A DNA stretch of 64,000 bases from Devosia riboflavina (GTDB taxonomy: Bacteria; Pseudomonadota; Alphaproteobacteria; Rhizobiales; Devosiaceae), in NCBI RefSeq assembly GCF_000743575.1, contig NZ_JQGC01000009.1, positions 124,001 to 188,000 on the forward strand, written 5' to 3'. A program made the translations under genes and the position numbers. Shown in pieces: positions 1-64,000 of the stretch. Below the pieces are notes generated by a model, which was not told the origin of the DNA, ran no database searches, and worked only from the letters and a program-made list of their open reading frames with translations. Each line of letters starts with the position of its first letter. Positions within the stretch are counted from its first letter, which is position 1.

Positions 1-89
1 CCGTTAAGGATTGCTGCAATATGCAAATGCCTCGGGCGGAAAAGGATGGTTTTCTGGTTCCGCCCCCTGATTTGGAGTAGTTTAGGCCC

Positions 90-761
90 ATGACTCGTCG
101 CCGCATCATCATCGTGGATGACCATCCCCTGTTCCGGGCGGCGCTGCGCCAGACCCTGGCCGGAGGCGACGCTACTGTCAGCGTGGAAGAAGCGGGCGAC
201 CTCGCCAATCTCAGCAAATCACTCGATGCGGATCGCGATTGCGATCTGGTGCTGCTCGATCTCAACATGCCGGGCGTGCGCGGATTTTCGGGCCTCCTCT
301 TGGTGCGGGCGCAATATCCGGAAATTCCGGTGATGATCATTTCGGCCGTGGAAGACGCGACCGTGGTGCGGCGCGCCTTTGAGCTCGGGGCTTCGGGGTA
401 TCTCCATAAATCCGAGGGGCCGACGGAAATCCGGCGCGCCATCGAGACGGTACTGGCCGGCGAAGTGTTCGTGCCCAAGGGGACAACGATCACTGGGGAC
501 GACGAGCAATCGGCTTTGATGAAGCGGCTGGCGACGCTGACGCCGCAGCAGGTGCGCGTGTTGATGATGCTCAGCGATGGGCTGATGAACAAGCAGATCG
601 CCTATGAGCTTTCGATTTCGGAAGCGACGGTGAAGGCGCATGTTTCTGCCATTCTGCAGAAGCTCGATGTCGATAGCCGCACTCAGGCAGTGATTGCTGC
701 GGCGCGGATCGAAGAAGGCCAGTTCGAGGCGCTGTTTGCGACCGGGGCGGAAAAAGCTTAG
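90..761 (+). CDS. NarL/LuxR-family response regulator
   Basis: This 223-residue protein has a two-component receiver domain (about residues 1-125) and a C-terminal LuxR-type helix-turn-helix (about 147-210). The acidic pair follows IIIVDD near residue 10, the phospho-acceptor is D57 in LLDLNMPG, and the conserved lysine is in GYLHKSEG. The HTH carries LTPQQVRVL and NKQIAYELSISEATVKAHV. It should act as a phosphorylation-controlled transcription factor in the cytoplasm. No sensor kinase gene is adjacent, so it is an orphan within the window. The target genes are unknown. Confidence 0.9.
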   Translation: MTRRRIIIVDDHPLFRAALRQTLAGGDATVSVEEAGDLANLSKSLDADRDCDLVLLDLNMPGVRGFSGLLLVRAQYPEIPVMIISAVEDATVVRRAFELGASGYLHKSEGPTEIRRAIETVLAGEVFVPKGTTITGDDEQSALMKRLATLTPQQVRVLMMLSDGLMNKQIAYELSISEATVKAHVSAILQKLDVDSRTQAVIAAARIEEGQFEALFATGAEKA

Positions 762-792
762 ACACGTCCTCGACATAGAGAAGGACGAGGCG

Positions 793-1191
793 ATGAAGCC
801 CAAGATCAACATCATCACCATCGGCGTCGACGAACTCGAACGCGCCTTTGTGTTCTATCGCGCGCTGTTCGATATCGAGGATGACAAGATCGGTGCGGGC
901 GAGGATCACGTCGCGTTCTTTTTCGACGAGGATTTTTCCTTCGTGCTTTTTCCGCGTGAGCAGATTGCGCAGACGGCGGGAAAGCCTGAGGCGCTGGAGG
1001 GGACGCCGGGGTTTGTGCTGAGCCATCAGGCGGAAAATGCCGATGAGGTCGACGCGATTCTCGAGCGCGTGCTGATCGGCGGCGGCTCGATCATTGCCGC
1101 GGGGACCGAAACGGAATGGGGCTATTCGGCCTATTTCGAGGATACCGAGGGCAATGTCTGGGAACTGATGGCTTCGCCGGCGGCGAACTGA
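793..1191 (+). CDS. VOC (glyoxalase/bleomycin resistance) family protein
   Basis: A 132-residue single-domain VOC fold protein, beginning MKPKINIITIGV and ending near GNVWELMASPAAN, the usual end of glyoxalase-like domains. The family binds a divalent metal and acts on small molecules (dioxygenases, lyases, antibiotic binding), but the substrate cannot be read from sequence. The reading frame is open further upstream to 694, overlapping the response regulator. I chose ATG 793 because the domain begins there and GAAGGACGAGG gives a ribosome-binding site. It lies about 30 bases after the response regulator and may be co-transcribed with it. Confidence 0.8.
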   Translation: MKPKINIITIGVDELERAFVFYRALFDIEDDKIGAGEDHVAFFFDEDFSFVLFPREQIAQTAGKPEALEGTPGFVLSHQAENADEVDAILERVLIGGGSIIAAGTETEWGYSAYFEDTEGNVWELMASPAAN

Positions 1192-1216
1192 GGTCGGAGC
1201 CTCTTTGGGGCATCGC

Positions 1217-1321
1217 ACCCCCACCCTTGATCCCTCCCCACAAGGGGGAGGGAGACGAAGGAACTGTGAAATCTCCGCCAGCGCCTCCCTCCCCTTGATG
1301 GGGAGGGAATGAGGGTGGGGT
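1217..1321. repeat. Composite palindromic extragenic repeat
   Basis: The gene-free stretch 1192-1510 is dominated by this element. Outer arms ACCCCCACCCT (from 1217) and AGGGTGGGGT (to 1321) are inverted, and each arm contains its own hairpin: CCCTCCCC..GGGGAGGG at 1232-1252 and at 1287-1307. C-rich/G-rich palindromes of this kind are common between genes in Hyphomicrobiales. Nothing coding is evident here. Confidence 0.7.
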
Positions 1322-1438
1322 GGCGGGAGCCACAGAGCCCTCGTTGTGAGGGGCCGGCGCTGAAGCATGTCGGCGCGCTGCCCTCCCCCACGAAAATTCC
1401 AATCATTCGATACAATTTTGTCCTGTTTTTCTGGAACC

Positions 1439-1467
1439 TTGACCACTTGTTGACGGTCTAGTCGTTA
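1439..1467 (+). promoter_or_regulatory. Possible promoter of the TauE-family gene
   Basis: TTGACC at 1439 is followed after 17 bases by TCGTTA at 1462, some 44 bases upstream of the TTG start. The -10 match is weak, so this is only a candidate. Confidence 0.25.
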
Positions 1468-1510
1468 GCCTCTGGCGCAAACAGCCAACCGTAAAACGGG
1501 ACCCAGGGTC

Positions 1511-2437
1511 TTGCAGATCTATCTGCCGATCGCCGAGCTTTCCGTGAACCTCTTCTTTCTCGTGGGGATCGGAGGGGCGGTCGGCTTTTTGTCGGGTCTG
1601 TTCGGCGTGGGTGGCGGGTTCCTGCTTACCCCGCTTCTGATCTTTTCGGGCGTGCCGGCGCCGGTGGCTGTCGCCTCGGTGACGGGACAGGTCGTGGCAG
1701 CATCGACCTCGGGCGCGCTCAGTCATTATAGGCGTGGCGGCATCGACCTGCATCTCGCCATGTATCTCATTCTTTCGGGCATTTTGGGTGCCTTTGGCGG
1801 GGTCGCGACCTTCTCCGTGCTACGCGCGGCGGGCCAGCTCGACCTCGTGATTGCCGTGGGCTTTGTGGTTCTGCTCGGTTTCGTCGGCATCCTGATGCTG
1901 CAGGAAGCGGTGCGGGCGCTGCTGAAAAGCCGGCAGGGCGTGGTGGTGCGCGAGCGCCTGCCCAATCAGCATAGCTGGATCCATGGCCTGCCCTGGCGCG
2001 TGCGCTTCAAGAAAAGCCGGCTCTATATCAGCGTGCTTCCAGTGCTCGCCATTGGCCTCTTCATCGGCTTTGTCGGTTCGCTGCTCGGCATTGGCGGCGG
2101 CTTTGTCATGGTGCCGGCGCTGGTTTATCTGCTGCGTGTGCCGGGCAATGTCGTCATCGGCACATCGCTGGCGCAGGTTGTGGCCATGATGGCGGCGACG
2201 ACGATCATGCATGCCGTGCAGAGCCAGAGCGTCGATATCTTGCTGGCTTTCTGCCTGATGGTGGGCGGCACGGCCGGGGCGCAATTTGGTGCCGCGGCCG
2301 GGCAGCATCTGCGCGGCGAGCAATTGCGTGGGCTTTTGGCGCTGCTGGTGCTGGCTGTCGCCATTCGTTTCGGCCTGTCGCTGGTGCTGGCGCCGGACGA
2401 TGTCTTCTCCATGGCCGTGACGAGTGTGGTGCGATGA
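1511..2437 (+). CDS. TauE/SafE-family anion exporter
   Basis: A 308-residue polytopic membrane protein of the TauE/SafE (DUF81) family, which exports sulfite and other small organosulfur anions. It shows the two repeated halves typical of the family, each with a glycine-rich loop: GLFGVGGGFLLTPLLIF near residue 30 and LLGIGGGFVMVPALVY near 190. The start is a TTG. No in-frame ATG precedes the first transmembrane segment, AGGG lies just upstream, and family members begin with the same MQIYLPIAELSVN sequence. The stop overlaps the next gene by four bases (ATGA), implying translational coupling with the TIGR02186 partner. Confidence 0.88.
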   Translation: MQIYLPIAELSVNLFFLVGIGGAVGFLSGLFGVGGGFLLTPLLIFSGVPAPVAVASVTGQVVAASTSGALSHYRRGGIDLHLAMYLILSGILGAFGGVATFSVLRAAGQLDLVIAVGFVVLLGFVGILMLQEAVRALLKSRQGVVVRERLPNQHSWIHGLPWRVRFKKSRLYISVLPVLAIGLFIGFVGSLLGIGGGFVMVPALVYLLRVPGNVVIGTSLAQVVAMMAATTIMHAVQSQSVDILLAFCLMVGGTAGAQFGAAAGQHLRGEQLRGLLALLVLAVAIRFGLSLVLAPDDVFSMAVTSVVR

Positions 2438-3198
2438 GCCGCCTTCTCGCGCTTTTGCTTATCGTGCTTTTCTCGGCAGTGCCGGCGGGTGCGGCGGCGC
2501 GGCTGGTTTCCGGCGTTTCCAACGATACGATCCAGATCACCTCGAGCTTTGACGGCGAAAGGCTGACCTTTTTCGGCACCATCGCGCCAGAGGCGGGATC
2601 GGGACAGCGCTATGTCGAAGGGCCATTCGATGTGGTGATCGTGGTGCTCGGGCCGACGCAGGACCGGGTGGCGCGCGAAAAGACGCATAATTTCGGCATC
2701 TGGCTCAATACCGAACAGGTCGAGTTCAAGCGCTTTCCGAGCTATTTTCATGTGCTGTCGAGCCGGCGGCTGCTGGAGATTGCCGATATCAATCTGCTCA
2801 ACCAGAATTTCATTCTGCCCGAAGCCCATGCCATGGTGCCCAATATTGCCGGCTTCATGAAGACGCTGGTGTTCGGGCGCGAACTGATCCGGCTGATGTC
2901 GGAACAGGGGCTGTTCGGGGTCCAGGAAAACGGCGTACGGTTTCACTCGGACACGTTCTATTCGGCGCAATTGACGCTGCCGAGCAGCGCGCCGCCGGGA
3001 CCCTATATCGCCCAGACCTATGTGTTCCAGAATGGCGAGATCATTGCGCGCAAATCCGAGGGCTTTGCGGTGCGCAAGATCGCCTTCGAGCGGTTTCTGG
3101 CGCAATCGGCGACGCAATATCCGCTGCTCTATGGCATTGCCTGCGTGATCCTGGCGCTGTTTACCGGCTGGCTGGGCGGCGTTCTGTTCAGGCGTTAG
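2434..3198 (+). CDS. TIGR02186-family membrane-anchored protein
   Basis: A 254-residue protein with an N-terminal signal peptide (LLALLLIVLFSAVPAGAAA) and a single C-terminal membrane helix (YGIACVILALFTGWLGG) followed by a short cytoplasmic tail. The bulk is therefore periplasmic. It matches the alphaproteobacterial TIGR02186 family, regularly encoded directly after a TauE/SafE exporter, as here. Its molecular role is not established. The coupling suggests an accessory subunit of the exporter. Confidence 0.8.
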   Translation: MSRLLALLLIVLFSAVPAGAAARLVSGVSNDTIQITSSFDGERLTFFGTIAPEAGSGQRYVEGPFDVVIVVLGPTQDRVAREKTHNFGIWLNTEQVEFKRFPSYFHVLSSRRLLEIADINLLNQNFILPEAHAMVPNIAGFMKTLVFGRELIRLMSEQGLFGVQENGVRFHSDTFYSAQLTLPSSAPPGPYIAQTYVFQNGEIIARKSEGFAVRKIAFERFLAQSATQYPLLYGIACVILALFTGWLGGVLFRR

Positions 3199-3201
3199 AG
3201 C

Positions 3202-3906
3202 CTAGCCGCGCACAAGGCGCTTTGTGGACACAGGATAAGTCCGATCCCGACCCAGCATGGTCACTTCGACGGTTGGCCAATTGAGCAGGCCGAAGAAGGC
3301 AGGTGACAGGATATTGAGCGCGCCGGTGGAGCTGCCATAGGCGGGCAGGATCAGGACGCGATTGTCGTGGACGAAGCAGGCGCTGCGGGCGGTGCGCCCC
3401 TCCATGGCGATGCGGGCGGCCGGATGGAGATGGCCGGCGACGAGGCCGGGTTTTCCTTTTTTGGGTTCATGCGAGAGGGTGAGGCCGTCGAGTTCCAGTT
3501 CGGCGCAGCAGAAGCCGCCGATGGCGTGGGGCGCGGGGTCGTGATTGCCCGAGAGCCAGGTGCAGTCGACGCTTTCGACGATGGCGTCGAGGCGGAGGCG
3601 CTCGGCATTGGCGAGCAACGTGCTGGAATCGGCGCGGTGAAAGGTGTCGCCCAGCGAGATCAGTTTCCTGGCGCCGGTGCGGCGGAGATCGGCTTCTAGG
3701 CGCGACAGGGTCATGCCGGTGTCGTAGGGCGGCAGCATTTGGCCGCGACGAGCAAAACTCGCCATTTTCTCGAAATGAAGATCGGCCACGAGCAGGGTTT
3801 GCCGGGCGTGCCAATAGAGCGCGCCGGACGGCAGGGGCTCGAAATTATGGCCGGCGAAGCGCAGCAAGGGAGACTCGGTCGGTTGGGCAAAGGCAGCGTT
3901 GTTCAT
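3202..3906 (-). CDS. pdeM: PdeM-type ligase-associated metallophosphoesterase
   Basis: A 234-residue calcineurin-like phosphoesterase with all core metal motifs: DLHFEK (42-47), GDTFH (86-90), GNHD (120-123), SHEP and GHLHPA. The combination matches the ligase-associated DNA damage response endonuclease PdeM, which in other bacteria sits with an Lhr-like helicase, an exonuclease and an ATP-dependent DNA ligase. Here the helicase gene is next upstream on the same strand, with only an 85-base gap that contains a repeat element. No ligase or exonuclease is nearby. Confidence 0.88.
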   Translation of the reverse strand: MNNAAFAQPTESPLLRFAGHNFEPLPSGALYWHARQTLLVADLHFEKMASFARRGQMLPPYDTGMTLSRLEADLRRTGARKLISLGDTFHRADSSTLLANAERLRLDAIVESVDCTWLSGNHDPAPHAIGGFCCAELELDGLTLSHEPKKGKPGLVAGHLHPAARIAMEGRTARSACFVHDNRVLILPAYGSSTGALNILSPAFFGLLNWPTVEVTMLGRDRTYPVSTKRLVRG

Positions 3907-3934
3907 ATGGCGGCTGTTGTGTCCAATCGAAAGG

Positions 3935-3988
3935 TCCCCTCACCCGGATTGCTCCGCAATCCGACCTCTCCCCCGAGGGAGAGGTGAA
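3935..3988. repeat. Twin-hairpin extragenic repeat
   Basis: Two perfect hairpins lie side by side between the helicase stop and the pdeM start: GGATTGC-TCC-GCAATCC (3946-3962) and ACCTCTCCC-CCGA-GGGAGAGGT (3964-3985). The element resembles widespread alphaproteobacterial intergenic repeats and could modulate read-through between the two genes. Confidence 0.7.
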
Positions 3989-3991
3989 GGC

Positions 3992-6490
3992 TCAGAGTTC
4001 GCCGATGGCTTCGCGAAGGAGTTCATCTGCCGCATCAGCCATAGCCGATTCGCGGGCTTCGCCGAAAATCGGTTCCTTGCCGATATCGAGCATGACCGGC
4101 ACGGCGAGGGGCGAAATCTGGTGCAGGGGCTTGTGGACGATGTGGGATTTTATGCGGGCGAGCATATTGCCGAGGCGCTCGATATCGAGGAGGCCGCGGG
4201 CGGCGTCGCGTCTCGTGGCTTCGATGAGGATGTGGTCGGGCTCGTGCTGATAGAGCACGTCATAGATGATGTCCGAACTCATGGTGATCTGGCGGCCGGA
4301 CTTTTCCTTGCCGGGGTGGCGGCGCTCGATGAGGCCGGAAATGATCGCGCAATTGCGGAAGGTGCGCTTCATCAGGGCGGATTCGTCGAGCCAGGATTCG
4401 AGATCATCGCCGAGCATGTCTTCGTCGAAGAGTTCGTCGAGCGAGAGACGGTTGGTGCGGATCAGCGCCGAGAGATCGCCGAGGCCCCAGATGGCCAAGG
4501 CATATTCGGAGGCGACGAAGCCGAGGGGGCGGGCGCGCATGCGCTCGAGCCGACGGGTGAGGAGCATGCCGAGAGTCTGGTGCGCGAGGCGCCCTTCGAA
4601 AGGGTAGCAGACGAGGAAATTGTTGGTGCCGCGAGGGAAGGTTTCAACGAGGAGGCTATCGCGGCGGGGGAGGACGGAGAAATCGCGCTGCAGGCGGAGC
4701 CAATCTGCGACCTGATTGGGAAGTTTGCCCCACTCGTCGGGCGTATCCATGAGGCGGCGGACGCGTTCGGCGAGATAGGTCGAGAGCGGGAATTTGCCGC
4801 CCATGTAGGACGGGATTTTCGGGTTTTGGGCGACGGCGCGGGAGACGAAAGCTTCGTTATCCTTCATGCCTTCGAAGGCGACGATTTCGCCGCCGAAGAT
4901 GAAGGTATCGCCGACCGTGAGCGTGCCGAAGAAGTATTCTTCCATTTCGCCGAGGACGCGGCCGCCGGCGCCGATGGGGCCGGTGGTGCGGCCGCGCTTC
5001 TGCTCTTTTGAGCGGATGAGGCGGACGCGGACCATGGGCTCTTCGATGATGGTGCCAATATTGAGGCGGTATTGCTGGGCGACTGAAGGGTGCGAGAGGC
5101 GCCAGGTGCCATCGAGGTTTTGTTTCAGACGCGCATAGCGCTCATAGGCGCGGAGGGCATAGCCGCCGGTGGCGACGAAATCGAGAACGCGATCGAATTT
5201 GGGGCGCGTGAGGTCGCGATAAGGCCAGGCGCGGGTGACTTCGGCATAGAGGTCGTCGGCGAAGAAGGGTTCGGCCGAGGCCATGCCGAGGACGTGTTGG
5301 GCGAGGACGTCGTAGCCGCCGGGATGGGGGTCTTCGCTATCCTGATGGTTTTCGGAGACCGCTTCGACGGCGGCTTCGCATTCCAAAACTTCGAAGCGAT
5401 TGGAGGGGACGAGGAGGGCTTTTGAGGGTTCGTCGAGCCGGTGATTGGCGCGGCCGATGCGCTGCAGCATGCGCGACGAGCCTTTGGGCGCGCCGACCTG
5501 CACGACGAGATCGACATCGCCCCAGTCGATGCCGAGATCGAGGGTCGAGGTACAGACGACGGCTTTCAGCCGGCCATCTGACATGGCGGCTTCGACCTTG
5601 CGGCGTTGTTCGACCGAAAGAGAGCCGTGGTGGAGGGCGATGGGGAGCATGTCTTCGTTGATGTCCCAGAGGCCCTGGAACAGCATTTCGGCCTGGGAGC
5701 GGGTGTTGACGAAGAGGAGCGTGGTCTTGTGCTGCTTGATCGTCTCGTAAAGTTCGCGATGGGCGTATTTGGCGGAATGGCCGGCCCAGGGAAGGCGTTC
5801 TTCGGTTTCGAGAATGGCGAGTTCGGGCGGAGCGCCGCCGATCATGCGGAGGAGATCGGTGGGGCGATCGGGATGGGGTTGGGCGATCCAATCACGCAGG
5901 AGATCGGGGCGGGCGACGGTGGCCGAGAGCGCGGTGATGCGCATGTCGGGCGCGAGTTTTGCCAAACGCGCGAGGCCGAGGGAGAGGAGATCGCCGCGCT
6001 TACTGGTGACAAGGGCGTGGAGTTCGTCGAGGACGACGCGGCGGAGGGTGCCGAACATGAGTTCGGCATGGGGATGAGAGATGAGCAGCGCCAGTTGTTC
6101 GGGGGTGGTGAGGAGGATGTGGGGCGGTTTTACGCGCTGGCGGGTGCGTTTTGATGCCGAGGTGTCGCCGGTGCGGGCTTCGACCGTGATGGGCAGGCCC
6201 ATGTCGTCGATGGGGTTGGAAAGGTTGCGGTGCACGTCGACCGCGAGGGCCTTTAGCGGTGAAATATAGAGGGTGTGGAGGCCCTGGAATTTGCCGTCGA
6301 CCAGTTCAGAAAGGCTGGGGAGGAAGCCGGCCATGGTCTTGCCGGCGCCGGTGGGGGCGATGAGGAGTTGGCTCGCGCCGGACTGATAACTGCGCAGCAC
6401 GTCGAGCTGGTGCTGGCGGGGCGACCAGCCGCGCGTGGCGAACCAGTTGGCGATGACAGGTGGGAGGGTGGGGTCCACGAAAGTTGACAA
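3992..6490 (-). CDS. Ligase-associated DNA damage response DEXH-box helicase (Lhr-like)
   Basis: A superfamily 2 helicase of about 832 residues. Visible motifs: Walker A APTGAGKT (45-52), DELH box (DELHAL), SAT motif (LSATV), helicase C-terminal motifs STLDLGIDWGDVD and QRIGRANHR, then a long Lhr-specific C-terminal region. It should translocate on DNA during repair together with PdeM. The frame is open to 6583, but ATG 6583 would overlap the divergent gene at 6559. TTG 6490 is preferred because TAGGTG lies just upstream and homologues begin close to DPTLPPVIANWF. GTG 6478 is an alternative. Confidence 0.88.
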   Translation of the reverse strand: MSTFVDPTLPPVIANWFATRGWSPRQHQLDVLRSYQSGASQLLIAPTGAGKTMAGFLPSLSELVDGKFQGLHTLYISPLKALAVDVHRNLSNPIDDMGLPITVEARTGDTSASKRTRQRVKPPHILLTTPEQLALLISHPHAELMFGTLRRVVLDELHALVTSKRGDLLSLGLARLAKLAPDMRITALSATVARPDLLRDWIAQPHPDRPTDLLRMIGGAPPELAILETEERLPWAGHSAKYAHRELYETIKQHKTTLLFVNTRSQAEMLFQGLWDINEDMLPIALHHGSLSVEQRRKVEAAMSDGRLKAVVCTSTLDLGIDWGDVDLVVQVGAPKGSSRMLQRIGRANHRLDEPSKALLVPSNRFEVLECEAAVEAVSENHQDSEDPHPGGYDVLAQHVLGMASAEPFFADDLYAEVTRAWPYRDLTRPKFDRVLDFVATGGYALRAYERYARLKQNLDGTWRLSHPSVAQQYRLNIGTIIEEPMVRVRLIRSKEQKRGRTTGPIGAGGRVLGEMEEYFFGTLTVGDTFIFGGEIVAFEGMKDNEAFVSRAVAQNPKIPSYMGGKFPLSTYLAERVRRLMDTPDEWGKLPNQVADWLRLQRDFSVLPRRDSLLVETFPRGTNNFLVCYPFEGRLAHQTLGMLLTRRLERMRARPLGFVASEYALAIWGLGDLSALIRTNRLSLDELFDEDMLGDDLESWLDESALMKRTFRNCAIISGLIERRHPGKEKSGRQITMSSDIIYDVLYQHEPDHILIEATRRDAARGLLDIERLGNMLARIKSHIVHKPLHQISPLAVPVMLDIGKEPIFGEARESAMADAADELLREAIGEL

Positions 6491-6558
6491 CAGGCACCTA
6501 CTGCAAATCAGCGACAAGCCTATATGATGGGTTCGACACTGCCAAACGGAGCCGCCTG

Positions 6559-6846
6559 ATGACAGAAGACAGCCGACCCGCATCTCGTTCCGGTCTTGAA
6601 CGCCTATTGGGCGATCGGCCGGGGTCTTTGGCGATAAAACTGCTGCTGATTTCGCTATTTGTGGGCTTCGTCATGACGGCGCTCGGCTTCAGTGCGGCCG
6701 ACCTCGCTTATGGCGCCGTGCAGATGGTTCGCGATGCGATCAAGGATGGCGGCGCGGTGTTCCGGCAGGTTGGGACCTATATCGTCACCGGTGCGGCGAT
6801 CGTGGTGCCGGTGTGGCTGATCCTCCGCCTGATGCAGAGGCGCTGA
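6559..6846 (+). CDS. Small two-helix membrane protein, DUF6460-like
   Basis: A 95-residue protein with two hydrophobic segments (about residues 28-50, LLLISLFVGFVMTALGFSAADL, and 73-92, VTGAAIVVPVWLILRLM). It resembles the small alphaproteobacterial integral membrane proteins of the DUF6460 type; function unknown. It starts 68 bases from the divergent helicase start, and its stop TGA overlaps the ATG of the downstream kinase gene, so the two are probably translated together. Confidence 0.7.
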   Translation: MTEDSRPASRSGLERLLGDRPGSLAIKLLLISLFVGFVMTALGFSAADLAYGAVQMVRDAIKDGGAVFRQVGTYIVTGAAIVVPVWLILRLMQRR

Positions 6847-7520
6847 TGCTGGCGGGGCGACTGACGCTGACGCCGATCGATGCACTGACGGAACTGACAT
6901 GGAAGGCGCAGGAGCTGGCCGAGAAGGCTGGCGGCCGACGCGTGGCTATCGGGCTCGCGGGTGGGCCGGGGACCGGCAAATCGACGCTGGCGGCGGAGCT
7001 TGTCGCGGCGCTGAATGTGGCGGAGCCGGGCTCGGCGGCGCTGGTGCCGATGGATGGCTTCCATATGAAGCACGCAAAACTAGAGGCGATGGGGCAGACC
7101 GATTTCAAGGGCGCGCCGCATACGTTCGAAGGGGCGGAATTCGTTGTGTTTCTCGGGCGATTGAAGGCGGCGACGGAGGCCGTGAGCGGACCGGGTTACT
7201 CTCGGAAAATCGAGGATACGGTCGACGACGCTTTTACGATCGCGTCGGCCGTAAAGGTGCTGGTGGTGGAGGGGAATTATCTGCTGCTGGGCGATGCGCC
7301 ATGGGATGAGGTGAAGCCGCTGCTGGATTTTTCGGCTTTCATCGTTGTACCGCGCGAGATGGTGCGGGCCCGGTTGATGAAGCGGCATGGCGAAGAGGGC
7401 TTGTTCACCGAGGAGCGCAACCGGGCGCATATCGAGCGGAATGATTTGCCGAATTATGATCGCGTGATGCTGTCGCAGGATCGCGCGGATGTGGTGATCA
7501 CGCTGGATGTGGCGCAGTGA
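6846..7520 (+). CDS. P-loop nucleoside/sugar kinase-like protein (uridine kinase/FrcK family)
   Basis: A 224-residue P-loop kinase. Walker A is GGPGTGKST (39-47), the Walker B-like strand is VKVLVVEGNYLLL, and VPMDGFHMK matches the substrate-binding loop of uridine kinase and pantothenate kinase relatives. Rhizobial relatives are often annotated as fructose-transport kinases or YggC-like. The substrate is not determinable here and no sugar transporter is adjacent. ATG 6846 overlaps the previous stop; an in-frame ATG at 6813 lies inside the previous gene and is less likely. Confidence 0.82.
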   Translation: MLAGRLTLTPIDALTELTWKAQELAEKAGGRRVAIGLAGGPGTGKSTLAAELVAALNVAEPGSAALVPMDGFHMKHAKLEAMGQTDFKGAPHTFEGAEFVVFLGRLKAATEAVSGPGYSRKIEDTVDDAFTIASAVKVLVVEGNYLLLGDAPWDEVKPLLDFSAFIVVPREMVRARLMKRHGEEGLFTEERNRAHIERNDLPNYDRVMLSQDRADVVITLDVAQ

Positions 7521-7717
7521 ATAGCTGGGTCATTGCCGCAGCAATTCTGATTGGCTCGGCGATGGTTGCCGGCGCGGTGCTGTTGCGGCCCAGTCCATTT
7601 CAGGAATGCGTTGGGATCGTCTCGGCTGACATATTTCATCAGAACCTGACGGCGACGCTTGATCCACGCGATGTCGAAGTCGAGGCGGCAAAAGTCTGCT
7701 CAGGGGCAGCATTGTAG
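7517..7717 (+). CDS. Small membrane-anchored hypothetical protein
   Basis: A 66-residue protein starting with GTG that overlaps the kinase stop by four bases. It has one N-terminal hydrophobic helix (VIAAAILIGSAMVAGAVLL) and a short soluble tail with two cysteines. I recognise no family. The coupled start and signal-anchor-like N terminus support it being real, with the tail probably periplasmic. Confidence 0.5.
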   Translation: MNSWVIAAAILIGSAMVAGAVLLRPSPFQECVGIVSADIFHQNLTATLDPRDVEVEAAKVCSGAAL

Positions 7718-7784
7718 CCACGTCCTCGTGGTTCGAGGCTTCGCTTACGCTACGCACCTCACCGTGAGGACTACTGCGGCGTGG
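7718..7784. repeat. Palindromic extragenic repeat (same family as the one at 14865)
   Basis: The stretch between two gene ends carries CCACG-TCCT-CGTGG (7718-7731) and CCTCAC-C-GTGAGG. The order CCACGyCCTCGTGGTTCGA followed by CTCACCrTGAGGwCTACT recurs in reverse orientation at 14865-14957, so these are two copies of one family. Confidence 0.65.
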
Positions 7785-7790
7785 TTACCC

Positions 7791-8903
7791 CTATGAAACG
7801 TCGCCATCCCCCCTTGCCCAGGCGTCGGTTTTGGCACCTACCAATTCGGAAATGTTCTTCTTGCCGGCCGAGCGTACGCCGGCAACGAGGCCGCGCTTGA
7901 TCCGGTCGAGCAGGTCGAGGCCGCCAAAGACCATGGCGGAATAGAGCTGGATGGCATTGGCGCCGGCTTCGATTTTTGCCAGCGCCGTTTGCGGGGAGTG
8001 GATGCCGCCGACGCCAACCAGCGGCAATGTGCCGACGCGCTGGCGCATCTGGGCGAGGCGCCGGGTCGAGAGCGGGAAGAGCGGTTTGCCCGAGAGGCCG
8101 CCGGTTTCGGTGGCATTTTCTATGCCCGCGACTGCGTCACGCGAGATGGTGGTGTTGGAGACGATGAGGCCATCGAGATCGGTCGCGAGGATGACGCGGG
8201 CGATGGCATCCATCGCGGCTTCGTCGAGATCGGGCGCGATCTTGAGGAGGACGGGCACGCGGGTTTTCGCCTTGGCGCGGGCGGAGAGCACGGCGTCGAG
8301 GAGGCGGGTGAGGGCTTCGTCGGCCTGGAGATTGCGGAGGCCTGGAGTGTTGGGCGAGGAAATGTTGACGGTGAGATAGTCGGCGAGGTCAGCGAAGCGC
8401 GTTACGCCGAGGACATAGTCGGCGACAAAGTCCTCGCTGTCCTTGTTGGCACCGATATTGACTCCGAGGGCGGCGGGGACGCGCAGGCCTTTGAGGCGCG
8501 CAAAGGCAGCGTCGTGGCCTTCATTATTAAAACCCATGCGATTGATGACGCCATCGGCAGCGGCGACGCGGAAGAGGCGCGGTTTTGGATTGCCGGTCTG
8601 CGGGCGAGGGGTGACCGTGCCGATTTCGACCATGCCGAAACCCATCAGCGCCAGTGGCCGCGGTACTTCGGCGTTCTTGTCGAAGCCCGCGGCCATGCCG
8701 ACGGGGTTTTTCAGTTCGAGGCCGCAAAGGGTGGTGGCGAGTTCGGGCGGGTCCTTGTGCTCCTGGCTCGGGGCGAGGCCGAGGCGCAGGGCGGTGATGG
8801 TGGCGCCGTGGGCGGTTTCGGGGTCCATGCGCAAGAGCGTGTCGCGCGTCAGATTGGCGAGGCCGGCATTGCGCAGGAGCGGAGCAAAGGCGGAGAAGAT
8901 CAT
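7791..8903 (-). CDS. pyrD: Dihydroorotate dehydrogenase (quinone), class 2
   Basis: A 370-residue membrane-associated flavoprotein that oxidises dihydroorotate to orotate with quinone as acceptor in pyrimidine synthesis. Family signatures: NPVGMAAGFDKNAEV near the N-terminal third, LTVNISSPNTPGLRNLQ with the catalytic serine, LIVSNTT, and the FMN phosphate-binding GVGGIHS. The N-terminal helical extension (SAFAPLLRNAGLANLTRD) marks class 2. The frame extends upstream, but ATG 8903 matches family N termini and overlaps the upstream DUF952 stop by four bases. The C-terminal tail is slightly longer than usual. Confidence 0.95.
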   Translation of the reverse strand: MIFSAFAPLLRNAGLANLTRDTLLRMDPETAHGATITALRLGLAPSQEHKDPPELATTLCGLELKNPVGMAAGFDKNAEVPRPLALMGFGMVEIGTVTPRPQTGNPKPRLFRVAAADGVINRMGFNNEGHDAAFARLKGLRVPAALGVNIGANKDSEDFVADYVLGVTRFADLADYLTVNISSPNTPGLRNLQADEALTRLLDAVLSARAKAKTRVPVLLKIAPDLDEAAMDAIARVILATDLDGLIVSNTTISRDAVAGIENATETGGLSGKPLFPLSTRRLAQMRQRVGTLPLVGVGGIHSPQTALAKIEAGANAIQLYSAMVFGGLDLLDRIKRGLVAGVRSAGKKNISELVGAKTDAWARGDGDVS

Positions 8904-9256
8904 TTGACACCTGCGGGCAAGGTGCAGGAGCCGTCGGCGGCAACGCTGATCGGTTCTTCCCAAACCACGCTCGTGAGTTTCAAGGGGCCACCATAAAGGT
9001 GCGGAAAGAGTTCGCCTCCGCGGGAGGGCTCCCAGACAAGATTGCTGCCGAGATCGGCCGTGGGGACGGCGAGCAGCAACAGGCCTGCCTGCCCCGCGAA
9101 ATGCAGGCGCAGGGTTTCGGACAATTGCGCCGCCGTCGAAAAATGCATGTAGCCGTCTTTGGCATCGATGGGCATGCCTTCGAACTGGCCGGAAACGCGC
9201 GCAGGGGCGAAGGCCACGGCAGTGGTGATTTTGTAGATCAGCTCGGGTGTCGACAT
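8900..9256 (-). CDS. DUF952 family protein
   Basis: A 118-residue protein starting MSTPELIYKITTA. The conserved GYMHFSTAAQLSET and LVWEPSRGGELFPHLYG segments identify DUF952, a small family common in alphaproteobacteria and often encoded directly before pyrD. The fold is related to ADP-ribosyltransferase-like domains, but no enzymatic role is established. Its stop overlaps the pyrD start, so the two are translationally coupled. Confidence 0.85.
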   Translation of the reverse strand: MSTPELIYKITTAVAFAPARVSGQFEGMPIDAKDGYMHFSTAAQLSETLRLHFAGQAGLLLLAVPTADLGSNLVWEPSRGGELFPHLYGGPLKLTSVVWEEPISVAADGSCTLPAGVK

Positions 9257-9308
9257 GGGCGCAAACCTAGTTAAGTGATCAAGTCTGGGCAAGCGTGATT
9301 GCGCGGGC

Positions 9309-9346
9309 TTTACAGGGGGAACGGCTGATATTAATCTAGGATTAAT
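9309..9346 (+). promoter_or_regulatory. Promoter with overlapping palindromic operator for the S24/HTH regulator
   Basis: A -35 TTTACA (9309-9314) and -10 TAATCT (9332-9337) are spaced by 17 bases. The perfect inverted repeat ATTAATC-TAG-GATTAAT (9330-9346) covers the -10 box. A repressor bound there would block RNA polymerase. The downstream gene encodes an HTH/S24 protein, so autorepression is the simplest reading. Confidence 0.6.
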
Positions 9347-9386
9347 TTCCTCAATCCTGATCAATGTCCTTTTAACGGCTTCCACC

Positions 9387-10028
9387 ATGCTTTCTCACCG
9401 GGCCATCTGGGATGGCATCGACGCGCTGGCGCAGCGCCATGGCCATTCGGTTTCGGCCCTGGCGCGGCTGGCCGGGCTCGATGCGACCGCGTTCAATGTG
9501 TCCAAGCGCGTAAGCAAGGACGGGCGCGAGCGCTGGCCTTCCACGGAGAGCATTTCCAAAATTCTGGAAGCGACGGGCGAAGGGTTCGACAGTTTTCTCG
9601 CGGGAGCCGGGGCTTTCATGCAGACCAGCAATACCGCCTTCGGGCAGACGGTGCCGCTTCTGGGTCTGGCGCAGGCGGGCGCGGGCGGCTTTTTCGACAG
9701 TGCGGGATTTCCGGCCGGGGAGGGCTGGGATGAGGTCACCCTGCCCTCCCCGGTCGATCCCGGCATTTATGCGCTTGAAATCCAGGGCGACAGCATGGAG
9801 CCGCTTTATCGCGAGGGGGACCGGGTGGTGGTTTCGCCAACAGAACAGGTGCGGCGTGGCGACCGGGTGGTGGTGAAAACGCGCGAGGGTGAGGTGATGG
9901 CCAAGATTCTCTTTCGGCAGAGCGCCAAGCAGATCGAATTGCATTCGCTCAACCCGGCCTATGAGCCGCGGGTGCTGAATACCAGGGATATCGAATGGAT
10001 TGCGCGGATCATCTGGGCCAGCCAGTGA
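9387..10028 (+). CDS. HTH/peptidase S24 family transcriptional regulator (LexA/CI-like)
   Basis: A 213-residue protein with an N-terminal helix-turn-helix (about residues 1-65) and a C-terminal S24 LexA/CI-like peptidase domain. The catalytic dyad is visible: S136 in QGDSMEPLYREGDRVVV and K164 in RVVVKTREGE. An Ala-Gly pair near residues 97-100 could be the self-cleavage site. Such chromosomal proteins occur widely in Hyphomicrobiales outside prophages, and no phage genes are near. A palindrome on its promoter suggests autoregulation. The stop overlaps the next gene by four bases. Confidence 0.85.
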   Translation: MLSHRAIWDGIDALAQRHGHSVSALARLAGLDATAFNVSKRVSKDGRERWPSTESISKILEATGEGFDSFLAGAGAFMQTSNTAFGQTVPLLGLAQAGAGGFFDSAGFPAGEGWDEVTLPSPVDPGIYALEIQGDSMEPLYREGDRVVVSPTEQVRRGDRVVVKTREGEVMAKILFRQSAKQIELHSLNPAYEPRVLNTRDIEWIARIIWASQ

Positions 10029-10471
10029 AAATTGCCCTGGCGACAGCGGCGGATGCGGCAGACTGGGTCGCCATGCGGACGGCGCTGTGGCCGAGCGGCG
10101 GCGATGGTGCGCATGCGGCCGATATTGCCGAATTGCTTGATGATGCCGGGGAAACGATCAACCTGATCGCGCGGGACGCGGATGGCGCGGCACTGGGCTT
10201 TGTCGAGGCGGCGCTGCGGCATGACTATGTGAATGGCTGCAAGACCTCGCCGGTGGCGTTTCTCGAAGGCATTTTCGTGAAGCCGGAGGCGCGTGGGCGG
10301 GGTGTGGCGCGTGCCATGGTTGGCGCCGTGGAGGCCTGGGCGCGGGAACAGGGCTGCACCGAATTTGCCTCGGACGCGGCGCTGGAGAATTTTGTCAGCC
10401 ACGATATGCACCGCGCGCTGGGTTTTGCGGAAACGCAGCGCGTGGCGTTTTTCAGGAAAGTGCTGGGCTAG
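10025..10471 (+). CDS. GNAT acetyltransferase, aminoglycoside 6'-N-acetyltransferase-like
   Basis: A 148-residue GNAT starting with GTG inside the previous stop codon (GTGA). It shows the acetyl-CoA-binding signature GIFVKPEARGRGVARAMV and the C-terminal FASDAALENFVSHDMHRALGFAETQRVAFFRK. The pattern of SDAALEN followed by SHxMHxxLGFxET is characteristic of the AAC(6') subgroup. Whether it modifies aminoglycosides or another amine is unknown. Coupling to the S24 regulator suggests co-expression. Confidence 0.75.
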   Translation: MKIALATAADAADWVAMRTALWPSGGDGAHAADIAELLDDAGETINLIARDADGAALGFVEAALRHDYVNGCKTSPVAFLEGIFVKPEARGRGVARAMVGAVEAWAREQGCTEFASDAALENFVSHDMHRALGFAETQRVAFFRKVLG

Positions 10472-10474
10472 CGC

Positions 10475-10846
10475 CTAGCTGCACCCTGCCCTGGCGAAGA
10501 GGTCGGCCAGGATGATCGGGGTTGCCGGAGTTTCGGCCCAGCTTGCCGTGTCAGGCGCACCGGCAGAGAGCGCCGCGAGGGCGACGTCTTCCGAAAGATT
10601 GAAGCTGCTGGTGCATTTGAGCGGCGCGGCGCCGCGGGCCACGGCTTCCGAAACCATGAGACCCGCGGTTTCGCCGACGCCGGCGAGATAGGCGATCACC
10701 GTATTGCGGGCTGTGGCGTCACTGCGGGCGCGTTGCACCATTTCCATGACTTGGGTGACGGAAATCCGGCCGGTGCCGGTGGTCGGGGCGGCCATGGCGG
10801 GAGCTATGGATAGGGCGAGAAGAGCGAGGAGAGACAGACTACGCAT
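10475..10846 (-). CDS. Secreted hypothetical protein (Rap1a/Tai-like architecture)
   Basis: A 123-residue protein with a clear signal peptide (SLLALLALSIAPAMA). The mature part has two cysteines (KCTSS and the terminal AGCS) that could form a disulfide, with a mixed helical middle. Size and cysteine placement recall Rap1a/Tai-type periplasmic immunity-like proteins, but I cannot confirm the family. AAGGAA precedes the ATG. It is divergent from the DUF2975/HTH pair, and one of the two TTATTGT..CGATAA sites sits only 10 bases from its start codon. Confidence 0.6.
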   Translation of the reverse strand: MRSLSLLALLALSIAPAMAAPTTGTGRISVTQVMEMVQRARSDATARNTVIAYLAGVGETAGLMVSEAVARGAAPLKCTSSFNLSEDVALAALSAGAPDTASWAETPATPIILADLFARAGCS

Positions 10847-10855
10847 CGAATTTCC

Positions 10856-10914
10856 TTATTGTTTTGCGATAATTTCTATTCCTCATACGAGCTATTGTTA
10901 TTGTCAAACGATAA
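10856..10914. promoter_or_regulatory. Two copies of a 17-bp putative operator
   Basis: TTATTGTTTTGCGATAA (10856-10872) and TTATTGTCAAACGATAA (10898-10914) are the same site (TTATTGT-N3-RCGATAA, followed by TTT), starting 42 bases apart, about four helical turns. Each is partly palindromic (TTATxGT / ACxATAA). They lie in the divergent region between the secreted protein and the DUF2975/HTH genes and probably bind the small HTH protein encoded at 11536. Confidence 0.55.
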
Positions 10915-10956
10915 TTTTTGTGAGACCAATCGCACATCGAAACGGGAGACGAGACC

Positions 10957-11532
10957 ATGAGTGAGGCAATGGAAACCGGATTTGGCAGCGACAGGGTCAT
11001 CCACGTTGCGCCGCGCATGGCGCTGTTGTTCAACGGCCTTTCCATTGCCGCGGTGACGCTGGCGACGCTCCTGCCCATGGGGGCGGCGCTCTATTGGCTC
11101 TTCATCGACCCGGCCGAGGCGCGGAACATTGTGGGGCTTGGGCCGGAGCTTTTGCCCGATATCACCATGGGGCAGAGGATTGCTGCAGCAGTGGTCGCCT
11201 TGTTGACGACGCTGCCGATGGCCTGGGGGTTTGCACGACTGCGGATATGCCTCAGGAGTTTTGCGGCCGGTCGGCCCTTTGCCTCCGAGGGGATCGCGGG
11301 GCTGAGGGACTTTGCCATGGGTGGCATGCTGGCGGCGCTGGCGCTGCTCGTCAGCCACACGCTGATGGGCCTGGTGCTCACCTGGACTGCGGCCGAAGGA
11401 CACCGGCAACTGATCGTGCTCATCGACAGCGACATGCTGCTGCTCGCCATGTTTGCCGGCACCATCGCCGCGCTGGCCTGGGCCATGGAAAAGGCCGCGG
11501 CGATCGCCGAAGAAAACAGCCAGTTCATCTGA
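10957..11532 (+). CDS. DUF2975 family four-helix membrane protein
   Basis: A 191-residue integral membrane protein with about four hydrophobic segments: near residues 22-48, 73-92, 120-142 and 155-180. It belongs to the DUF2975 family. Members are almost always encoded next to a small YozG-like Cro/CI protein, as here, three bases downstream. In such pairs the membrane protein is thought to control the regulator, by analogy with other membrane-tethered HTH pairs. The signal sensed is unknown. Confidence 0.8.
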   Translation: MSEAMETGFGSDRVIHVAPRMALLFNGLSIAAVTLATLLPMGAALYWLFIDPAEARNIVGLGPELLPDITMGQRIAAAVVALLTTLPMAWGFARLRICLRSFAAGRPFASEGIAGLRDFAMGGMLAALALLVSHTLMGLVLTWTAAEGHRQLIVLIDSDMLLLAMFAGTIAALAWAMEKAAAIAEENSQFI

Positions 11533-11535
11533 CCC

Positions 11536-11754
11536 ATGGCGATCAAGGTGAACCTCGCCGTCGTGCTGGCGCAGCAGAATGTGAAGTCGAAGGACCTCGC
11601 CGAATATATCGGCATTACCGAGGCGAACCTGAGCCTGCTCAAGCAGGGGAAGGTCAAGGGAATCCGGTTCGATACGCTCGAAGCGATCTGCCGGTATTTG
11701 CAGTGTCAGCCGGGGGATATTTTGGTGTTCGAGCCGGACGAAGGCGCGAGTTAG
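11536..11754 (+). CDS. Small YozG-like Cro/CI helix-turn-helix regulator
   Basis: A 72-residue protein that is essentially only an HTH domain: SKDLAEYIGITEANLSLLKQGKVKGIRFDTLEAICRYLQCQPGDIL is typical of the YozG/HTH_26 group. It follows the DUF2975 gene by three bases and is the likely ligand of the duplicated TTATTGT..CGATAA sites upstream of the pair. A strong bidirectional terminator follows. Confidence 0.85.
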   Translation: MAIKVNLAVVLAQQNVKSKDLAEYIGITEANLSLLKQGKVKGIRFDTLEAICRYLQCQPGDILVFEPDEGAS

Positions 11755-11783
11755 AAAACCGGGCGGCAACGACCGGTAAAAAG

Positions 11784-11824
11784 AGTGCGGCGCGTGATCC
11801 GTAGTCCACGCGCCGCACTTTTTT
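11784..11824. terminator. Bidirectional intrinsic terminator
   Basis: A perfect 13-bp stem, AGTGCGGCGCGTG (11784-11796) with CACGCGCCGCACT (11807-11819), is followed by TTTTTT on the plus strand. On the minus strand it is followed by CTTTTT. It lies between the convergent HTH gene and lysS and can serve both. Confidence 0.88.
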
Positions 11825-11838
11825 GATTCAAGCAGTGC

Positions 11839-13479
11839 TTAGCCGAGCTTGCCTGCAAGCGCCCTGTCGATGAGCTTGCGGGTGTTTTCGATGCCGTAGA
11901 GGGCAGCGAAGGAGCCGAAGCGGGGGCCGCGTTCCTGGCCAATAAGGACCTGATAGAGCATCTGGAAGAAATCGCCGGACACGCCGGGGCCGCCAGTCGG
12001 GCTCTTCTTGGTGTGGTCCTGATAGCGCTCGATGGTGCGGGCCACGTCGAGGGCGGCAGTCTGGATCGTTTCGTTGTCGGCGTCGGCCGGGAGAGCGGCA
12101 AACGCGGCAGAAACGGCCTCGAGCGCGGCGCGTTCGACATCGTCGGGCGCGCGATAGGTCTTCTTCACGAAATCGCGGAAGTAGCGCATGGCGTAGCCGA
12201 CAAGCGCATCGAGATGCGGATGCGTCTTGGCGGAGACACCCGGCGCATAGGCCGAGATATAGCCCCACATGACTTCCGGGGTTTCCGGGTTGGATGCAGT
12301 GGCGAGGTTAAGCAGCAGCGCGAAGGTGACCGGCATGTCCACCTCCGGCACATTGCCGTAGTGGACGTGGAAGGCCGGGTTTTCGAGGCGAGCGGCGGCG
12401 TCCTGCTTTTCGTAGGCGGCGACATGAGCAAAGTATTCGTCCACGGCGCGGGGGATGACATCGAAATGCAGGCGCTTGGCGACGCGCGGCTTCTGGAACA
12501 TGTAGAGCCCCAGGCTTTCCGTCGAGGCATAGGTCAACCATTCGTCGATGGTCAGGCCATTGCCCTTGGACTTGGAAATCTTCTGGCCTTCGGCATCGAG
12601 GAAAAGTTCATACACGTAGTGCTCGGGCGGCGTGCCGCCGAGGATCGCGCAGATCTTGTCGTAGATGTGCTGATTGGTCTGGTGGTCCTTGCCGAACATT
12701 TCAAAGTCGACGCCGAGCGCGGCCCAGCGCATGCCGAAATCGGGCTTCCACTGCAGCTTGACGTGGCCGCCGGTGACCGGGACGGTGGTATCGCGGCCGT
12801 CTTCGTCCGTGAAGGTTATGGTGCCGTCCTTGGCGTTGACTTCCTTCATCGGCACATAGAGCACGCGGCCGGAAATCGGGGAGATCGGCAGGAAGGGCGA
12901 ATAGGTCGCCTGACGCTCGGCCCCGAGGGTCGGCAGCATCACATCCATGATGGCCTGGTAGCGCTCGGCGGCGAGGCGCAGGACGTGGTCGAATTTTCCT
13001 GACCGGTAGTAGTCGCTGGCGCTGGCGAATTCGTAATCGAACCCGAAGGTATCGAGGAAGCGGCGGAGCATGGCGTTGTTGTGGTGGCCAAAACTCTCGT
13101 ATTCGTTGGTCCAGGGATCGGGCACTGCAGTCAGCGGCTTTTGGAGATGCGGCTCCATCGCCTCCTTGGAGGGGACGGTATCCGGAATCTTGCGCATGCC
13201 ATCGAGATCGTCCGAGAAGCACAGGAGCCGCGTCGGGATTTCATCGCGCGTGAGCAGGCGGAAGGCGGTGCGAACCATGGTGGTGCGCGCCACTTCGCCG
13301 AAGGTGCCGATATGGGGCAGGCCCGAGGGGCCATAGCCGGTCTCAAACAGGGCCTCGCCCTTGCCCGACTTTTCCAGCCGTTTGACGATCTTGCGTGCTT
13401 CTTCGAATGGCCAAGCGCGAGCGGACTGCGCAGGCTCAAAGAACGACGGATCGAGGGCGGGCAAAACAGCGGGCGACAC
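11839..13479 (-). CDS. lysS: Lysyl-tRNA synthetase, class I
   Basis: A 546-residue class I (archaeal-type) lysyl-tRNA synthetase that charges tRNA-Lys with lysine using ATP. The Rossmann-fold signatures are present: PHIGTFGE (HIGH, at 56-59) and KISKSKGNG (KMSKS, near 300-306). Class I LysRS replaces the class II enzyme in most alphaproteobacteria, so this is expected rather than a transferred oddity. The gene stands alone with its own terminator. Confidence 0.95.
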
Positions 13480-13624
13480 GGGGCGGGTAGCCTTTCTGGG
13501 ACGGGAAAACGCTTGAGGAAAGGCGGTGTCGCATTCCCTTTGGCTTACGTCAATGTCGCAGGTGGTTGCGAAACCGGGCGACGCATCCTAGTTTTTGCAC
13601 CACTTACCATTGCTGGAAGGCGCC

Positions 13625-14038
13625 ATGACCATCTCTGCCCACGACGCTCTCATTCACCTGATGCTGGTGGCTGCCTCTTCGGACAGCACGATGACAGAGC
13701 GTGAGCTCATCCGCATCCAGGCGCTGATCGACCGGCTGCCGGTGTTCGAGGGCTTTGACAAGTCGCGGCTGACGGAGGTCGCCAATGAATGTGCAGACCT
13801 GCTCAACGGGCCGGATGGGCTTGATCGCGTGGTGGACAACGCGCTGGCGGCGCTGCCGAAGAAGCTCGAAGACACGGCTTATGCGCTGGCCGTAGAGATC
13901 ACGTCCGTGGACCTGCATCTCGAGCAGGAGGAACTGCGCTATCTTGAAATGCTGCGGGACAAGCTGACGATCGATCGGTTGACGACGGCTGCCATTGAAG
14001 TGGCGGCGCGGGCGCGGCACCGGCGGATGCCGAGCTAA
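13625..14038 (+). CDS. TerB-like family protein
   Basis: A 137-residue helical protein with the TerB (tellurite resistance/DjlA-related) pattern: MLVAASSDSTMTERELIRIQAL, an acidic helix pair near the N terminus, and VDLHLEQEELRYLEMLRDKLTI at the C-terminal third. The family may bind metal through acidic residues and is linked to membrane stress, but stand-alone members have no defined role. The frame extends upstream to 13595; ATG 13625 fits the domain start. Its stop codon overlaps that of the convergent binding-protein gene. Confidence 0.8.
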   Translation: MTISAHDALIHLMLVAASSDSTMTERELIRIQALIDRLPVFEGFDKSRLTEVANECADLLNGPDGLDRVVDNALAALPKKLEDTAYALAVEITSVDLHLEQEELRYLEMLRDKLTIDRLTTAAIEVAARARHRRMPS

Positions 14039-14844
14039 TAGAACCCGACGGGGAACCAGCGCAGGTAGAGTTCGTCGAGCGCGCCGTTTTCCTTGAGGCG
14101 CACCAGGGCCCAATCGATGGCGTGGCGGGCGGCGTCATTGCCCGCGGGAACGGCGATGGTGAGGCCTTCGCCGAAGAGTTCGGGACGGAAATAGGGCTCG
14201 CCGGCAAAGGAGCAGCAAGCCGGATTGTCGTTGAGCCAGAAGGCGGAGCGCATGGCATCGCCGAAATAGGCGTTCACCTTGCCGTCGCGCAGCGCCGTCA
14301 AGGCGAGGATTTCGGATTCGAAGGTTTCTACCGTCACATTGGGCAGGTAGCGGGCCATAAAATCGGCATGGGCCGATCCGGCGCGGACGGCGACGGTCTT
14401 GCTCGAGAGGTTTGTCACCGAGAAGGTGGCGACGTCATCGGCGCGGGTGACGAAGCGGCCGGGAAGCGCGAGATAGGTCGAGGAAAAATCGAATTTTTCG
14501 CCGTTTTCGGGCGTGACGGCGAGGCCGGCGATAAGGGCATCGCCCTGGGAATCGGCGAGGGCATTGGCGGCTTGGTCCCACGGCCATGCCTGCAGGGTGC
14601 AGGCGATGTTGACCTCGGCGCAGATGCGCTTGGCGAGGTCGACGTTGAAGCCGATCAGCTCGCCATTGGTGTCGCGGAAATTGAAGGGCGGAAAATCGGC
14701 CGTGGTGAGGAAGCGGATGGCCGGGACGGACCCTTGCAGGGGCAGAATTTCGCGGGCGTCGGGATCGGAATGGTAGGGTAGCGGCTGGGCGAGCGCAGGG
14801 GTGGCGAGGAACGCGGCCACCAGGGTCGCTAGTACTTTAAGCAT
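14035..14844 (-). CDS. Polar amino acid-type ABC transporter substrate-binding protein
   Basis: A 269-residue family 3 solute-binding protein with a signal peptide (LKVLATLVAAFLATPALA). Mature motifs include PPFNFRDTNGELIGFNVDLAKRIC and DALIAGLAVTPENGEKFDFSSTY, characteristic of periplasmic amino acid-binding proteins. No permease or ATPase lies next to it, so it is an orphan that must work with components elsewhere or as a sensor subunit. The frame is open to 14970 through a repeat element; ATG 14844 is preferred because GGAGG lies six bases upstream. Confidence 0.85.
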   Translation of the reverse strand: MLKVLATLVAAFLATPALAQPLPYHSDPDAREILPLQGSVPAIRFLTTADFPPFNFRDTNGELIGFNVDLAKRICAEVNIACTLQAWPWDQAANALADSQGDALIAGLAVTPENGEKFDFSSTYLALPGRFVTRADDVATFSVTNLSSKTVAVRAGSAHADFMARYLPNVTVETFESEILALTALRDGKVNAYFGDAMRSAFWLNDNPACCSFAGEPYFRPELFGEGLTIAVPAGNDAARHAIDWALVRLKENGALDELYLRWFPVGFY

Positions 14845-14864
14845 CGCCATCCTCCGCATCGAGA

Positions 14865-14957
14865 CACGCCCTCGTCCTTCGACAGGCTCAGGATGAGGTC
14901 TACTGGGATAGTCCAAAGTAGACCTCATGGTGAGCTTGTCGAACCACGAGGGCGTGG
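14865..14957. repeat. Long palindromic extragenic repeat
   Basis: Imperfect inverted arms of about 40 bases run from CACGCCCTCGTCCTTCGACA (from 14865) to the matching TGTCGAACCACGAGGGCGTG (to 14956). The inner arms GAGGTCTACT and AGTAGACCTC surround a short loop. The motif CTTCGACAGGCTCAGGATGA is typical of dispersed intergenic repeats in alphaproteobacteria. It is the same family as the copy at 7718-7784. Confidence 0.75.
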
Positions 14958-14966
14958 CACTTCTTG

Positions 14967-16175
14967 TCACACCTGATCGAGCGCGTACATCAGGTCCGCG
15001 ATCAGATCATCGGCATCTTCAAGGCCGACGGAGAGGCGCAACAGGCCCGGGGTGACGCCGGTTTCCAAGCGGACTTCTTCGGTGAGACGCGCGTGGGTGG
15101 TGGTGCGCGGGTGGGTGATCAGCGATTTGGCGTCACCCAGATTATTGGAAATCAGCACCACCGCGAGGGAATCCGAGAGTGTGAAGGCCGCGTCCTGGCC
15201 GCCCTTCAAGTCCAGAGCGAGAAGGGTCGAGCCGCGGGTCATCTGGCGCTTGGCGAGATCGTATTGCGGATGGCTCTTGTGGTGCGGGTAGATGACGCGA
15301 TTGACCTTGGGGTGCGAAGCCAGGGCCTCGGCGATCTTTTCGGCGCTATCGGTCATCTGGCGGATGCGCAGGGCGTAGGTCTCAAGACCCTTGAGTAGTA
15401 CCCAGGCATTGAAGGCGCTGAGCGTGGCGCCGGTCTGGCGGAGGAAGGTGTGGACGTCGGCCTCGATGATGGCCTTCGAGCCCAGCACGATGCCGCCGAG
15501 CACCCTGCCCTGCCCATCGATATGCTTGGTCGCCGAATAGGTGACGAGATCGGCACCCAGTTCGAGCGGCTTCTGGTAGAGCGCAGTCGAAAAGACGTTG
15601 TCGACAATCAGCTTGGCGCCGTGGGCATGGGCGATGTCGGCCACGGCCTTGATATCGACCAGTTCGAGCGTCGGATTGGTCGGGGTCTCGATGAAGACGA
15701 CCTTGGTGTTCGGGCGCATGGCGCGAGCGAAATTCTCGGGGTCGCGGCCATCGACCAGCGTCGATTCAACACCGAAGCGCGGGGCGTAGTCTTCGACCAC
15801 GTAGCGGCAACCGCCGAACAGTGCCTGGGCGGCGACAATATGGTCGCCTGCGCGGACCTGGCTCATCACCGCATTGGTGACGGCGGCCATGCCCGAGGCA
15901 AAACCGCGGGCAGCTTCCGCGCCCTCGATCAGCGCCATGCGGTCCTGGAACATGTCGACGGTGGGATTGGCGAAGCGCGAGTAATTGTGGCCGCCGGGGA
16001 TCTTGTTGAGGAACAGATCCTCGGCATGCTGCGAGCTCGGGTAGGAATAGCCCGAATTGAGATAGATGGCTTCGCTGGTCTCGTTGAAGGGCGAACGCTT
16101 GCCCCCGCCATGGACCATCTGCGTCGCCGCCGAGCGCCGCTTGGGATCAAGGAGGGGATTTTTATCTTTAGACAT
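14967..16175 (-). CDS. metZ: O-succinylhomoserine sulfhydrylase
   Basis: A 402-residue PLP enzyme of the Cys/Met metabolism family, converting O-succinylhomoserine and sulfide to homocysteine in methionine synthesis. The PLP lysine is K217 in SATKHIDGQGRVLGG. Other family signatures are GFASGMAAVTNAV, FIETPTNPTLEL and a DNVFST segment. I assign MetZ rather than cystathionine synthase because of overall similarity to alphaproteobacterial MetZ and the SAM-II riboswitch in its leader. ATG 16175 lies just after the riboswitch/terminator region. Confidence 0.93.
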   Translation of the reverse strand: MSKDKNPLLDPKRRSAATQMVHGGGKRSPFNETSEAIYLNSGYSYPSSQHAEDLFLNKIPGGHNYSRFANPTVDMFQDRMALIEGAEAARGFASGMAAVTNAVMSQVRAGDHIVAAQALFGGCRYVVEDYAPRFGVESTLVDGRDPENFARAMRPNTKVVFIETPTNPTLELVDIKAVADIAHAHGAKLIVDNVFSTALYQKPLELGADLVTYSATKHIDGQGRVLGGIVLGSKAIIEADVHTFLRQTGATLSAFNAWVLLKGLETYALRIRQMTDSAEKIAEALASHPKVNRVIYPHHKSHPQYDLAKRQMTRGSTLLALDLKGGQDAAFTLSDSLAVVLISNNLGDAKSLITHPRTTTHARLTEEVRLETGVTPGLLRLSVGLEDADDLIADLMYALDQV

Positions 16176-16191
16176 AGCTTCGCCTTCGAAC

Positions 16192-16222
16192 AAAAAAACC
16201 GGCACGCGCGGGCGGCCGGTTT
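16192..16222 (-). terminator. Intrinsic terminator in the metZ leader
   Basis: On the minus strand AAACCGGC and GCCGGTTT pair around an 11-base loop and run into seven T residues. It lies between the SAM-II aptamer and the metZ start, the right place for transcription attenuation in response to S-adenosylmethionine. Confidence 0.75.
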
Positions 16223-16233
16223 CCCTAGCGGCC

Positions 16234-16282
16234 TTTAGCAATTTGTTTTAAGTGGCTGCAAGCGACCGGCCAAATCACCACT
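16234..16282 (-). ncRNA. SAM-II riboswitch upstream of metZ
   Basis: The minus-strand leader carries the conserved SAM-II aptamer: GTGGTGATTTGGCCGG, then TCGCTTGCAGCCAC, which pairs back with GTGGT.., then an A-rich linker AAAACAAATTGCTAAA that forms the pseudoknot. These blocks match the alphaproteobacterial metA/metZ SAM-II consensus in sequence and order. Binding of S-adenosylmethionine should lower metZ expression. Confidence 0.9.
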
Positions 16283-16289
16283 GGAAATG

Positions 16290-16318
16290 ACTAAACCGCA
16301 ATTGGCCGGTGGCGTCAA
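16290..16318 (-). promoter_or_regulatory. Promoter of the metZ leader
   Basis: On the minus strand TTGACG (16313-16318) and TTTAGT (16290-16295) are spaced by 17 bases. Transcription would start a few bases before the SAM-II aptamer. The site covers the upstream in-frame ATG of dcd at 16287, which argues for the later dcd start. Confidence 0.65.
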
Positions 16319-16370
16319 TGTTCAGGCTTTGCTAGGGAGAGCGACCCCTGATTTGCCGGAGCACCGCACC

Positions 16371-17474
16371 ATGGCAGAGGCCTGGCCGCAAGGCGTCTTT
16401 CCCGCACGCTTGATCGAAAAACTGCATGCGCAAGGCGCGATCGCGACGGCGCGGCCATTCGATGCCGATCAGGTGCAGCCGGCGAGCCTCGACCTGCGGC
16501 TCGGCGATGTCGCCTATCGCGTGCGCTCGAGCTTTTTGCCGGGACCGGCTCATTCCATGGTGGATCGGATCGAAGCGCTGAAACTGCACGAAATCGACCT
16601 GACGCGCGGAGCGGTGCTGGAGCGCGGCTGCGTTTATCTCGTGCCTTTGCAGGAAAATCTCGACTTGCCGGCAGAGGTGAGCGCTTCGGCCAATCCCAAG
16701 AGTTCGACCGGGCGGCTCGATGTTTTCACCCGCGTCATCGGCGATCGCGCGCGCGGCTTTGACCAGATGCCGGCGGGCTATAAGGGCCCGCTTTATCTCG
16801 AAGTCAGCCCGCGTACTTTTCCGGTGCTGGTGCGGACGGGATCGCGGCTGAGCCAGATGCGGTTCCGCTGCGGGGATACGCGGATTACTTCGGCCGAGCA
16901 TCAAGCGCTGCATGCCAGCGATACGCTTGTCATCGGCGGCGACCAGCCGGTGGGCGAAGGCGTGGCGCTCTCCATCGATCTGCAGGGCGAAGGCCGTAAC
17001 GGGCTCATCGGATTCCGGTCGAAGCGCCATACTGGTGTGGTCGATGTAGATAAGAAGAATGCGCTTGATGTGCTCGACTTCTGGGAGCCGCTCTACAATC
17101 GCGGGCAGTTGGAGCTGACGCTGGACCCGGATGAATTCTACATCCTCGTCAGCCATGAGGCTGTGCATGTGCCGCCCAGCCATGCGGCCGAAATGGTGCC
17201 GTTCGACCCGCTGGTCGGCGAATTCCGCGTGCACTATGCGGGCTTTTTCGATCCCGGCTTTGGCCACTCATCGGCCGGCGGCACGGGCAGCCGCGCGGTT
17301 CTCGAAGTGCGCAGCCGCGAGGTGCCGTTCCTCCTCGGGCACGGGCAGAGCATCGGCAAGCTGATCTATGAAAGGTTGGCTGAAAAGCCTGATCGCCTCT
17401 ATGGCTCGGCGCTTGGTTCGAACTATCAGGCCCAGACGCTGAAACTTTCAAAGCACTTCAAGCCGTACCCGTGA
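16371..17474 (+). CDS. dcd: 2'-deoxycytidine 5'-triphosphate deaminase, two-domain form
   Basis: A 367-residue protein made of two dCTP deaminase/dUTPase-like beta folds in tandem, about residues 1-170 and 190-360. This is the long form usual in Hyphomicrobiales. It provides dUTP for thymidylate synthesis. Visible motifs include the N-terminal QPASLDLRLGDVAYRV, the ANPKSSTGRLDVFTRVI segment and the C-terminal-half FDPGFGHS. The frame is open to 16287, but that start lies in the divergent metZ promoter, and homologues begin with MAExxPxGVFPARLIE. Confidence 0.85.
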   Translation: MAEAWPQGVFPARLIEKLHAQGAIATARPFDADQVQPASLDLRLGDVAYRVRSSFLPGPAHSMVDRIEALKLHEIDLTRGAVLERGCVYLVPLQENLDLPAEVSASANPKSSTGRLDVFTRVIGDRARGFDQMPAGYKGPLYLEVSPRTFPVLVRTGSRLSQMRFRCGDTRITSAEHQALHASDTLVIGGDQPVGEGVALSIDLQGEGRNGLIGFRSKRHTGVVDVDKKNALDVLDFWEPLYNRGQLELTLDPDEFYILVSHEAVHVPPSHAAEMVPFDPLVGEFRVHYAGFFDPGFGHSSAGGTGSRAVLEVRSREVPFLLGHGQSIGKLIYERLAEKPDRLYGSALGSNYQAQTLKLSKHFKPYP

Positions 17475-17520
17475 GGGCGGCTTGACGCTGGGCGAGATTT
17501 CCAGCATCTAGTGGCGCGTC

Positions 17521-17594
17521 GCGGGTGTATCTCAATGGTAGAGAAGCAGCTTCCCAAGCTGATGACGAGGGTTCGATTCCCTTCACCCGCTCCA
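17521..17594 (+). tRNA. tRNA-Gly (anticodon CCC)
   Basis: A complete 74-base cloverleaf: acceptor stem GCGGGTG with CACCCGC, D stem TCTC/GAGA, anticodon loop TTCCCAA giving anticodon CCC, T-loop GGTTCGATTCC, and an encoded 3' TCCA. It reads GGG glycine codons. No direct repeat of its 3' end is visible downstream, so there is no sign of an integrated element. Confidence 0.95.
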
Positions 17595-17814
17595 ATCCCC
17601 CCACATTTTCCGACCGACTGATTGCCGCGGGCCATGCGCCCGGCAAACGGCAACCAACATGCTGTCATTCAACGAAATTTATGGACCGTAAATCGGTGTA
17701 AAGCCGGCGCTACACGGGTACGCAACGCTTAATCTCCATTAACTGGCGAGGGCGCCGCTGCCGCGTCAATCCTGTCCCTGTCGAGACCGCCTCGGCACGC
17801 AACAGGAGAGACAA

Positions 17815-18585
17815 ATGCCCAATATCAAAACTGCTGCCTTCGCGGCTGTCGCCATTTCGGCGCTGCTCGCCTCGGCCACCGGCGCACTCGCCGCCGATCC
17901 CGTCAAAAACATCGTGCTGGTGCACGGCGCCTGGGCCGATGGCTCGGGTTGGCGCCCGATCTACGAGATCCTCAAGGCGGACGGCTACAATGTCCGTATG
18001 GTGCAGAATCCGCTGACCTCGCTGACCGACGATGTCGCGGCGACCGACCGGGTGCTCGACCGCATGGATGGCCCGACCATTCTTGTCGGCCACTCCTATG
18101 GCGGGGCCGTGATTACCGAGGCCGGCGATCATGAGAAGGTGGTGGGCCTCGTCTATGTCGAAGCTTTCATGCCCGATGTCGGCGAATCCGTGTTCGGCAT
18201 GATCCCGCAGGATCCCAATCATCCGCCCCCGTTCGACTTCACGGCCGATGGTTTTGCTTTCTTCAATGAAGATGCCTTTGTTCCCGGCTTTGCCGACAGC
18301 CTGCCCCCGGCCGATGCCGAATTCCTGCGCGACAGTCAGGTGCCGATCTCGCTCAATGATGCCGGTGCATTTCCGCTGACCGTTGCCGCCTGGCGGGACA
18401 AGCCGACCTGGTACCAGACGGCCGATGCCGACCATGTCATCCCGCCTGCCCTGCAGGAGATGATGTACACGCGCGCCGGCTCCACCGTCGAAAAGGTCAG
18501 CGGCGGCCATCTCGCCTTCATCGCCCATGCCGAGGCTACGGCCAAGCTGATCGAGACCGCCGCCACTGCCGCGGCCGGCCAGTAG
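17815..18585 (+). CDS. Secreted alpha/beta hydrolase (EstC/salicylate-esterase-like)
   Basis: A 256-residue alpha/beta hydrolase with a signal peptide ([17 protein letters not shown]), so probably periplasmic. The oxyanion segment [11 protein letters not shown] and nucleophile elbow GHSYGG (S94) fit the EstC-like group related to plant methyl esterases. The catalytic His lies in [12 protein letters not shown] near the C terminus. AGGAGAGAC precedes the ATG, as in the next gene. It is the first of three hydrolases in a row. The 220-base gap after the tRNA holds no other gene I can support. Confidence 0.82.
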
Positions 18586-18692
18586 GCTTTCCGCGAGGGC
18601 CCCTGCCCCACATCGCGAAACCCTGCCGCCGCCCCGAGCCTCCCCCATTGCGGGGCGGCGGCACCCTTTCTCGCTCACCACAGGAGAGACAG

Positions 18693-19538
18693 ATGAGCAC
18701 CTTTACCACCAAGGACGGCACAGAAATCTTCTACAATGACTGGGGCTCCGGCCAGCCCGTGGTCTTCTCGCATGGCTGGCCGCTCAGTGCCGATGCGTTC
18801 GAAGACCAGATGTTTTACTTCGCCCAGCGCGGCTATCGCGCCATCGGGCATGACCGGCGCGGCCATGGCCGGTCGAGCCAGCCGTTCCATGGCAATGACA
18901 TGGATACCTATGCCGATGACCTGGCGGAACTGGTCACCCATCTTGGCCTGCGCGACGCCATCCATATCGGCCATTCGACCGGCGGCGGCGAGGTTGCCCG
19001 CTATATCGGCCGGCATGGTACCGGGCGGGTCGCCAAGGCCGTGCTGATCGGCGCCGTGCCGCCGCTGATGCTGAAAACCGAAGCCAATCCGCTGGGCCTG
19101 CCGATCGAGGTGTTCGACGGTATCCGTGCCGGGGTTCATGCCGACCGCAGCCAGTTCTTCTGGGACCTGTCGATGCCGTTCTATAGCTACAACCGGCCCG
19201 GCGCCGCTGTCAGCGAAGGGGTGCGCAGCAGTTTCTGGCTGCAGGGCATGAATGCAGGCATGCCGGCATCGCATTACTGCATCAAGGCTTTCTCGGAAAC
19301 CGACCTGACCGAGGACCTGAAGCGCTTCGATGTGCCGACGCTGATCCTCCATGGCGATGACGACCAGATCGTGCCGATCGTCGCCTCGGGCAATATCTCG
19401 TCGAAAATCGTCAGGGATGCGGAATTCGTCGTCTATGCGGGCGGCGACCATGGCATCTGCACCACCCAGAAGGATCGGGTGAACGCGGAGCTCTTCCGCT
19501 TCGTCACGGCAACGGGCGCGGCCCGCTCGGCCGCGTGA
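18693..19538 (+). CDS. Alpha/beta hydrolase, non-heme chloroperoxidase-like
   Basis: A 281-residue cytoplasmic alpha/beta hydrolase closely matching the cofactor-free haloperoxidase/esterase group: [29 protein letters not shown], nucleophile elbow GHSTGGGE (S95), acid residue in LHGDDDQIV and catalytic His in GGDHGI. Physiological activity is probably esterase or perhydrolase. The frame opens at 18648; ATG 18693 is preceded by AGGAGAGAC. Three hydrolases in sequence suggest one operon. Confidence 0.85.
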
Positions 19539-19610
19539 TGAGGCAGCGCCCTTTCCGGGCGCTGCCGCCTCAAAGCCAATCGACTGCCAACCATCCATCA
19601 GGAGACGAAA

Positions 19611-20426
19611 ATGACCAAAACCATCATGCTGATCCACGGAGCCTGGCTTAACTCCAAGAGCTGGGAACGCTGGAAAGCCCATTATGAGCAAAAGGGGTTT
19701 CGCGTTGTGGCGCCGGACTGGCCCTTTAACGATCGCAACCCGGCGGAGCTGCGCGCCAGTCCCCATCCGCAGCTTGCCAAGACGGGCGTGAAGGCGATCG
19801 TCGACCACTATGAGCGGCAGATCCAGGCGCTGCCCGAGGAGCCGATCCTGATCGGCCATTCGGCAGGCGGGGTCTGGGTGCAGCAATTGCTCGATCGCGG
19901 ACTGGGCGTGGCGGGTGTCGCCATCGATCCAGCGCCGACGACCGGGGTGCCGCTTGGCCCGCATTCCATCGTCTCGGCAGCGCCAGCGCTCTTTGCCTGG
20001 AACGGCTGGAACCGGTCCTTGCAGATGACGCGCAAATTCTTTGCCACCCGCTTTGCCCAGACCGTTCCCACCAGGGCCGAGGCGGATGCGCTCTATGAGC
20101 GCTATATCGTACCGACGGCCGGCAAGGTCTATTGGGATGGCGTCGTCAGTTCTGAGGGCAAGATCCGCTGGAACAATGCCAATCGCGCGCCGCTGCTGCT
20201 GATCGGGGGCGGACGCGACCTCATTGCGGATGCCTCGATGACCAAGGCCATCTATGAGCGCCAGAAGCAGGCGCCGAGCAAGACCGAGCTGCGCATCTTT
20301 CCGGAGCGTTCGCACTGGACCTGCATGGACCCGGGCTGGGAAGAGGTTGCCGATCTCGCACTGGACTGGTCGTTGGCCAATATGCGGCGGAGCAAGACTC
20401 TTGTATTCCCGATAGCCGCTGCCTGA
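19611..20426 (+). CDS. Alpha/beta hydrolase
   Basis: A 271-residue alpha/beta hydrolase. LIHGAWLNSKSWERW near the N terminus and GHSAGG (S84) give the oxyanion hole and nucleophile. FPERSHWTCMDPGW contains the probable catalytic His. There is no signal peptide, so it is cytoplasmic. It lies 72 bases after the chloroperoxidase-like gene with CAGGAGACG before its ATG. The substrate is unknown. Confidence 0.8.
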   Translation: MTKTIMLIHGAWLNSKSWERWKAHYEQKGFRVVAPDWPFNDRNPAELRASPHPQLAKTGVKAIVDHYERQIQALPEEPILIGHSAGGVWVQQLLDRGLGVAGVAIDPAPTTGVPLGPHSIVSAAPALFAWNGWNRSLQMTRKFFATRFAQTVPTRAEADALYERYIVPTAGKVYWDGVVSSEGKIRWNNANRAPLLLIGGGRDLIADASMTKAIYERQKQAPSKTELRIFPERSHWTCMDPGWEEVADLALDWSLANMRRSKTLVFPIAAA

Positions 20427-20476
20427 GATCAGGGCCGGCGCAGTCGATGCGCCGGCCGCTTTCGCTGGGGGACACG

Positions 20477-21310
20477 ATGCGCATTCATCATCTCAATTGC
20501 GGCACGCATTGCCCGCTGGGCGGCGCGCTGTTCGATGGCCGCAGCCGCGGCCTTTTGGCCGATCTCTGCACGCATGTGGTGCTTATCGAGACGGCGCAGG
20601 GGCTGGTGCTGGTCGATACCGGCTATGGCTTGCAGGATGTGCTGCAGAAGCCGCGACGACGATTGGCCTATACATGGCCGCTGATCCTCAATACGAGGCT
20701 GCGCGAAGAGGATACGGCGCTGCGCCAGATCGAGGCGCTCGGCTTTTCGGCGCGCGATGTCCGCCACATCATTCTCACGCATCTCGACTTCGACCATGCC
20801 GGCGGCATCGAGGACTTTCCCGAAGCGCGGGTGCATGTGCTTGAGGCCGAGCGCGACGCCGCCGAGCACAAGCGCCGGGGTTTCATTGCCCGGCAGCGCT
20901 ATCGGCCGCTCGACTGGGACGCTGTGCGGGACTGGCGCACCTATGCCGCGGGCGGGGAGGCCTGGTTCGGTTTTGAGGCGGTACGCGCGCTCGATGGATT
21001 GCCGCCCGAAATCCTGATGGTACCGCTGGCGGGGCACACGCATGGCCATGCCGGGATCACCATTGCCACCGAAGCCGGATGGCTGCTCCATGCCGGGGAT
21101 GCTTATCTCCATCGCGGGCAGATGGATCATGCCCATCCGCATATGCCGGTGGGCCTTGCCGTCTATGAGCGGATCATGATGACGGACCTCATGGCAGCGC
21201 GCGGCAATCTCGAGCGGCTGCGAGCGCTGGACCGGGAGGCGGACGATGTGCGCGTCTTCTGCTCACATGACAGCGGCGATCTCGAAGCGCTCAAGGGCGC
21301 CTCGCGCTGA
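20477..21310 (+). CDS. Metallo-beta-lactamase-fold hydrolase, lactonase-like
   Basis: A 277-residue MBL-fold protein. The metal motif reads THLDFDHAGG (H102, D104, D106, H107), the HxDxDH variant of the usual HxHxDH. Downstream PLAGHTHGHAG and LHAGDAYLH supply further metal ligands, and FCSHD lies near the C terminus. The order resembles N-acyl homoserine lactonases of the AiiA-like group, but lactonase activity is only an inference. The frame opens at 20447; ATG 20477 with GGGGGA upstream is chosen. Confidence 0.78.
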   Translation: MRIHHLNCGTHCPLGGALFDGRSRGLLADLCTHVVLIETAQGLVLVDTGYGLQDVLQKPRRRLAYTWPLILNTRLREEDTALRQIEALGFSARDVRHIILTHLDFDHAGGIEDFPEARVHVLEAERDAAEHKRRGFIARQRYRPLDWDAVRDWRTYAAGGEAWFGFEAVRALDGLPPEILMVPLAGHTHGHAGITIATEAGWLLHAGDAYLHRGQMDHAHPHMPVGLAVYERIMMTDLMAARGNLERLRALDREADDVRVFCSHDSGDLEALKGASR

Positions 21311-21315
21311 GATGT

Positions 21316-21840
21316 TCAATGAATCTCGTCGGCCGCGTATAGGGCACCGAGCAGGGCCCGCGCGGCCTGTGCGGGTTGATCTTCGCCTTCCCCGATGATC
21401 AGCAGGCCATGCCGGCTGCCATGGGGCTGGATGTCGAGCCGGCTCGGGATTACAGCGACCGGCTTTCCAGCGTCGAGGAACCTCGCAATCATTCGGGCGG
21501 CCGGATCGGCACTGTCTTCGAGCCAGAGCGGGCCAGGCAGACCGATGCAGAAGGCGCCGCCGAAATCTTCGGCATGCACATCGTCGAGGGCCAGGGTGTC
21601 GTTGACCGCATCGTGGACGGCCCGGTCAGCCTGATAGCGTTGCAGTTGCGGCAGGGGCGAAGCGGCGTTCGCCTGGCTGCGAATCCAGGGTGCGCCACCA
21701 CCGGGGGAGGCCAGGACGAGGTCGATGCCGGCATCGACAAAGACATAATAGGGGATGACGAACCGCTCCAGCCGGAGCTCTGCGCCATGCTCGGAGGGTG
21801 AAACGTCGCGGTCCGGAATGAGAATCATCAGAATGCGCAT
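21316..21840 (-). CDS. DJ-1/PfpI-like protein lacking the catalytic cysteine
   Basis: A 174-residue protein similar to type 1 glutamine amidotransferase-like DJ-1/PfpI proteins: MRILMILIPD, VPYY-like FVIPYYVFVDAG, LVLASPGGG, DTLALDDVHAEDF and the IGLPGPLWLEDSADP segment. The nucleophile elbow, normally a Cys after the AGKPVA strand, reads AVIPSRLDI (129-136), so the catalytic Cys is absent. C98 sits elsewhere. It may be a non-catalytic or binding member. ATG 21840 is chosen over the upstream 21885 because the fold begins there. It is convergent with the MBL gene. Confidence 0.65.
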   Translation of the reverse strand: MRILMILIPDRDVSPSEHGAELRLERFVIPYYVFVDAGIDLVLASPGGGAPWIRSQANAASPLPQLQRYQADRAVHDAVNDTLALDDVHAEDFGGAFCIGLPGPLWLEDSADPAARMIARFLDAGKPVAVIPSRLDIQPHGSRHGLLIIGEGEDQPAQAARALLGALYAADEIH

Positions 21841-21940
21841 GCTTGACGAGCCTATTGTTCTGGTCGGGCAGTTGCGACCGCCCATCCGAACTATGGCAGT
21901 TCGCCTGGCTGGGGCCAGTAAAGCGTTGTAAATTCAGCGC

Positions 21941-24775
21941 CTAGGCGAGCGCTTCGGCGATGGCCGATGCGCGCAGGAAATCGGGCCGCAGAAAACCCTC
22001 GGGCATGCGCGGCAGGAGTTCGGCCAGCGCGGCCTTTGCCACATCTTCGCGCCCGTCGCTGCGCCAGAACCTTGCAAGGCTCGTCGTGCTGCGCAGTTCC
22101 CAGGCGAGAGCTTCCTGTTCCTGGGCCGTGGTGCGGGCGAGCAGCAATTGCTGTTCGCCGCCGGCCGTGTCACCCAGAAGGAGCATGATGTCGCCCTTGA
22201 TCCGCTGCAATTCCGGCAGGAACCAGTATTCGCCGGTTTCGGCACATTCGATGAGGCTCGCATCGATCGCCTCGCGGGCCTCGGCAAGCCGGCCGCTCCG
22301 CGCCAGCCCTTCGGCCAGCATGCCGCGCAGGGCGGCGAAGTGCAGTCTGAAACCGGCCGACTGCAATTTGCGGAGCGCCTCCTGCAATATTGCGAGGCCC
22401 TCCTCCACTTCCCCCGAACGCAGCATCAGGGCGCCGGCGCAGGCGTGGGAATAGGTGTGCCAGACATCCATGGCCGCCTGGGCGGAACGCTGTGCCAGAA
22501 GCGCGATATGGCGCTCGGCCCCCTCATAGTCTCCCACCAGGAGGCTGACCATGCAGGCGCCATCTAGGAGCACATGGCACAATGTCGGCGTGTCGTTGAG
22601 GGCCAGCGTTTCCTCCACCATGCCGGCAATTTCCGCCAGGGCACGCTCGGGAAAGCCCCGCACCAGCAGAGTGCGTGCAAGCGTCGAGCGGGCCATAACG
22701 CGCTGATCATATTGGAAGCGCACCAGATGCGACCGGTTAGGCGCCTGGCCATAGTGGCGCAGCATTTCGGTAAGATCTGCCGCCGCTTCGGACTGGTAGC
22801 CGAGCAGGTGCCGGGACCGGCCGCGCATGCGCTTGCCGATCAGGACGTCGCTGGCATCGCTGGAGTTCGCGCTGGTGACGATGAAACGCTCGGCAAGGGC
22901 AAGGGCGGCGCGATTGTCGCCGCTATTGGTGCGGTCCACCCAAAGAGCCCAGAGGGCTCGCAACTGATAGTCCGTTTCGCCAAGCTCTTCGGCAATGGTC
23001 AGGACGGTGCGCCAGGCGGCGGGGCCGCTCTCGACGCCGGATATGGCGTTGAGCTGCGGCCAGCCGAGGACGACGTTCAACTGCATGCGCTGGCGTTTTT
23101 CAGCCTGGGACTGCAAGCCGAGAGCCGCGACGGCGCGCTTTGCCGCCGCCAATCGCTCTTCGACGAGCGAAAGCTGGAACCAGAGGGGAATGGCCGAAAC
23201 GGTCAGCGCAATGCCGAGGTCGATGGAGCCGCTGGGGCCGAATGCCCAGATGAGGGCGGCGCGCAGATTGCCCAGTTCCCGGCCATAGTTGGGCAGCCAG
23301 TCCTCATTGGGCTGGCTTTCCCATTCGGCTGCGGCGCGCTCGAAGAGCTGGAGATAGTATGCGGCGTGCAGTCTCGCCTTGGCCGGAGCTTCGCCGGCCT
23401 CGGCGAGCTTCTCGCTGCAATAGCGCCGTGTGGTTTCGAGCAGGCGATAGTGGACGATGCTATTGGCCACATCGGCCGTGAGCAGGGATTTGGCGACGAG
23501 GCTGACGATGACGTCGTCGACCTCGATTTCCCCGCCCTCGCCGGCGACATTGCGCGCGGCTTCGAGCGTGAAGCCGCCGTTGAAGACAGCCAGGCGCCGC
23601 AGCACCTGCTGCTCTTCGGTCGAGAGAAGGCCAAAGCTCCAGTCGAGTGTTGCCCGCAGGGTCTGATGGCGCGGCAGGGCCGTGCGTCGGCCTTGCTTGA
23701 GGAGCTTGAAGCGATCGTCGAGCGCATTGGCAAGGCCGGCAAGCCCAATCGTGTCGATGCGACCGGCGGCCAGTTCGATGGCGAGGGCAATGCCATCGAG
23801 CCTGCGGCAGATTTCGGTGGCATGCGCGGCATCGGCATCCCGCAGCTCGAACCCGCCAAGGGCTTCTGACGCGCGCTCGGCGAAGAGCTGGATGGCCGGA
23901 TAGCGCAAGGCGGCTTCGGCCGTCAGTTCCGCATTCTCGGGTGGAAGATCGAGTGGCGGCAGGCGCTGCACCCATTCGGACGGCACGCGCAGCGGCTCGC
24001 GGCTGGTGGCCAGTACCTGCACGGCGGGACAAGCCCGCAATAGCTGTTCGGCGAGGCTGGCGACAGGCTCGATCAGATGCTCGCAATTGTCGAGAACCAG
24101 CAGCATTTTCCGGTTCTGCAGATAGGTCCAGAGATCGCGTACCGGGCCAACGCTGCCATTGACGCGCTCGATGACCGAGAGAAGGCCGGGAACGATCAGC
24201 TCGGCGCTGTCCATGGTGCCAAGATCGAGAAAGGCTACACCGTCGGGATAGGCGGAGACAACCGTCTCGGCCGCAGCGACGGCGACGGTGGTCTTGCCCA
24301 TGCCGCCGGGGCCGACGATGTTGATGAGGCGGCGGCGCTGCAATTGGCCGATCAGGGTGGCAATGAAATCATCGCGGCCAACCGGGCGGACGACCGAAAG
24401 CGGCAGATTGGAGCGGCCGGCTTCAAGCGATATCGGCACCTCCTGGACGGGTCGAACCGGGCGGGCGACGGGCGCAACGAAGGCATAGCCGCGGCCCGGC
24501 ACATTTTCGATCAGCGGGGCGGGAAGCTGGTCTTCGCCCAGGGCCTTGCGTAGCGAGGAGATGTGCACGCGCAGATTGGCTTCATCGACGAAGGTGTTGG
24601 GCCAGACGGCGGCAATGATTTCTTCCTTGCTGACGACGGAGCCCGCGCGGTCGACGAGGGTTGCAAGCACATCGAAGGCGCGGCTGCCGAGGCGCAGCAC
24701 GGTGCCGTCCCGCACCAGTCGGCGCTGGGTCGGGGAGAATTCGAACGGTCCAAACGAAAGCGTATGCTCGTCCAT
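21941..24775 (-). CDS. Large winged-helix/NB-ARC-type ATPase transcriptional regulator
   Basis: A 944-residue regulator. The N-terminal OmpR-type winged helix (about 1-100) has VDEANLRVHISSLRKALGED and ENVPGRGYAFV. A STAND/NB-ARC-like ATPase follows, with Walker A GPGGMGKTT (155-163) and Walker B-like LLVLDNCEHLI. The C-terminal half is helical and repeat-like (TPR/BTAD-like). Such proteins act as signal-triggered activators. It ends about 100 bases before the DJ-1-like gene on the same strand and may control the neighbouring hydrolase cluster. ATG 24775 begins the DNA-binding domain; the frame extends upstream to 24979. Confidence 0.82.
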   Translation of the reverse strand: MDEHTLSFGPFEFSPTQRRLVRDGTVLRLGSRAFDVLATLVDRAGSVVSKEEIIAAVWPNTFVDEANLRVHISSLRKALGEDQLPAPLIENVPGRGYAFVAPVARPVRPVQEVPISLEAGRSNLPLSVVRPVGRDDFIATLIGQLQRRRLINIVGPGGMGKTTVAVAAAETVVSAYPDGVAFLDLGTMDSAELIVPGLLSVIERVNGSVGPVRDLWTYLQNRKMLLVLDNCEHLIEPVASLAEQLLRACPAVQVLATSREPLRVPSEWVQRLPPLDLPPENAELTAEAALRYPAIQLFAERASEALGGFELRDADAAHATEICRRLDGIALAIELAAGRIDTIGLAGLANALDDRFKLLKQGRRTALPRHQTLRATLDWSFGLLSTEEQQVLRRLAVFNGGFTLEAARNVAGEGGEIEVDDVIVSLVAKSLLTADVANSIVHYRLLETTRRYCSEKLAEAGEAPAKARLHAAYYLQLFERAAAEWESQPNEDWLPNYGRELGNLRAALIWAFGPSGSIDLGIALTVSAIPLWFQLSLVEERLAAAKRAVAALGLQSQAEKRQRMQLNVVLGWPQLNAISGVESGPAAWRTVLTIAEELGETDYQLRALWALWVDRTNSGDNRAALALAERFIVTSANSSDASDVLIGKRMRGRSRHLLGYQSEAAADLTEMLRHYGQAPNRSHLVRFQYDQRVMARSTLARTLLVRGFPERALAEIAGMVEETLALNDTPTLCHVLLDGACMVSLLVGDYEGAERHIALLAQRSAQAAMDVWHTYSHACAGALMLRSGEVEEGLAILQEALRKLQSAGFRLHFAALRGMLAEGLARSGRLAEAREAIDASLIECAETGEYWFLPELQRIKGDIMLLLGDTAGGEQQLLLARTTAQEQEALAWELRSTTSLARFWRSDGREDVAKAALAELLPRMPEGFLRPDFLRASAIAEALA

Positions 24776-24987
24776 CGTGGAATGGTCTCGGCCCGAACTG
24801 TCGATGACTAATGCGCTGCGCTGCCCGAAATCGAGGACGCGACGCCCCCTCCACGCGAAAAACTTCGCCGACCGTGTTCCCGTGCCGCGTCCATGTCTTG
24901 CAATCGCCCCGTGCGGCGGGACAATGCAGCCGGAAGGCTTCATGGTCAATGGCGATAGCGCGGACAATGCTTCCGCCACAATAGTTT

Positions 24988-25019
24988 GGGGCCGAAAGCG
25001 GCAATCCGCTTTCGGCCCC
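24988..25019 (-). terminator. Strong hairpin ending the minus-strand catabolic operon
   Basis: A perfect 14-bp stem, GGGGCCGAAAGCGG with CCGCTTTCGGCCCC, loop CAAT, 38 bases past the PIG-L gene stop. It lacks a good T-tract. The rest of the gap 24776-25057 should contain the promoter of the large regulator; no further gene is evident. Confidence 0.6.
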
Positions 25020-25057
25020 GGTTCATCGCTCGCTTGTGTGGCAAAGCGATCAGTAGC

Positions 25058-25843
25058 TTACAGTGCGAAGAGTTTTTTTACCTCGTCGGCGGTGACCTGG
25101 CGGCCATAGTCGGCGAGCTGGAAGCTTTCGGCGAATTCGTGGCCGCCGCTCATGCTGGGCAGCGCGTACATGAATTCCGGCCAGTATTTCAGGATAAAGG
25201 CGCGCTCGGCGGCCCAGTCGCCGATTTTCGGGGCTTCGTTGAGGAAGCCACGCTCGAAGGGGGCGAATTCGTAGAACTGGGTGGCGTGGGCGGCGCAGGC
25301 TTTGAGCTTGGCGTCGATGGACGAAGCGACATCGAAGACCACGTCGTGCTTGTGGACGTCGAGCGCACCGTAGTCGATCATCTTGAGAAAGATCGGCGTC
25401 TCGGCCAGCGGCGGCACTTCGGGGCAGATATTGCCATTGGTGCAGAAGCCGGAGGCCTCGCGCACGACCTTGCCGGCATTGCGGTTATCGAGGTGCCCGG
25501 GGCAATCGTCATGGAAGGTAATGACCACATCGGCCTGCCAGCGGCGGATGGAGGAGATGACGGCCGTGCGCAAAGCGAGGTCCGGCATCAGCTCGCCATC
25601 ATGGATGTCGAGGATTTCGTAATCGAGCACGCCCAGATGGCGCGCAGCGGCATAGGCCTCGCGGGCGCGGCGGCGCTTTAGGGGATCGCGGTCCATCTGG
25701 TAGTGACCAGCATCACCATTGGTCAGCGACATGAATTTGACGGCGACGCCACGATCGGCAAGGCGCCGCATGGTACCGCCGGTATACATTTCCGCCTCGT
25801 CGGGATGGGCTTCGATGACGAGCACTTTGAGCGGATAAGACAT
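25058..25843 (-). CDS. PIG-L/LmbE-family deacetylase
   Basis: A 261-residue zinc-dependent deacetylase-like protein. The N-terminal metal motif reads EAHPDEAE (AHPDxxE), and a second motif HDDCPGHLDNRNAG provides the later His. The family removes acetyl groups from N-acetylglucosamine linked to another moiety (PIG-L, MshB, BshB) or from related amides. It is the last gene of a minus-strand operon with a TIM-barrel protein and a peptide-type importer, suggesting deacetylation of an imported N-acetylated compound. Confidence 0.85.
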   Translation of the reverse strand: MSYPLKVLVIEAHPDEAEMYTGGTMRRLADRGVAVKFMSLTNGDAGHYQMDRDPLKRRRAREAYAAARHLGVLDYEILDIHDGELMPDLALRTAVISSIRRWQADVVITFHDDCPGHLDNRNAGKVVREASGFCTNGNICPEVPPLAETPIFLKMIDYGALDVHKHDVVFDVASSIDAKLKACAAHATQFYEFAPFERGFLNEAPKIGDWAAERAFILKYWPEFMYALPSMSGGHEFAESFQLADYGRQVTADEVKKLFAL

Positions 25844-25851
25844 GGTCGGTA

Positions 25852-26925
25852 TTACTCCTTTGTAGCAGAAGCGGCGCGCAGCACATCGGCGGCCGCCTTG
25901 AGGGTTGCGCCGCTGCGCGACACGAAACCCTCGAGTTCGTCAAGAGAGGGATTGGGGGAGAAATAGTCGTCCGGCGCGATCATCGTGCCGGCGCGGACGC
26001 CGTCCTCGAAGACGCGGGAGAGGCGGATAAGCTCGAGGATTTCCCCGAGCACGGCATCCGGCTGGCGGGCCTGCCAGTCGGGGTCGAAAAGCGGGATCTG
26101 GTTCTTGTCCGAGCCCCAGACATTTTCGATCGTGAAATTGGGCCGGCTGCCGGCTTCGAAGATGGCGCCGAGAACTTTTACCCAATCGATGACGCCATCG
26201 CCGCAGGCGCGGGTCTGGCGTTCGAGGCCGTGCGGGCGGGCGAAGAGCACGATGTCGCGCATGTGGGTTTTGCGCACGAAGGGGGCGAGGCGGCGCGTGG
26301 CGGCGACGGGGTCTTCGCCGCGGACTACGACATTGGCGAGGTCGAGGGTGACGCCTAGGGCGTCGTCGCCGACCTGCTCGATCAGGCGGACGATTTCGGC
26401 CGTGGTGATCTCTTCATGGGTTTCAACGGCAATGACGGCGCCGCGGTCTTTGAGGACCGGTTTGAGTTTGAGCAGGAATTTCCGCGTGGCTTCGAGCTGG
26501 TCGGGCCAATCGACATCGGTGCGGTAGCGGTCGATGGCGTGGAGGCCCCAGCTATGGCGCTGGTAATTGGCCGTGTCGCCCCAGAGCGCGGTACAGCCGA
26601 TGGCCGTGGTTGCCTCGATCATGCGGGTCATGCCGAGCACATAATCGCCCTGGCCGATGTCGCGGACCTCGGGGGCTTCGGGTGTGTTGTAGGGATTGAT
26701 CTTGCCGAGCCCCATTTCGAGGTAGAGGCCGAGTTCATCGGCGCGCTGTTTTACGGCGGCGAGGAAGCCGGCATCGAGCGTCGGCGAGACATCGAGCACG
26801 GTGCGGAAGAAGACGCCGGCATGGCCGAGCTCGGCACAGCGCTCCAACAAAGCAATGGGGCCAAGTTCGGCAGCGCGAGGAAATTTTCGCCCGTCTATGC
26901 CGATGCGCAGTTCCGGAATGTTCAT
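25852..26925 (-). CDS. Sugar phosphate isomerase/epimerase-like TIM-barrel protein
   Basis: A 357-residue AP endonuclease family 2/xylose isomerase-like TIM barrel. Strand-end residues are visible in AVETHEEIT, GVTLDLANVVVRGEDP, KTHMRDIVL and FTIENVWGSDKNQ, where metal-binding Glu, Asp, His and Glu usually lie. It resembles the second TIM-barrel protein of this locus (34745), sharing THEEIT, LGV..D..N..VR.EDP and G.G.IDW. It overlaps the ABC ATPase stop by four bases. Reaction unknown; isomerisation or dehydration of a sugar is likely. Confidence 0.8.
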   Translation of the reverse strand: MNIPELRIGIDGRKFPRAAELGPIALLERCAELGHAGVFFRTVLDVSPTLDAGFLAAVKQRADELGLYLEMGLGKINPYNTPEAPEVRDIGQGDYVLGMTRMIEATTAIGCTALWGDTANYQRHSWGLHAIDRYRTDVDWPDQLEATRKFLLKLKPVLKDRGAVIAVETHEEITTAEIVRLIEQVGDDALGVTLDLANVVVRGEDPVAATRRLAPFVRKTHMRDIVLFARPHGLERQTRACGDGVIDWVKVLGAIFEAGSRPNFTIENVWGSDKNQIPLFDPDWQARQPDAVLGEILELIRLSRVFEDGVRAGTMIAPDDYFSPNPSLDELEGFVSRSGATLKAAADVLRAASATKE

Positions 26926-28547
26926 GATAGGGCCACCTGGCTTTGGTCAATCGGCAGCCCCAGCCCGCCGGGAACGGCGGCGATGAGGCGGCGCGTGTAT
27001 TCGTGTTGGGGATTTTTGAGGACCGCCTTGGCCGGTCCCTCTTCGACCAGCTTGCCGCGGTGCATCACGGCGATACGGTCGGCTATGTAGCCGGCGCTGA
27101 CCACGTCATGGGTGATGTAGAGCACCGCAACGCCCTGTTCATCGCGCAGGCGCGCGATGAGGTTGAGGATGTCGCGCCGGATCGAGACGTCGAGCATGGA
27201 AACCGGCTCGTCGGCCACCAGCAGCTTTGGCGAGGCGGCGAGCGCGCGGGCGAGGCCGACGCGTTGGCGCTGGCCGCCGGAGAGTTCATGCGGACGGCGG
27301 TCGAGATAGTTTTCGGTAGGGGTGAGGCCCACTTCGGTGAGGAGCGCGGCAACGCGTGTCTTCACATCGCGCTTGTCCGTGCCGGGCGCCGAAATCACGG
27401 CGCGGCGGAGGTGGTGGCCGATGGTGTGGAGCGGATTGAGCGAACCATAGACATCCTGGAACACCATCTGCGCGGCGCGTGGCGTGCCGGGGCGGCGGCG
27501 GGAGACGGGAACGGGCGTGTGGCCATCGACGAGGATGTCACCCGAGGTCGGGCGAATGAGGCCGGTTACGATGCGCCCAAAGGTGGATTTGCCACTGCCC
27601 GAGGCGCCGACCAGAGCCACGATTTCGCGGGGTGCCAGGCGGAAGGACATGTCATCGACGGCGCGGAGGACCGCGCTGCCGGTGAAGGGATTGCGGCCGT
27701 AGCTTTTGACGAGGTGGTGCGTTTCGAGGACGGGCGGAACGGGTTTGCGTTCGGCAACAGGCTCCGAAATCGTGAAATCGACCTTGGGCGTCGCCGAGAG
27801 CAGCGCCTTGGAATAGGGGTGCTCCTGATGCTGACGGAAGGTCGCCGTGCTGGCGGTCTCGACGATTTTTCCGTCTTTCATCACGGCGATGCGGTCGGCA
27901 ACGTCGAAGAGCAGCGGTAGGTCGTGGGTGATGAGGAGGACGGCAAAGCCCATGCGCTTTTGCAGGGCTTTTACCGTCACAAAAATTTCCTGCTGCACGA
28001 TCACGTCGAGGGCCGTGGTTGGCTCGTCGAGAATGATCAATTGCGGCGAGAGGGCGAGCGCCATGGCGATAACAACGCGCTGGCGCTGGCCACCCGAAAG
28101 TTCGTGCGGGAAAGCGCTGAGGCGACTGGGGTCGATGTCGACCATTTCCAGCAGCTCGGCCGGAGTCTTGGTACCGCCGCCGCGTTCGAGGACTTCCTTG
28201 AGCTGGGCGGAGATGCGCTTGACCGGATTGAGCGAGGTCAGCGCGTTTTGCAGCACGATGGAGGCCGTGTGCCAGCGCAGTTCGCGGACGCGATCAGAAT
28301 TGGCAGTCAGCATGTCGTGGCCGGCGACGCGGATTTCGCCGCCGGTGATGACGCCGGGCGCGCGGAGGAGGCGCAGGATGGATTGGGCGATGGTGGACTT
28401 GCCGCAGCCGGATTCGCCGGCAAGGCCCATGAATTCGCCGGGCGCGATGCTGAAGGAGACTTTGTCCACGGCGGTGCGGATGCCGTCTTCGGTGGCGTAG
28501 CCGACGGAGAGGTTGGTGATTTCTAGGGCGGGAACGAGATCAGGCAT
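26922..28547 (-). CDS. Fused dipeptide-type ABC transporter ATPase (DppD-DppF-like)
   Basis: A 541-residue protein with two complete ABC ATPase domains in one chain. Walker A motifs are GESGCGKST and GASGSGKST, and each half carries [11 protein letters not shown] as signature. This fused form serves peptide/nickel/opine family importers and energises the two permeases encoded just upstream. Its start overlaps the upstream permease stop by eight bases and its end overlaps the TIM-barrel start, so the whole set is coupled. Confidence 0.93.
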   Translation of the reverse strand: MPDLVPALEITNLSVGYATEDGIRTAVDKVSFSIAPGEFMGLAGESGCGKSTIAQSILRLLRAPGVITGGEIRVAGHDMLTANSDRVRELRWHTASIVLQNALTSLNPVKRISAQLKEVLERGGGTKTPAELLEMVDIDPSRLSAFPHELSGGQRQRVVIAMALALSPQLIILDEPTTALDVIVQQEIFVTVKALQKRMGFAVLLITHDLPLLFDVADRIAVMKDGKIVETASTATFRQHQEHPYSKALLSATPKVDFTISEPVAERKPVPPVLETHHLVKSYGRNPFTGSAVLRAVDDMSFRLAPREIVALVGASGSGKSTFGRIVTGLIRPTSGDILVDGHTPVPVSRRRPGTPRAAQMVFQDVYGSLNPLHTIGHHLRRAVISAPGTDKRDVKTRVAALLTEVGLTPTENYLDRRPHELSGGQRQRVGLARALAASPKLLVADEPVSMLDVSIRRDILNLIARLRDEQGVAVLYITHDVVSAGYIADRIAVMHRGKLVEEGPAKAVLKNPQHEYTRRLIAAVPGGLGLPIDQSQVALS

Positions 28548-29463
28548 CGCGCTTCACCGGGGTCATGAGCGAGGCGCTCGGTTTGCGGAAGCCGGCCTTT
28601 CGCAACAGGCGATCGGCGCGAAGGCGCGGATTGCCCAATTCGTCGACGGCATTGTTGATGAGGGCGAGGGAGAAGGCGGTGAGCGCGATGGCCATGCCGG
28701 GGACGACGAAGGTCCACCAGGCACCGCGGATCAGGGCGGAGGTATTTTGCGCCCAGAAGAGCATGGAGCCCCAGGTGACCTGGCCGCCATCGCCAAGGCC
28801 CAGGAATTCCAGCGAGGCCTGGGCGGTGATGGCAAAGATCACCTGATTGACGAAATAGGCGGCGACGACCGAACCCATATTGGGCAGGAGTTCGATGGCG
28901 ACGATGCGCCAGCGGCGTTCCCCCACATCTTCGGCGGCGGCGATGAATTCGCGTTCGCGCAGGCTCAATGCCTGGGAGCGGAATAGCCGCGCGCCAAAGG
29001 CCCAGCCGGTGATGGTGAGCACCATGATCATAGTTGCCGGTCCGGGCGTCAGGAAGGCGGCGAGGACGACGATGAGCGGCAGCGAAGGAATGACGAGGAA
29101 GACATTGGTGACGAGCGTCAGCACATCATCGACCCAGCCGCGGAAATAGGCCGAGGTCAGCGCCACGATGAGCGCGAGCAGCGTCGTCAGAACCGCGATG
29201 GTGAAGGCGATCCAGAGTGTGTTCTGGCCGCCATAGAGGAACTGGCTGAGGACGTCCTGCCCCTGCCCGGTCGTGCCGAAAGGATGGGCCCAGGAGGGGA
29301 ACTCGTTGATGCCGCCGGTGGCGCGGGTGGGGTTGTAGGGGGCGATCCAGCGGGCGAGCGCCGTGCTGCCCACGAGGATGACGAGAATGACGACGCCGAC
29401 GAGCACCGGCACGGAGCCGAGGGCCTGACGCCGGATTTTGCCAAAGGTTTCGTAAAAGGACAT
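28540..29463 (-). CDS. ABC transporter permease, DppC-like
   Basis: A 307-residue inner-membrane permease of the peptide family, with an N-terminal helix (VLVGVVILVILVGSTALA), about six membrane segments and the EAA loop region SLREREFIAAAEDVGERRWRIVAIELLPN. It pairs with the DppB-like permease four bases upstream. Confidence 0.92.
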   Translation of the reverse strand: MSFYETFGKIRRQALGSVPVLVGVVILVILVGSTALARWIAPYNPTRATGGINEFPSWAHPFGTTGQGQDVLSQFLYGGQNTLWIAFTIAVLTTLLALIVALTSAYFRGWVDDVLTLVTNVFLVIPSLPLIVVLAAFLTPGPATMIMVLTITGWAFGARLFRSQALSLREREFIAAAEDVGERRWRIVAIELLPNMGSVVAAYFVNQVIFAITAQASLEFLGLGDGGQVTWGSMLFWAQNTSALIRGAWWTFVVPGMAIALTAFSLALINNAVDELGNPRLRADRLLRKAGFRKPSASLMTPVKRDA

Positions 29464-29466
29464 GGC

Positions 29467-30453
29467 TCAGGCTCCCTGTCCGGCGCGGACACGCGGGTCG
29501 AGCAACACATAGAGCGTGTCGACGATGAAATTGGCCGCGAGCACCGAAAGCGTAATGATGAGGAAAAGCGCCTGCATCAGCGGATAGTCGACCGCGCTGA
29601 CGGCGCGCATGAGCGAATAGCCAAGGCCCGGATAGGTGAAGACGATCTCGGTGAGCAATTGCCCGGAAAAGACGCCGCCAATGGCCGCGCCGAGGGCGGT
29701 GACGTTGGGCAGGAGCGCGGTGCGCACGGCGTGGGAGAAGAGCACGCGGCGCGGTTTTAGCCCTTTGGCTTCGGCAAGGGTGAGATAGTCTTCGCTCAAG
29801 ACGCCGATCATGGCGTTGCGCATGTTGAGGGTCCATGGCCCGAGCGAGACCAGCACCACGGTGAAAGCAGGCGCAATCAGGTGGTAGAGCACATCGCCAA
29901 TGCCCGAGAGGGTGAAGGGCGGCGGATTGACGCTCGAATAGGCATTGCCCATCGGGAACCACTTCAGCTTGAAGCAGAAGAAATAGAAAAGCAGCAGCGC
30001 GAGGAAAAAGTACGGGAACGAGCCGAGAAAGAGCAGCACCGGCGGCGCAACGCGATCGAAGATACCACCGCGTCGCCAGGCGGCGAGCGCCCCGAGCGCC
30101 GAACCGATGACGAAGCTGAGGAGCACCGAAGTAAGCCCCAAAAGCACGGACCAGCCGATACCGGCCGCGATGATATCGCTGACCTGGGCCGGGAAATTGG
30201 AGAGCGAGCGGCCGAAATCGCCGCGCAGGATATTGCCGAGATAGGTCAGGTATTGCTGGAACAGCGGATCGTCGGTGAGGCCATAGGCCTGCCGAAGAGC
30301 GGCGAGGGATTCTTCGTTCAGCGTCGTCGAATAGGTGGCGACGATGGTCGAGGCCGGATCGCCCGGCGTCAGGCGCGGCAGGAAGAAGTTCACGGTGATG
30401 GCGACGAAGGCGGCCAGCACGTAGAACGCCAAACGCTTAGCAATGTAGAGCAT
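29467..30453 (-). CDS. ABC transporter permease, DppB-like
   Basis: A 328-residue permease of the peptide family. It starts MLYIAKRLAFYVLAAFVAITVNFFLPRLTPGDP, typical of DppB/OppB, and has an EAA loop near LSEDYLTLAEAKGLKPRRVLFSHAVRTALLP. It forms the membrane channel with the DppC-like subunit. A hairpin separates it from the binding-protein gene upstream. Confidence 0.92.
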   Translation of the reverse strand: MLYIAKRLAFYVLAAFVAITVNFFLPRLTPGDPASTIVATYSTTLNEESLAALRQAYGLTDDPLFQQYLTYLGNILRGDFGRSLSNFPAQVSDIIAAGIGWSVLLGLTSVLLSFVIGSALGALAAWRRGGIFDRVAPPVLLFLGSFPYFFLALLLFYFFCFKLKWFPMGNAYSSVNPPPFTLSGIGDVLYHLIAPAFTVVLVSLGPWTLNMRNAMIGVLSEDYLTLAEAKGLKPRRVLFSHAVRTALLPNVTALGAAIGGVFSGQLLTEIVFTYPGLGYSLMRAVSAVDYPLMQALFLIITLSVLAANFIVDTLYVLLDPRVRAGQGA

Positions 30454-30470
30454 AAAAGGGCCTCCAAAGT

Positions 30471-30494
30471 GGGGCTCCCGCGAGCGGGAGCCCC
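30471..30494 (-). terminator. Intercistronic hairpin after the binding-protein gene
   Basis: GGGGCTCCCG and CGGGAGCCCC form a 10-bp stem just after the binding-protein stop, without a long T-tract. It probably stabilises the binding-protein mRNA and limits transcription into the permease genes. Confidence 0.55.
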
Positions 30495-30509
30495 GGCGCC
30501 GAATGGGAG

Positions 30510-32213
30510 CTATTCAGCGCGACGTTCGAGCTTCGGCCAGACCAGCAAGGGACCATTGGTCATCTGCAGGCTCAGAGGCGCGTAAGCATTCTCTGCATTG
30601 GGGAAACCGGTGAACCGGGTGGTGTTGTAGAGGCCCCAATCCGGCTGCTCGTAGAGCGGGATGGCCGGGGCGGCCTCGTTGAACATGCCTTCGAGCTCGG
30701 CGATGATCGCCTTCTGCTCGGTGGCGTCGGTGGAGGCGGCGAACTTGGCGAGAAGTTCGTCCACTGCCGGATCGCCATAGCGCTGCTGGTTGTTCGGCGA
30801 AGCCGTGCCAACCGGCTGGACCGACGAGGTCGCCATATTGTTGCGATAGAATTCGAAGGGCGTTGCGGTGCGCTGGGCGGTGCCGAGCGAGAGGTCGAAC
30901 TGGCCGGTAAAGGTTGAATTGGTCCAGCTATCGGCTGTCGTCGTGCGCAGGGTTACGTTGATGCCGATATCGGCAAGGTTTTCCGCGACGATCTGGCTGG
31001 CCGAGACCCAGTCGTTCCAGCCAGAGGGAACGATGATGTCATAGGCCATGGGCTGGCCTTCCTTGTCGACGCGAATGCCGTCGGCGCCGCGCGCATAGCC
31101 GGCATCATCGAGCATCTTGTTGGCGGCATCAGGATCGATATTGACCCAGGAGGCGCCGGCTTCGACCACGGCCGGATCGATCCAGTCCTTGAACGGACCT
31201 TCGGGCAGGCCGGTGGCATTGCCGGGCACCGACTTGCCCCAGACACCGGTATTGATCATGCGCTGGCGATCGAGCGCGAGGCTCATGGCCTTGCGCACCG
31301 TCGTGTCGCCGAGAGCACCATCGGTGGTGTTGGCGAGCAGCATCACGACGGAGGTGCGCGGCCACCAATAGCCAAAATGTTCGGGATCGAGGGCCACGAA
31401 AGTGGTGTCCGGGTCGGGCACGAGCCCACCCCAATCGATATTGCCCGAGAGCACGGCGGCGCTGACCTGGTCATTGCCGTTAAAACCCTGGACGAAGACG
31501 CCTTCGATATTGAGCGGCTGCCAGTAGTTCGGGTTCTGCGTCACCTGATAGCGGTCGGTGCCGAAGGCATCGATGGTGGTGAAGGGGCCGGTGCCGACCG
31601 GTTCGGAATTCTCGAAGGTGACGGGATCGGCGACATCCTTCCAGACGTGCTCGGGCACGATGAACTGGTCGACGATGGCATAAAGGCCCGGTGTATAGGC
31701 TGTCGAAAAGGTGAATTTCACCGTCTTCGCATCCACCGCTTCCACGGCGCTGAGATATTGGCCGAAGGCGCCGGCGGCGGGGCCAATCAGGCCCGGATTG
31801 TCCTTCATGAGGTTGAAGGTGAAGGCGACGTCATCGGCGGAAAAGGCTTCACCGTCGGACCATTTGACGTCGTCGCGCAGGGTGAGCGTCAGGGTCAGTG
31901 CGTCGGCGGACCATTCGTAGCCCGTCGCCAGCCACGGATCGAGCTGACCCGTCGCATAGTTCTGGATCATGGTCGGTTCATACATGGTGCGGGTGCTGAC
32001 CCAGCGCGCCGTGGGCGAGAAGGGGTTGAAGGTGCGCGTAAAGCTGTTGCCACCCTCGGCCACGATGCGGACGAGCTGATCCAGCGGCACCTCGGCCATG
32101 GCCGGAAGCGGTGCAGAAAGGGCCGCAACGCCTGCCAGGCCGGCCAAGGCCAGGGCGCGCAAACTTCTGGACAAGTGCCAGGGGGACTTCTTCAAACTTG
32201 TATGTCTGTGCAT
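30510..32213 (-). CDS. ABC transporter substrate-binding protein, family 5 (peptide type)
   Basis: A 567-residue periplasmic binding protein with a twin-basic-rich N terminus and signal peptide (LRALALAGLAGVAALSAPLPAMA). The mature protein shows family 5 features: WSDGEAFSADDVAFTFNLMKDN and RKAMSLALDRQRMI. Family 5 proteins bind peptides, opines, glycosides or nickel. ATG 32213 is chosen over 32261 because GGAGA lies six bases upstream. It follows the ROK gene by 44 bases. Confidence 0.9.
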   Translation of the reverse strand: MHRHTSLKKSPWHLSRSLRALALAGLAGVAALSAPLPAMAEVPLDQLVRIVAEGGNSFTRTFNPFSPTARWVSTRTMYEPTMIQNYATGQLDPWLATGYEWSADALTLTLTLRDDVKWSDGEAFSADDVAFTFNLMKDNPGLIGPAAGAFGQYLSAVEAVDAKTVKFTFSTAYTPGLYAIVDQFIVPEHVWKDVADPVTFENSEPVGTGPFTTIDAFGTDRYQVTQNPNYWQPLNIEGVFVQGFNGNDQVSAAVLSGNIDWGGLVPDPDTTFVALDPEHFGYWWPRTSVVMLLANTTDGALGDTTVRKAMSLALDRQRMINTGVWGKSVPGNATGLPEGPFKDWIDPAVVEAGASWVNIDPDAANKMLDDAGYARGADGIRVDKEGQPMAYDIIVPSGWNDWVSASQIVAENLADIGINVTLRTTTADSWTNSTFTGQFDLSLGTAQRTATPFEFYRNNMATSSVQPVGTASPNNQQRYGDPAVDELLAKFAASTDATEQKAIIAELEGMFNEAAPAIPLYEQPDWGLYNTTRFTGFPNAENAYAPLSLQMTNGPLLVWPKLERRAE

Positions 32214-32257
32214 AAACGTCTCCGGGGAAGGCTGCTTCATCAGGGTGGTCCATCTCC

Positions 32258-33448
32258 TCACGGGAGGCCGCGTGCCGCGCTGCCTCCCGTGAACACACGC
32301 TCGCGAGCATGCTCGAGTGCGAGTTCTACGGCGCCCGCCCGCACGGCATTGCTGCTCACGGCGGTGGGAACAATCTGGGGAATGGCGATGGGCAGGCGTT
32401 TCAGGATGCCGATGACGCTCTCGCAGAGCGCTCGCCCGCCGGCCCGGCCGACATCGCCGCCGAGCACGACCATTTCAGGATCGAGAATGCCGATGGCGCC
32501 GGTCAGTGCCGCGGCGACGCGATAGCCAAGTTCGGCGAAGAAGGGGCCCTGCCCGCCGGTGCGAGCGGCTCGCGTAATCGCATCGATACTGTCGGTGCCG
32601 GCGAGGCCATGGCGCGCCACCAGTGCATCGATGCCTTCGACATTGAGAAGGTCTTCAACGAGGGCCATGTGGACGGCCTCGCCGGGCTGGGCGAAACGAT
32701 CGGGCACCATGGCGCCGCCGAGTTCGCCAGCCGTGCCGGTCGAGCCATGGATCAGGCGCCCGCCGATCACCGCACCAGCACCAACGCCATCGCCGACCCA
32801 GAGCAGGATGAAGGACTGGATGGAGGTGGCGGCGCCAAAGGTCATCTCTTCGATGGCGACGAGATTGACGTCGTTTTCGATCAGCACATGGCGGTGGCCA
32901 AGCACTTCCTGCAGCGCCTCGGGAATATGGTAGCCCTCCCAATTGGGGAGCTGCTGGCCCTTGCGCAGATTGCCGGCGGTGATGTCGACGATACCAGGCA
33001 GGCCGACGACCAGTTGGTCGATCTGCCGGATTTCGATGCCGGCTTCCCTGGTCACGGCTTTAAGGACGGCGGTGAGGCGCTCGTGGGCGTCGTAGCGTTC
33101 GCCTGGTCGTCCCTCATGCTTGAAGGTGCCGATGATATTGCCGGAGATATCGGCAATGGCCGCGTCGATGCCATGGGTGCCGACATCGATGCCGGCCACG
33201 AAGGAGGCAGTGGGATCAAGGCCCCAAAGTCCCGCCTTGGGACCATAGGTGCCAGCCTTTTCACCATCGCGGCGGATGAGGTTGACCGCTTCGAGTCGGC
33301 GCAGCAGGTCGGACATGGCGGGCTTGGAAAGACCGGTAAAGGCCTCGAGTTCCATGCGCGTTAGGGCACCCTCGCTGAGGAGGCGCTGCAGCACCGCCTT
33401 TTCATTGAGATTGCGAAGCAGCCTGGGACTGCCGGAGAGAACTTCCAT
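32258..33448 (-). CDS. ROK-family transcriptional regulator
   Basis: A 396-residue ROK protein. The N-terminal winged helix (LNEKAVLQRLLSEGALTRMELEAFTGLSKPAMSDLLRRLE) is followed by a sugar-kinase-like domain with VAGIDVGTHGIDAAI, LPGIVD and ENDVNLVAIEE. The zinc-binding GHCxxxC cluster common in ROK proteins is not evident. It probably senses a sugar or sugar phosphate and controls the divergent transport and catabolic genes. Two GTG codons precede ATG 33448 in frame, and no clear ribosome-binding site separates them. Confidence 0.88.
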   Translation of the reverse strand: MEVLSGSPRLLRNLNEKAVLQRLLSEGALTRMELEAFTGLSKPAMSDLLRRLEAVNLIRRDGEKAGTYGPKAGLWGLDPTASFVAGIDVGTHGIDAAIADISGNIIGTFKHEGRPGERYDAHERLTAVLKAVTREAGIEIRQIDQLVVGLPGIVDITAGNLRKGQQLPNWEGYHIPEALQEVLGHRHVLIENDVNLVAIEEMTFGAATSIQSFILLWVGDGVGAGAVIGGRLIHGSTGTAGELGGAMVPDRFAQPGEAVHMALVEDLLNVEGIDALVARHGLAGTDSIDAITRAARTGGQGPFFAELGYRVAAALTGAIGILDPEMVVLGGDVGRAGGRALCESVIGILKRLPIAIPQIVPTAVSSNAVRAGAVELALEHARERVFTGGSAARGLP

Positions 33449-33462
33449 CACCACTTGACCGT

Positions 33463-33481
33463 CTGGTAACTTTCCTTACAG
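33463..33481. promoter_or_regulatory. Candidate ROK operator in the divergent promoter region
   Basis: CTGGTAACTTTCCTTACAG is a near-palindrome: CTGGTAA and TTACAG around CTTTCC, containing perfect GTAA-CTTTCC-TTAC. It lies between the ROK gene and the creatinase-like gene. ROK repressors often bind AT-rich palindromes with TTTCC/GGAAA cores, but the assignment is an inference. Confidence 0.4.
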
Positions 33482-33540
33482 TAATTAAGGTCTCATCTGA
33501 AACCGCTTGTCAAGAGACTGTCACAGGGTGGATGCAACCG

Positions 33541-34734
33541 ATGAAAACCAAACCCCCTTCGCCTTTCGACCGCGCCTATCACGGCCAGAGGATCCAGCAG
33601 GGCCGAGCGCTGATAGAGCAGCTCGGGCTAGAAGCGATCCTTGGCTTTTCAGCGCCTCGTGGCCTTGCGGCGGGAACGCGAACGAGCGGAAATCTGGGCT
33701 GGTTTGCCGGGTTCAGCCCGATCTGGGCGCCATCCCTACTGGTACTGACGGCGGGTCGGGCGACGATCGTCGCGCCCGGGAAGAACGAGGCGCGGCTCTT
33801 TTCGACCCGCGTGGGAACAGCGTTCGAGGTTATTGGCGCCGGACCGGACGGGATCATGGCGACGGCTTTGGAATTGCTTAGTGGGTACCAGCGCGTCGGT
33901 ACGGCGGGAGCTGATGAATTGCCGCCGCGCTTTGTTACTCAGCTTGCAGCGACCCTGCCCCAAGCCGTAGCCGTGGATGCCGAATTGCAGGCGCTGCGGC
34001 TGACACGGGCACCGATAGAAATCGACCTGCACCGTCGGGCCAGTGCCATTTCGGATGCCATGATCGAACGCGCCTTTGCCTATGCGGCAGAGCCCGGCGC
34101 GACGCCGGCCGGCCTCATGGCCGAGGTGGAGCACGAGGGGCGCCGGCATGGCGCCGATATCTCACGGCTCTGGCTTTCCACTGGTCCCAGGCCGCCGGTG
34201 ACCTATTTTGAAATGTTCGAATTGCCCGAGACGCTGGACCCCGGCGACCGGGTGCAACTCGGCACCATGGTTTCCTATGAGGGCTATTTTGCCCAGGGGT
34301 TGCGCATCGGCAGCATGGGGCCGGCTCGTGCAGCGCTGAAGGATGTCGTCGCGCGGATCGAGGCGATCCAGGACGATGCCCTGGCTCTGATGCGGCCAGG
34401 GCGTCCGGTGCATGAATTGGGCGATCTCATTGAAAGCCGGATTGACGCCATCTGCCCCTATTCGCGGCAAAGCGACCCGTTCCGCTTCCAGTCCTGCCAT
34501 GGTCTGGGGCTCGATTATTCCGAGCCCGGCCTTGCTGTCGCGCTCTCGCCGCAGCGCGATCGCAGTCTTGATGCCCATGGCCCGGTCTTCCAGCCGGGCA
34601 TGGTGTTTGAAATCCACCCCAATTTTTCGCTGCCCGAACTCGGCCATGTCTGCGCCGGGGATGTGGCTCTGGTCACCGAAACCGGGGCCGAATGGCTTAC
34701 CCGGTTCCCGCGCGGCGTCTATCCGATCATCTGA
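33541..34734 (+). CDS. M24 (pita-bread) family protein, creatinase-like, metal ligands lost
   Basis: A 397-residue protein with the two-domain layout of Xaa-Pro peptidase/creatinase: an N-terminal domain to about 150 and a pita-bread domain after it. Of the five metal ligands of M24 peptidases, H320 (SCHGLGLDYSEP) and E358 (FEIHPNF) remain. The two aspartates in the GDxVxxD...GYxxD stretch are G241 and Q252, and the last glutamate is G373. Metal-free catalysis as in creatinase is therefore likelier than peptidase activity. ATG 33541 is preferred over 33532 because AGGGTGG directly abuts the latter. Confidence 0.82.
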   Translation: MKTKPPSPFDRAYHGQRIQQGRALIEQLGLEAILGFSAPRGLAAGTRTSGNLGWFAGFSPIWAPSLLVLTAGRATIVAPGKNEARLFSTRVGTAFEVIGAGPDGIMATALELLSGYQRVGTAGADELPPRFVTQLAATLPQAVAVDAELQALRLTRAPIEIDLHRRASAISDAMIERAFAYAAEPGATPAGLMAEVEHEGRRHGADISRLWLSTGPRPPVTYFEMFELPETLDPGDRVQLGTMVSYEGYFAQGLRIGSMGPARAALKDVVARIEAIQDDALALMRPGRPVHELGDLIESRIDAICPYSRQSDPFRFQSCHGLGLDYSEPGLAVALSPQRDRSLDAHGPVFQPGMVFEIHPNFSLPELGHVCAGDVALVTETGAEWLTRFPRGVYPII

Positions 34735-34744
34735 AGGAGTTTTC

Positions 34745-35686
34745 ATGTACGCATTGATGCGCGGCAGCATTCCCAATGCCGGCAATGAGCCATTTGAAGT
34801 TCTCAAAAGGGCCGCGGCGCTGGGGGCTTCGGAAGTCACCTTCTATAGCCTTTTCGAACTGAGTTCGACGCTGGACAAGGGCGCTTTGGGCGAGCTCAAG
34901 GCCGAGGCGGACCGCCTTGGTATCGCTATTGGTGCGAGCCTTGACTGGCTCAATCCGCTCCGCCTCGATCGCCACGGGCGGGAACTGGAGCTAGGCCACG
35001 GGGAATTGTCGCGCGGCGTTGCAAGACTGCTCGAAACCGGGGCCAGCCTCGGCATGGCCGATATGTTCTTCACCATCGGGACGCTGGAGGACCGGGCGGG
35101 CAATTGGGCGGCGCAACTCGATGCCGTTGGTGCGCTGCTGGTGGGGCTTCGACCCAATCTTGCCGATCTCGGCATGCGGGCACTGGTCAAGACGCATGAG
35201 GAAATCACCTCCTATGAGTGCCTGGCTCTGATCGAGCGCGTCGGGGCCGACAGGCTCGGGGTGTCTTATGATCCGGTGAACATGCTGGTGCGGATCGAAG
35301 ACCCAATCGCGGCCGCAAAACGTCTCGCGCCGCATATCGCCCAGGTGCATGTGGACGATGCGATATTGCGGCCGGAAGAGCCCGGCTCCATCCGCCGCCA
35401 TCTCGTGCCGGCGGGCGAAGGCATCATCGACTGGGGCGCGATTTTCGCGCTTGTGCCCAAGGCCAAGCGGCTCATCGAACTGCATAATGGGCAATTCGCC
35501 ATGCCTGTCTTCGACACGGACTGGCTCAAATCCCAGCCCTATATCGACCTCTGCGAATATGCGGGGCTTGTCGGTAAAGCAGTTGGCAAGCGCGAACCGG
35601 AGGTTGCGGACCAAGGCAAAAACGGAGATCGTCTCGCAGCAGCGATAGGGATTTGCGGGGCGGCAATGGCGCGCCCCAAGCAGTGA
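34745..35686 (+). CDS. Second sugar isomerase/epimerase-like TIM-barrel protein
   Basis: A 313-residue xylose isomerase-like TIM barrel with ALVKTHEEITSYE, GVSYDPVNMLVRIEDPIAAAKRLAPH and AQVHVDDAIL, parallel to the protein encoded at 25852. AAGGAG lies six bases before ATG 34745, ten bases after the creatinase-like gene. The last 30 or so residues after GKAVGKREPEV look like a low-conservation tail. Probably acts on the same substrate pool as its paralogue. Confidence 0.8.
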   Translation: MYALMRGSIPNAGNEPFEVLKRAAALGASEVTFYSLFELSSTLDKGALGELKAEADRLGIAIGASLDWLNPLRLDRHGRELELGHGELSRGVARLLETGASLGMADMFFTIGTLEDRAGNWAAQLDAVGALLVGLRPNLADLGMRALVKTHEEITSYECLALIERVGADRLGVSYDPVNMLVRIEDPIAAAKRLAPHIAQVHVDDAILRPEEPGSIRRHLVPAGEGIIDWGAIFALVPKAKRLIELHNGQFAMPVFDTDWLKSQPYIDLCEYAGLVGKAVGKREPEVADQGKNGDRLAAAIGICGAAMARPKQ

Positions 35687-35703
35687 ACGGACAGGGATTT
35701 TTG

Positions 35704-36297
35704 ATGTCGCCACAGATACGTCAGGCACGCCCGGAAGACAGGGAAGCCCTCTTTTCGATCTGTCTGCTTACGGCGGATGGTGGGGCCGATGCTTCGGCCC
35801 TTTATTCGGACCCGGACTATCCGGGACTGGTGTGGTCGGTGCCCTATCTCGACTTTGCCCCCGACCATGCCTTTGTGCTGGAAGATGACGGCGCCGTCAT
35901 CGGCTATGTGGTCGGAACGACGGATACACAGGCCTTCGAACGGCGGCTCGACGCCGAGTGGTGGCCCATGCTGGCGGAGAAATATGCCGGACGCGAGGCG
36001 GCCACCAAACAGGACAAGAATGTGCTCGACCGCATCCGCCAGCCCAAGCATGGCAATGCCTCGATCTCGGATCGCTATCCCGCGCATCTCCACATCAACC
36101 TTTTGCCGCCGGCCCAATCGGGCGGCTGGGGCCGCAAGATGATCGAAGCCGAACTCGACTCGCTGCGGAAAGCCGACGCCAAGGCCATGCATCTCGGGCT
36201 CAGCCTGACCAATGACCGCGCCTATGGCTTTTACAAGCATATCGGGCTCAGCGAGATTGGCCGCGACGAGGCCATCTGGATGGGGATTACGCTCTAG
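35704..36297 (+). CDS. GNAT N-acetyltransferase, O-GlcNAcase-associated HAT-like
   Basis: A 197-residue GNAT. The core YPAHLHINLLPPAQSGGWGRKMIEAE holds the acetyl-CoA pyrophosphate loop, and LGLSLTNDRAYGFYKHIGL is the usual C-terminal half. The YPAHLHINLLP segment is characteristic of bacterial proteins resembling the C-terminal domain of human O-GlcNAcase. It follows the TIM-barrel gene by 17 bases. In a locus with a PIG-L deacetylase, an acetyltransferase on an amino sugar is plausible but unproven. Confidence 0.8.
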   Translation: MSPQIRQARPEDREALFSICLLTADGGADASALYSDPDYPGLVWSVPYLDFAPDHAFVLEDDGAVIGYVVGTTDTQAFERRLDAEWWPMLAEKYAGREAATKQDKNVLDRIRQPKHGNASISDRYPAHLHINLLPPAQSGGWGRKMIEAELDSLRKADAKAMHLGLSLTNDRAYGFYKHIGLSEIGRDEAIWMGITL

Positions 36298-36358
36298 GGA
36301 GACTGCCCGGCATATCCGATGCGCCCGGCCGACTGGTGGGCGATTTCATCCGCGTGTC

Positions 36359-37066
36359 ATGAGCAAAGCCGATGGTGGCCGCGTGTCGCGCGATCCATCG
36401 AAAAGCATCACCGTTGAAAAACTTCTCACGACCTGCGAGCGCCTGTTGCAGGCGGCGACGCATCCTGAGGAAGTCACGGTTCGCTCCATCACCCAGCATG
36501 CGGGAACGAGCCTCGGCGCCGTGAACTATCATTTCGGCAGCATGGAGCAGTTGATCTTTTCGGCCGGCGAACGGGTCTATCTCCGGCTCAATGCCGAACG
36601 GCTATCCCTGCTGCGCCACGCGGTCGAAAGATCCCATCCTGCCCCGGCGCAGGTGGAAGATCTCATCATTGCGCTGGTCGGTCCGTCCATACGCTGGAGC
36701 CTTGATCCACATTCCAGCTATAGCGTGTTGCGCCATATGACGACGATTGCCCAATCCAGCGACCATCCGGAAATTTTCCGGCCGATGATCGAGGACGTGG
36801 AGCACCACCGGCAGTTCATCCCGCAATTTCGCAGGGTTGCACCCTGGCTGAGCGAGGTGGAGATCGGCTTTCGCATGTCGTGCCTGTTGGGCGTGCGCAC
36901 GCAGATGACGCGCAATCGCCATCGCACGGACGAATTGACGAGCCACAGGCTCGATCTCACCGATCCTGACATTGTTCTCTCAGAGGTCGTGGCTGCCACG
37001 GCACCGATGTTCAAGCTGCGGCCATCGGGCGATTCATACAGCGTTCGAAACTCGTCACGCCACTGA
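36359..37066 (+). CDS. TetR-family transcriptional regulator
   Basis: A 235-residue TetR-type regulator with its HTH in VRSITQHAGTSLGAVNYHFGSMEQLI (about residues 40-65) and an all-helical ligand domain after it. The frame opens at 36212 inside the GNAT gene; ATG 36359 fits the family. It could control the upstream catabolic run or the phosphodiesterase gene 43 bases downstream. Confidence 0.85.
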   Translation: MSKADGGRVSRDPSKSITVEKLLTTCERLLQAATHPEEVTVRSITQHAGTSLGAVNYHFGSMEQLIFSAGERVYLRLNAERLSLLRHAVERSHPAPAQVEDLIIALVGPSIRWSLDPHSSYSVLRHMTTIAQSSDHPEIFRPMIEDVEHHRQFIPQFRRVAPWLSEVEIGFRMSCLLGVRTQMTRNRHRTDELTSHRLDLTDPDIVLSEVVAATAPMFKLRPSGDSYSVRNSSRH

Positions 37067-37109
37067 GACGCGCGAGGTCTAGGTCCTGCTCCAGCAATAG
37101 GAGCATGGC

Positions 37110-37961
37110 ATGTCCGAGACCATTTTCATCCACATTACCGATCTGCATGTGGGCAATCCGGCCGCGGCGGACGACCACCTTTTCAGCGACACTTCGGCGA
37201 CGCTGGCGCGCGTAATCGAGCTGATCGGCACGATGGACAAGAGGCCGGCCTTCATCGTCGCGAGCGGCGATCTCACCAATCGCGGCGACGTCGAAAGCTA
37301 TCGTCAGCTCAAGTCGATCATGGCGGCAACGGATTTGCCGGTGGTCTATGCCATCGGCAACCACGACACCCGGGCTGGCTTCTATGAAGGCATGTTCGAC
37401 CGTACGAGCGATCTCGACGCGCCTTATGACCATGAACAGGTCATCGACGGCATCCACATCATCACGCTCGACACGACGACACCGGGCCAGATCGGCGGGA
37501 GCCTGACGGGCGAACAGTTCGCCTGGCTGGCCCGCGCGCTCGACACACGTTCCGACCTTCCCAAGCTGATCGTCGCCCATCATGCGCCGGCGCTTGGCGA
37601 CGCGCCGCCCTGGGACCACTGGCGCACCATAGAGTTCGGCCAGTCCCAGGAATTGGCGAAGCTTCTCAAAGGACGCAACGTTCTCGGCATTCTCTCGGGC
37701 CATATCCACCACGACCGCTTTTCGGTCTGGCACGGGATCCCGGTCATTGTCGGCATGGGCCAGCACGCGGCTACCGACATTCTCACCACCGACATCCTGC
37801 GCATGGTCGAAGGCGCCTCCTTCGGGATCGGCACCATCCGCTCTTCCGGCCTCACCATGGCGCTCGTTCCGCTGCCCCAGACACGTCGCGAACTCAATCG
37901 CTACGACCTCTCCCTGCTGCGCCAGAAGCAGGAAGCGGCGCTGGCCGAAGCCACCAAGTAA
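37110..37961 (+). CDS. Metallophosphoesterase, CpdA/GpdQ-like phosphodiesterase (copy 1)
   Basis: A 283-residue class III phosphodiesterase with the full dinuclear metal set: HITDLHVG, ASGDLTNRG, GNHD, IVAHHAP and SGHIHHD. The family hydrolyses cyclic nucleotides or glycerophosphodiesters. It has no signal peptide, so it acts in the cytoplasm on imported material. A paralogue at 40832 shares long stretches (GNPA.ADDHL.SDT, GQHAATD.L). It heads the first copy of a phosphodiesterase/binding protein/phosphatase module. The ribosome-binding site AGGAGC sits in a small hairpin (37087-37105). Confidence 0.88.
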   Translation: MSETIFIHITDLHVGNPAAADDHLFSDTSATLARVIELIGTMDKRPAFIVASGDLTNRGDVESYRQLKSIMAATDLPVVYAIGNHDTRAGFYEGMFDRTSDLDAPYDHEQVIDGIHIITLDTTTPGQIGGSLTGEQFAWLARALDTRSDLPKLIVAHHAPALGDAPPWDHWRTIEFGQSQELAKLLKGRNVLGILSGHIHHDRFSVWHGIPVIVGMGQHAATDILTTDILRMVEGASFGIGTIRSSGLTMALVPLPQTRRELNRYDLSLLRQKQEAALAEATK

Positions 37962-37989
37962 TCCCCTCCTCCCAACAGGAACCCCCGCG

Positions 37990-39288
37990 ATGCAAAAGCG
38001 CACCTTCCTCAAGTTCATGGCTGCCGCCGCCCTTGGCGCCACCGCCATGACCGGCGTGGCCCACGCTGAAATGGCCACCGAAATCACCGAACCGGTGACC
38101 ATCACCTTCTATAACTACAACCTTGCCACCGCGAGCGCCGGGGCCGATGCCACCCGCGAAATGATCGCAAAATTCGAGGAAGAAAACCCGCTGATCACGG
38201 TGGAAACCGTCGGCGTGCCTTCCAACGAAATCATCACGCGCCTTCAGGCAGACATGGCCGCGGGCCTGCAGCCCGACGTGGCACAGCTGGTGTTCCGCGA
38301 TCTCATCTATCTTTCCACCGACCTCGGCGCACAGCCGCTGGAAGATATGGCGGGCGCGGCAGGCTATGCCGAACTGATCGACGGGCTCATTCCGCGCGGT
38401 GTTGATCTCGGCAAGGTCGACGGCAAGACCTATGGCCTTGCCTATACCTTCTCGACCCCGATCCTTTACTACAATGCCGACCTCTTCCGCGCAGCTGGTC
38501 TTGACCCGGAAAACCCGCCGAAAACCTGGGCCGAGGTGAAGACCGCCGCCGAGGCCATCGTCGAAAAGACCGACGCCGACGGCTTCTTCCCCGGCGCCTA
38601 TGGACCGGCCGATGGTACCTTCGTCTATCAGGGCATTCTCATGTCCAACGGCGGCAATGTCCGCGACGGCAACACGCTGACCTTCGCCAATGAAGAAGGC
38701 ATCGAGGCCGTGCAGATGCTGCGCGACATGGTCGATAGCGGCGCCCATGCCCGCCTCGACCCGGCCAATCCGCACGAGGCGTTCGCCGCCGGTAATCTGG
38801 GCATGTATCTCTATACGAGCGCCCTGCAGAACTCGCTTTCCAAGTCTGCCGAGGGCAATTGGGAACTGCGCGTTGCCGGCATGCCGGCCTTTGGCGACAA
38901 GCCGACCGCCCCCACCAATTCGGGCTCGGCGCTCTATGCCTTCTCGCAGGACCCGATCAAGCAGCGCGCCGCTTACGAGCTGATGAAGTTCCTGACTTCG
39001 GACTATGGCTACACCATCATCACCTCCAAGATCGGCTATCTGCCGCTGCGCCTCGACATCGTCGATGATCCGAACTTCCTCGGCCCCTGGACCGCTGAGC
39101 ACCCGCTGATCCGCCCGAACCTCGAACAGCTCTCGCGCCTGACGCCGAACGTTGCTTTTCCCGGCCAGAACTATCGCCAGGCCGAAGCCATGATGAAGGA
39201 AGCCGTCACGGAAGCCGTGCTCGGCACCGGCGACGTGGCCCAGACCCTGCTCGACGCGCAGGCCAATGCCCAGGGCTTGATGCCCTGA
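37990..39288 (+). CDS. ABC transporter substrate-binding protein, family 1 (copy 1)
   Basis: A 432-residue extracellular binding protein of family 1 (sugar/glycerol-phosphate type) with signal peptide (FLKFMAAAALGATAMTGVAHA). It is paralogous to the protein at 41731: both share VTITFYNYNLATA, GKTYGLAYTFSTP and YNADLFRAAGLDP. Features such as HPLIRPNLEQL recall UgpB. No permease or ATPase gene adjoins this copy; it may feed the transporter encoded at 43126-46757. Confidence 0.9.
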   Translation: MQKRTFLKFMAAAALGATAMTGVAHAEMATEITEPVTITFYNYNLATASAGADATREMIAKFEEENPLITVETVGVPSNEIITRLQADMAAGLQPDVAQLVFRDLIYLSTDLGAQPLEDMAGAAGYAELIDGLIPRGVDLGKVDGKTYGLAYTFSTPILYYNADLFRAAGLDPENPPKTWAEVKTAAEAIVEKTDADGFFPGAYGPADGTFVYQGILMSNGGNVRDGNTLTFANEEGIEAVQMLRDMVDSGAHARLDPANPHEAFAAGNLGMYLYTSALQNSLSKSAEGNWELRVAGMPAFGDKPTAPTNSGSALYAFSQDPIKQRAAYELMKFLTSDYGYTIITSKIGYLPLRLDIVDDPNFLGPWTAEHPLIRPNLEQLSRLTPNVAFPGQNYRQAEAMMKEAVTEAVLGTGDVAQTLLDAQANAQGLMP

Positions 39289-39298
39289 TTGCGACCGA

Positions 39299-39319
39299 GC
39301 GCGGCACTCTAGGCCGCGC
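39299..39319 (+). terminator. Hairpin after binding-protein copy 1
   Basis: GCGCGGC and GCCGCGC pair around a seven-base loop, followed by a pyrimidine-rich CCCTTTCGCTCTTT. It lies just after the stop and probably gives partial termination or mRNA stabilisation. Confidence 0.5.
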
Positions 39320-39370
39320 CCCTTTCGCTCTTTGAAAAATTCCAAAAGAACAAGAAGAATGGAGGCCGCC

Positions 39371-40105
39371 ATGACCCTGGCAGCGCCCCGTCATTGGCCC
39401 CTGCCTGACACCCACAATGTTCGCGACCTCGGCGGCTATGCCAGCAGGGTTGGCGGCACCACACAGTGGCGACGCATCCTGCGCGGCGAGGCTCTGCACC
39501 CCCTGACGGAGGACAGCCGCGCCGAGCTTGTCGATGGCAACCTGTCTCTAGTCATCGACCTGCGCGGCCCGCATGAAACCGGAATTGCCGCCCACCCCTT
39601 TGGCGATCACCCCTCGGTCGCCTATCGCAACATCGTTCTCTTCGATGCGCTGTCGCCGATTGCCATGGCGCAACAACCTTTCGATATGGCCGAGCGCTAT
39701 TGCGAGGCGCTGGATCGCTGCGGTGCAAGGTTTGCCGAAGTTTTTCGCGCCGTCATCGAGGCCAAGCCGGGGATCGTGCTGTTTCATTGCACGGCGGGTA
39801 AGGACCGTACTGGCGTCGTCGCGGCCATGCTGCTCGCGACATCCGGCGTCTCGCATGAGGACATCGCCGCCGACTATGCGCTGACCGCCTCGGCAGGCGG
39901 CCTGATCGACCATCTGCGCAATCGCGCGCTTGCGGCGGGCACCGATCCCCGCCTTGTCGAACGCATGCTGGCCAGCGACGCCGAGACGATGGAGGCTTTT
40001 CTGGCCTACCTCGACGGCGCCCATGGCGGCATCGAGGCCTATCTGCAAAAGATCGGCCTGACCGCCATCGAGATCACGGCGCTCAGGGATCGCCTATGCA
40101 CCTGA
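39371..40105 (+). CDS. PTP-like phosphatase (Y_phosphatase3, copy 1)
   Basis: A 244-residue cysteine phosphatase. The P-loop [11 protein letters not shown] gives the CX5R signature with C140 and R146, and the N-terminal TxNxRDLGGY is typical of PF13350 (relatives of M. tuberculosis PtpB, which hydrolyse phosphoproteins and phosphoinositides). GGAGG lies five bases before ATG 39371. It ends six bases before the convergent TetR stop. In this context a small phosphomonoester is a likelier substrate than protein. Confidence 0.88.
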   Translation: MTLAAPRHWPLPDTHNVRDLGGYASRVGGTTQWRRILRGEALHPLTEDSRAELVDGNLSLVIDLRGPHETGIAAHPFGDHPSVAYRNIVLFDALSPIAMAQQPFDMAERYCEALDRCGARFAEVFRAVIEAKPGIVLFHCTAGKDRTGVVAAMLLATSGVSHEDIAADYALTASAGGLIDHLRNRALAAGTDPRLVERMLASDAETMEAFLAYLDGAHGGIEAYLQKIGLTAIEITALRDRLCT

Positions 40106-40110
40106 TCCCG

Positions 40111-40680
40111 CTACGCGCGAACCGCAGCCCAGCACATGTCGGCCACCAGTTGCCGGTCCGCTGCCGGCAAAACTGTCTCGGTGAGACGGCGGCGTTTCAG
40201 CGTGTTGCGGATGGAGCCGCGCAGGAAGCTGGTGATCATGGTGGGCGTGCCTGCCCGCACCGCGCCTTCGGCCTGCGCCGCTTCGATCATGGCGATGCCG
40301 TGCAGCACGAAGGGACCGAAGACGGTCTTGGCGTCGTCGAGGCTGATCAGCGGGTTGTTGTCGAGATAGTCGAACAGCCGGGCGCGCTGGGCATCTTCCC
40401 AAATGAAGTCGATATAGCGCTCGATATAGCGGCCGACCTCTTCACGGGCGCTAAGCGAGGGATCGGGCGGCACCATCAGGCGCTCGGTCATCTCCGCGCT
40501 CACCTGCGTATAGACGCCCAGCACCAGTTCTTCCTTGCTCGCGAAATAATTATAGAGCGAGCCGGTCGCCACGCTGGCCTCTTCAGCGATCGCCGCCATC
40601 GAGCATTGCAGGCCATTGCGCACGATCAGCCGGGCGGCCGCTGCCAGAATGCGCTGACGCTTGTCGGGAACAACATCCAT
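40111..40680 (-). CDS. TetR-family repressor of the phosphodiester locus
   Basis: A 189-residue TetR protein with its HTH in SMAAIAEEASVATGSLYNYFASKEELV (about residues 28-53). It lies on the opposite strand between the two phosphodiesterase modules and is divergent from the second. A perfect 18-bp palindrome five bases before its start codon makes it a strong candidate to repress itself and the transport operon. The inducer is unknown but likely a phosphoester. Confidence 0.88.
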   Translation of the reverse strand: MDVVPDKRQRILAAAARLIVRNGLQCSMAAIAEEASVATGSLYNYFASKEELVLGVYTQVSAEMTERLMVPPDPSLSAREEVGRYIERYIDFIWEDAQRARLFDYLDNNPLISLDDAKTVFGPFVLHGIAMIEAAQAEGAVRAGTPTMITSFLRGSIRNTLKRRRLTETVLPAADRQLVADMCWAAVRA

Positions 40681-40684
40681 ATTC

Positions 40685-40702
40685 TGAATGAACCTTCATT
40701 CA
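40685..40702. promoter_or_regulatory. Perfect palindromic TetR operator
   Basis: TGAATGAA-CC-TTCATTCA reads the same on both arms over 18 bases. It sits between the tetR gene and the second phosphodiesterase gene and covers the tetR ribosome-binding region. The size and symmetry are typical of TetR operators. Confidence 0.75.
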
Positions 40703-40831
40703 CTTGTCATGGAGGAAAGGTAACTCTGCAGCCGTCGCCGCACAAGCCTTTTGTGCAAAAACTTTGACGAAACAGATAGTTACAGCGTTTTTGGCGCCTC
40801 CCCGCCATGCGCTAGAGCCAGGAGAACGCTC

Positions 40832-41704
40832 GTGTCCGAAACCGTCACTTTCGTGCATCTCACCGATTTGCATGTCGGCAATCCGGCCGTGGCCGATGAC
40901 CACCTCTATTCCGACACCACCACCACGCTCCGCCGCATTCTGGCCGATGTAAAGACGCTGGTGCCGCAGCCCAAATTCATCGTTGCCAGCGGCGACCTGA
41001 CCAATCGCGGCGACGAAGGTTCCTATGAAAACCTCAAGGCGCTGATCGCCGAAGCCGGCCTCGAAATGCCGATCCTCTTTGCCCTCGGCAATCATGACCG
41101 CCGCGATGGCTTCTATCCGGCCATGCTCGGCCAGACCGACAATCTTGATGCGCCCTATGACCACTCGGCTGTCATCGCCGGCATCCATGTCATCGTTCTT
41201 GACTCGAGCGTTCCCAACAAGGTTGGCGGCGCTTTCGAGCCGGGCCAGCTTGATTGGCTGAAGTCCGAACTCGCTGCCCATGCCGATCTGCCCAAGCTGC
41301 TGGTCATGCACCATGCCCCGGCCCTCGACACCACTGACGCGTCGATGGAGTGGGAATCGCTCGCCTATGCCGACACCGAAGCCCTCCGCGGCGCTGTCGC
41401 CGGCAAGAACGTCATCGGCATTCTGTCCGGCCACATCCACTATGACCGCGTCGCCAACTGGTATGGCATCCCGACCATTGTCGGCATCGGCCAGCACGCT
41501 GCCACCGACGTTCTCTGGCTCCATGAAGGTCTGCGCATGCTCGAAGGCGCTGCCTTTGCCATCGGCACGCTGCGTCCCTCCGGCCTTGCCATCACCTTCG
41601 CGCCGCAGGCTGCGACCCGTCGCGAACTGCACGGCTTCCGGTTCGCGGACATGGCCGAAATGCTCAAGAAATACGAAGCCGACACCGCGGCTGCGGCCGA
41701 ATAA
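40832..41704 (+). CDS. Metallophosphoesterase, CpdA/GpdQ-like phosphodiesterase (copy 2)
   Basis: A 290-residue class III phosphodiesterase with HLTDLHVG, ASGDLTNRG, GNHD, VMHHAPAL and SGHIHYD, clearly paralogous to the protein at 37110. The start is GTG 40832, seven bases after AGGAG. The frame is open to 40751 but without a domain there. It is the first gene of the operon that continues with a binding protein, two permeases, a phosphatase and an ATPase. Confidence 0.88.
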   Translation: MSETVTFVHLTDLHVGNPAVADDHLYSDTTTTLRRILADVKTLVPQPKFIVASGDLTNRGDEGSYENLKALIAEAGLEMPILFALGNHDRRDGFYPAMLGQTDNLDAPYDHSAVIAGIHVIVLDSSVPNKVGGAFEPGQLDWLKSELAAHADLPKLLVMHHAPALDTTDASMEWESLAYADTEALRGAVAGKNVIGILSGHIHYDRVANWYGIPTIVGIGQHAATDVLWLHEGLRMLEGAAFAIGTLRPSGLAITFAPQAATRRELHGFRFADMAEMLKKYEADTAAAAE

Positions 41705-41730
41705 CCCGCGAACGAGAGAAAGCTCCTCCC

Positions 41731-43020
41731 ATGTTCCGCACGACCATTCTTGCCAGCTTGCTGGCGCTCTCCGCCGCTGTGCCGGTACTGGCCCAGACCA
41801 TGGCGCCCACAATCGACCAGCCGGTCACCATCACCTTCTATAACTACAACCTCGCTACGGCCGGTCTCGGCGCCGAGGCCACGCAGAAGCTGATCAACGA
41901 ATTCATGGAAGCCAATCCCAACGTCACCGTTGAGGGTATCGGCTATTCCAGCGCCGACGCCAGCCGCATCCAGGCCGACCTCGCCGCCGGCCTGCCGGTC
42001 GATCTCGTCCAGACCGTGTTCTCCGATCTCGACTTCTCGGTGAACAATTTTGGCGCCCAGGCACTCGAAGACATCGCTCCGACCGACGAAATCACCGCGC
42101 ATATGTCGGGCATGCACCCCAATGGTACCAAGCTTGGCGTGCTCAACGGCAAGACCTATGGCCTCGCCTATACCTTCTCGACCCCGGTGCTGTTCTACAA
42201 TGCCGACCTCTTCCGCGCTGCGGGCCTCGATCCCGATGCCCCGCCCGCGACATGGGAAGCAGTGAAGGCCGCTGCCCTCGCCATCGAGGAAAAGACCGAT
42301 GCCGAAGGTTTTGCCGGCGGCATCACCGGTGTCGGTGCTGCCGACTGGCTCTTCCAGGGCGTCGTTCGCTCCAACAACGGTGAAGTCATCTCGCGCGATC
42401 GCACGACGCTGAAATTCGGCGAGCCGGAAGCCATCGAGGCCGTGACCATGCTGCGCGATCTCTATGATGCCGGCGTCTACGAAAACTACGACTTTGCCGG
42501 CGCCCTCGACGGCATGGCTTCGGGTCACCTCGGCATGTATCTCCAGACCAGCGCCCTGCAGGGTTCACTGGTGAAGGGCGCGGAAGGCAATTACGAGCTG
42601 CGCTCGGCCGCCATGCCGCGCTTTGGCGAAAAGCCGACGCGTCCGAACAATTCCGGTTCTGCCCTGACCATCCACACCACTGACCCGCTCAAGCAGCGCG
42701 CCGCCTGGGAACTGATGAAGTTCCTGACTTCCGAGCATGGCTACACCATCATCACCTCGGAAATCGGCTACCTGCCACTGCGTCCGGCCATCGTCACCGA
42801 TCCGAACTACCTCGCCGGCTGGATCGCCGAGCATCCGCTCGTCGCCCCAAATCTCGAACAGCTCGACCGTCTCGAGCCCTGGGATCCGATGCCGGGCCCG
42901 AACTACCGCCAGATCACTAAGACCCTGATGGACGCAGTTGAAATGGCGGTCTTCGGCGGCGCCGATGTCGCGGCAACCATGGCCGATGCACAGGCCAATG
43001 CCCAGGCATTGATGCCGTAA
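41731..43020 (+). CDS. ABC transporter substrate-binding protein, family 1 (copy 2)
   Basis: A 429-residue periplasmic binding protein with signal peptide (ILASLLALSAAVPVLAQ), 26 bases after the phosphodiesterase gene. It is paralogous to copy 1, with the same NYNLATA, GKTYGLAYTFSTP and HPLVAPNLEQL segments. It should deliver substrate to the permeases encoded next. A long stem-loop separates it from them. Confidence 0.92.
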   Translation: MFRTTILASLLALSAAVPVLAQTMAPTIDQPVTITFYNYNLATAGLGAEATQKLINEFMEANPNVTVEGIGYSSADASRIQADLAAGLPVDLVQTVFSDLDFSVNNFGAQALEDIAPTDEITAHMSGMHPNGTKLGVLNGKTYGLAYTFSTPVLFYNADLFRAAGLDPDAPPATWEAVKAAALAIEEKTDAEGFAGGITGVGAADWLFQGVVRSNNGEVISRDRTTLKFGEPEAIEAVTMLRDLYDAGVYENYDFAGALDGMASGHLGMYLQTSALQGSLVKGAEGNYELRSAAMPRFGEKPTRPNNSGSALTIHTTDPLKQRAAWELMKFLTSEHGYTIITSEIGYLPLRPAIVTDPNYLAGWIAEHPLVAPNLEQLDRLEPWDPMPGPNYRQITKTLMDAVEMAVFGGADVAATMADAQANAQALMP

Positions 43021-43025
43021 CCGCC

Positions 43026-43105
43026 TTGGCCCGCCGCATCCGTCCCGGTCGATGTCGTCCCTGCATCGACTGAAGCACACGGAGCGGCGGGCCAAACCCC
43101 TTTTT
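43026..43105 (+). terminator. Long stem-loop after binding-protein copy 2
   Basis: TTGGCCCGCCGC (43026-43037) pairs perfectly with GCGGCGGGCCAA (43084-43095). Inside it lie TCCGT/ACGGA and GTCGATG/CATCGAC stems. CCCCTTTTT follows. It is a likely partial terminator setting a higher binding-protein level than permease level. Confidence 0.75.
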
Positions 43106-43125
43106 CTGCAACTGGAGTGCGACAC

Positions 43126-44046
43126 ATGGCTCTCGCTTCCGCCGGCCCCACGCGCCTGAGGCGAATGACCCAGTCCCGCTGGGCACCCTGGCTCTATCTC
43201 TCGCCGGCCCTGATCACTCTCGTGGTCTGGATCTACTGGCCGCTGTTCGACGCGCTCCGGCTTAGCTTTTATCAGTGGAATATGCTGCCCACCTCGCCGC
43301 AGACCTTTGTCGGCTGGGAGAATTATGCGCGCATTTTCGCGCTACCGAAATTCTGGCAGGCCCTGCGCAACACCGGCGTCTATATCGTCGGCCTCCTGCC
43401 GCTGGCCGTGCTCATTCCGCTGGCCATAGCCATCTACACCCACGACCTGCCGGAAAAATCGCGAAACATCTATCGCGCCATCATCTTCGTGCCGATGATC
43501 ATTGCCCCCGTCGTTGCCGCCGCCGTCTGGCGCTGGCTGCTCGATCCCGGCTATGGCCTCGCCAATCAGATGCTGAAGGGGATCGGCCTCGACCCGGTCA
43601 AATTCCTTTCGGACCCCAAGATCGCCATCTGGACCGTGATCGTCATCACCGGCTGGAAGCTGATGGGCTTTTCAACGCTCATCCTTTCGGCGGCGAATGC
43701 GAATATCAATCCCTCGCTGGTGGAAGCCGCGCGCATGGACGGCGCGAGCAAGTGGGAAGTCATCCGCGACGTTCGCCTGCCGCTGCTTTCGTCCACCGTG
43801 CTGTTCCTGGTCGTCATGACAATCCTTCTCGGCGCGCAGTGGAGCTTTACCTATATCAACGTCCTGACCGGCGGCGGCCCGCTCGGCTCGACCACCAATA
43901 TCTACTACCTCCTCTGGGACTTTGGCTTCTCCACCATGTCGGTAGGCTGGGGCTCGGCCTCGGCAGTCATTCTCTTCCTCGGCTTCGGCGTCGTGGCCTT
44001 CGTGCTGTTCCGCCTGATCGACAGGTATTCCTTCCATGACAACTGA
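43126..44046 (+). CDS. ABC transporter permease, UgpA/MalF-like
   Basis: A 306-residue permease with six membrane segments. It begins at the first helix (APWLYLSPALITLVVWIYWPL) and carries the EAA loop VEAARMDGASKWEVIRDVRLPLL. It lacks the extra periplasmic domain of true MalF. GGAG lies eight bases before ATG 43126; a GTG at 43117 is in frame. It overlaps the next permease by 11 bases. Confidence 0.92.
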   Translation: MALASAGPTRLRRMTQSRWAPWLYLSPALITLVVWIYWPLFDALRLSFYQWNMLPTSPQTFVGWENYARIFALPKFWQALRNTGVYIVGLLPLAVLIPLAIAIYTHDLPEKSRNIYRAIIFVPMIIAPVVAAAVWRWLLDPGYGLANQMLKGIGLDPVKFLSDPKIAIWTVIVITGWKLMGFSTLILSAANANINPSLVEAARMDGASKWEVIRDVRLPLLSSTVLFLVVMTILLGAQWSFTYINVLTGGGPLGSTTNIYYLLWDFGFSTMSVGWGSASAVILFLGFGVVAFVLFRLIDRYSFHDN

Positions 44047-44902
44047 AGCTCTTGCGCGCCCCATGGCGCGCCCGCTCCGCCGCATTTCCGAGCGCTCCGG
44101 CCTCAACACCGCCGCCGGCCATGTGCTGATGGTGCTGCTATCGATTTTCTGCCTGTTCCCGGTCTACTGGATGCTCGCCAGCTCCTTCCGCCCGGCCAAT
44201 GCCATGTTCGAAACGAGCCTTTGGCCCACGACCATGTCGCTGGACAACTACACCCAGGCCGTCGATGCGATCCCGATCGCGCGCATGCTGTTCAACACGC
44301 TGGTCTTTTCGGCCCTCTCGACGGTGTTCCAGCTTCTTACGGGCATTCTGGCCGCCTTCGCCTTTGCGCGCTGGAAATTCCCGTTCGACAAGCTGGTCTA
44401 TACGGCGGTCGCCCTTACCTGGCTCGTGCCGTTTCAAGTGGTGATGATCCCCAACTACCTGCTCGTCGCGCAGATGGGTCTCCTCGACAACATCATCGCA
44501 CTGATCCTCCCCAACCTGGCCGCTGCCCTCGCGATTTTGCTTCTGGCACAGGCCATGCGCGGCTTTCCCAAGGAAGTCATGGAAGCCGCCCGCATGGACG
44601 GCGCCCGCAACTGGCGCATTCTCTGGGAAGTGCTGGTGCCGAACCTCCGCGGCACCATCGCCTCGCTCGCCATCCTCATCTTCATCTCGACCTGGAACGA
44701 ATATTTCTGGCCGCTGCTTCTCAGCCGCACCGCCGAAAACTCCGTCGTCCAGATCGGCATCCAGATGTTCATGACCGCCGAAGGCAACCAGTGGGGGCCG
44801 CTCATGGCCGCGTCCACGCTGGCCAGCCTTCCGGTCCTCCTCATCTACATCGTCCTGCAGCGCCAGGTCGTCCAATCCTTCATGAAATCCGGTATCCGCT
44901 GA
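44036..44902 (+). CDS. ABC transporter permease, UgpE/MalG-like
   Basis: A 288-residue permease of the MalG group with the EAA loop MEAARMDGARNWRILWEVLVPNLRG and about six helices. It forms the membrane channel with the preceding permease. Its stop overlaps the start of the phosphatase gene by one base, so all are translationally coupled. Confidence 0.93.
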   Translation: MTTEALARPMARPLRRISERSGLNTAAGHVLMVLLSIFCLFPVYWMLASSFRPANAMFETSLWPTTMSLDNYTQAVDAIPIARMLFNTLVFSALSTVFQLLTGILAAFAFARWKFPFDKLVYTAVALTWLVPFQVVMIPNYLLVAQMGLLDNIIALILPNLAAALAILLLAQAMRGFPKEVMEAARMDGARNWRILWEVLVPNLRGTIASLAILIFISTWNEYFWPLLLSRTAENSVVQIGIQMFMTAEGNQWGPLMAASTLASLPVLLIYIVLQRQVVQSFMKSGIR

Positions 44903-45633
44903 TGCACACCACCCGCCACCTGCCCATTCCCGGCACCCATAATGTCCGCGATCTCGGCGGCTATGCCACGGCGTCGGGCCCGACCCAGTTCCGCCGCCTG
45001 CTGCGCGCCGATGCGCTCCATCGCTTGGATGAAACCGGCGTTGCAACGCTGGTCGACACCGGCGTCACCACCGTCATCGACCTGCGCCACTCCGACGAAC
45101 TGGCCCACCAGCCCAACCCCTTCGCCGCACATGGCGCCGTGCGCTACCACAATGTCTCGCTGCTCGATGGCCTTGCGCCGAGCCTGATGACCGAAGGCGA
45201 CCTGCTGCTCGAACTCTATCAGCTCGCCCTCAGCCAGCGTCAGGGCGCCATCGCCCAAGTGCTTTCCCTCATCGCCGACGCGCCGACTGGCACGGTGCTG
45301 TTCCACTGCACCGCCGGCAAGGACCGCACCGGCATCATCGCCGCGCTCCTCCTCGGCATCGCCGGCGTCGAAGCCTCCGACATCGTCGACGACTACGCCC
45401 AGACCGCCGCCCTGATCGCGCCCATCGTTGCCGATATCACCGAAGGCGCCGTCGCCCGTGGCGCCGATCCGGAAAGTTTTAGGCGTCTCCTCGCCTCGGA
45501 GCCAGAAACCATGGTCGCGACCCTCGCCTTCATCGAGGCCGAGTTCGGCTCCGTCCCCGCCTATCTCGCCCTGATCGGCCTTGACGAGGCGGCAATCACC
45601 CGCCTGCGCAACCGTCTGCTTGGAGAAATCTGA
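44902..45633 (+). CDS. PTP-like phosphatase (Y_phosphatase3, copy 2)
   Basis: A 243-residue cysteine phosphatase with P-loop [11 protein letters not shown] (C136, R142) and [14 protein letters not shown] at the N terminus, paralogous to the protein at 39371. It lies inside the transporter operon between permease and ATPase genes, sharing single-base overlaps with both. Such a position implies it acts on the imported compound, probably removing phosphate after the diester is cut. Confidence 0.9.
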
Positions 45634-46757
45634 TGGCTGATCTTGCTATCACCGACGTCAAGAAATCCTATGACGGCAAGCCGGTGCTGCATGGCGTCGA
45701 TATTGCCATTCCCGATGGCCATTTCGTCGTCATCGTGGGCCCCTCGGGCTGCGGCAAATCTACTCTGCTGCGCATGATCGCTGGGCTTGAGGACATCACC
45801 TCGGGCACCATCAGCATCGGCGGCATCGAGATGAACGACATCGAGCCGTCGGATCGCGGCTGCGCCATGGTGTTTCAGAATTATGCGCTCTATCCGCATA
45901 TGACGGTGCGGCAGAACATTGCCTATCCCCTGCGCATCGCCAAGCTGCCGCAGAGCGAGCGCGATAGCCGCGTCGAGCAGGCGGCAAAAATTCTCAACCT
46001 GACGGATTATCTCGATCGTCGTCCGGCCCAGCTTTCGGGCGGCCAGCGCCAGCGCGTCGCCATGGGCCGCGCCATCGTCCGCGAGCCCGATGTGTTTCTC
46101 TTCGACGAGCCCCTGTCCAATCTCGACGCGCTGCTGCGCGTGCAGATGCGTATCGAAATCAAGAAACTGCACAAGCGCCTCAAGGCAACGTCCATCTTCG
46201 TGACCCACGATCAGGTTGAGGCCATGACACTGGCCGATACGTTGATCGTGATGAATGCCGGCCGTGTCGAACAGATCGGTTCGCCGTCCGAGATTTATCG
46301 CCGTCCGGCCTCGGTCTTCGTAGCCGGCTTCATGGGGGCTCCGGCGATGAACCTGCTGCCGGCGAAAGCCGATGCGGATGGTCTTGTCCGGCTCGACGGC
46401 GTTGCAGATGGCATTGCCATTGCCCAGGCGGACGTCGCCAAGGGCAGATTGCTGACAGTGGGCATTCGTCCCGAAAGCATCGTTCTCTCGACCGAGGTTG
46501 GTTCCGGCCTGCCGGCCACCGTCGATCTCGTCGAAGAGCTCGGCGGTTCGCGCGTCGCCTATTGCAATTTCGCCGGTCATGAAGTCGCCGTGGTGCTGCC
46601 GGCAGGCGACGAAAATATCGAGGGTTCGACGATCTGGCTGACCCTGCCGCAGAATGCGATCCATTGCTTTGATCGTGAAACCGGCCTGCGCTTGGCGAGA
46701 TCTACCCCGAACGGCAGGGTTTTGCGCGCAAAAAACCTGTCTGAAGCCGCGCCCTAG
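45633..46757 (+). CDS. ABC transporter ATPase, UgpC/MalK-like
   Basis: A 374-residue ATPase with Walker [10 protein letters not shown] (36-44), signature [19 protein letters not shown], Walker [17 protein letters not shown] and the H-loop VTHDQVEAM. The C-terminal OB-fold domain (about 240-374) is typical of the MalK/UgpC group. It energises the permeases encoded upstream and could also serve binding-protein copy 1. Confidence 0.94.
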
Positions 46758-46802
46758 TGTCGGAGATGATGCGGCGGGATGTCACGTCTCGCCGTGTCGC
46801 GC

Positions 46803-47240
46803 TCAGCCGAGTTCCTGGGCGAGCCCGATGAGAAGGCCTTCGGGTCCGCGGATATAGCAAAGCCGATAGACGCCCTCGTAGTCGACGACTTCGCCCGCGA
46901 GCTCGGCGCCGCGCTTGAGCAGTCTTGCGAGCGTTTCGTCGAGATCGTCCACCGCGAACATGACGCGGAGATAGCCCAGCGCATTGACCGGCGCCTTGCG
47001 GTGATCGGCAATGACCTCCGGCCTCAGGAAACGCGAGAGTTCGAGCCGGCTGTGGCCGTCGGGCGTGCACATCATGGCGATCTCGACATGCTGATCGCCC
47101 AGCCCCGTGACCCGTCCGGCCCATTCGCCTTCGATCGTGGCGCGGCCCTCGAGCTCAAGGCCGAGCTCGAGAAAGAAATCGATCGCCCCGCCAAGATCAG
47201 CGACGACGATACCGACATTGTCCATGCGTTTGAGTGCCAT
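46803..47240 (-). CDS. VOC family protein
   Basis: A 145-residue glyoxalase-fold protein: KRMDNVGIVVADLGGAIDFF at the start and LAGEVVDYEGVYRLCYIRGPEGLLIGLAQELG at the end, with Glu/His positions consistent with a metal site. Substrate unknown. It is convergent with the ATPase gene (45-base gap with a weak hairpin). Confidence 0.82.
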   Translation of the reverse strand: MALKRMDNVGIVVADLGGAIDFFLELGLELEGRATIEGEWAGRVTGLGDQHVEIAMMCTPDGHSRLELSRFLRPEVIADHRKAPVNALGYLRVMFAVDDLDETLARLLKRGAELAGEVVDYEGVYRLCYIRGPEGLLIGLAQELG

Positions 47241-47440
47241 AAAGCCAGCCTACAAAGTGGCGCCCGCGGCGTAAACTCACAAAGCCGGCTACCGGAGGCA
47301 CGGCGCGTCGACCCACAGATCGAATTGGATATATTTGTTGACTCTATAATTCATATTAACTAGGGCTGCATTCGCGTAGCCAGCCGCCAGTCATCGCCAG
47401 CTCAGCCAGCCTCGCCTTTTCCTAATTCTCGGGGGCACCG

Positions 47441-49762
47441 ATGAGCCGATCACTTCGGCCGGCAGAGCACAAGCGTGCTCGCCTGGCTATAACTGCGCAC
47501 GCCTTGCTTTTGGCCACTGCGCTTATTTCCAGCCTTGCAACTGCAGGCGGCGCGCTGGCCCAGACCAGCGCGGCAGACCTTTCAAATACCCAGATTACGC
47601 TCCTCGAGCGGCTGGTCATTTCGGCGACGCGCCAGAGCAAGCGCCTGCTCGAAGTGCCGCAGACCATCACCGTGGTCACCCAGAACGATCTCGAAAATCG
47701 TGTCGTGCGCGATATGCAAGACCTCGTGCGCTATGAGCCGGGTGTGTCGGTCGATCGCCAGACCTCGATCACCAATCCCTGGGGCCAGCTCAACAGCTTT
47801 TCCATCCGCGGCATGGGCGGCAATCGCGTGCTGATGATGGTGGACGGCTCGCGCATCCAGGAACGCATCACCGACGGCAGCCGCGACTTCGTCGACACCT
47901 GGAATCTGCAGGCGGTCGAACTCGTGCGCGGCCCGAACTCGGTGCTCTGGGGCGCCGACGCGCTCGGCGGCACGGTCGCCATGCGCACCCGTGATCCCGC
48001 GGACCTGCTCGAAGGCCAGGACAAGAACTGGGCGCTGGAAGTGCGCACGGCCTTTGACAGCTACGACAATTCCTGGCGCAAGCAGGTCACCGGGGCCTAT
48101 GATTTTGGCGCCGTGCAGGTGCTCGGCAGTTTTGGGCACATTTCGTCCCAGGAGGCAAAGCTCACCAAGGGCGATCCCAATGGGGGTATCTGGGGCTGTC
48201 CTCGTCCGGCCAATTTCCGCTGCAACGCGCTCTTTCCTGCCGAAACCAGCGCTTACAATGCTCTCGTCAAGGTCGTGGCAACGCCAAACGAAGACCACAA
48301 GATCACGCTGACGGGCGAGTATTTCGACCGCAACACAGTCATCCAGCAGATCTGGGATTCGAGTGCGGCATTTGGCGGGTATACGAGCACGTCCTACCCA
48401 CGCACACTCGACATGGAACGCTATCGCCTTGCCATCGAGCACGAGTGGAACGTGGGGGCGAGCTGGCTCGATGCCGTCAAGTGGCAGGTCTCCTATTCTC
48501 CGCAGCGCCGCGTCACCAATTCGATCAATTACCGCACCTATCCCGGCCGCACCCAGCAGAACCATGCCCTGCGCGACTACGGTGAAACCTTCCTCGAGGC
48601 CGATCTGCAACTGACGTCGCTGTTCCAGGCGGGACCGACATTCCATACCCTTACCTATGGCTTTGATGGGGATTTCACCCAAAGCAATTACGAGGGCAAG
48701 GACCAGGTCTGGCGTTCCGACACTGGCTGGGGCAACCCGACTCCCAATGCCGGCTTTGCTTTCCCCAAGACCCAGACCATTCGCGCCGACTTCTTCATCC
48801 AGGATGAGATCAAGGCGCTCGATGACCGCCTGACCATCACGCCGGGCCTGCGGCTTGCCAATTACCGCATCGTCCCGGACGGCAGCTATGCAAGCCTGCC
48901 CGGCTTCACCCCCAAGCCGATCAACAGCACGGAACTGATCAAGAAGCTGTCGCTGCAATACCAGTTGACCGATGAGTTCTCGGTTTACGCGGCCTATGGC
49001 GAGGGCTTCAAGATGCCCAGCGCGCAGCAGCTTTTCCAGTCGAGCCGCTCGTCTGTCATGGCGCTGAACGACACGACCATCGTGCCCAATCTCAACCTAA
49101 AGCCTGAATCGGTCAGGAACTATGAGGTCGGGTTGCGAGGGGAATTCGAGCAGGGCTGGTTCTCGGTGTCCGGCTTCTATTCCCAGTACAGCAACTTCAT
49201 TCGCGGCTTCCAGCCGACCCCGACCGCTGTACTCAATCCGGCAACGGGCGTTTGGTCCCATATCTGGTCGGACAATGTCGAAGCCGTTGACCTCTATGGC
49301 ATCGAAATTGGCGCGGAATATGAATTCTACGAAAACATCTTCGCCAGCGCCAACCTGACCTGGCAGCGCGGTACCCAGCGTGTCAGTGCCGGCGCCGCGA
49401 CGACGCCCTTCGACGGTGCGGTACCGCTGACCGCGGTTCTGGGCCTGCGCTACGAAATTCCCGAACATGGGCTCGAACTCGAGCTTATCGGCACGCTCGC
49501 CGCCGGACCGACCGAACGCTCGGACCCGAATGCCTTCAAGCCGGGCGGCTATGCCCTCCTCGATGGCTATGTCACCTGGAAGCCGACCGAAAATGTGGAA
49601 GTCAATTTCGGCGTCCAGAACATCTTCGATACCCGCTACTTCCCGAACACGCTGACCGGTTACGCGAACACCGCAGGCTCGGACGTCGCCGGCGTCAATC
49701 CGCTCGAAGGACAGGTCGGGCCCGGACGGACGTTCAAGGTCGGCACCACGGTGCGCTTCTAA
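47441..49762 (+). CDS. TonB-dependent hemoglobin/transferrin-type receptor
   Basis: A 773-residue outer-membrane receptor with signal peptide (about residues 1-41), plug domain (LEVPQTITVVTQNDLENR; SIRGMGGNRVLMMVDGSR) and a 22-strand barrel ending in a C-terminal Phe (VGTTVRF). The FRAP-like box reads GFKMPSAQQLF and is followed by NLKPESVRNYEVG, as in heme/hemoglobin receptors. It heads the heme operon. The 200-base upstream region has TATAAT at 47345 but no iron box I can name. Confidence 0.88.
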   Translation: MSRSLRPAEHKRARLAITAHALLLATALISSLATAGGALAQTSAADLSNTQITLLERLVISATRQSKRLLEVPQTITVVTQNDLENRVVRDMQDLVRYEPGVSVDRQTSITNPWGQLNSFSIRGMGGNRVLMMVDGSRIQERITDGSRDFVDTWNLQAVELVRGPNSVLWGADALGGTVAMRTRDPADLLEGQDKNWALEVRTAFDSYDNSWRKQVTGAYDFGAVQVLGSFGHISSQEAKLTKGDPNGGIWGCPRPANFRCNALFPAETSAYNALVKVVATPNEDHKITLTGEYFDRNTVIQQIWDSSAAFGGYTSTSYPRTLDMERYRLAIEHEWNVGASWLDAVKWQVSYSPQRRVTNSINYRTYPGRTQQNHALRDYGETFLEADLQLTSLFQAGPTFHTLTYGFDGDFTQSNYEGKDQVWRSDTGWGNPTPNAGFAFPKTQTIRADFFIQDEIKALDDRLTITPGLRLANYRIVPDGSYASLPGFTPKPINSTELIKKLSLQYQLTDEFSVYAAYGEGFKMPSAQQLFQSSRSSVMALNDTTIVPNLNLKPESVRNYEVGLRGEFEQGWFSVSGFYSQYSNFIRGFQPTPTAVLNPATGVWSHIWSDNVEAVDLYGIEIGAEYEFYENIFASANLTWQRGTQRVSAGAATTPFDGAVPLTAVLGLRYEIPEHGLELELIGTLAAGPTERSDPNAFKPGGYALLDGYVTWKPTENVEVNFGVQNIFDTRYFPNTLTGYANTAGSDVAGVNPLEGQVGPGRTFKVGTTVRF

Positions 49763-49813
49763 GGCACTCGAAAGGGACGCCCAAGGGCGTCCCACCTTCT
49801 CTCGGAGCAGACG

Positions 49814-51589
49814 ATGTCACGAATTTTCGCCCAGTTCTGGCGCCTCATGCAGCTTTGCCTTGCCGGGCTAGGCGGGAAATGGAGCATTGCGCTCTTTGCC
49901 CTCATCGTCGCGCTCGACCTGGGCGGGGTCTATGCCACTATTCTGATCGTCAGTTGGACCGGCGCCTTTTATGGCGCGCTCGAAGCCATGGATGGCGCCG
50001 AGGCGGTTCGGCAGGTCGGGATTTTCGGGATGATCGTGGCGGGCAATTCGGCCCGGCATCTCATTGGCCAATTGATGAGGAAGCGCCTCGAAATGCTCTG
50101 GCGCGGTCGCCTGACCGCGGGCGCGCTCGATATCTGGCTTTCCAACAAGGCCTATTGGCATATGGCCAATGCCACATTCGCGCATTGGGGCGACACGTCA
50201 GGAGGCCCGAAAGGCTATGCCGTCGACAATCCCGACCAGCGCATCGCCGACGATTGCCGGATTTTCATCACTGCGCTCCTCGGCGAAGTGCTCGATATGA
50301 TCAGCCGCATTGTCGGACTCTTCTCCTATATCGCGCTCCTCTGGAGCCTCACCAATTTTCCGCTCTCGCTCGCGCCCATCGGCATCAATATCGAGATTCC
50401 GAACTATATGATCTGGGCCGCCTTCATCTATGTAGCGCTGGCGAGCCTGCTTACGCACGCCCTCGGCTATCCGCTCAAGGGCCTCGTGGTGGAGCAGCAG
50501 CGGCGCGAGGCCAATTTCCGTTTCGCGCTGGCGCGGCTGCGTTCGAGCTATGACGAAGTGGCGATGAGCAATGGCGAACACGCCGAGCGCGGCATCTTCG
50601 ATACGCGTTTTAGTGCCATTGTCAGCAACTGGAAGAAATTGGTGAACCGCGAGCTGATCCTTGGCTGCTTCACCTATCCATTCAATCATTCGGTGCTGCG
50701 CATTCCGCTCTTTGTTGCCCTGCCCGGCTATCTCGCGGGCCACGTCGCCTTCGGTGGCTTGATGCAACTCAGCACCGCCTTTTCCAGCGTCGTCACCAGC
50801 CTGTCCTGGTTCATCTTTTCCTATCGCGACCTTGCCGACCTTGTTGCCGCTTCGTCGCGCCTCGACAATTTCCTCGAAGCGGCCAAGGCGGCAGGTGCGA
50901 CCGGGCGCGGTATCGAGCATGAGACCGCCCCGGGCCCAGTCCTATCCCTGCGCGATGTCCGGGTGAATACGCCTGAAGCGCGGCCCCTACTCGACGTGCC
51001 TGTGCTGGATATCGAAGAGGGCGAGGCCGTGTGGCTGCGCGGCGCTTCAGGCCTGGGCAAGACGACGCTGATGAAGGCCCTGGCCGGTCTCTGGCCGCAT
51101 GGAGCGGGCACCATATCTTCGCCCGAGGCGAGCATGGCCTTCCTGCCGCAGCGCCCCTATTTTCCCATCGGCACAGTGCGCGACGCCCTCGCCTATCCGC
51201 GCGCCGCCGGCGACTATTCGGCGGAAACCCTCGATGCCACGCTCGAAAAAGTCGGTCTCGGCCATATTGCCGGAGTGGAATTCGGTCGCTCGGACACGCG
51301 CACCGGCCACGGCCTTTCCGGTGGCGAACAGCAAAGACTGGCGCTCGCCCGCCTTCTCCTGTTGCAGCCGCAATGGGCTCTCCTCGACGAGCCGGCTTCG
51401 GCGCTGGACCCGGCAGCAGAGGCAGAGCTCTTTGCCTTGCTGCGTCGCGAATTGCCGGAGACCACCTTCATCATCGTCGCCCATCGCCAGCCGCAGGGGC
51501 TTGGCGAGGTCCGCGTCGTGGATCTCGGCCCGGCCGTGGTTTCCACTCCTTCCGTTCTTCCTCAACTGCCAGACACTGTGCCAGCATGA
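49814..51589 (+). CDS. ABCD/BacA-like fused ABC transporter (permease plus ATPase)
   Basis: A 591-residue half-transporter: an SbmA/BacA-like membrane domain (about 1-330) and an ABC ATPase (about 370-580). Walker A is RGASGLGKTTL, the signature is GLSGGEQQRLALARLLL and Walker B is WALLDEPASALD. The NPDQRIADD motif in the membrane domain is the hallmark of the ABCD/YddA/Rv1819c group. Members import peptides, cobalamin or other hydrophilic molecules. Following a TonB receptor and preceding heme-binding proteins, it is a candidate inner-membrane step for heme or a related ligand. Confidence 0.88.
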   Translation: MSRIFAQFWRLMQLCLAGLGGKWSIALFALIVALDLGGVYATILIVSWTGAFYGALEAMDGAEAVRQVGIFGMIVAGNSARHLIGQLMRKRLEMLWRGRLTAGALDIWLSNKAYWHMANATFAHWGDTSGGPKGYAVDNPDQRIADDCRIFITALLGEVLDMISRIVGLFSYIALLWSLTNFPLSLAPIGINIEIPNYMIWAAFIYVALASLLTHALGYPLKGLVVEQQRREANFRFALARLRSSYDEVAMSNGEHAERGIFDTRFSAIVSNWKKLVNRELILGCFTYPFNHSVLRIPLFVALPGYLAGHVAFGGLMQLSTAFSSVVTSLSWFIFSYRDLADLVAASSRLDNFLEAAKAAGATGRGIEHETAPGPVLSLRDVRVNTPEARPLLDVPVLDIEEGEAVWLRGASGLGKTTLMKALAGLWPHGAGTISSPEASMAFLPQRPYFPIGTVRDALAYPRAAGDYSAETLDATLEKVGLGHIAGVEFGRSDTRTGHGLSGGEQQRLALARLLLLQPQWALLDEPASALDPAAEAELFALLRRELPETTFIIVAHRQPQGLGEVRVVDLGPAVVSTPSVLPQLPDTVPA

Positions 51590-52272
51590 CCACCAATCGC
51601 CGCGAAATCCTGCCCGTTCCACCCGCTTCGGTCATCCGCAAGCTCCCTGCCATGGGCGATCTGATGATCACCGCCAAGCGGAACGGCGCTACGCATGAAC
51701 GTATCGGCACCGTCGAGACAGTCAGCATCGAGGATGGCTGGCTTGTCTGTGGCGGGGCGGCTCACAATAGCCGCATCGACCCGACCCTGATTACCTCCGT
51801 CATTATCGACCGCACCTCGGTGATGCAGGAAAAGGTCTATCCGCGCATCGATTTCCGCCGCGGCGAAGAGGTTCTATTCAGCGTCGTCGGCTTTGCCGGC
51901 CTTGAGCCTTTCGATGCGGCACTGGCCGAATTCGGCCCCGGCGAGGTTTTGCCCGAGGAGCCGAAGGAGCCGCGCGCCAAGCGCGAGGAGGCAGTGCTCG
52001 ACGATCCCGGCGCGGCCACATTGCAGGCGGCGCTTGAGGCGGGCACAACGGTGACCATTGGCCTTTGGCGCCGGGGCTTCGAGCAGGAATGGACCGGCGT
52101 CATCGAAAGCGTCAAACCGGCCATGGGCTTCATCAATGTCATGCGGCCCGATTTTCACCTGCATCTGCTGGGCGGCACGGTGGCCGGATGGAACGATGGC
52201 GCGGCCCTCGATGCCGATGGCAAGCCGACGGGTTTGTGGCTGGCGCAGGGGGAAAAGGCGGCTGTGGCATGA
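51586..52272 (+). CDS. ChuX/HutX-like (HemS fold) putative heme chaperone
   Basis: A 228-residue protein resembling HutX/ChuX and half-units of HemS/HmuS: GDLMITAKRNGATHERIGTV, then DRTSVMQEKVYPRIDFRRGEEVLFSVVGFAGLEPFDAAL, and near the C terminus WTGVIESVKPAMGFINVMRPDFHLHLLGG, matching the FNVLDPxFNLHL strand of HutX. It is longer than HutX (about 165) and shorter than HemS (about 345). It should bind heme in the cytoplasm. It overlaps the ABC gene by four bases, and the ChaN-like start by four. Confidence 0.7.
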   Translation: MTTNRREILPVPPASVIRKLPAMGDLMITAKRNGATHERIGTVETVSIEDGWLVCGGAAHNSRIDPTLITSVIIDRTSVMQEKVYPRIDFRRGEEVLFSVVGFAGLEPFDAALAEFGPGEVLPEEPKEPRAKREEAVLDDPGAATLQAALEAGTTVTIGLWRRGFEQEWTGVIESVKPAMGFINVMRPDFHLHLLGGTVAGWNDGAALDADGKPTGLWLAQGEKAAVA

Positions 52273-53141
52273 CCGCCGTTCCGCACGAGCCGGGCCAATG
52301 GCTGGACGGCGCCTCTGGGGCGGCCTTGACCCATGGGGCGGTGCTGGCGCGCATGGCACATCGCCGCGTCGTACTCCTCGGGGAAACCCACGACCGTTTC
52401 GACATCCACCGCTGGCAATTGCATGTCTGTGCCGGGCTTTTGACCCAACGCAGCGACATCGCCCTCGGCTTTGAGATGTTTCCGCGCCGCTGCCAACCCG
52501 TTCTCGACCGCTGGGTGGCCGGTGAACTGAGCGTCACCGATTTTCTGGAAGCGGCCGAATGGGACACCGTCTGGCGGTTCGATCCCGAGCTCTATCTGCC
52601 GCTCTTCCAGTTCTGCCGACAGTTTCGCCTGCCCATGCTGGCGCTTAATTGCGAGCGACCACTGGTCACCCGTGTCGGCAAGGAGGGCTGGGACGCCATT
52701 CCAGAAGACGAACGCGATGGCCTGACGCCCGCCGTGCCGGCCAGCCTCGCCCATCGCCAATATCTCTTCGACATCACCGGCGGCGGCCGTTCCGACCGCC
52801 CCATCACCGGTGCCGCCGATCCGGGCTTTGATCGCTTTGTCCGCGCCCAGCAGACCTGGGACCGGGCCTTTGCCTGCAATATTGCCAAGGCGCTCGATGC
52901 TGGCATTGCCGGCCAGATCGTCGGCATTATCGGCCGCGGTCACATGGAATTCGGCCACGGCACGCCTTTCCAGTTGGCCCAACTCGGCGTCGATGACACG
53001 GCCATTCTGCTGCCGTCGGACGAGGCTGAATTCGGCTCGGACCGCAAGACTATCGGCGACGCCCTGTTTCGCTTGCCCGGACCGCCGGACCGCGCCGCCC
53101 CCAGAAAACCCCTCCCTATCGAGAAGACTGCCAATGCGTAA
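52269..53141 (+). CDS. ChaN-like heme-binding protein
   Basis: A 290-residue protein of the Cofac_haem_bdg family (PF04187). The N-terminal LLGETHDRFDIHRWQLHVC carries the conserved ExHD..xH motif of ChaN, and GFEMFPRRCQPVLDRW and GIIGRGHMEFGHGTP complete the pattern. Campylobacter ChaN dimers bind two hemes and are iron regulated. This one lacks a clear lipoprotein signal. It overlaps both neighbours. Confidence 0.85.
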   Translation: MTAVPHEPGQWLDGASGAALTHGAVLARMAHRRVVLLGETHDRFDIHRWQLHVCAGLLTQRSDIALGFEMFPRRCQPVLDRWVAGELSVTDFLEAAEWDTVWRFDPELYLPLFQFCRQFRLPMLALNCERPLVTRVGKEGWDAIPEDERDGLTPAVPASLAHRQYLFDITGGGRSDRPITGAADPGFDRFVRAQQTWDRAFACNIAKALDAGIAGQIVGIIGRGHMEFGHGTPFQLAQLGVDDTAILLPSDEAEFGSDRKTIGDALFRLPGPPDRAAPRKPLPIEKTANA

Positions 53142-53670
53142 TTCCCTCTTCCCCGCCCTCCTTGCGCTCGGCCTTATGCTGACGCCGGCCGCTGCCCAGG
53201 AGGCAGCGCCGAGTGCCGCCCTGCCCGGCGGCGCGCAATCGCTCAATGAAGAACATGGCGACTGGACAGTTTCCTGCCGCGTGGAACAGGCCGCAAAACT
53301 CTGCGTCATGTCGCAGACCTTGGCCGATAGCCAGAGTGGTCAGCCGGTGCTGTCGATCGAGCTCGCGACGCCCGCTGTGGACAAGGCCGAAGGCATGTTG
53401 CTGCTGCCTTTCGGGCTTCGCCTTGCCGATGGCGCAACCCTCAAGGTCGATGGAACAACTCTGGGTGGCAATTGGGCCTTTGTCACCTGCATCGCCACGG
53501 GCTGCCTCGTGCCCGTCACGTTCGACGCCAGCCAGGTCAGCACGCTACGCGCCGGCACGGAACTCGTCATCACCGCACTCGGCGCTGGTGGCGGCGAACC
53601 GGTTGACCTCAAGGTTTCGCTGACCGGCTTTGCCCGGGCCGCCAACCGCTCGGTCGAACTCAGCCTCTAA
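53134..53670 (+). CDS. Invasion-associated locus B (IalB) family secreted protein
   Basis: A 178-residue protein with signal peptide (LFPALLALGLMLTPAAAQ) and IalB signatures: HGDWTVSCR, CVMSQTL, LLLPFGLRLADGATLKVDG and FVTCIATGCLVPV. Three to four cysteines probably form disulfides. IalB proteins are common in Hyphomicrobiales and their function is not well defined. It is the last gene of the heme operon and starts eight bases before the ChaN-like stop. Confidence 0.82.
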   Translation: MRNSLFPALLALGLMLTPAAAQEAAPSAALPGGAQSLNEEHGDWTVSCRVEQAAKLCVMSQTLADSQSGQPVLSIELATPAVDKAEGMLLLPFGLRLADGATLKVDGTTLGGNWAFVTCIATGCLVPVTFDASQVSTLRAGTELVITALGAGGGEPVDLKVSLTGFARAANRSVELSL

Positions 53671-53677
53671 ATACGAA

Positions 53678-53711
53678 ATCTGGAAGCGACCCGAGAGGGC
53701 CGCTTCCAGAT
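53678..53711. terminator. Hairpin at the end of the heme operon
   Basis: ATCTGGAAGCG and CGCTTCCAGAT form a perfect 11-bp stem around a 12-base loop, eight bases after the IalB stop. No T-tract follows on either strand, so termination strength is uncertain. It is convergent with the next operon. Confidence 0.5.
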
Positions 53712-53736
53712 CGCGATTGTTGCAATGGGGTCGCTT

Positions 53737-53880
53737 CTAACCCCAGCGAACGCCGGAGCGCCGCGAGCTTGACGGCGCAAGGGACGCGGCTGCCAGCCGC
53801 GCCGCCAGGAGGTCAAATATGCGGCGGCCTTTGCGGACATGCCAGCGCAGGGTGGCCCGGACGATCTGGACCGTCGTCAT
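53737..53880 (-). CDS. Small arginine-rich hypothetical protein
   Basis: A 47-residue ORF. ATG 53880 overlaps the SDR stop (ATGA), and GGAGG lies seven bases upstream inside the SDR gene. The predicted product is strongly basic, with RKGRRIF and SSSRRSG segments and a tryptophan. It recalls DUF1127-sized proteins but I cannot assign it. Overlap and ribosome-binding site are the only support. Confidence 0.4.
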   Translation of the reverse strand: MTTVQIVRATLRWHVRKGRRIFDLLAARLAAASLAPSSSRRSGVRWG

Positions 53881-54623
53881 CGCCCCGCCTCCCATAGCGC
53901 TACTGCATCGGGACCGGCGGGGTAGCGCAATTGTTCGGTGCCATCTGTAGCAGCGCGCCAGATCGCCTCGGCCACGTCGCTTTCGCTGGTGGTCATGGCT
54001 GGCTTGGCAAAGGCCGCAAAGATGGGGCCGGCAACTTCGGCATAGGCCGGGGGGATCAGGTCCGAGATCGGCAACTCGGTATTGGCGGCAAAGCGGGTGG
54101 TCGGCGCATAGCCCGGCTCCACCAGTTTGACGCGGACATTGAAGCTGCGAAGTTCTTCCGCCAGTGAGCCCGAAAAGCCTTCGATGGCCATTTTGGTCGC
54201 CGTATAGGCGGCAGCGAAGGGCGATGGCGCCAGGGTGACGCTGGAGGTGACGTTGATGATCGTCCCGCCACCATTTTCACGCATGCCGGCGAGAGCCGCC
54301 TGCACCATGGCCATGGTGCCAATTGTATTGGTTTCGAAGAGTTTTCGGACATGGTTCAGCGGCGAGGCCTCGAAGGCGCCGACCATGCCGATGCCGGCAT
54401 TATTGACCAGAACATCGATCGGCCCGGCGGCATGGAGGCCGGCCGCGATGCTGTCGCTGTCGGTGACATCGAGGGGCAGGACACGGATGCGGTCGTCTGC
54501 CGGCAAGAGTTCGGGCTGCGGCCGGCGCATGGCGGCGATGACCTTCCAGCCCTGGCCATGAAAGTGGCGGGCCGTTTCGAGGCCGTAGCCCGAGGACGTG
54601 CCGGTGATGAGAATGGTGTTCAT
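53877..54623 (-). CDS. Short-chain dehydrogenase/reductase
   Basis: A 248-residue classical SDR. The NAD(P)-binding TGTSSGYG is at 8-15, NNAG in the middle, and the catalytic Ser-Tyr-Lys appears as VTSSVTL and YTATK. Basic residues MRRPQP after strand two suggest NADP preference. The substrate is unknown. It follows the esterase gene by 40 bases, in an operon divergent from the AraC regulator. Confidence 0.88.
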   Translation of the reverse strand: MNTILITGTSSGYGLETARHFHGQGWKVIAAMRRPQPELLPADDRIRVLPLDVTDSDSIAAGLHAAGPIDVLVNNAGIGMVGAFEASPLNHVRKLFETNTIGTMAMVQAALAGMRENGGGTIINVTSSVTLAPSPFAAAYTATKMAIEGFSGSLAEELRSFNVRVKLVEPGYAPTTRFAANTELPISDLIPPAYAEVAGPIFAAFAKPAMTTSESDVAEAIWRAATDGTEQLRYPAGPDAVALWEAGR

Positions 54624-54663
54624 GATGATGGTCCTTTGTGTGCGGTGAGTGGGATGCAGCCGA

Positions 54664-55620
54664 TCAGGCAGCGGCGTTGAGGAAGCGGCCGAGCCATGCC
54701 GTGCGGGCCTGGCGGGCGGCGGTGGAGAGGGGGGCGTCGGGGAACATTGCGTCGAAGCCGTGGAAGCCGCCGGCCCAGATATGCAGTTCGGCCTGGCCGC
54801 CCGCCGCCCAGATGCGGCTCGCATAGTCGGCGTTTTCGTCGCGAAAGACTTCCGCCGTACCCGCGTCGATATAGGCGGTCGGGAGGCCCGAAAGATCGCT
54901 TGCGCGCGCAGGAGAAATATAGGGCGACACTTCGGCTTCGCCGGCGCCGCCGAGGACCGATTTCCAGCCGAAGGCGTTCTTTTCCTGCGTCCAGACGCCG
55001 GGATCGCCAGCATATTGGCGGCTGGATGTGGTGTCGTTCCGGTGGTCCAGCATCGGGCAGATGAGGATTTGCGCGGCAATGGTGGGACCGTCGAGATCGC
55101 GGGCCATGAGGACCATACCTGCAGCGAGCCCGCCGCCGGCGCTGGCTCCGGCCACGATGATGCGGGCCGGATCGATCCCGAGGCCAGCAGCATGGGCCGC
55201 GACCCAGGTCAGCCCCCGATAGCAATCCTCGACGAGGGTGCTGCCGGAGACCTCGGGAGCCAGGCGGTAGTCCACCGTGACGACGACGGCGCCGAAGCGC
55301 TTGAGCCATTCGAGCGGAATATCGAGATTAGCGAAGCGATCGCCCATCACCATGCCGCCGCCATGCACCCAATAGATGCAGGGCGCGGCATCGGTATTGG
55401 CCCCGGCCTGGCGGAAGATGGACAGGGGCATGGCAAAGCCATCCGTGGTTTCGACCTCGACCTCGCGATGATCGAGCGAGCGGCCTTCGAGATAGGTTTC
55501 GACGGGGGTCCTATATTGCCGCATCTGCATCAGGATTTCGGCATCGAGCATAACGCCCAGCGGCATGCCGGCGAGCCGGGCAGCGAGGTCGGGGTCGAGA
55601 GCGGGACGTGGGAGAGACAT
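54664..55620 (-). CDS. Alpha/beta hydrolase, hormone-sensitive lipase family
   Basis: A 318-residue esterase of the HSL group (family IV). The oxyanion motif VHGGGMVMGD, nucleophile elbow GASAGGG, acid residue in IDAGTAEVFRDE and the catalytic His in WAGGFHGFD are all present. It hydrolyses short-chain esters. It is cytoplasmic and lies between the monooxygenase-like and SDR genes, which suggests a small catabolic or detoxification route. Confidence 0.9.
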   Translation of the reverse strand: MSLPRPALDPDLAARLAGMPLGVMLDAEILMQMRQYRTPVETYLEGRSLDHREVEVETTDGFAMPLSIFRQAGANTDAAPCIYWVHGGGMVMGDRFANLDIPLEWLKRFGAVVVTVDYRLAPEVSGSTLVEDCYRGLTWVAAHAAGLGIDPARIIVAGASAGGGLAAGMVLMARDLDGPTIAAQILICPMLDHRNDTTSSRQYAGDPGVWTQEKNAFGWKSVLGGAGEAEVSPYISPARASDLSGLPTAYIDAGTAEVFRDENADYASRIWAAGGQAELHIWAGGFHGFDAMFPDAPLSTAARQARTAWLGRFLNAAA

Positions 55621-55689
55621 GGTTTTTCCTTGCGTGGTTGAGCGCGAAAAAGGCGCGGCGATGTCTGGGTTTCTTTGGGCCCGAGGGTG

Positions 55690-55998
55690 TTAGCCGAGGG
55701 GGGCCTTGCCGCCGACCGGCACGGCATCGACATAGGTCGATTCACCGCCCACGAGTGGGGCGAAGCGGGCGGTATAGGTCCGGGCGATGTCGCTTTCGAA
55801 AAAGCGGCCATGTGCCTCACGGCTGGTCCAGCCTTCGGTCACAAAGACCAGATCAGGATTGCTTGCCGACCGGGCGACGAGAAAAACCAGGCAATCGTCG
55901 TGGTGGAGGGCTGGTGCTTCGAGCAGCAGAGCGACAAGGGCGTCGCCCTTGCCGGGCTGAGCGGGGATGGTGGCGTGAAAACCGTGATTGATGGTCAT
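55690..55998 (-). CDS. Antibiotic biosynthesis monooxygenase (ABM) domain protein
   Basis: A 102-residue ferredoxin-like fold protein: FHATIPAQPGKGDALVALLLEA, a central FVTEGWTSREAHGRFFES and a final strand near YVDAVPVGG. ABM proteins include cofactor-independent quinol monooxygenases and heme-degrading relatives. ATG 55998 fits the fold start. It is the first gene of the operon divergent from the AraC regulator. Confidence 0.82.
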   Translation of the reverse strand: MTINHGFHATIPAQPGKGDALVALLLEAPALHHDDCLVFLVARSASNPDLVFVTEGWTSREAHGRFFESDIARTYTARFAPLVGGESTYVDAVPVGGKAPLG

Positions 55999-56097
55999 TG
56001 GAGGGTCCTTTGGGGTTGCAGCAGCACTGGCTGCCGGTGATCCCAATCAACCACCAGACCCGGTCGCAGCGTTAGTCGAGGACTCTTCAATACTTGC

Positions 56098-56125
56098 ACA
56101 ATTCTCCCACTAGAGAGAGAATTGT
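56098..56125. promoter_or_regulatory. Inverted repeat in the divergent ABM/AraC promoter region
   Basis: Perfect 9-base arms ACAATTCTC and GAGAATTGT with a 10-base spacer (28 bases in all) lie midway between the two divergent start codons. It is a candidate binding site for the adjacent AraC-type regulator. Confidence 0.5.
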
Positions 56126-56182
56126 TGCACGGGGTGAACGGCGGGATTATCGCTCTGACATTGAGAAAGCCGAGGTCGTGCC

Positions 56183-57085
56183 ATGCTGATCGACGAACTG
56201 CGCGACCTGATCGAGCGCCATGCGCGAGAAGATGGGACTACCCCTATCGATGGTGTCATGGTCGCGAGGCACGATATCTCGGCGCCGGAACATTCCATGT
56301 CCGGGTCGGTCATGGCGCTGATCGCCCAGGGGGTGAAACGCCTGGCTTTGGGGGACCGCGTCTATGAATATGGCGCGGGTCAGTTTCTTGTTTCTTCGCT
56401 CGACATGCCCGTATCGGGCCAATTCGTCGGGGCCAGCAGCGCGGAACCGGCGCTGGGTTTTGGCCTGATATTGCATCCACCCAGCATTGCCGACCTGCTG
56501 TTGCGATCAGGCGCTTCGATGGCGCGGGGCGCTCGCGGCGCAGCCCCTTCGGCGATGGCTGTCAGCGATGCACCGCAACAACTGGTCGAGGCCGTCGTTC
56601 GACTATTGCGCTTGCTCGATTCTCCACGCGACCTGCCAGTGCTCGCGCCGCTCATCAAACAGGAAATCCTGTGGTGGCTGATCGTGGGCGAACAGGGGGC
56701 GGCGGTGCGCCATCTTGGCCTCGCAGACAGCAATCTCAGCCACATTGCGAGAGCGGTTAGCTGGATCCGCGAGCACTATGCGCGGCCCTTCCGCGTGGAG
56801 GATGTCGCTGAAATCTCGGGCATGAGTGCCTCCGCCTTTTACCGCCATTTTCAGGCCGTTACCGCCATGAGCCCGATCCAGTTCCAAAAACAAATCAGGT
56901 TGCAGGAGGCCCGCTTGAAGCTGGCGTCCGGGCGCCATGACGTGACCGGCGTCGGCTATAGCGTCGGCTATGACAGCCCCGCCCAATTCAGCCGCGAATA
57001 TCGCCGCCAGTTCGGCACGCCCCCGAGTCAGGACAGCGCCCGGCTGCGCCAATTGCCGGACGCGAAGCTATCGGCTCTGGTTTGA
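56183..57085 (+). CDS. AraC-family regulator with AraC_N (cupin) domain
   Basis: A 300-residue regulator with an N-terminal AraC_N domain (PF06719; APEHSMSGSVMALIAQGVKRLALGD) and a C-terminal double HTH (about 195-290: FRVEDVAEISGMSASAFYRHFQAVTAMSPIQFQKQIRLQEAR). Members commonly control a divergent SDR/oxidoreductase operon, as here. Its 3' end overlaps coaBC by 18 bases, convergently. Confidence 0.9.
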   Translation: MLIDELRDLIERHAREDGTTPIDGVMVARHDISAPEHSMSGSVMALIAQGVKRLALGDRVYEYGAGQFLVSSLDMPVSGQFVGASSAEPALGFGLILHPPSIADLLLRSGASMARGARGAAPSAMAVSDAPQQLVEAVVRLLRLLDSPRDLPVLAPLIKQEILWWLIVGEQGAAVRHLGLADSNLSHIARAVSWIREHYARPFRVEDVAEISGMSASAFYRHFQAVTAMSPIQFQKQIRLQEARLKLASGRHDVTGVGYSVGYDSPAQFSREYRRQFGTPPSQDSARLRQLPDAKLSALV

Positions 57086-58312
57086 CGCCAATCTGGTTTC
57101 GGCAACCACGTCCCAGATGGCTTCGGCCAACGCGGCTTTGCTCATCACCGCAAAGTCGCGCGGGGCGGCGTCGCGGGCGAGGAGCGTGCCGCCATTGGTG
57201 CCGACCTGAAAACCGGTCGCGCTGGTTTCGCCGATCCGGGCCACGGGATTGGCAAAGAGGAAATCGAGGCCCTTGCGATCGAGCTTGAGCTGGCCGTTTT
57301 CGACGACATCGTCGGTTTCGGCGGCAAAGCCGAGGAACCACTGGTCGCTGGCTGCCTCACGGAGCGAACCGAGCACGTCGACGGATGGGACGAGGTCGAG
57401 CGTGGTGGCTGCGTTGGCGCGCTTGAGCTTTTTGGCCGAGGGCTCGGCCACGCGATAATCCATGACGGCGGCCGTGGCGATGACGCCATTGGCTTCGGGC
57501 AGGATTTTGAGGGCGGCGGCGGCCATTTCCTCGGCGGTGCGGACTTCTACCACGGAGAGCCGCGAACTGGCGTCGGCCGATGCGACCGGGCGAATGACGC
57601 CCTTGTCGATGCCGAGCACCATGCTGACGCGGGCGCCGCGGCGCAGCGCTGCCTCGGCCATGGCTGCGCCCATGCGACCGGTCGAATGATTGGTGATGTA
57701 GCGTACCGCATCGATCGGCGTGGTGGTCGGGCCAGAGGTGATGAGGACGTGGACGTCGACCAAGTCCTGAGTGGTGCTTTCGGTCAACTGCGTGTTGATC
57801 GCTTGTACGATGCTGTCGACGCTGGCCAATTTGCCGACACCCACTTCGCCACAGGCCAGAATGCCGGAGGCGGGATCGACGAAGCGCGCGCCGGCATCGG
57901 CGAGGCTGCGCAGGTGGGACTGGGTGACGGGTTTGTTCCACATCACCGTGTTCATGGCCGGGGCGATGAGCAGTGGCGCTTCAGTCGCCAGCGCGACGGT
58001 GGTGAGGAGATCGTCGGCCAGGCCCAGAGCGAGCTTGGCGAGCGTATTGGCGCTGGCTGGGGCGACGACGAAAAGGTCGGCCCAGCGCGCGAGGTCGATG
58101 TGCTCGGTGCCGGAGATGTCGGCGCCGAAAATGGCGGAGCGGACGGGATTGCCGCTCAGGGTTTCGAGCACCAGCGGGGTGACGAACTGGGTGGCGCTTT
58201 CGGTGAGGATGCAGCGGACGCGATGACCTTGCTTGGTCAATTGCGAGACGACATCGGCCATCTTGTAGGCAGCGATGCTGCCGGTGATGCCGATCAGGAT
58301 ATTGCTAGCCAT
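57068..58312 (-). CDS. coaBC: Bifunctional phosphopantothenoylcysteine decarboxylase/phosphopantothenate-cysteine ligase
   Basis: A 414-residue CoaBC. The N-terminal flavoprotein half (about 1-185) has ILIGITGSIAAYK, the active-site His in TEHIDLARWADL and PAMNTVMW. The C-terminal ligase half starts near VLITSGPTTTPIDAVRYITNHSTGRMG. Together they convert phosphopantothenate to phosphopantetheine in coenzyme A synthesis. ATG 58312 overlaps the coaX stop by eight bases; ATG 58324 is in frame. Confidence 0.95.
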   Translation of the reverse strand: MASNILIGITGSIAAYKMADVVSQLTKQGHRVRCILTESATQFVTPLVLETLSGNPVRSAIFGADISGTEHIDLARWADLFVVAPASANTLAKLALGLADDLLTTVALATEAPLLIAPAMNTVMWNKPVTQSHLRSLADAGARFVDPASGILACGEVGVGKLASVDSIVQAINTQLTESTTQDLVDVHVLITSGPTTTPIDAVRYITNHSTGRMGAAMAEAALRRGARVSMVLGIDKGVIRPVASADASSRLSVVEVRTAEEMAAAALKILPEANGVIATAAVMDYRVAEPSAKKLKRANAATTLDLVPSVDVLGSLREAASDQWFLGFAAETDDVVENGQLKLDRKGLDFLFANPVARIGETSATGFQVGTNGGTLLARDAAPRDFAVMSKAALAEAIWDVVAETRLASNQSR

Positions 58313-59087
58313 TGAGCAACCCATAGCGGAAGAGGCCCAGAAGCGTCAGGTCGGGCTGGATATCGAAGCGAGGCGAGAGGGTGATGAGGCGGGTGCAGCC
58401 GCCCGTGGCGATGAGCTTGGCACCTTCGAGGCCGGAATCGCGGAGGAGGCGATCGGCGAGACCTTCGATAAGGGCCTCGTAGCCCTGCAGCACACCGCTC
58501 TGAATCTGCGTTTCGGTTGTGTTGCCGACGGCGCTTTGCGGCCGGATCAGTTCGACTGAGAAGAGCTTTGCCGCTCGGCTCTGGAGGGCCCGCCAACTGG
58601 TATCGAGCCCCGGCACGATGGCACCGCCAATATAGGCCGGGCGCGCGTCAACGAGACAGAAGGTGGTGGCCGTGCCGGCATCGACCAGGAGGAAAGGCGG
58701 CTCGGCAATGGTCAGGGCGCCGGCGACATTGGCAAGGCGGTCGGCGCCGAGCTGGTCGGGGAAAGGCAGGTCGAGCTCGAAATCGCGCTTGAGCTTTGAA
58801 GAGATCGAAATCACCTCGATGGGGCGCCTGCCACTGGCACAGGCGCCCCGCACGGTCTTTTCGAGAACCGGTACGACCGTCGAGAGGATCGCACGCTCTG
58901 CGACTTCCCAGATGCTGTCTTCAAGATGCTCGGCAAAGAGCTGGTTGAGATGGACGCGATATTCGTCGGCTGTGGCCAGCGGGTCGGTGCGGAAGCGGAC
59001 CTCGGCCACCACTTTGCCAACTTCGCTGAACAGGCCCGCCACGGTGTGGGTATTGCCGATGTCGAGCAGCAGCCAATATTGCGTCAT
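58305..59087 (-). CDS. coaX: Type III pantothenate kinase
   Basis: A 260-residue CoaX with the phosphate loop LLDIGNTHT near the N terminus, the GADRLANV segment and DAGTATTF, all typical of type III kinases of the acetate kinase/actin fold. It phosphorylates pantothenate, the first step before CoaBC, with which it is coupled. Confidence 0.95.
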   Translation of the reverse strand: MTQYWLLLDIGNTHTVAGLFSEVGKVVAEVRFRTDPLATADEYRVHLNQLFAEHLEDSIWEVAERAILSTVVPVLEKTVRGACASGRRPIEVISISSKLKRDFELDLPFPDQLGADRLANVAGALTIAEPPFLLVDAGTATTFCLVDARPAYIGGAIVPGLDTSWRALQSRAAKLFSVELIRPQSAVGNTTETQIQSGVLQGYEALIEGLADRLLRDSGLEGAKLIATGGCTRLITLSPRFDIQPDLTLLGLFRYGLLNG

Positions 59088-59110
59088 CTGAACCAGTCTT
59101 TCGGCCTCGC

Positions 59111-59785
59111 CTATGCTGCGGTCTTCAGAACATGGGCGTCGTTGTTTCGCAAGCGGTGCAAATAGAGTTCGACGAAATCGGCAGGCGCTGCTTCCCGGAC
59201 GCTCGGGCGAGCGGCAAGGCTTTTCCGCCAGGCGTCGACCTTGGGCAGATCGGCGGTGAGGCCTGTCGTCACAATGGTTTCGAGCGCATCGAGCTGGCGG
59301 AAGGCCGGGGCAAAAACGGCATCCACCAGGCTGAACTGGCTGCCGGCAAAGAATGGGCCGGCAATAGTATCTTCAAGGCGGCGGAATTTTACCGCCAGGG
59401 CCTGGCTGGCGCTGTCGAGTTCGCCCTGATCCTTGGCGGCGCTCACGCGCCAGAGATCGCCCAAGACCTGCGAGCCGAATTCTATCCAGGAGCGGTGCTG
59501 CGCACGTTCAAGCGCGTCGCTCGGATGGAGCCGCTTTTCGGTGATGGTATCCTCGAGATATTCGAGGATGACGGCGCTTTCGAAGACGATGGCCGGCTCG
59601 TGGCCGTCGCGCTCGACCTTCAGGACCGGCACCTTGCCAAGCGGCGAGATGGCCAGGAACCAGTCGGGCTTGTTGGCGAGGTCGATATAGACGACGTCGA
59701 AGGGGACGCCCTTTTCCTTAAGCGCGATGACAGCACGCTGCACATAGGGGCAGGTGGGGAAGCTGATGAGAGTGAGCTTGGACAT
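59111..59785 (-). CDS. Glutathione S-transferase family protein
   Basis: A 224-residue GST. The thioredoxin-like N-terminal domain starts MSKLTLISFPTCPYVQRAVIALKEKG, with C12 at the usual active-site position of Cys-type (omega/beta-like) GSTs, and carries the cis-proline GKVPVL and ESAVILEYL glutathione-binding segments. A helical C-terminal domain follows. The frame is open to 60319 but the domain begins at ATG 59785. Confidence 0.88.
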   Translation of the reverse strand: MSKLTLISFPTCPYVQRAVIALKEKGVPFDVVYIDLANKPDWFLAISPLGKVPVLKVERDGHEPAIVFESAVILEYLEDTITEKRLHPSDALERAQHRSWIEFGSQVLGDLWRVSAAKDQGELDSASQALAVKFRRLEDTIAGPFFAGSQFSLVDAVFAPAFRQLDALETIVTTGLTADLPKVDAWRKSLAARPSVREAAPADFVELYLHRLRNNDAHVLKTAA

Positions 59786-59980
59786 GGATACTTCTATTTC
59801 TGGCGACCGGGAGGGGTCGAGGCAAAGGCAGGATGCGCCAGCATAACCGGTCGGGCCGATGGAGGCGAGAAAGCCAGTGCCCCGAGAATTGCGTGACGGG
59901 CAATGAAACAACAAAGTCGGGCCGGTATGGGCAAAACCGTCTCCACTTGTCCCGAGATCGGACCGGTCTTCGCGGCTTGT

Positions 59981-60007
59981 TAAAGTTAACGGGAAATAGA
60001 CCGAAAC
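59981..60007 (+). promoter_or_regulatory. Possible sigma-28-like promoter of the chemoreceptor gene
   Basis: TAAAGTTA, 11 bases, then ACCGAAAC approximates the flagellar consensus TAAAGTTT-N11-GCCGATAA (7 of 8 and 5 of 8). It lies 65 bases before the chemoreceptor start. The rest of the gap 59786-60071 shows no gene. Confidence 0.3.
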
Positions 60008-60071
60008 CCGCACATAATCGGCTCCAACGCTGGCGCCCAGAAGGATCTCGGCTGGCGTCTGGGAGGAAGAA

Positions 60072-62465
60072 GTGCGTCTTAATTCTCTACCGGTCAGGGT
60101 TTCCCTGTTCGCGGGTCTTGTCATTGCCTTGGTCTTTTGCGTCGGGATGACTTTCCTGGTGCAGCGTATCGGTAGCTCGGTGGAGCAGCAGACAACGGAA
60201 CTGCAGGCCGAAACGACGCGGTCGCTCGCCGAAAAAGTCTCCCGCGATCTCGCGCTTGCCAAGCAAGCGGCCGCCGATATCGGCAGCGCCACGGCGGCGA
60301 TGCGGACGGCAGGGGTCATCGACCGCGCCAGCTATGACAAGGTGCTTGAGACTGTTCTGGCCGAAAATCCGCAATTGCTCGCGACCTGGGCGGCATGGGC
60401 GCCCAATGCGCTTGATGGCAAGGACGCCGAATTTGCCGGCGTGGCGCCATGGGACGCTACCGGACGCTACGTGCCCTATTGGCAGCGCGGCGGCGGGCCT
60501 ATCGTGCAGGAAATGCTGCTCGACTATGACACGCCCGGTGTTGGCGACTATGCGCTGTTGCCCAAGAACCTCGACCGGGCCGTGGCCATCGAACCCTATC
60601 CCTATGTGGTCAGCGGCAAGGAAGTGCTGATCACCTCGTTCGGCCTGCCGATCAAGGTTGGCGGCGCCTATGTCGGCACGGCCGGTATCGACCTGTCGCT
60701 GGGCGCCATTAATGACGAACTGGCGGCGCTGCGGCCGTTCGAAACCGGCAATGTGGCGCTGATTTCGGCGACCGGCATCGTCATTGCCCATCCCGATGCG
60801 AGCCTGGTCGGCACGACGCTGGCGGCGGACGCTGAACTGGCGCAGGTTGCGACGGCTGCAAGCAAGAGCGACAGCTATGTCGAAGCGGACGCTGCAGGCC
60901 CGGACGGCGCGCCCTGGCGCTACATGGCCATCAGCTTTGAGGCGGGCGGCACACAGGACCGCTGGAGCGTCGTTTCCATGGTGCCGCAGGCGACACTTGG
61001 CGCCGCCGTTTCGGAGGCGCGCTGGACCATCATCGCGCTTTCGGCGATCTGCGTTGCGGCGGCTGTCGGCATCGTCTTCGTGCTGATGCTGTGGCTCGTG
61101 GGCCGGCCGCTGAAGCAGCTTGGTACGACTGTCGAAACCATGGCCGATGGCAATTACGACCTGACCGTGCCCTTCATGACGCGGCAGGACGAAATCGGCA
61201 CGCTGTCGCGATCGGTAGAGGTATTCCGCGACAATGGCATCAAGGTTGCGCAGATGACTGAGGCGGAAGCGGCCCGGATCATTCGGGATCGCGATGCGCG
61301 GGCGCAGATGATGACCGAACTGCAATCGGCCTTCGGCAATGTGGTGGATGCCGCCATCGACGGCGATTTCTCGCGCCGGGTGGAGACGGAATTCCCCGAC
61401 GAGGAACTCAATTCGCTGGCGGCGGGCATCAACAAGCTTGTCGGCACTGTAGAGGGTGGTCTCGACGAGACCGGCCAAGTGCTGGCAGCGCTTGCCGATA
61501 CCGATCTTACCCAGCGCATTCATGGCGATTATCGCGGCGCCTTTGCCAAGCTGAAGTCAGACACCAATGCCGTGGCCGATCGCCTCTCTGACGTCGTTGG
61601 GCAGTTGCGTGGCACATCGCGCGCACTCCGCACGGCAACGGCGGAAATTCTCTCCGGGGCCAATGATCTCAGCGATCGCACCACCAAGCAGGCGGCGACG
61701 ATCGAGGAGACCTCGGCGGCCATGGAGCAGTTGGCGCGCACGGTGATCGACAATGCCGGGCAGGCGGAGGTTGCTTCGCACAAGGCCGACGAAGTTTCGC
61801 GCTCGGCCGAAGAGGGCGGCAGCCTGATGGAAGAGGCCAATGGCGCCATGGAGCGGATCACCCAGTCTTCGGCCAAGATTTCCAACATCATCGGCATGAT
61901 CGACGACATTGCCTTCCAGACCAACCTCTTGGCCCTCAACGCCTCGGTCGAAGCGGCGCGGGCTGGCGAGGCGGGCAAGGGTTTTGCCGTGGTGGCCGTC
62001 GAAGTGCGGCGCCTCGCGCAATCGGCGGCGCAGGCTTCGTCCGACGTGAAACAGCTAATCGAGCAGAGCAGTGGCGAGGTTTCCGTGGGTTCGCGGCTCG
62101 TCGCCAATGCGGCCAATCGGTTGCTGACCATGCTGGAGGCGGTGCGCGAAAACAACGAACTGCTCGGCGGCATTGCCCGCGGCAGTCGCGAACAGGCCTC
62201 GGCCATCGAGGAAGTGACCACCGCCGTGCGGCAGATGGACGAGATGACCCAGCATAACGCCGCGCTCGTGGAAGAGATCAATGCCTCGATCGAGCAGACC
62301 GAGGCGCAGGCGACCGAACTCGATCGCGTCGTCGATGTCTTCCGGCTGGCCGATAGCGGTTCGCGCAGTGCTGCGCCGGAACGTCGGGCTGCACCGAAAA
62401 GACCCGCGCCGGTCTATCGCAGTCAGGGCAACGCGGCTATCGCTCAGGACTGGTCCGAGTTCTAA
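60072..62465 (+). CDS. Methyl-accepting chemotaxis protein (dCache type)
   Basis: A 797-residue chemoreceptor: N-terminal membrane helix ([21 protein letters not shown]), a large periplasmic double-Cache-like domain (about 35-315), a second helix ([21 protein letters not shown]), HAMP ([21 protein letters not shown]) and a long cytoplasmic coiled coil. The signalling hairpin tip reads [23 protein letters not shown]. The C terminus ends in DWSEF, resembling the CheR/CheB-tethering pentapeptide (x-W-x-x-F). Start GTG follows GGAGG by five bases. Confidence 0.93.
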
Positions 62466-62477
62466 GACTGAATCAAA

Positions 62478-62506
62478 GTCATTGCCCGGCACGTCCGGGC
62501 AATGAC
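62478..62506. terminator. Perfect hairpin between convergent genes
   Basis: GTCATTGCCCGG and CCGGGCAATGAC form a 12-bp stem with loop CACGT, 12 bases after the chemoreceptor stop and just beyond the stop of the minus-strand small gene. There is no T-tract on either side. Confidence 0.6.
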
Positions 62507-62507
62507 G

Positions 62508-62720
62508 CTACCACCTGAGGCCGGATGGGCTTGGGCGCTTGAAATGGTCGGTGAGCGCAATCAGCACGACCATGTGCAGGCGCTCTTTCGAGCCCGGATC
62601 CTTGAGGCATTTGACGCGGGATGACACGGTGAATTTGAGGCCATTGCGCAGCCCGGTTGCCGTATAGGAGAGCAATTGGGCGGCAGCGTCATAACTGGCC
62701 GCTACGACCTTGAACTCCAT
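62508..62720 (-). CDS. Small hypothetical protein
   Basis: A 70-residue protein starting MEFKVVAASYDAAAQLLSY and continuing with FTVSSRVKCLKDPGSKERLHMVVLIALTDHF. A beta-rich start followed by a helix is plausible, and the pattern is faintly like DUF1488, but I do not claim the family. GGAAAGG lies 11 bases before the ATG. It is convergent with the chemoreceptor. Confidence 0.5.
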   Translation of the reverse strand: MEFKVVAASYDAAAQLLSYTATGLRNGLKFTVSSRVKCLKDPGSKERLHMVVLIALTDHFKRPSPSGLRW

Positions 62721-62782
62721 CGTCGCATCGCCTTTCCATCAACTCGCCCCCTATCCATAATGGACCCGAGCGGCTGACATCT

Positions 62783-64000
62783 TCAAGGGGTGCGTTCGAT
62801 ACCGTCCACCCAGACGGCGGCGATATTGGCGCGCGTTGTGCCGTAGATCAGCTTTTCAAAAATGGCGGTTGGATCGGTTTCGCCGAAGAGGCGAATGGCG
62901 CCAGCTCGCGCATTCGTGTCCACGGCGAGGGCGTCGAAACGATAGCCGGGCGCGATTATGCCGATGGGCAGATCGAGCGCGACACCACCGCCAGCCGTGG
63001 CGAGATGGAAGGCGGTGATGAGGTCAATCGCCGAATTGGGGCGGCCGCGCTTTTCTGCCAGCAAGGCGGGGTCGGTGCCTTCGGCGAGCATGCGGGAGGA
63101 CTGGACCGTGGTGCGGACGGCTTCGAACATGGAGGCGGAGGGGCCGCCGGATATGTCGGTGCCGAGGCCGACATGGACACCTTTTTCGAGCGCATGGCGC
63201 AGCGGGAAGACGGAATTGGCGAAGTAGATGTTCGAGAGGGCACAATGGCCCACCGCAGCGCCGCGGGAGGCGAGGCGGTCCATGTCCTCGTCGGTAAGAA
63301 AATTGGAATGAGCGAGGACGCTTTTTCGCGTCAGGAGGCCGAAGGAGTCCAGCGCGGCGGCGTCGGTGATGCCGAAACGGGAGAGGACGTGGCCGTGGGC
63401 CCAGTCGCTTTCCGAGCAATGGGTCTGAACGTGGCAGCCGCATTCCTGCGCCAGAGCGCCGAGGCCGGTGAGGGCTTCGTCAGTGCAGGAGGGGATGAAG
63501 CGAGGGGTTATCACTGGCAGGACGCGCCCTGCCCCGTTTTCAGGATGGGAGCGGATGTGGTCGATGACGGCGCGGGTTTCTGCCACCGCGGTTTCGGCGC
63601 TGTCGTCGCGGTAATATTCCGGGCAGGCGGCGGGATCATCCATGACGACTTTGCCGACGAGGGCGCGCTGGCCCTTTTCGATGCAGATATCGGCGAGGAG
63701 TTTGGTCGCCGCTTCGTGCTGTGTGGCGAAGTAGAGGGCCGTGGTGGTGCCGGTGCCCAGCAGATCGTCGACGAGGGCAGTGTAGCGCTCGCGGGCAAAG
63801 TCGAGGTCGGCGTAGCGGGCTTCGAGCGGGAACGTGTATTTTTGCAGCCAGACTTCCAGCGGCTCATCGAGGGCGAGGCCAAGCTGAGGGTATTGGGGCG
63901 CGTGGATGTGGAGATCGACTAGGCCGGGAAGGCCGTAGTGGCCGTCGGGGAGGCGATGGAGGCGATCGCCGAGTTCGGCTTCGACCAGCGTGCGCATGGA
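62783..64000 (-). CDS. guaD: Guanine deaminase, cut at the window end
   Basis: At least 404 residues of an amidohydrolase-superfamily guanine deaminase, which converts guanine to xanthine. Visible metal motifs: PGLVDLHIHAPQY, THCSES, LAHSNFL and GLGTDISGG. The region matching guanine deaminases (PQYPQLGL, ATQHEA) is clear. Homologues are about 430 residues, so the first 25 or so residues lie beyond the edge. The ATG at 63997 is probably internal. Confidence 0.9.
   Translation of the reverse strand, partial: SMRTLVEAELGDRLHRLPDGHYGLPGLVDLHIHAPQYPQLGLALDEPLEVWLQKYTFPLEARYADLDFARERYTALVDDLLGTGTTTALYFATQHEAATKLLADICIEKGQRALVGKVVMDDPAACPEYYRDDSAETAVAETRAVIDHIRSHPENGAGRVLPVITPRFIPSCTDEALTGLGALAQECGCHVQTHCSESDWAHGHVLSRFGITDAAALDSFGLLTRKSVLAHSNFLTDEDMDRLASRGAAVGHCALSNIYFANSVFPLRHALEKGVHVGLGTDISGGPSASMFEAVRTTVQSSRMLAEGTDPALLAEKRGRPNSAIDLITAFHLATAGGGVALDLPIGIIAPGYRFDALAVDTNARAGAIRLFGETDPTAIFEKLIYGTTRANIAAVWVDGIERTP

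What the first reader, a model, noticed from the sequence alone, without database searches (positions are those of the whole stretch)
37110..46757. Duplicated phosphodiesterase/binding protein/PTP-like phosphatase module with one ABC importer
Seen: the gene order metallophosphodiesterase, family 1 binding protein, CX5R phosphatase occurs twice (37110-40105 and 40832-45633), and the three proteins of each set are clear paralogues. The second set also carries two Ugp/Mal-type permeases and an ATPase, with the phosphatase gene inserted between permease and ATPase by one-base overlaps. Known: Ugp-type importers take up glycerol-phosphate compounds, GpdQ/CpdA relatives cut phosphodiesters, and PF13350 phosphatases can act on phosphoinositides. 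Inference: the locus imports a phosphodiester (glycerophosphodiester, perhaps glycerophosphoinositol, or a nucleotide diester), cuts it and removes phosphate. I know of no described system with this combination.
Basis: partly seen in the sequence, partly recalled or inferred. Interest (0 to 1): 0.75.

Follow-up and report, generated by a model that had tools for sequence, protein, structure and literature searches.

The report
Phosphodiester import-and-digest gene cassette
A soil bacterium carries a conserved, sometimes mobile set of genes that most likely imports an unidentified phosphorus-linked nutrient whole and cuts it apart inside the cell with two enzymes; its ingredients are known, but this combination and its nutrient appear uncharacterised.

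Summary
In detail: two sets of PF00149 diesterase, CUT1 binding protein (SBP) and PF13350 phosphatase, 51/59/46% identical, with one Ugp-like importer and one-base overlaps around PTP2. It is not a recent tandem duplication: trees put the two sets in separate lineages, each with its own TetR type. Two loci elsewhere keep only SBP1 beside type 2 permeases, so SBP1 probably uses the shared importer. The gene set recurs, partly reordered, in several phyla and as likely transposon cargo; in some Rhodobacterales the enzyme pair follows an Opp-type importer. The SBPs keep three of four UgpB phosphate contacts but not its glycerol clamp, and the genome has a separate ugpBAECQ. Best reading: import of an intact, probably non-glycerol phosphodiester, cytoplasmic cleavage, then phosphate removal. 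The substrate is unknown; glycerophosphoinositol has no direct support. The logic matches Ugp-UgpQ and the agrocinopine acc operon: a new variant of a known kind.

The parts
36359..37066 (+). TetR-family regulator type 1 (TetR_N + TetR_C_30)
   Evidence: Pfam; heads type 1 modules also in L029, L053, L102, L122
37110..37961 (+). PDE1, PF00149 metallophosphodiesterase; no signal peptide apparent by eye
37990..39288 (+). SBP1, CUT1 solute-binding protein with N-terminal signal-like segment (by eye)
39371..40105 (+). PTP1, PF13350 CX5R phosphatase ([10 protein letters not shown])
40111..40680 (-). TetR-family regulator type 2, divergent from PDE2
   Evidence: TetR_N; conserved beside PDE2
40685..40702 (.). 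Probable TetR2 operator, palindrome TGAATGAACCTTCATTCA
40832..41704 (+). PDE2, PF00149 metallophosphodiesterase
41731..43020 (+). SBP2, CUT1 solute-binding protein
43126..44046 (+). PermA, UgpA-like permease
44036..44902 (+). PermB, UgpE-like permease (overlaps PermA by 11 bases)
44902..45633 (+). PTP2, PF13350 CX5R phosphatase, one-base overlaps with PermB and ATPase
45633..46757 (+). UgpC/MalK-type ATPase
   Evidence: NF008653 518.6 bits, cut-off 432

Best explanation
A TetR-controlled uptake and catabolism cassette for an organic phosphodiester. Two periplasmic binding proteins capture the diester and deliver it to one Ugp-like ABC importer. In the cytoplasm a metallophosphodiesterase (PDE1 or PDE2) cuts it into an alcohol and a phosphomonoester, and a PF13350 phosphatase removes phosphate from that monoester. 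The ligand is probably not glycerol-based; a sugar or polyol phosphodiester is my first guess. The SBP-PDE pairs are the exchangeable specificity parts. Shown by sequence: gene content, conservation, an SBP signature like that of phosphate-ligand binders, intact catalytic motifs, a conserved operator-like palindrome. Inferred: importer sharing, order of reactions, cytoplasmic location, substrate class. The confidence given is for import and cleavage of some phosphodiester; the first two rivals below differ from it only in the substrate.
For: Families and intact motifs. SBP-anchored genome loci: PDE in 13 of 13, PTP in 12 of 13 (4 of the 13 are the same contigs as loci). PTP-anchored: 26 of the 80 loci kept have a PDE plus a Ugp-type importer (21) or plus two adjacent ATPase genes as in the annotated Opp-type loci (5). 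SBP-anchored on plasmids: 11 of the 16 loci read have both enzymes. The same set with other gene orders in Actinomycetota plasmids. The PDE beside a related SBP is a YmdB-type enzyme in Thermus, so a diesterase is kept while its subfamily changes. In the PTP tree starred branches force at least 3 label changes, gains or losses, for PTPs of Ugp-type modules. Positions S150, T/S273 and Y347 in 20 of 20 module SBPs of A2, against 4 of 26 other CUT1 SBPs of the genome, three of which group with UgpB. No PDE or PTP within 1.5 kb of the 28 other SBP loci sampled from the genome. Deletions in L020 and L053 leave SBP1 with type 2 permeases. Operator-like palindrome. MurR/RpiR regulators with a SIS domain in actinobacterial modules fit a sugar-phosphate inducer (inference).
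Confidence: 0.66

Rival explanations
1. The ligand is a short nucleic-acid fragment or cyclic nucleotide (dinucleotide, 2',3'-cNMP): the PDE linearises or splits it and the phosphatase gives nucleosides.
Against: SpdA and CpdA scores are far under their cut-offs (400, 225). I noticed no nucleosidase or nucleoside kinase gene inside the annotated module operons read; no dedicated search was made. The dinucleotide binder is 22% identical, no closer than UgpB at 17-21%.
Confidence: 0.14
2. Glycerophosphodiester or glycerophosphoinositol uptake: diester in, glycerol phosphate or inositol phosphate out, then phosphate removed.
Against: The glycerol contact Glu88 and the Trp188/191 clamp of UgpB are absent (against PMC12718374). 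The genome has ugpBAECQ. I noticed no inositol gene in the annotated neighbourhoods read.
Confidence: 0.12
3. A plain sugar importer whose PDE and phosphatase are regulatory (cyclic nucleotide and phosphoprotein turnover).
For: The top SBP fold match binds a cyclic oligosaccharide; named PDE relatives degrade cAMP; PF13350 enzymes are annotated as tyrosine phosphatases.
Against: The two enzymes stay together through reordering and through a change of importer type; the SBP carries most of the phosphate contacts; set 1 and the L115 repeat contain SBP and PDE together.
Confidence: 0.08

Closest known systems
UgpBAEC + UgpQ (glycerol-3-phosphate and glycerophosphodiester uptake, E. coli K-12)
   Same: CUT1 importer with UgpC-subfamily ATPase; phosphodiesterase encoded with the importer; three of four UgpB phosphate contacts aligned in the SBP.
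   Different: PF00149 diesterase instead of a GDPD; extra PF13350 phosphatase; glycerol clamp absent; UgpB, UgpA and UgpE equivalog cut-offs not reached; the genome has a separate ugpBAECQ.
acc operon for agrocinopine (AccABCDE importer, AccF phosphodiesterase, AccG putative phosphatase; PMC4526662, passages read)
   Same: Same logic: import of an intact sugar phosphodiester, cytoplasmic diesterase, then phosphatase. That AccABCDE is an Opp-type importer, like the second architecture found here, is recalled.
   Different: Importer type in the window and regulators differ; AccF and AccG were not compared by sequence here.
Phosphate-starvation-induced PDE/SBP/ATPase set MED193_11288, 11293, 11308 of Phaeobacter (PMC10132767, table rows read)
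   Same: A predicted phosphodiesterase, a sugar SBP and a sugar ATPase with nearby locus tags, all induced under phosphate depletion.
   Different: No phosphatase listed among them; sequences not compared, homology not tested.
Xanthosan uptake, XanT-XanP of Xanthomonas (PMC12807533, abstract and passages read)
   Same: Uptake of a sugar phosphodiester followed by a dedicated phosphodiesterase.
   Different: TonB-dependent transporter and 2H-phosphoesterase as named in the paper, not the families found here; no sequences compared.
Thermus dinucleotide-binding SBP (7c0f and mutants)
   Same: Phosphodiester-binding CUT1 SBP; its S127 and T240, which carry mutant entries, align with S150 and T273 of SBP2 (my reading of the printed alignment).
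   Different: 22% identity; its Y56 has no counterpart in the module SBPs by the same alignment.

Membership tests
Ugp glycerol-3-phosphate importer | SBP reaches the UgpB equivalog cut-off | tested here: not met
   68.8 and 59 bits, cut-off 411
Ugp glycerol-3-phosphate importer | Phosphate contacts Tyr64, Ser143, Ser266, Tyr342 (PMC12718374) | tested here: inconclusive
   three of four aligned positions kept (S150, T/S273, Y347), Tyr64 not; Ser266 register unsure by one
Ugp glycerol-3-phosphate importer | Glycerol contacts Glu88 and Trp188/Trp191 | tested here: not met
   alignment with E. coli and Sulfitobacter UgpB
Ugp glycerol-3-phosphate importer | UgpC subfamily ATPase | tested here: met
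   518.6 bits, cut-off 432
Ugp glycerol-3-phosphate importer | Partner diesterase is a GDPD (UgpQ) | tested here: not met
   the diesterases are PF00149
SpdA / CpdA cyclic nucleotide phosphodiesterases | Equivalog cut-offs (400; 225) | tested here: not met
   90.2 and 82.3; 72.2 and 67.1 bits
PF00149 calcineurin-like phosphoesterases | Gathering score and metal-binding motifs | tested here: met
   D12, H14, D55, N87, H88, H160, H161, H201, H203 invariant in 22 rows (their metal role is recalled)
PF13350 Y_phosphatase3 | Gathering score and CX5R loop | tested here: met
   184.9 and 197.9 bits (cut-off 22.2); HCTAGKDR and the following G144 invariant in 18 rows
PF13350 Y_phosphatase3 | Phosphoinositide or phosphotyrosine activity | not testable with these tools
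   needs an assay
acc (agrocinopine) operon | Importer + phosphodiesterase + phosphatase encoded together | tested here: met
   as logic, not as homology
acc (agrocinopine) operon | AccA-type SBP binding a pyranose-2-phosphate motif | not tested
   AccA was not fetched; the window SBPs are CUT1 by Pfam and fold

The most novel reading that the evidence does not exclude
A widespread, horizontally moving catabolic cassette for an undescribed class of sugar or polyol phosphodiesters (opine-like nutrients) in soil, plant-associated and marine bacteria, in which binding protein-diesterase pairs are swapped or added on one shared importer to change what is eaten.
Probability: 0.3. Interest if true: 0.8.

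Novelty: new variant of a known kind. Interest (0 to 1): 0.58.

Why it matters
It points to a so far unnamed pool of organic phosphorus that bacteria of several phyla may take up whole. It gives a gene signature (this SBP subfamily with a PF00149 and a PF13350 gene) for finding users of that pool, and it offers PF13350 phosphatases a metabolic role beside their recalled signalling and virulence roles. The two-set Devosia locus gives a direct test of whether SBP-diesterase pairs act as exchangeable specificity parts.

Tried and rejected
Glycerophosphoinositol: a literature search (15 of 21 papers listed, titles and abstract starts seen) showed no bacterial importer of this kind. Pho box: 7 matches with up to 3 mismatches in the window against 3.18 expected (1 of 100 shuffles had as many); those in the cassette all have 3 mismatches, so nothing is claimed (consensus recalled). 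Type 1 operator: no palindrome shared by the 11 type 1 loci looked at; only L029, L132 and L133 share TTTCGAACANCATTCGAAA before PDE1. Substrate from neighbours: L033 has an FGGY kinase and a class II aldolase gene after the PTP, L055 a LacI regulator and an L-fucose isomerase hit below its cut-off, L085 a phosphoribosyltransferase-domain gene, L098 ugp genes; they differ from locus to locus. Fold comparison cannot separate ligand classes. Literature on the combination: searches found 0 papers; others (20 of 54 listed; 10 of 251; 4 of 4; 1 of 1; 12 of 12; 15 of 312) showed none that I recognised as describing it; (12 of 26 listed) led to the Phaeobacter set.

Rows dropped: searches gave 14 genomes besides the own one; 13 were fetched, and G015 was not, because its contig has the length of L034, already held, where the module is present in pieces. 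Four of the 13 (L111, L116, L117, L118) have contig lengths equal to L021, L020, L015 and L019. PTP tree: left out L001-L014, L099, L105-L114, L117-L119, L124, hits under 80 bits or 150 residues; it is a quick tree, the careful one did not finish; L123 is labelled there as lacking a PDE although one search shows one. SBP and PermA trees: left out L001-L014, L019, L034, L111-L114, L117-L119, L124, and L116 from the SBP tree only, as well as short or low-scoring rows; the PermA tree has none of L126-L135; quick method, with long branches flagged for UgpB and L134. No PDE tree was made. Background SBPs: 30 of 41 SBP_bac_8 matches fetched, 2 of them the module's own, 2 (L146, L162) not aligned, 26 compared. 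The L122 SBP was dropped (I took a wrong frame). Plasmid SBP hits: 31 records, 16 loci read, 3 of them without annotation. The order and class draws share some genomes.
Full report
What is there. The window lies in a genome related to Devosia (closest named loci are Devosia; placement). The cassette runs TetR1-PDE1-SBP1-PTP1, then a divergent TetR2, then PDE2-SBP2-PermA-PermB-PTP2-ATPase. The PDE, SBP, PTP, permease and ATPase domain calls named here exceed their Pfam cut-offs. The paralogues are 51% (PDE), 59% (SBP) and 46% (PTP) identical. By eye neither kind of enzyme has a signal peptide while both SBPs begin with a signal-like segment, so the enzymes are taken to act in the cytoplasm (inference). 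Catalytic motifs are intact and invariant among 22 PDEs and 18 PTPs.

Is the association real? Anchored on the SBP, 13 loci outside the window were fetched after genome searches: 13 of 13 have a PF00149 gene and 12 of 13 a PF13350 gene (the L123 PDE by Pfam; L122 lacks the PTP). Four of the 13 are contigs already, and a fourteenth genome, G015, was not refetched. On plasmids, 16 of 31 records with an SBP hit were read: 11 have both enzymes, L129 has the PTP and a PDE beyond an IS element, L131, L134 and L135 a PDE only, L130 neither. Anchored on the PTP, of the 80 best loci kept, 21 have the Ugp-type module with a PDE and 5 have a PDE after two adjacent ATPase genes; L085 is cut off at PermA. 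As background, 28 other SBP loci of the same genome show neither enzyme within 1.5 kb. The cassette is patchy: at E <= 1e-50 the SBP is in 5 of 397 genomes of the order, 2 of 385 of the class and 11 of 81 relatives, the own genome counted each time.

Spread. The order PDE-SBP-PermA-PermB-PTP(-ATPase) occurs in Devosia, Rhizobium, Pararhizobium, Agrobacterium, Microvirga and Rhodobacterales, in MAG contigs labelled Anaerolineae and Pleurocapsa, and in Massiliimalia (Bacillota). In three Actinomycetota plasmids the same genes are reordered. In two Sulfitobacter/Pseudosulfitobacter plasmids the cassette lies between TniB/Mu-type transposase genes, so it is probably transposon cargo. In several Rhodobacterales plasmids the PDE-PTP pair follows an Opp/Dpp-type importer instead (families of L097). 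In Thermus the SBP relative has a YmdB-type PDE.

Not a fresh duplication. In the SBP tree, SBP1 falls in a clade (SH-aLRT 100) with the type 1 loci L029, L102, L122, L132 and L133, and SBP2 in another (95). PTP1 and PTP2 are likewise in separate starred groups. Each lineage has its own TetR type. L029, L102 and L122 have their own permease clade. In L020 (D. psychrophila; L116 is the same sequence) and L053 (Rhizobium Leaf306) only SBP1 remains, next to type 2 permeases, which argues that SBP1 can feed the shared importer. L115 and L121 carry an extra SBP2 (and L115 an extra PDE2) on one importer. So SBP-PDE pairs look like exchangeable parts (inference). L118 and L034 show broken reading frames in the module; sequencing error is not excluded.

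Regulation. TGAATGAANNTTCATTCA lies between TetR2 and PDE2 in the window and occurs exactly in 22 distinct outside loci (14, 8 more after setting aside 3 that repeat contigs), and with one mismatch in L034. It is absent in L020, L026 and L096, which do have TetR2. In the own genome it is the only site with fewer than 3 mismatches. In L134 a 2-mismatch version lies between the divergent PDE and SBP genes.

Mechanism. I commit to: diester captured by SBP1 or SBP2, imported whole, cut by PDE1 or PDE2, and the monoester stripped of phosphate by PTP1 or PTP2. A dedicated phosphatase makes most sense if the monoester is unusual, as arabinose-2-phosphate is in the acc system (PMC4526662, passages). 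MurR/RpiR regulators in actinobacterial modules, with a SIS domain confirmed in L127, fit a phosphosugar signal (inference from the family). Against a single clear substrate, neighbours differ: sugar-type genes in L033, a phosphoribosyltransferase-domain gene in L085, ugp genes in L098. A Phaeobacter set of similar make-up is induced by phosphate starvation (PMC10132767 table rows), but its homology was not tested.

Verdict. A real, conserved, probably mobile cassette, most likely for phosphodiester use; a new variant of the Ugp/acc kind with unknown substrate.

Noticed in passing
window 47441-51589: A TonB-dependent receptor gene is followed by an SbmA/BacA-like ABC transporter gene (PF06472 + PF05992 + ABC_tran), a possible peptide or cofactor uptake pair.
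   Followed up: no
window 32258-36297: ROK-family repressor, M24 peptidase, xylose-isomerase-like TIM barrel and GNAT genes lie upstream of the cassette.
   Followed up: no
L100 and L101: The cassette sits between TniB/Mu-type transposase genes on Sulfitobacter and Pseudosulfitobacter plasmids, suggesting transposon cargo.
   Followed up: partly
L115 7763-11345; L121 8552-11237: Tandem SBP2 copies (and in L115 a second PDE2) on one importer.
   Followed up: partly
L045 2-3733: A Chloroflexota MAG contig carries five consecutive PF13350-like reading frames in tandem.
   Followed up: no
L118 and L034: The two-set locus shows several broken reading frames, either decay or sequencing error.
   Followed up: no
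L029 5858, L132 4911, L133 4980: Palindrome TTTCGAACANCATTCGAAA before PDE1 in rhizobial type 1 loci, a possible operator of the type 1 TetR.
   Followed up: no
L129 1-8374: In a Dietzia plasmid an IS21 element lies between a metallophosphoesterase/MurR gene pair and the rest of the module, suggesting that an insertion split it.
   Followed up: no
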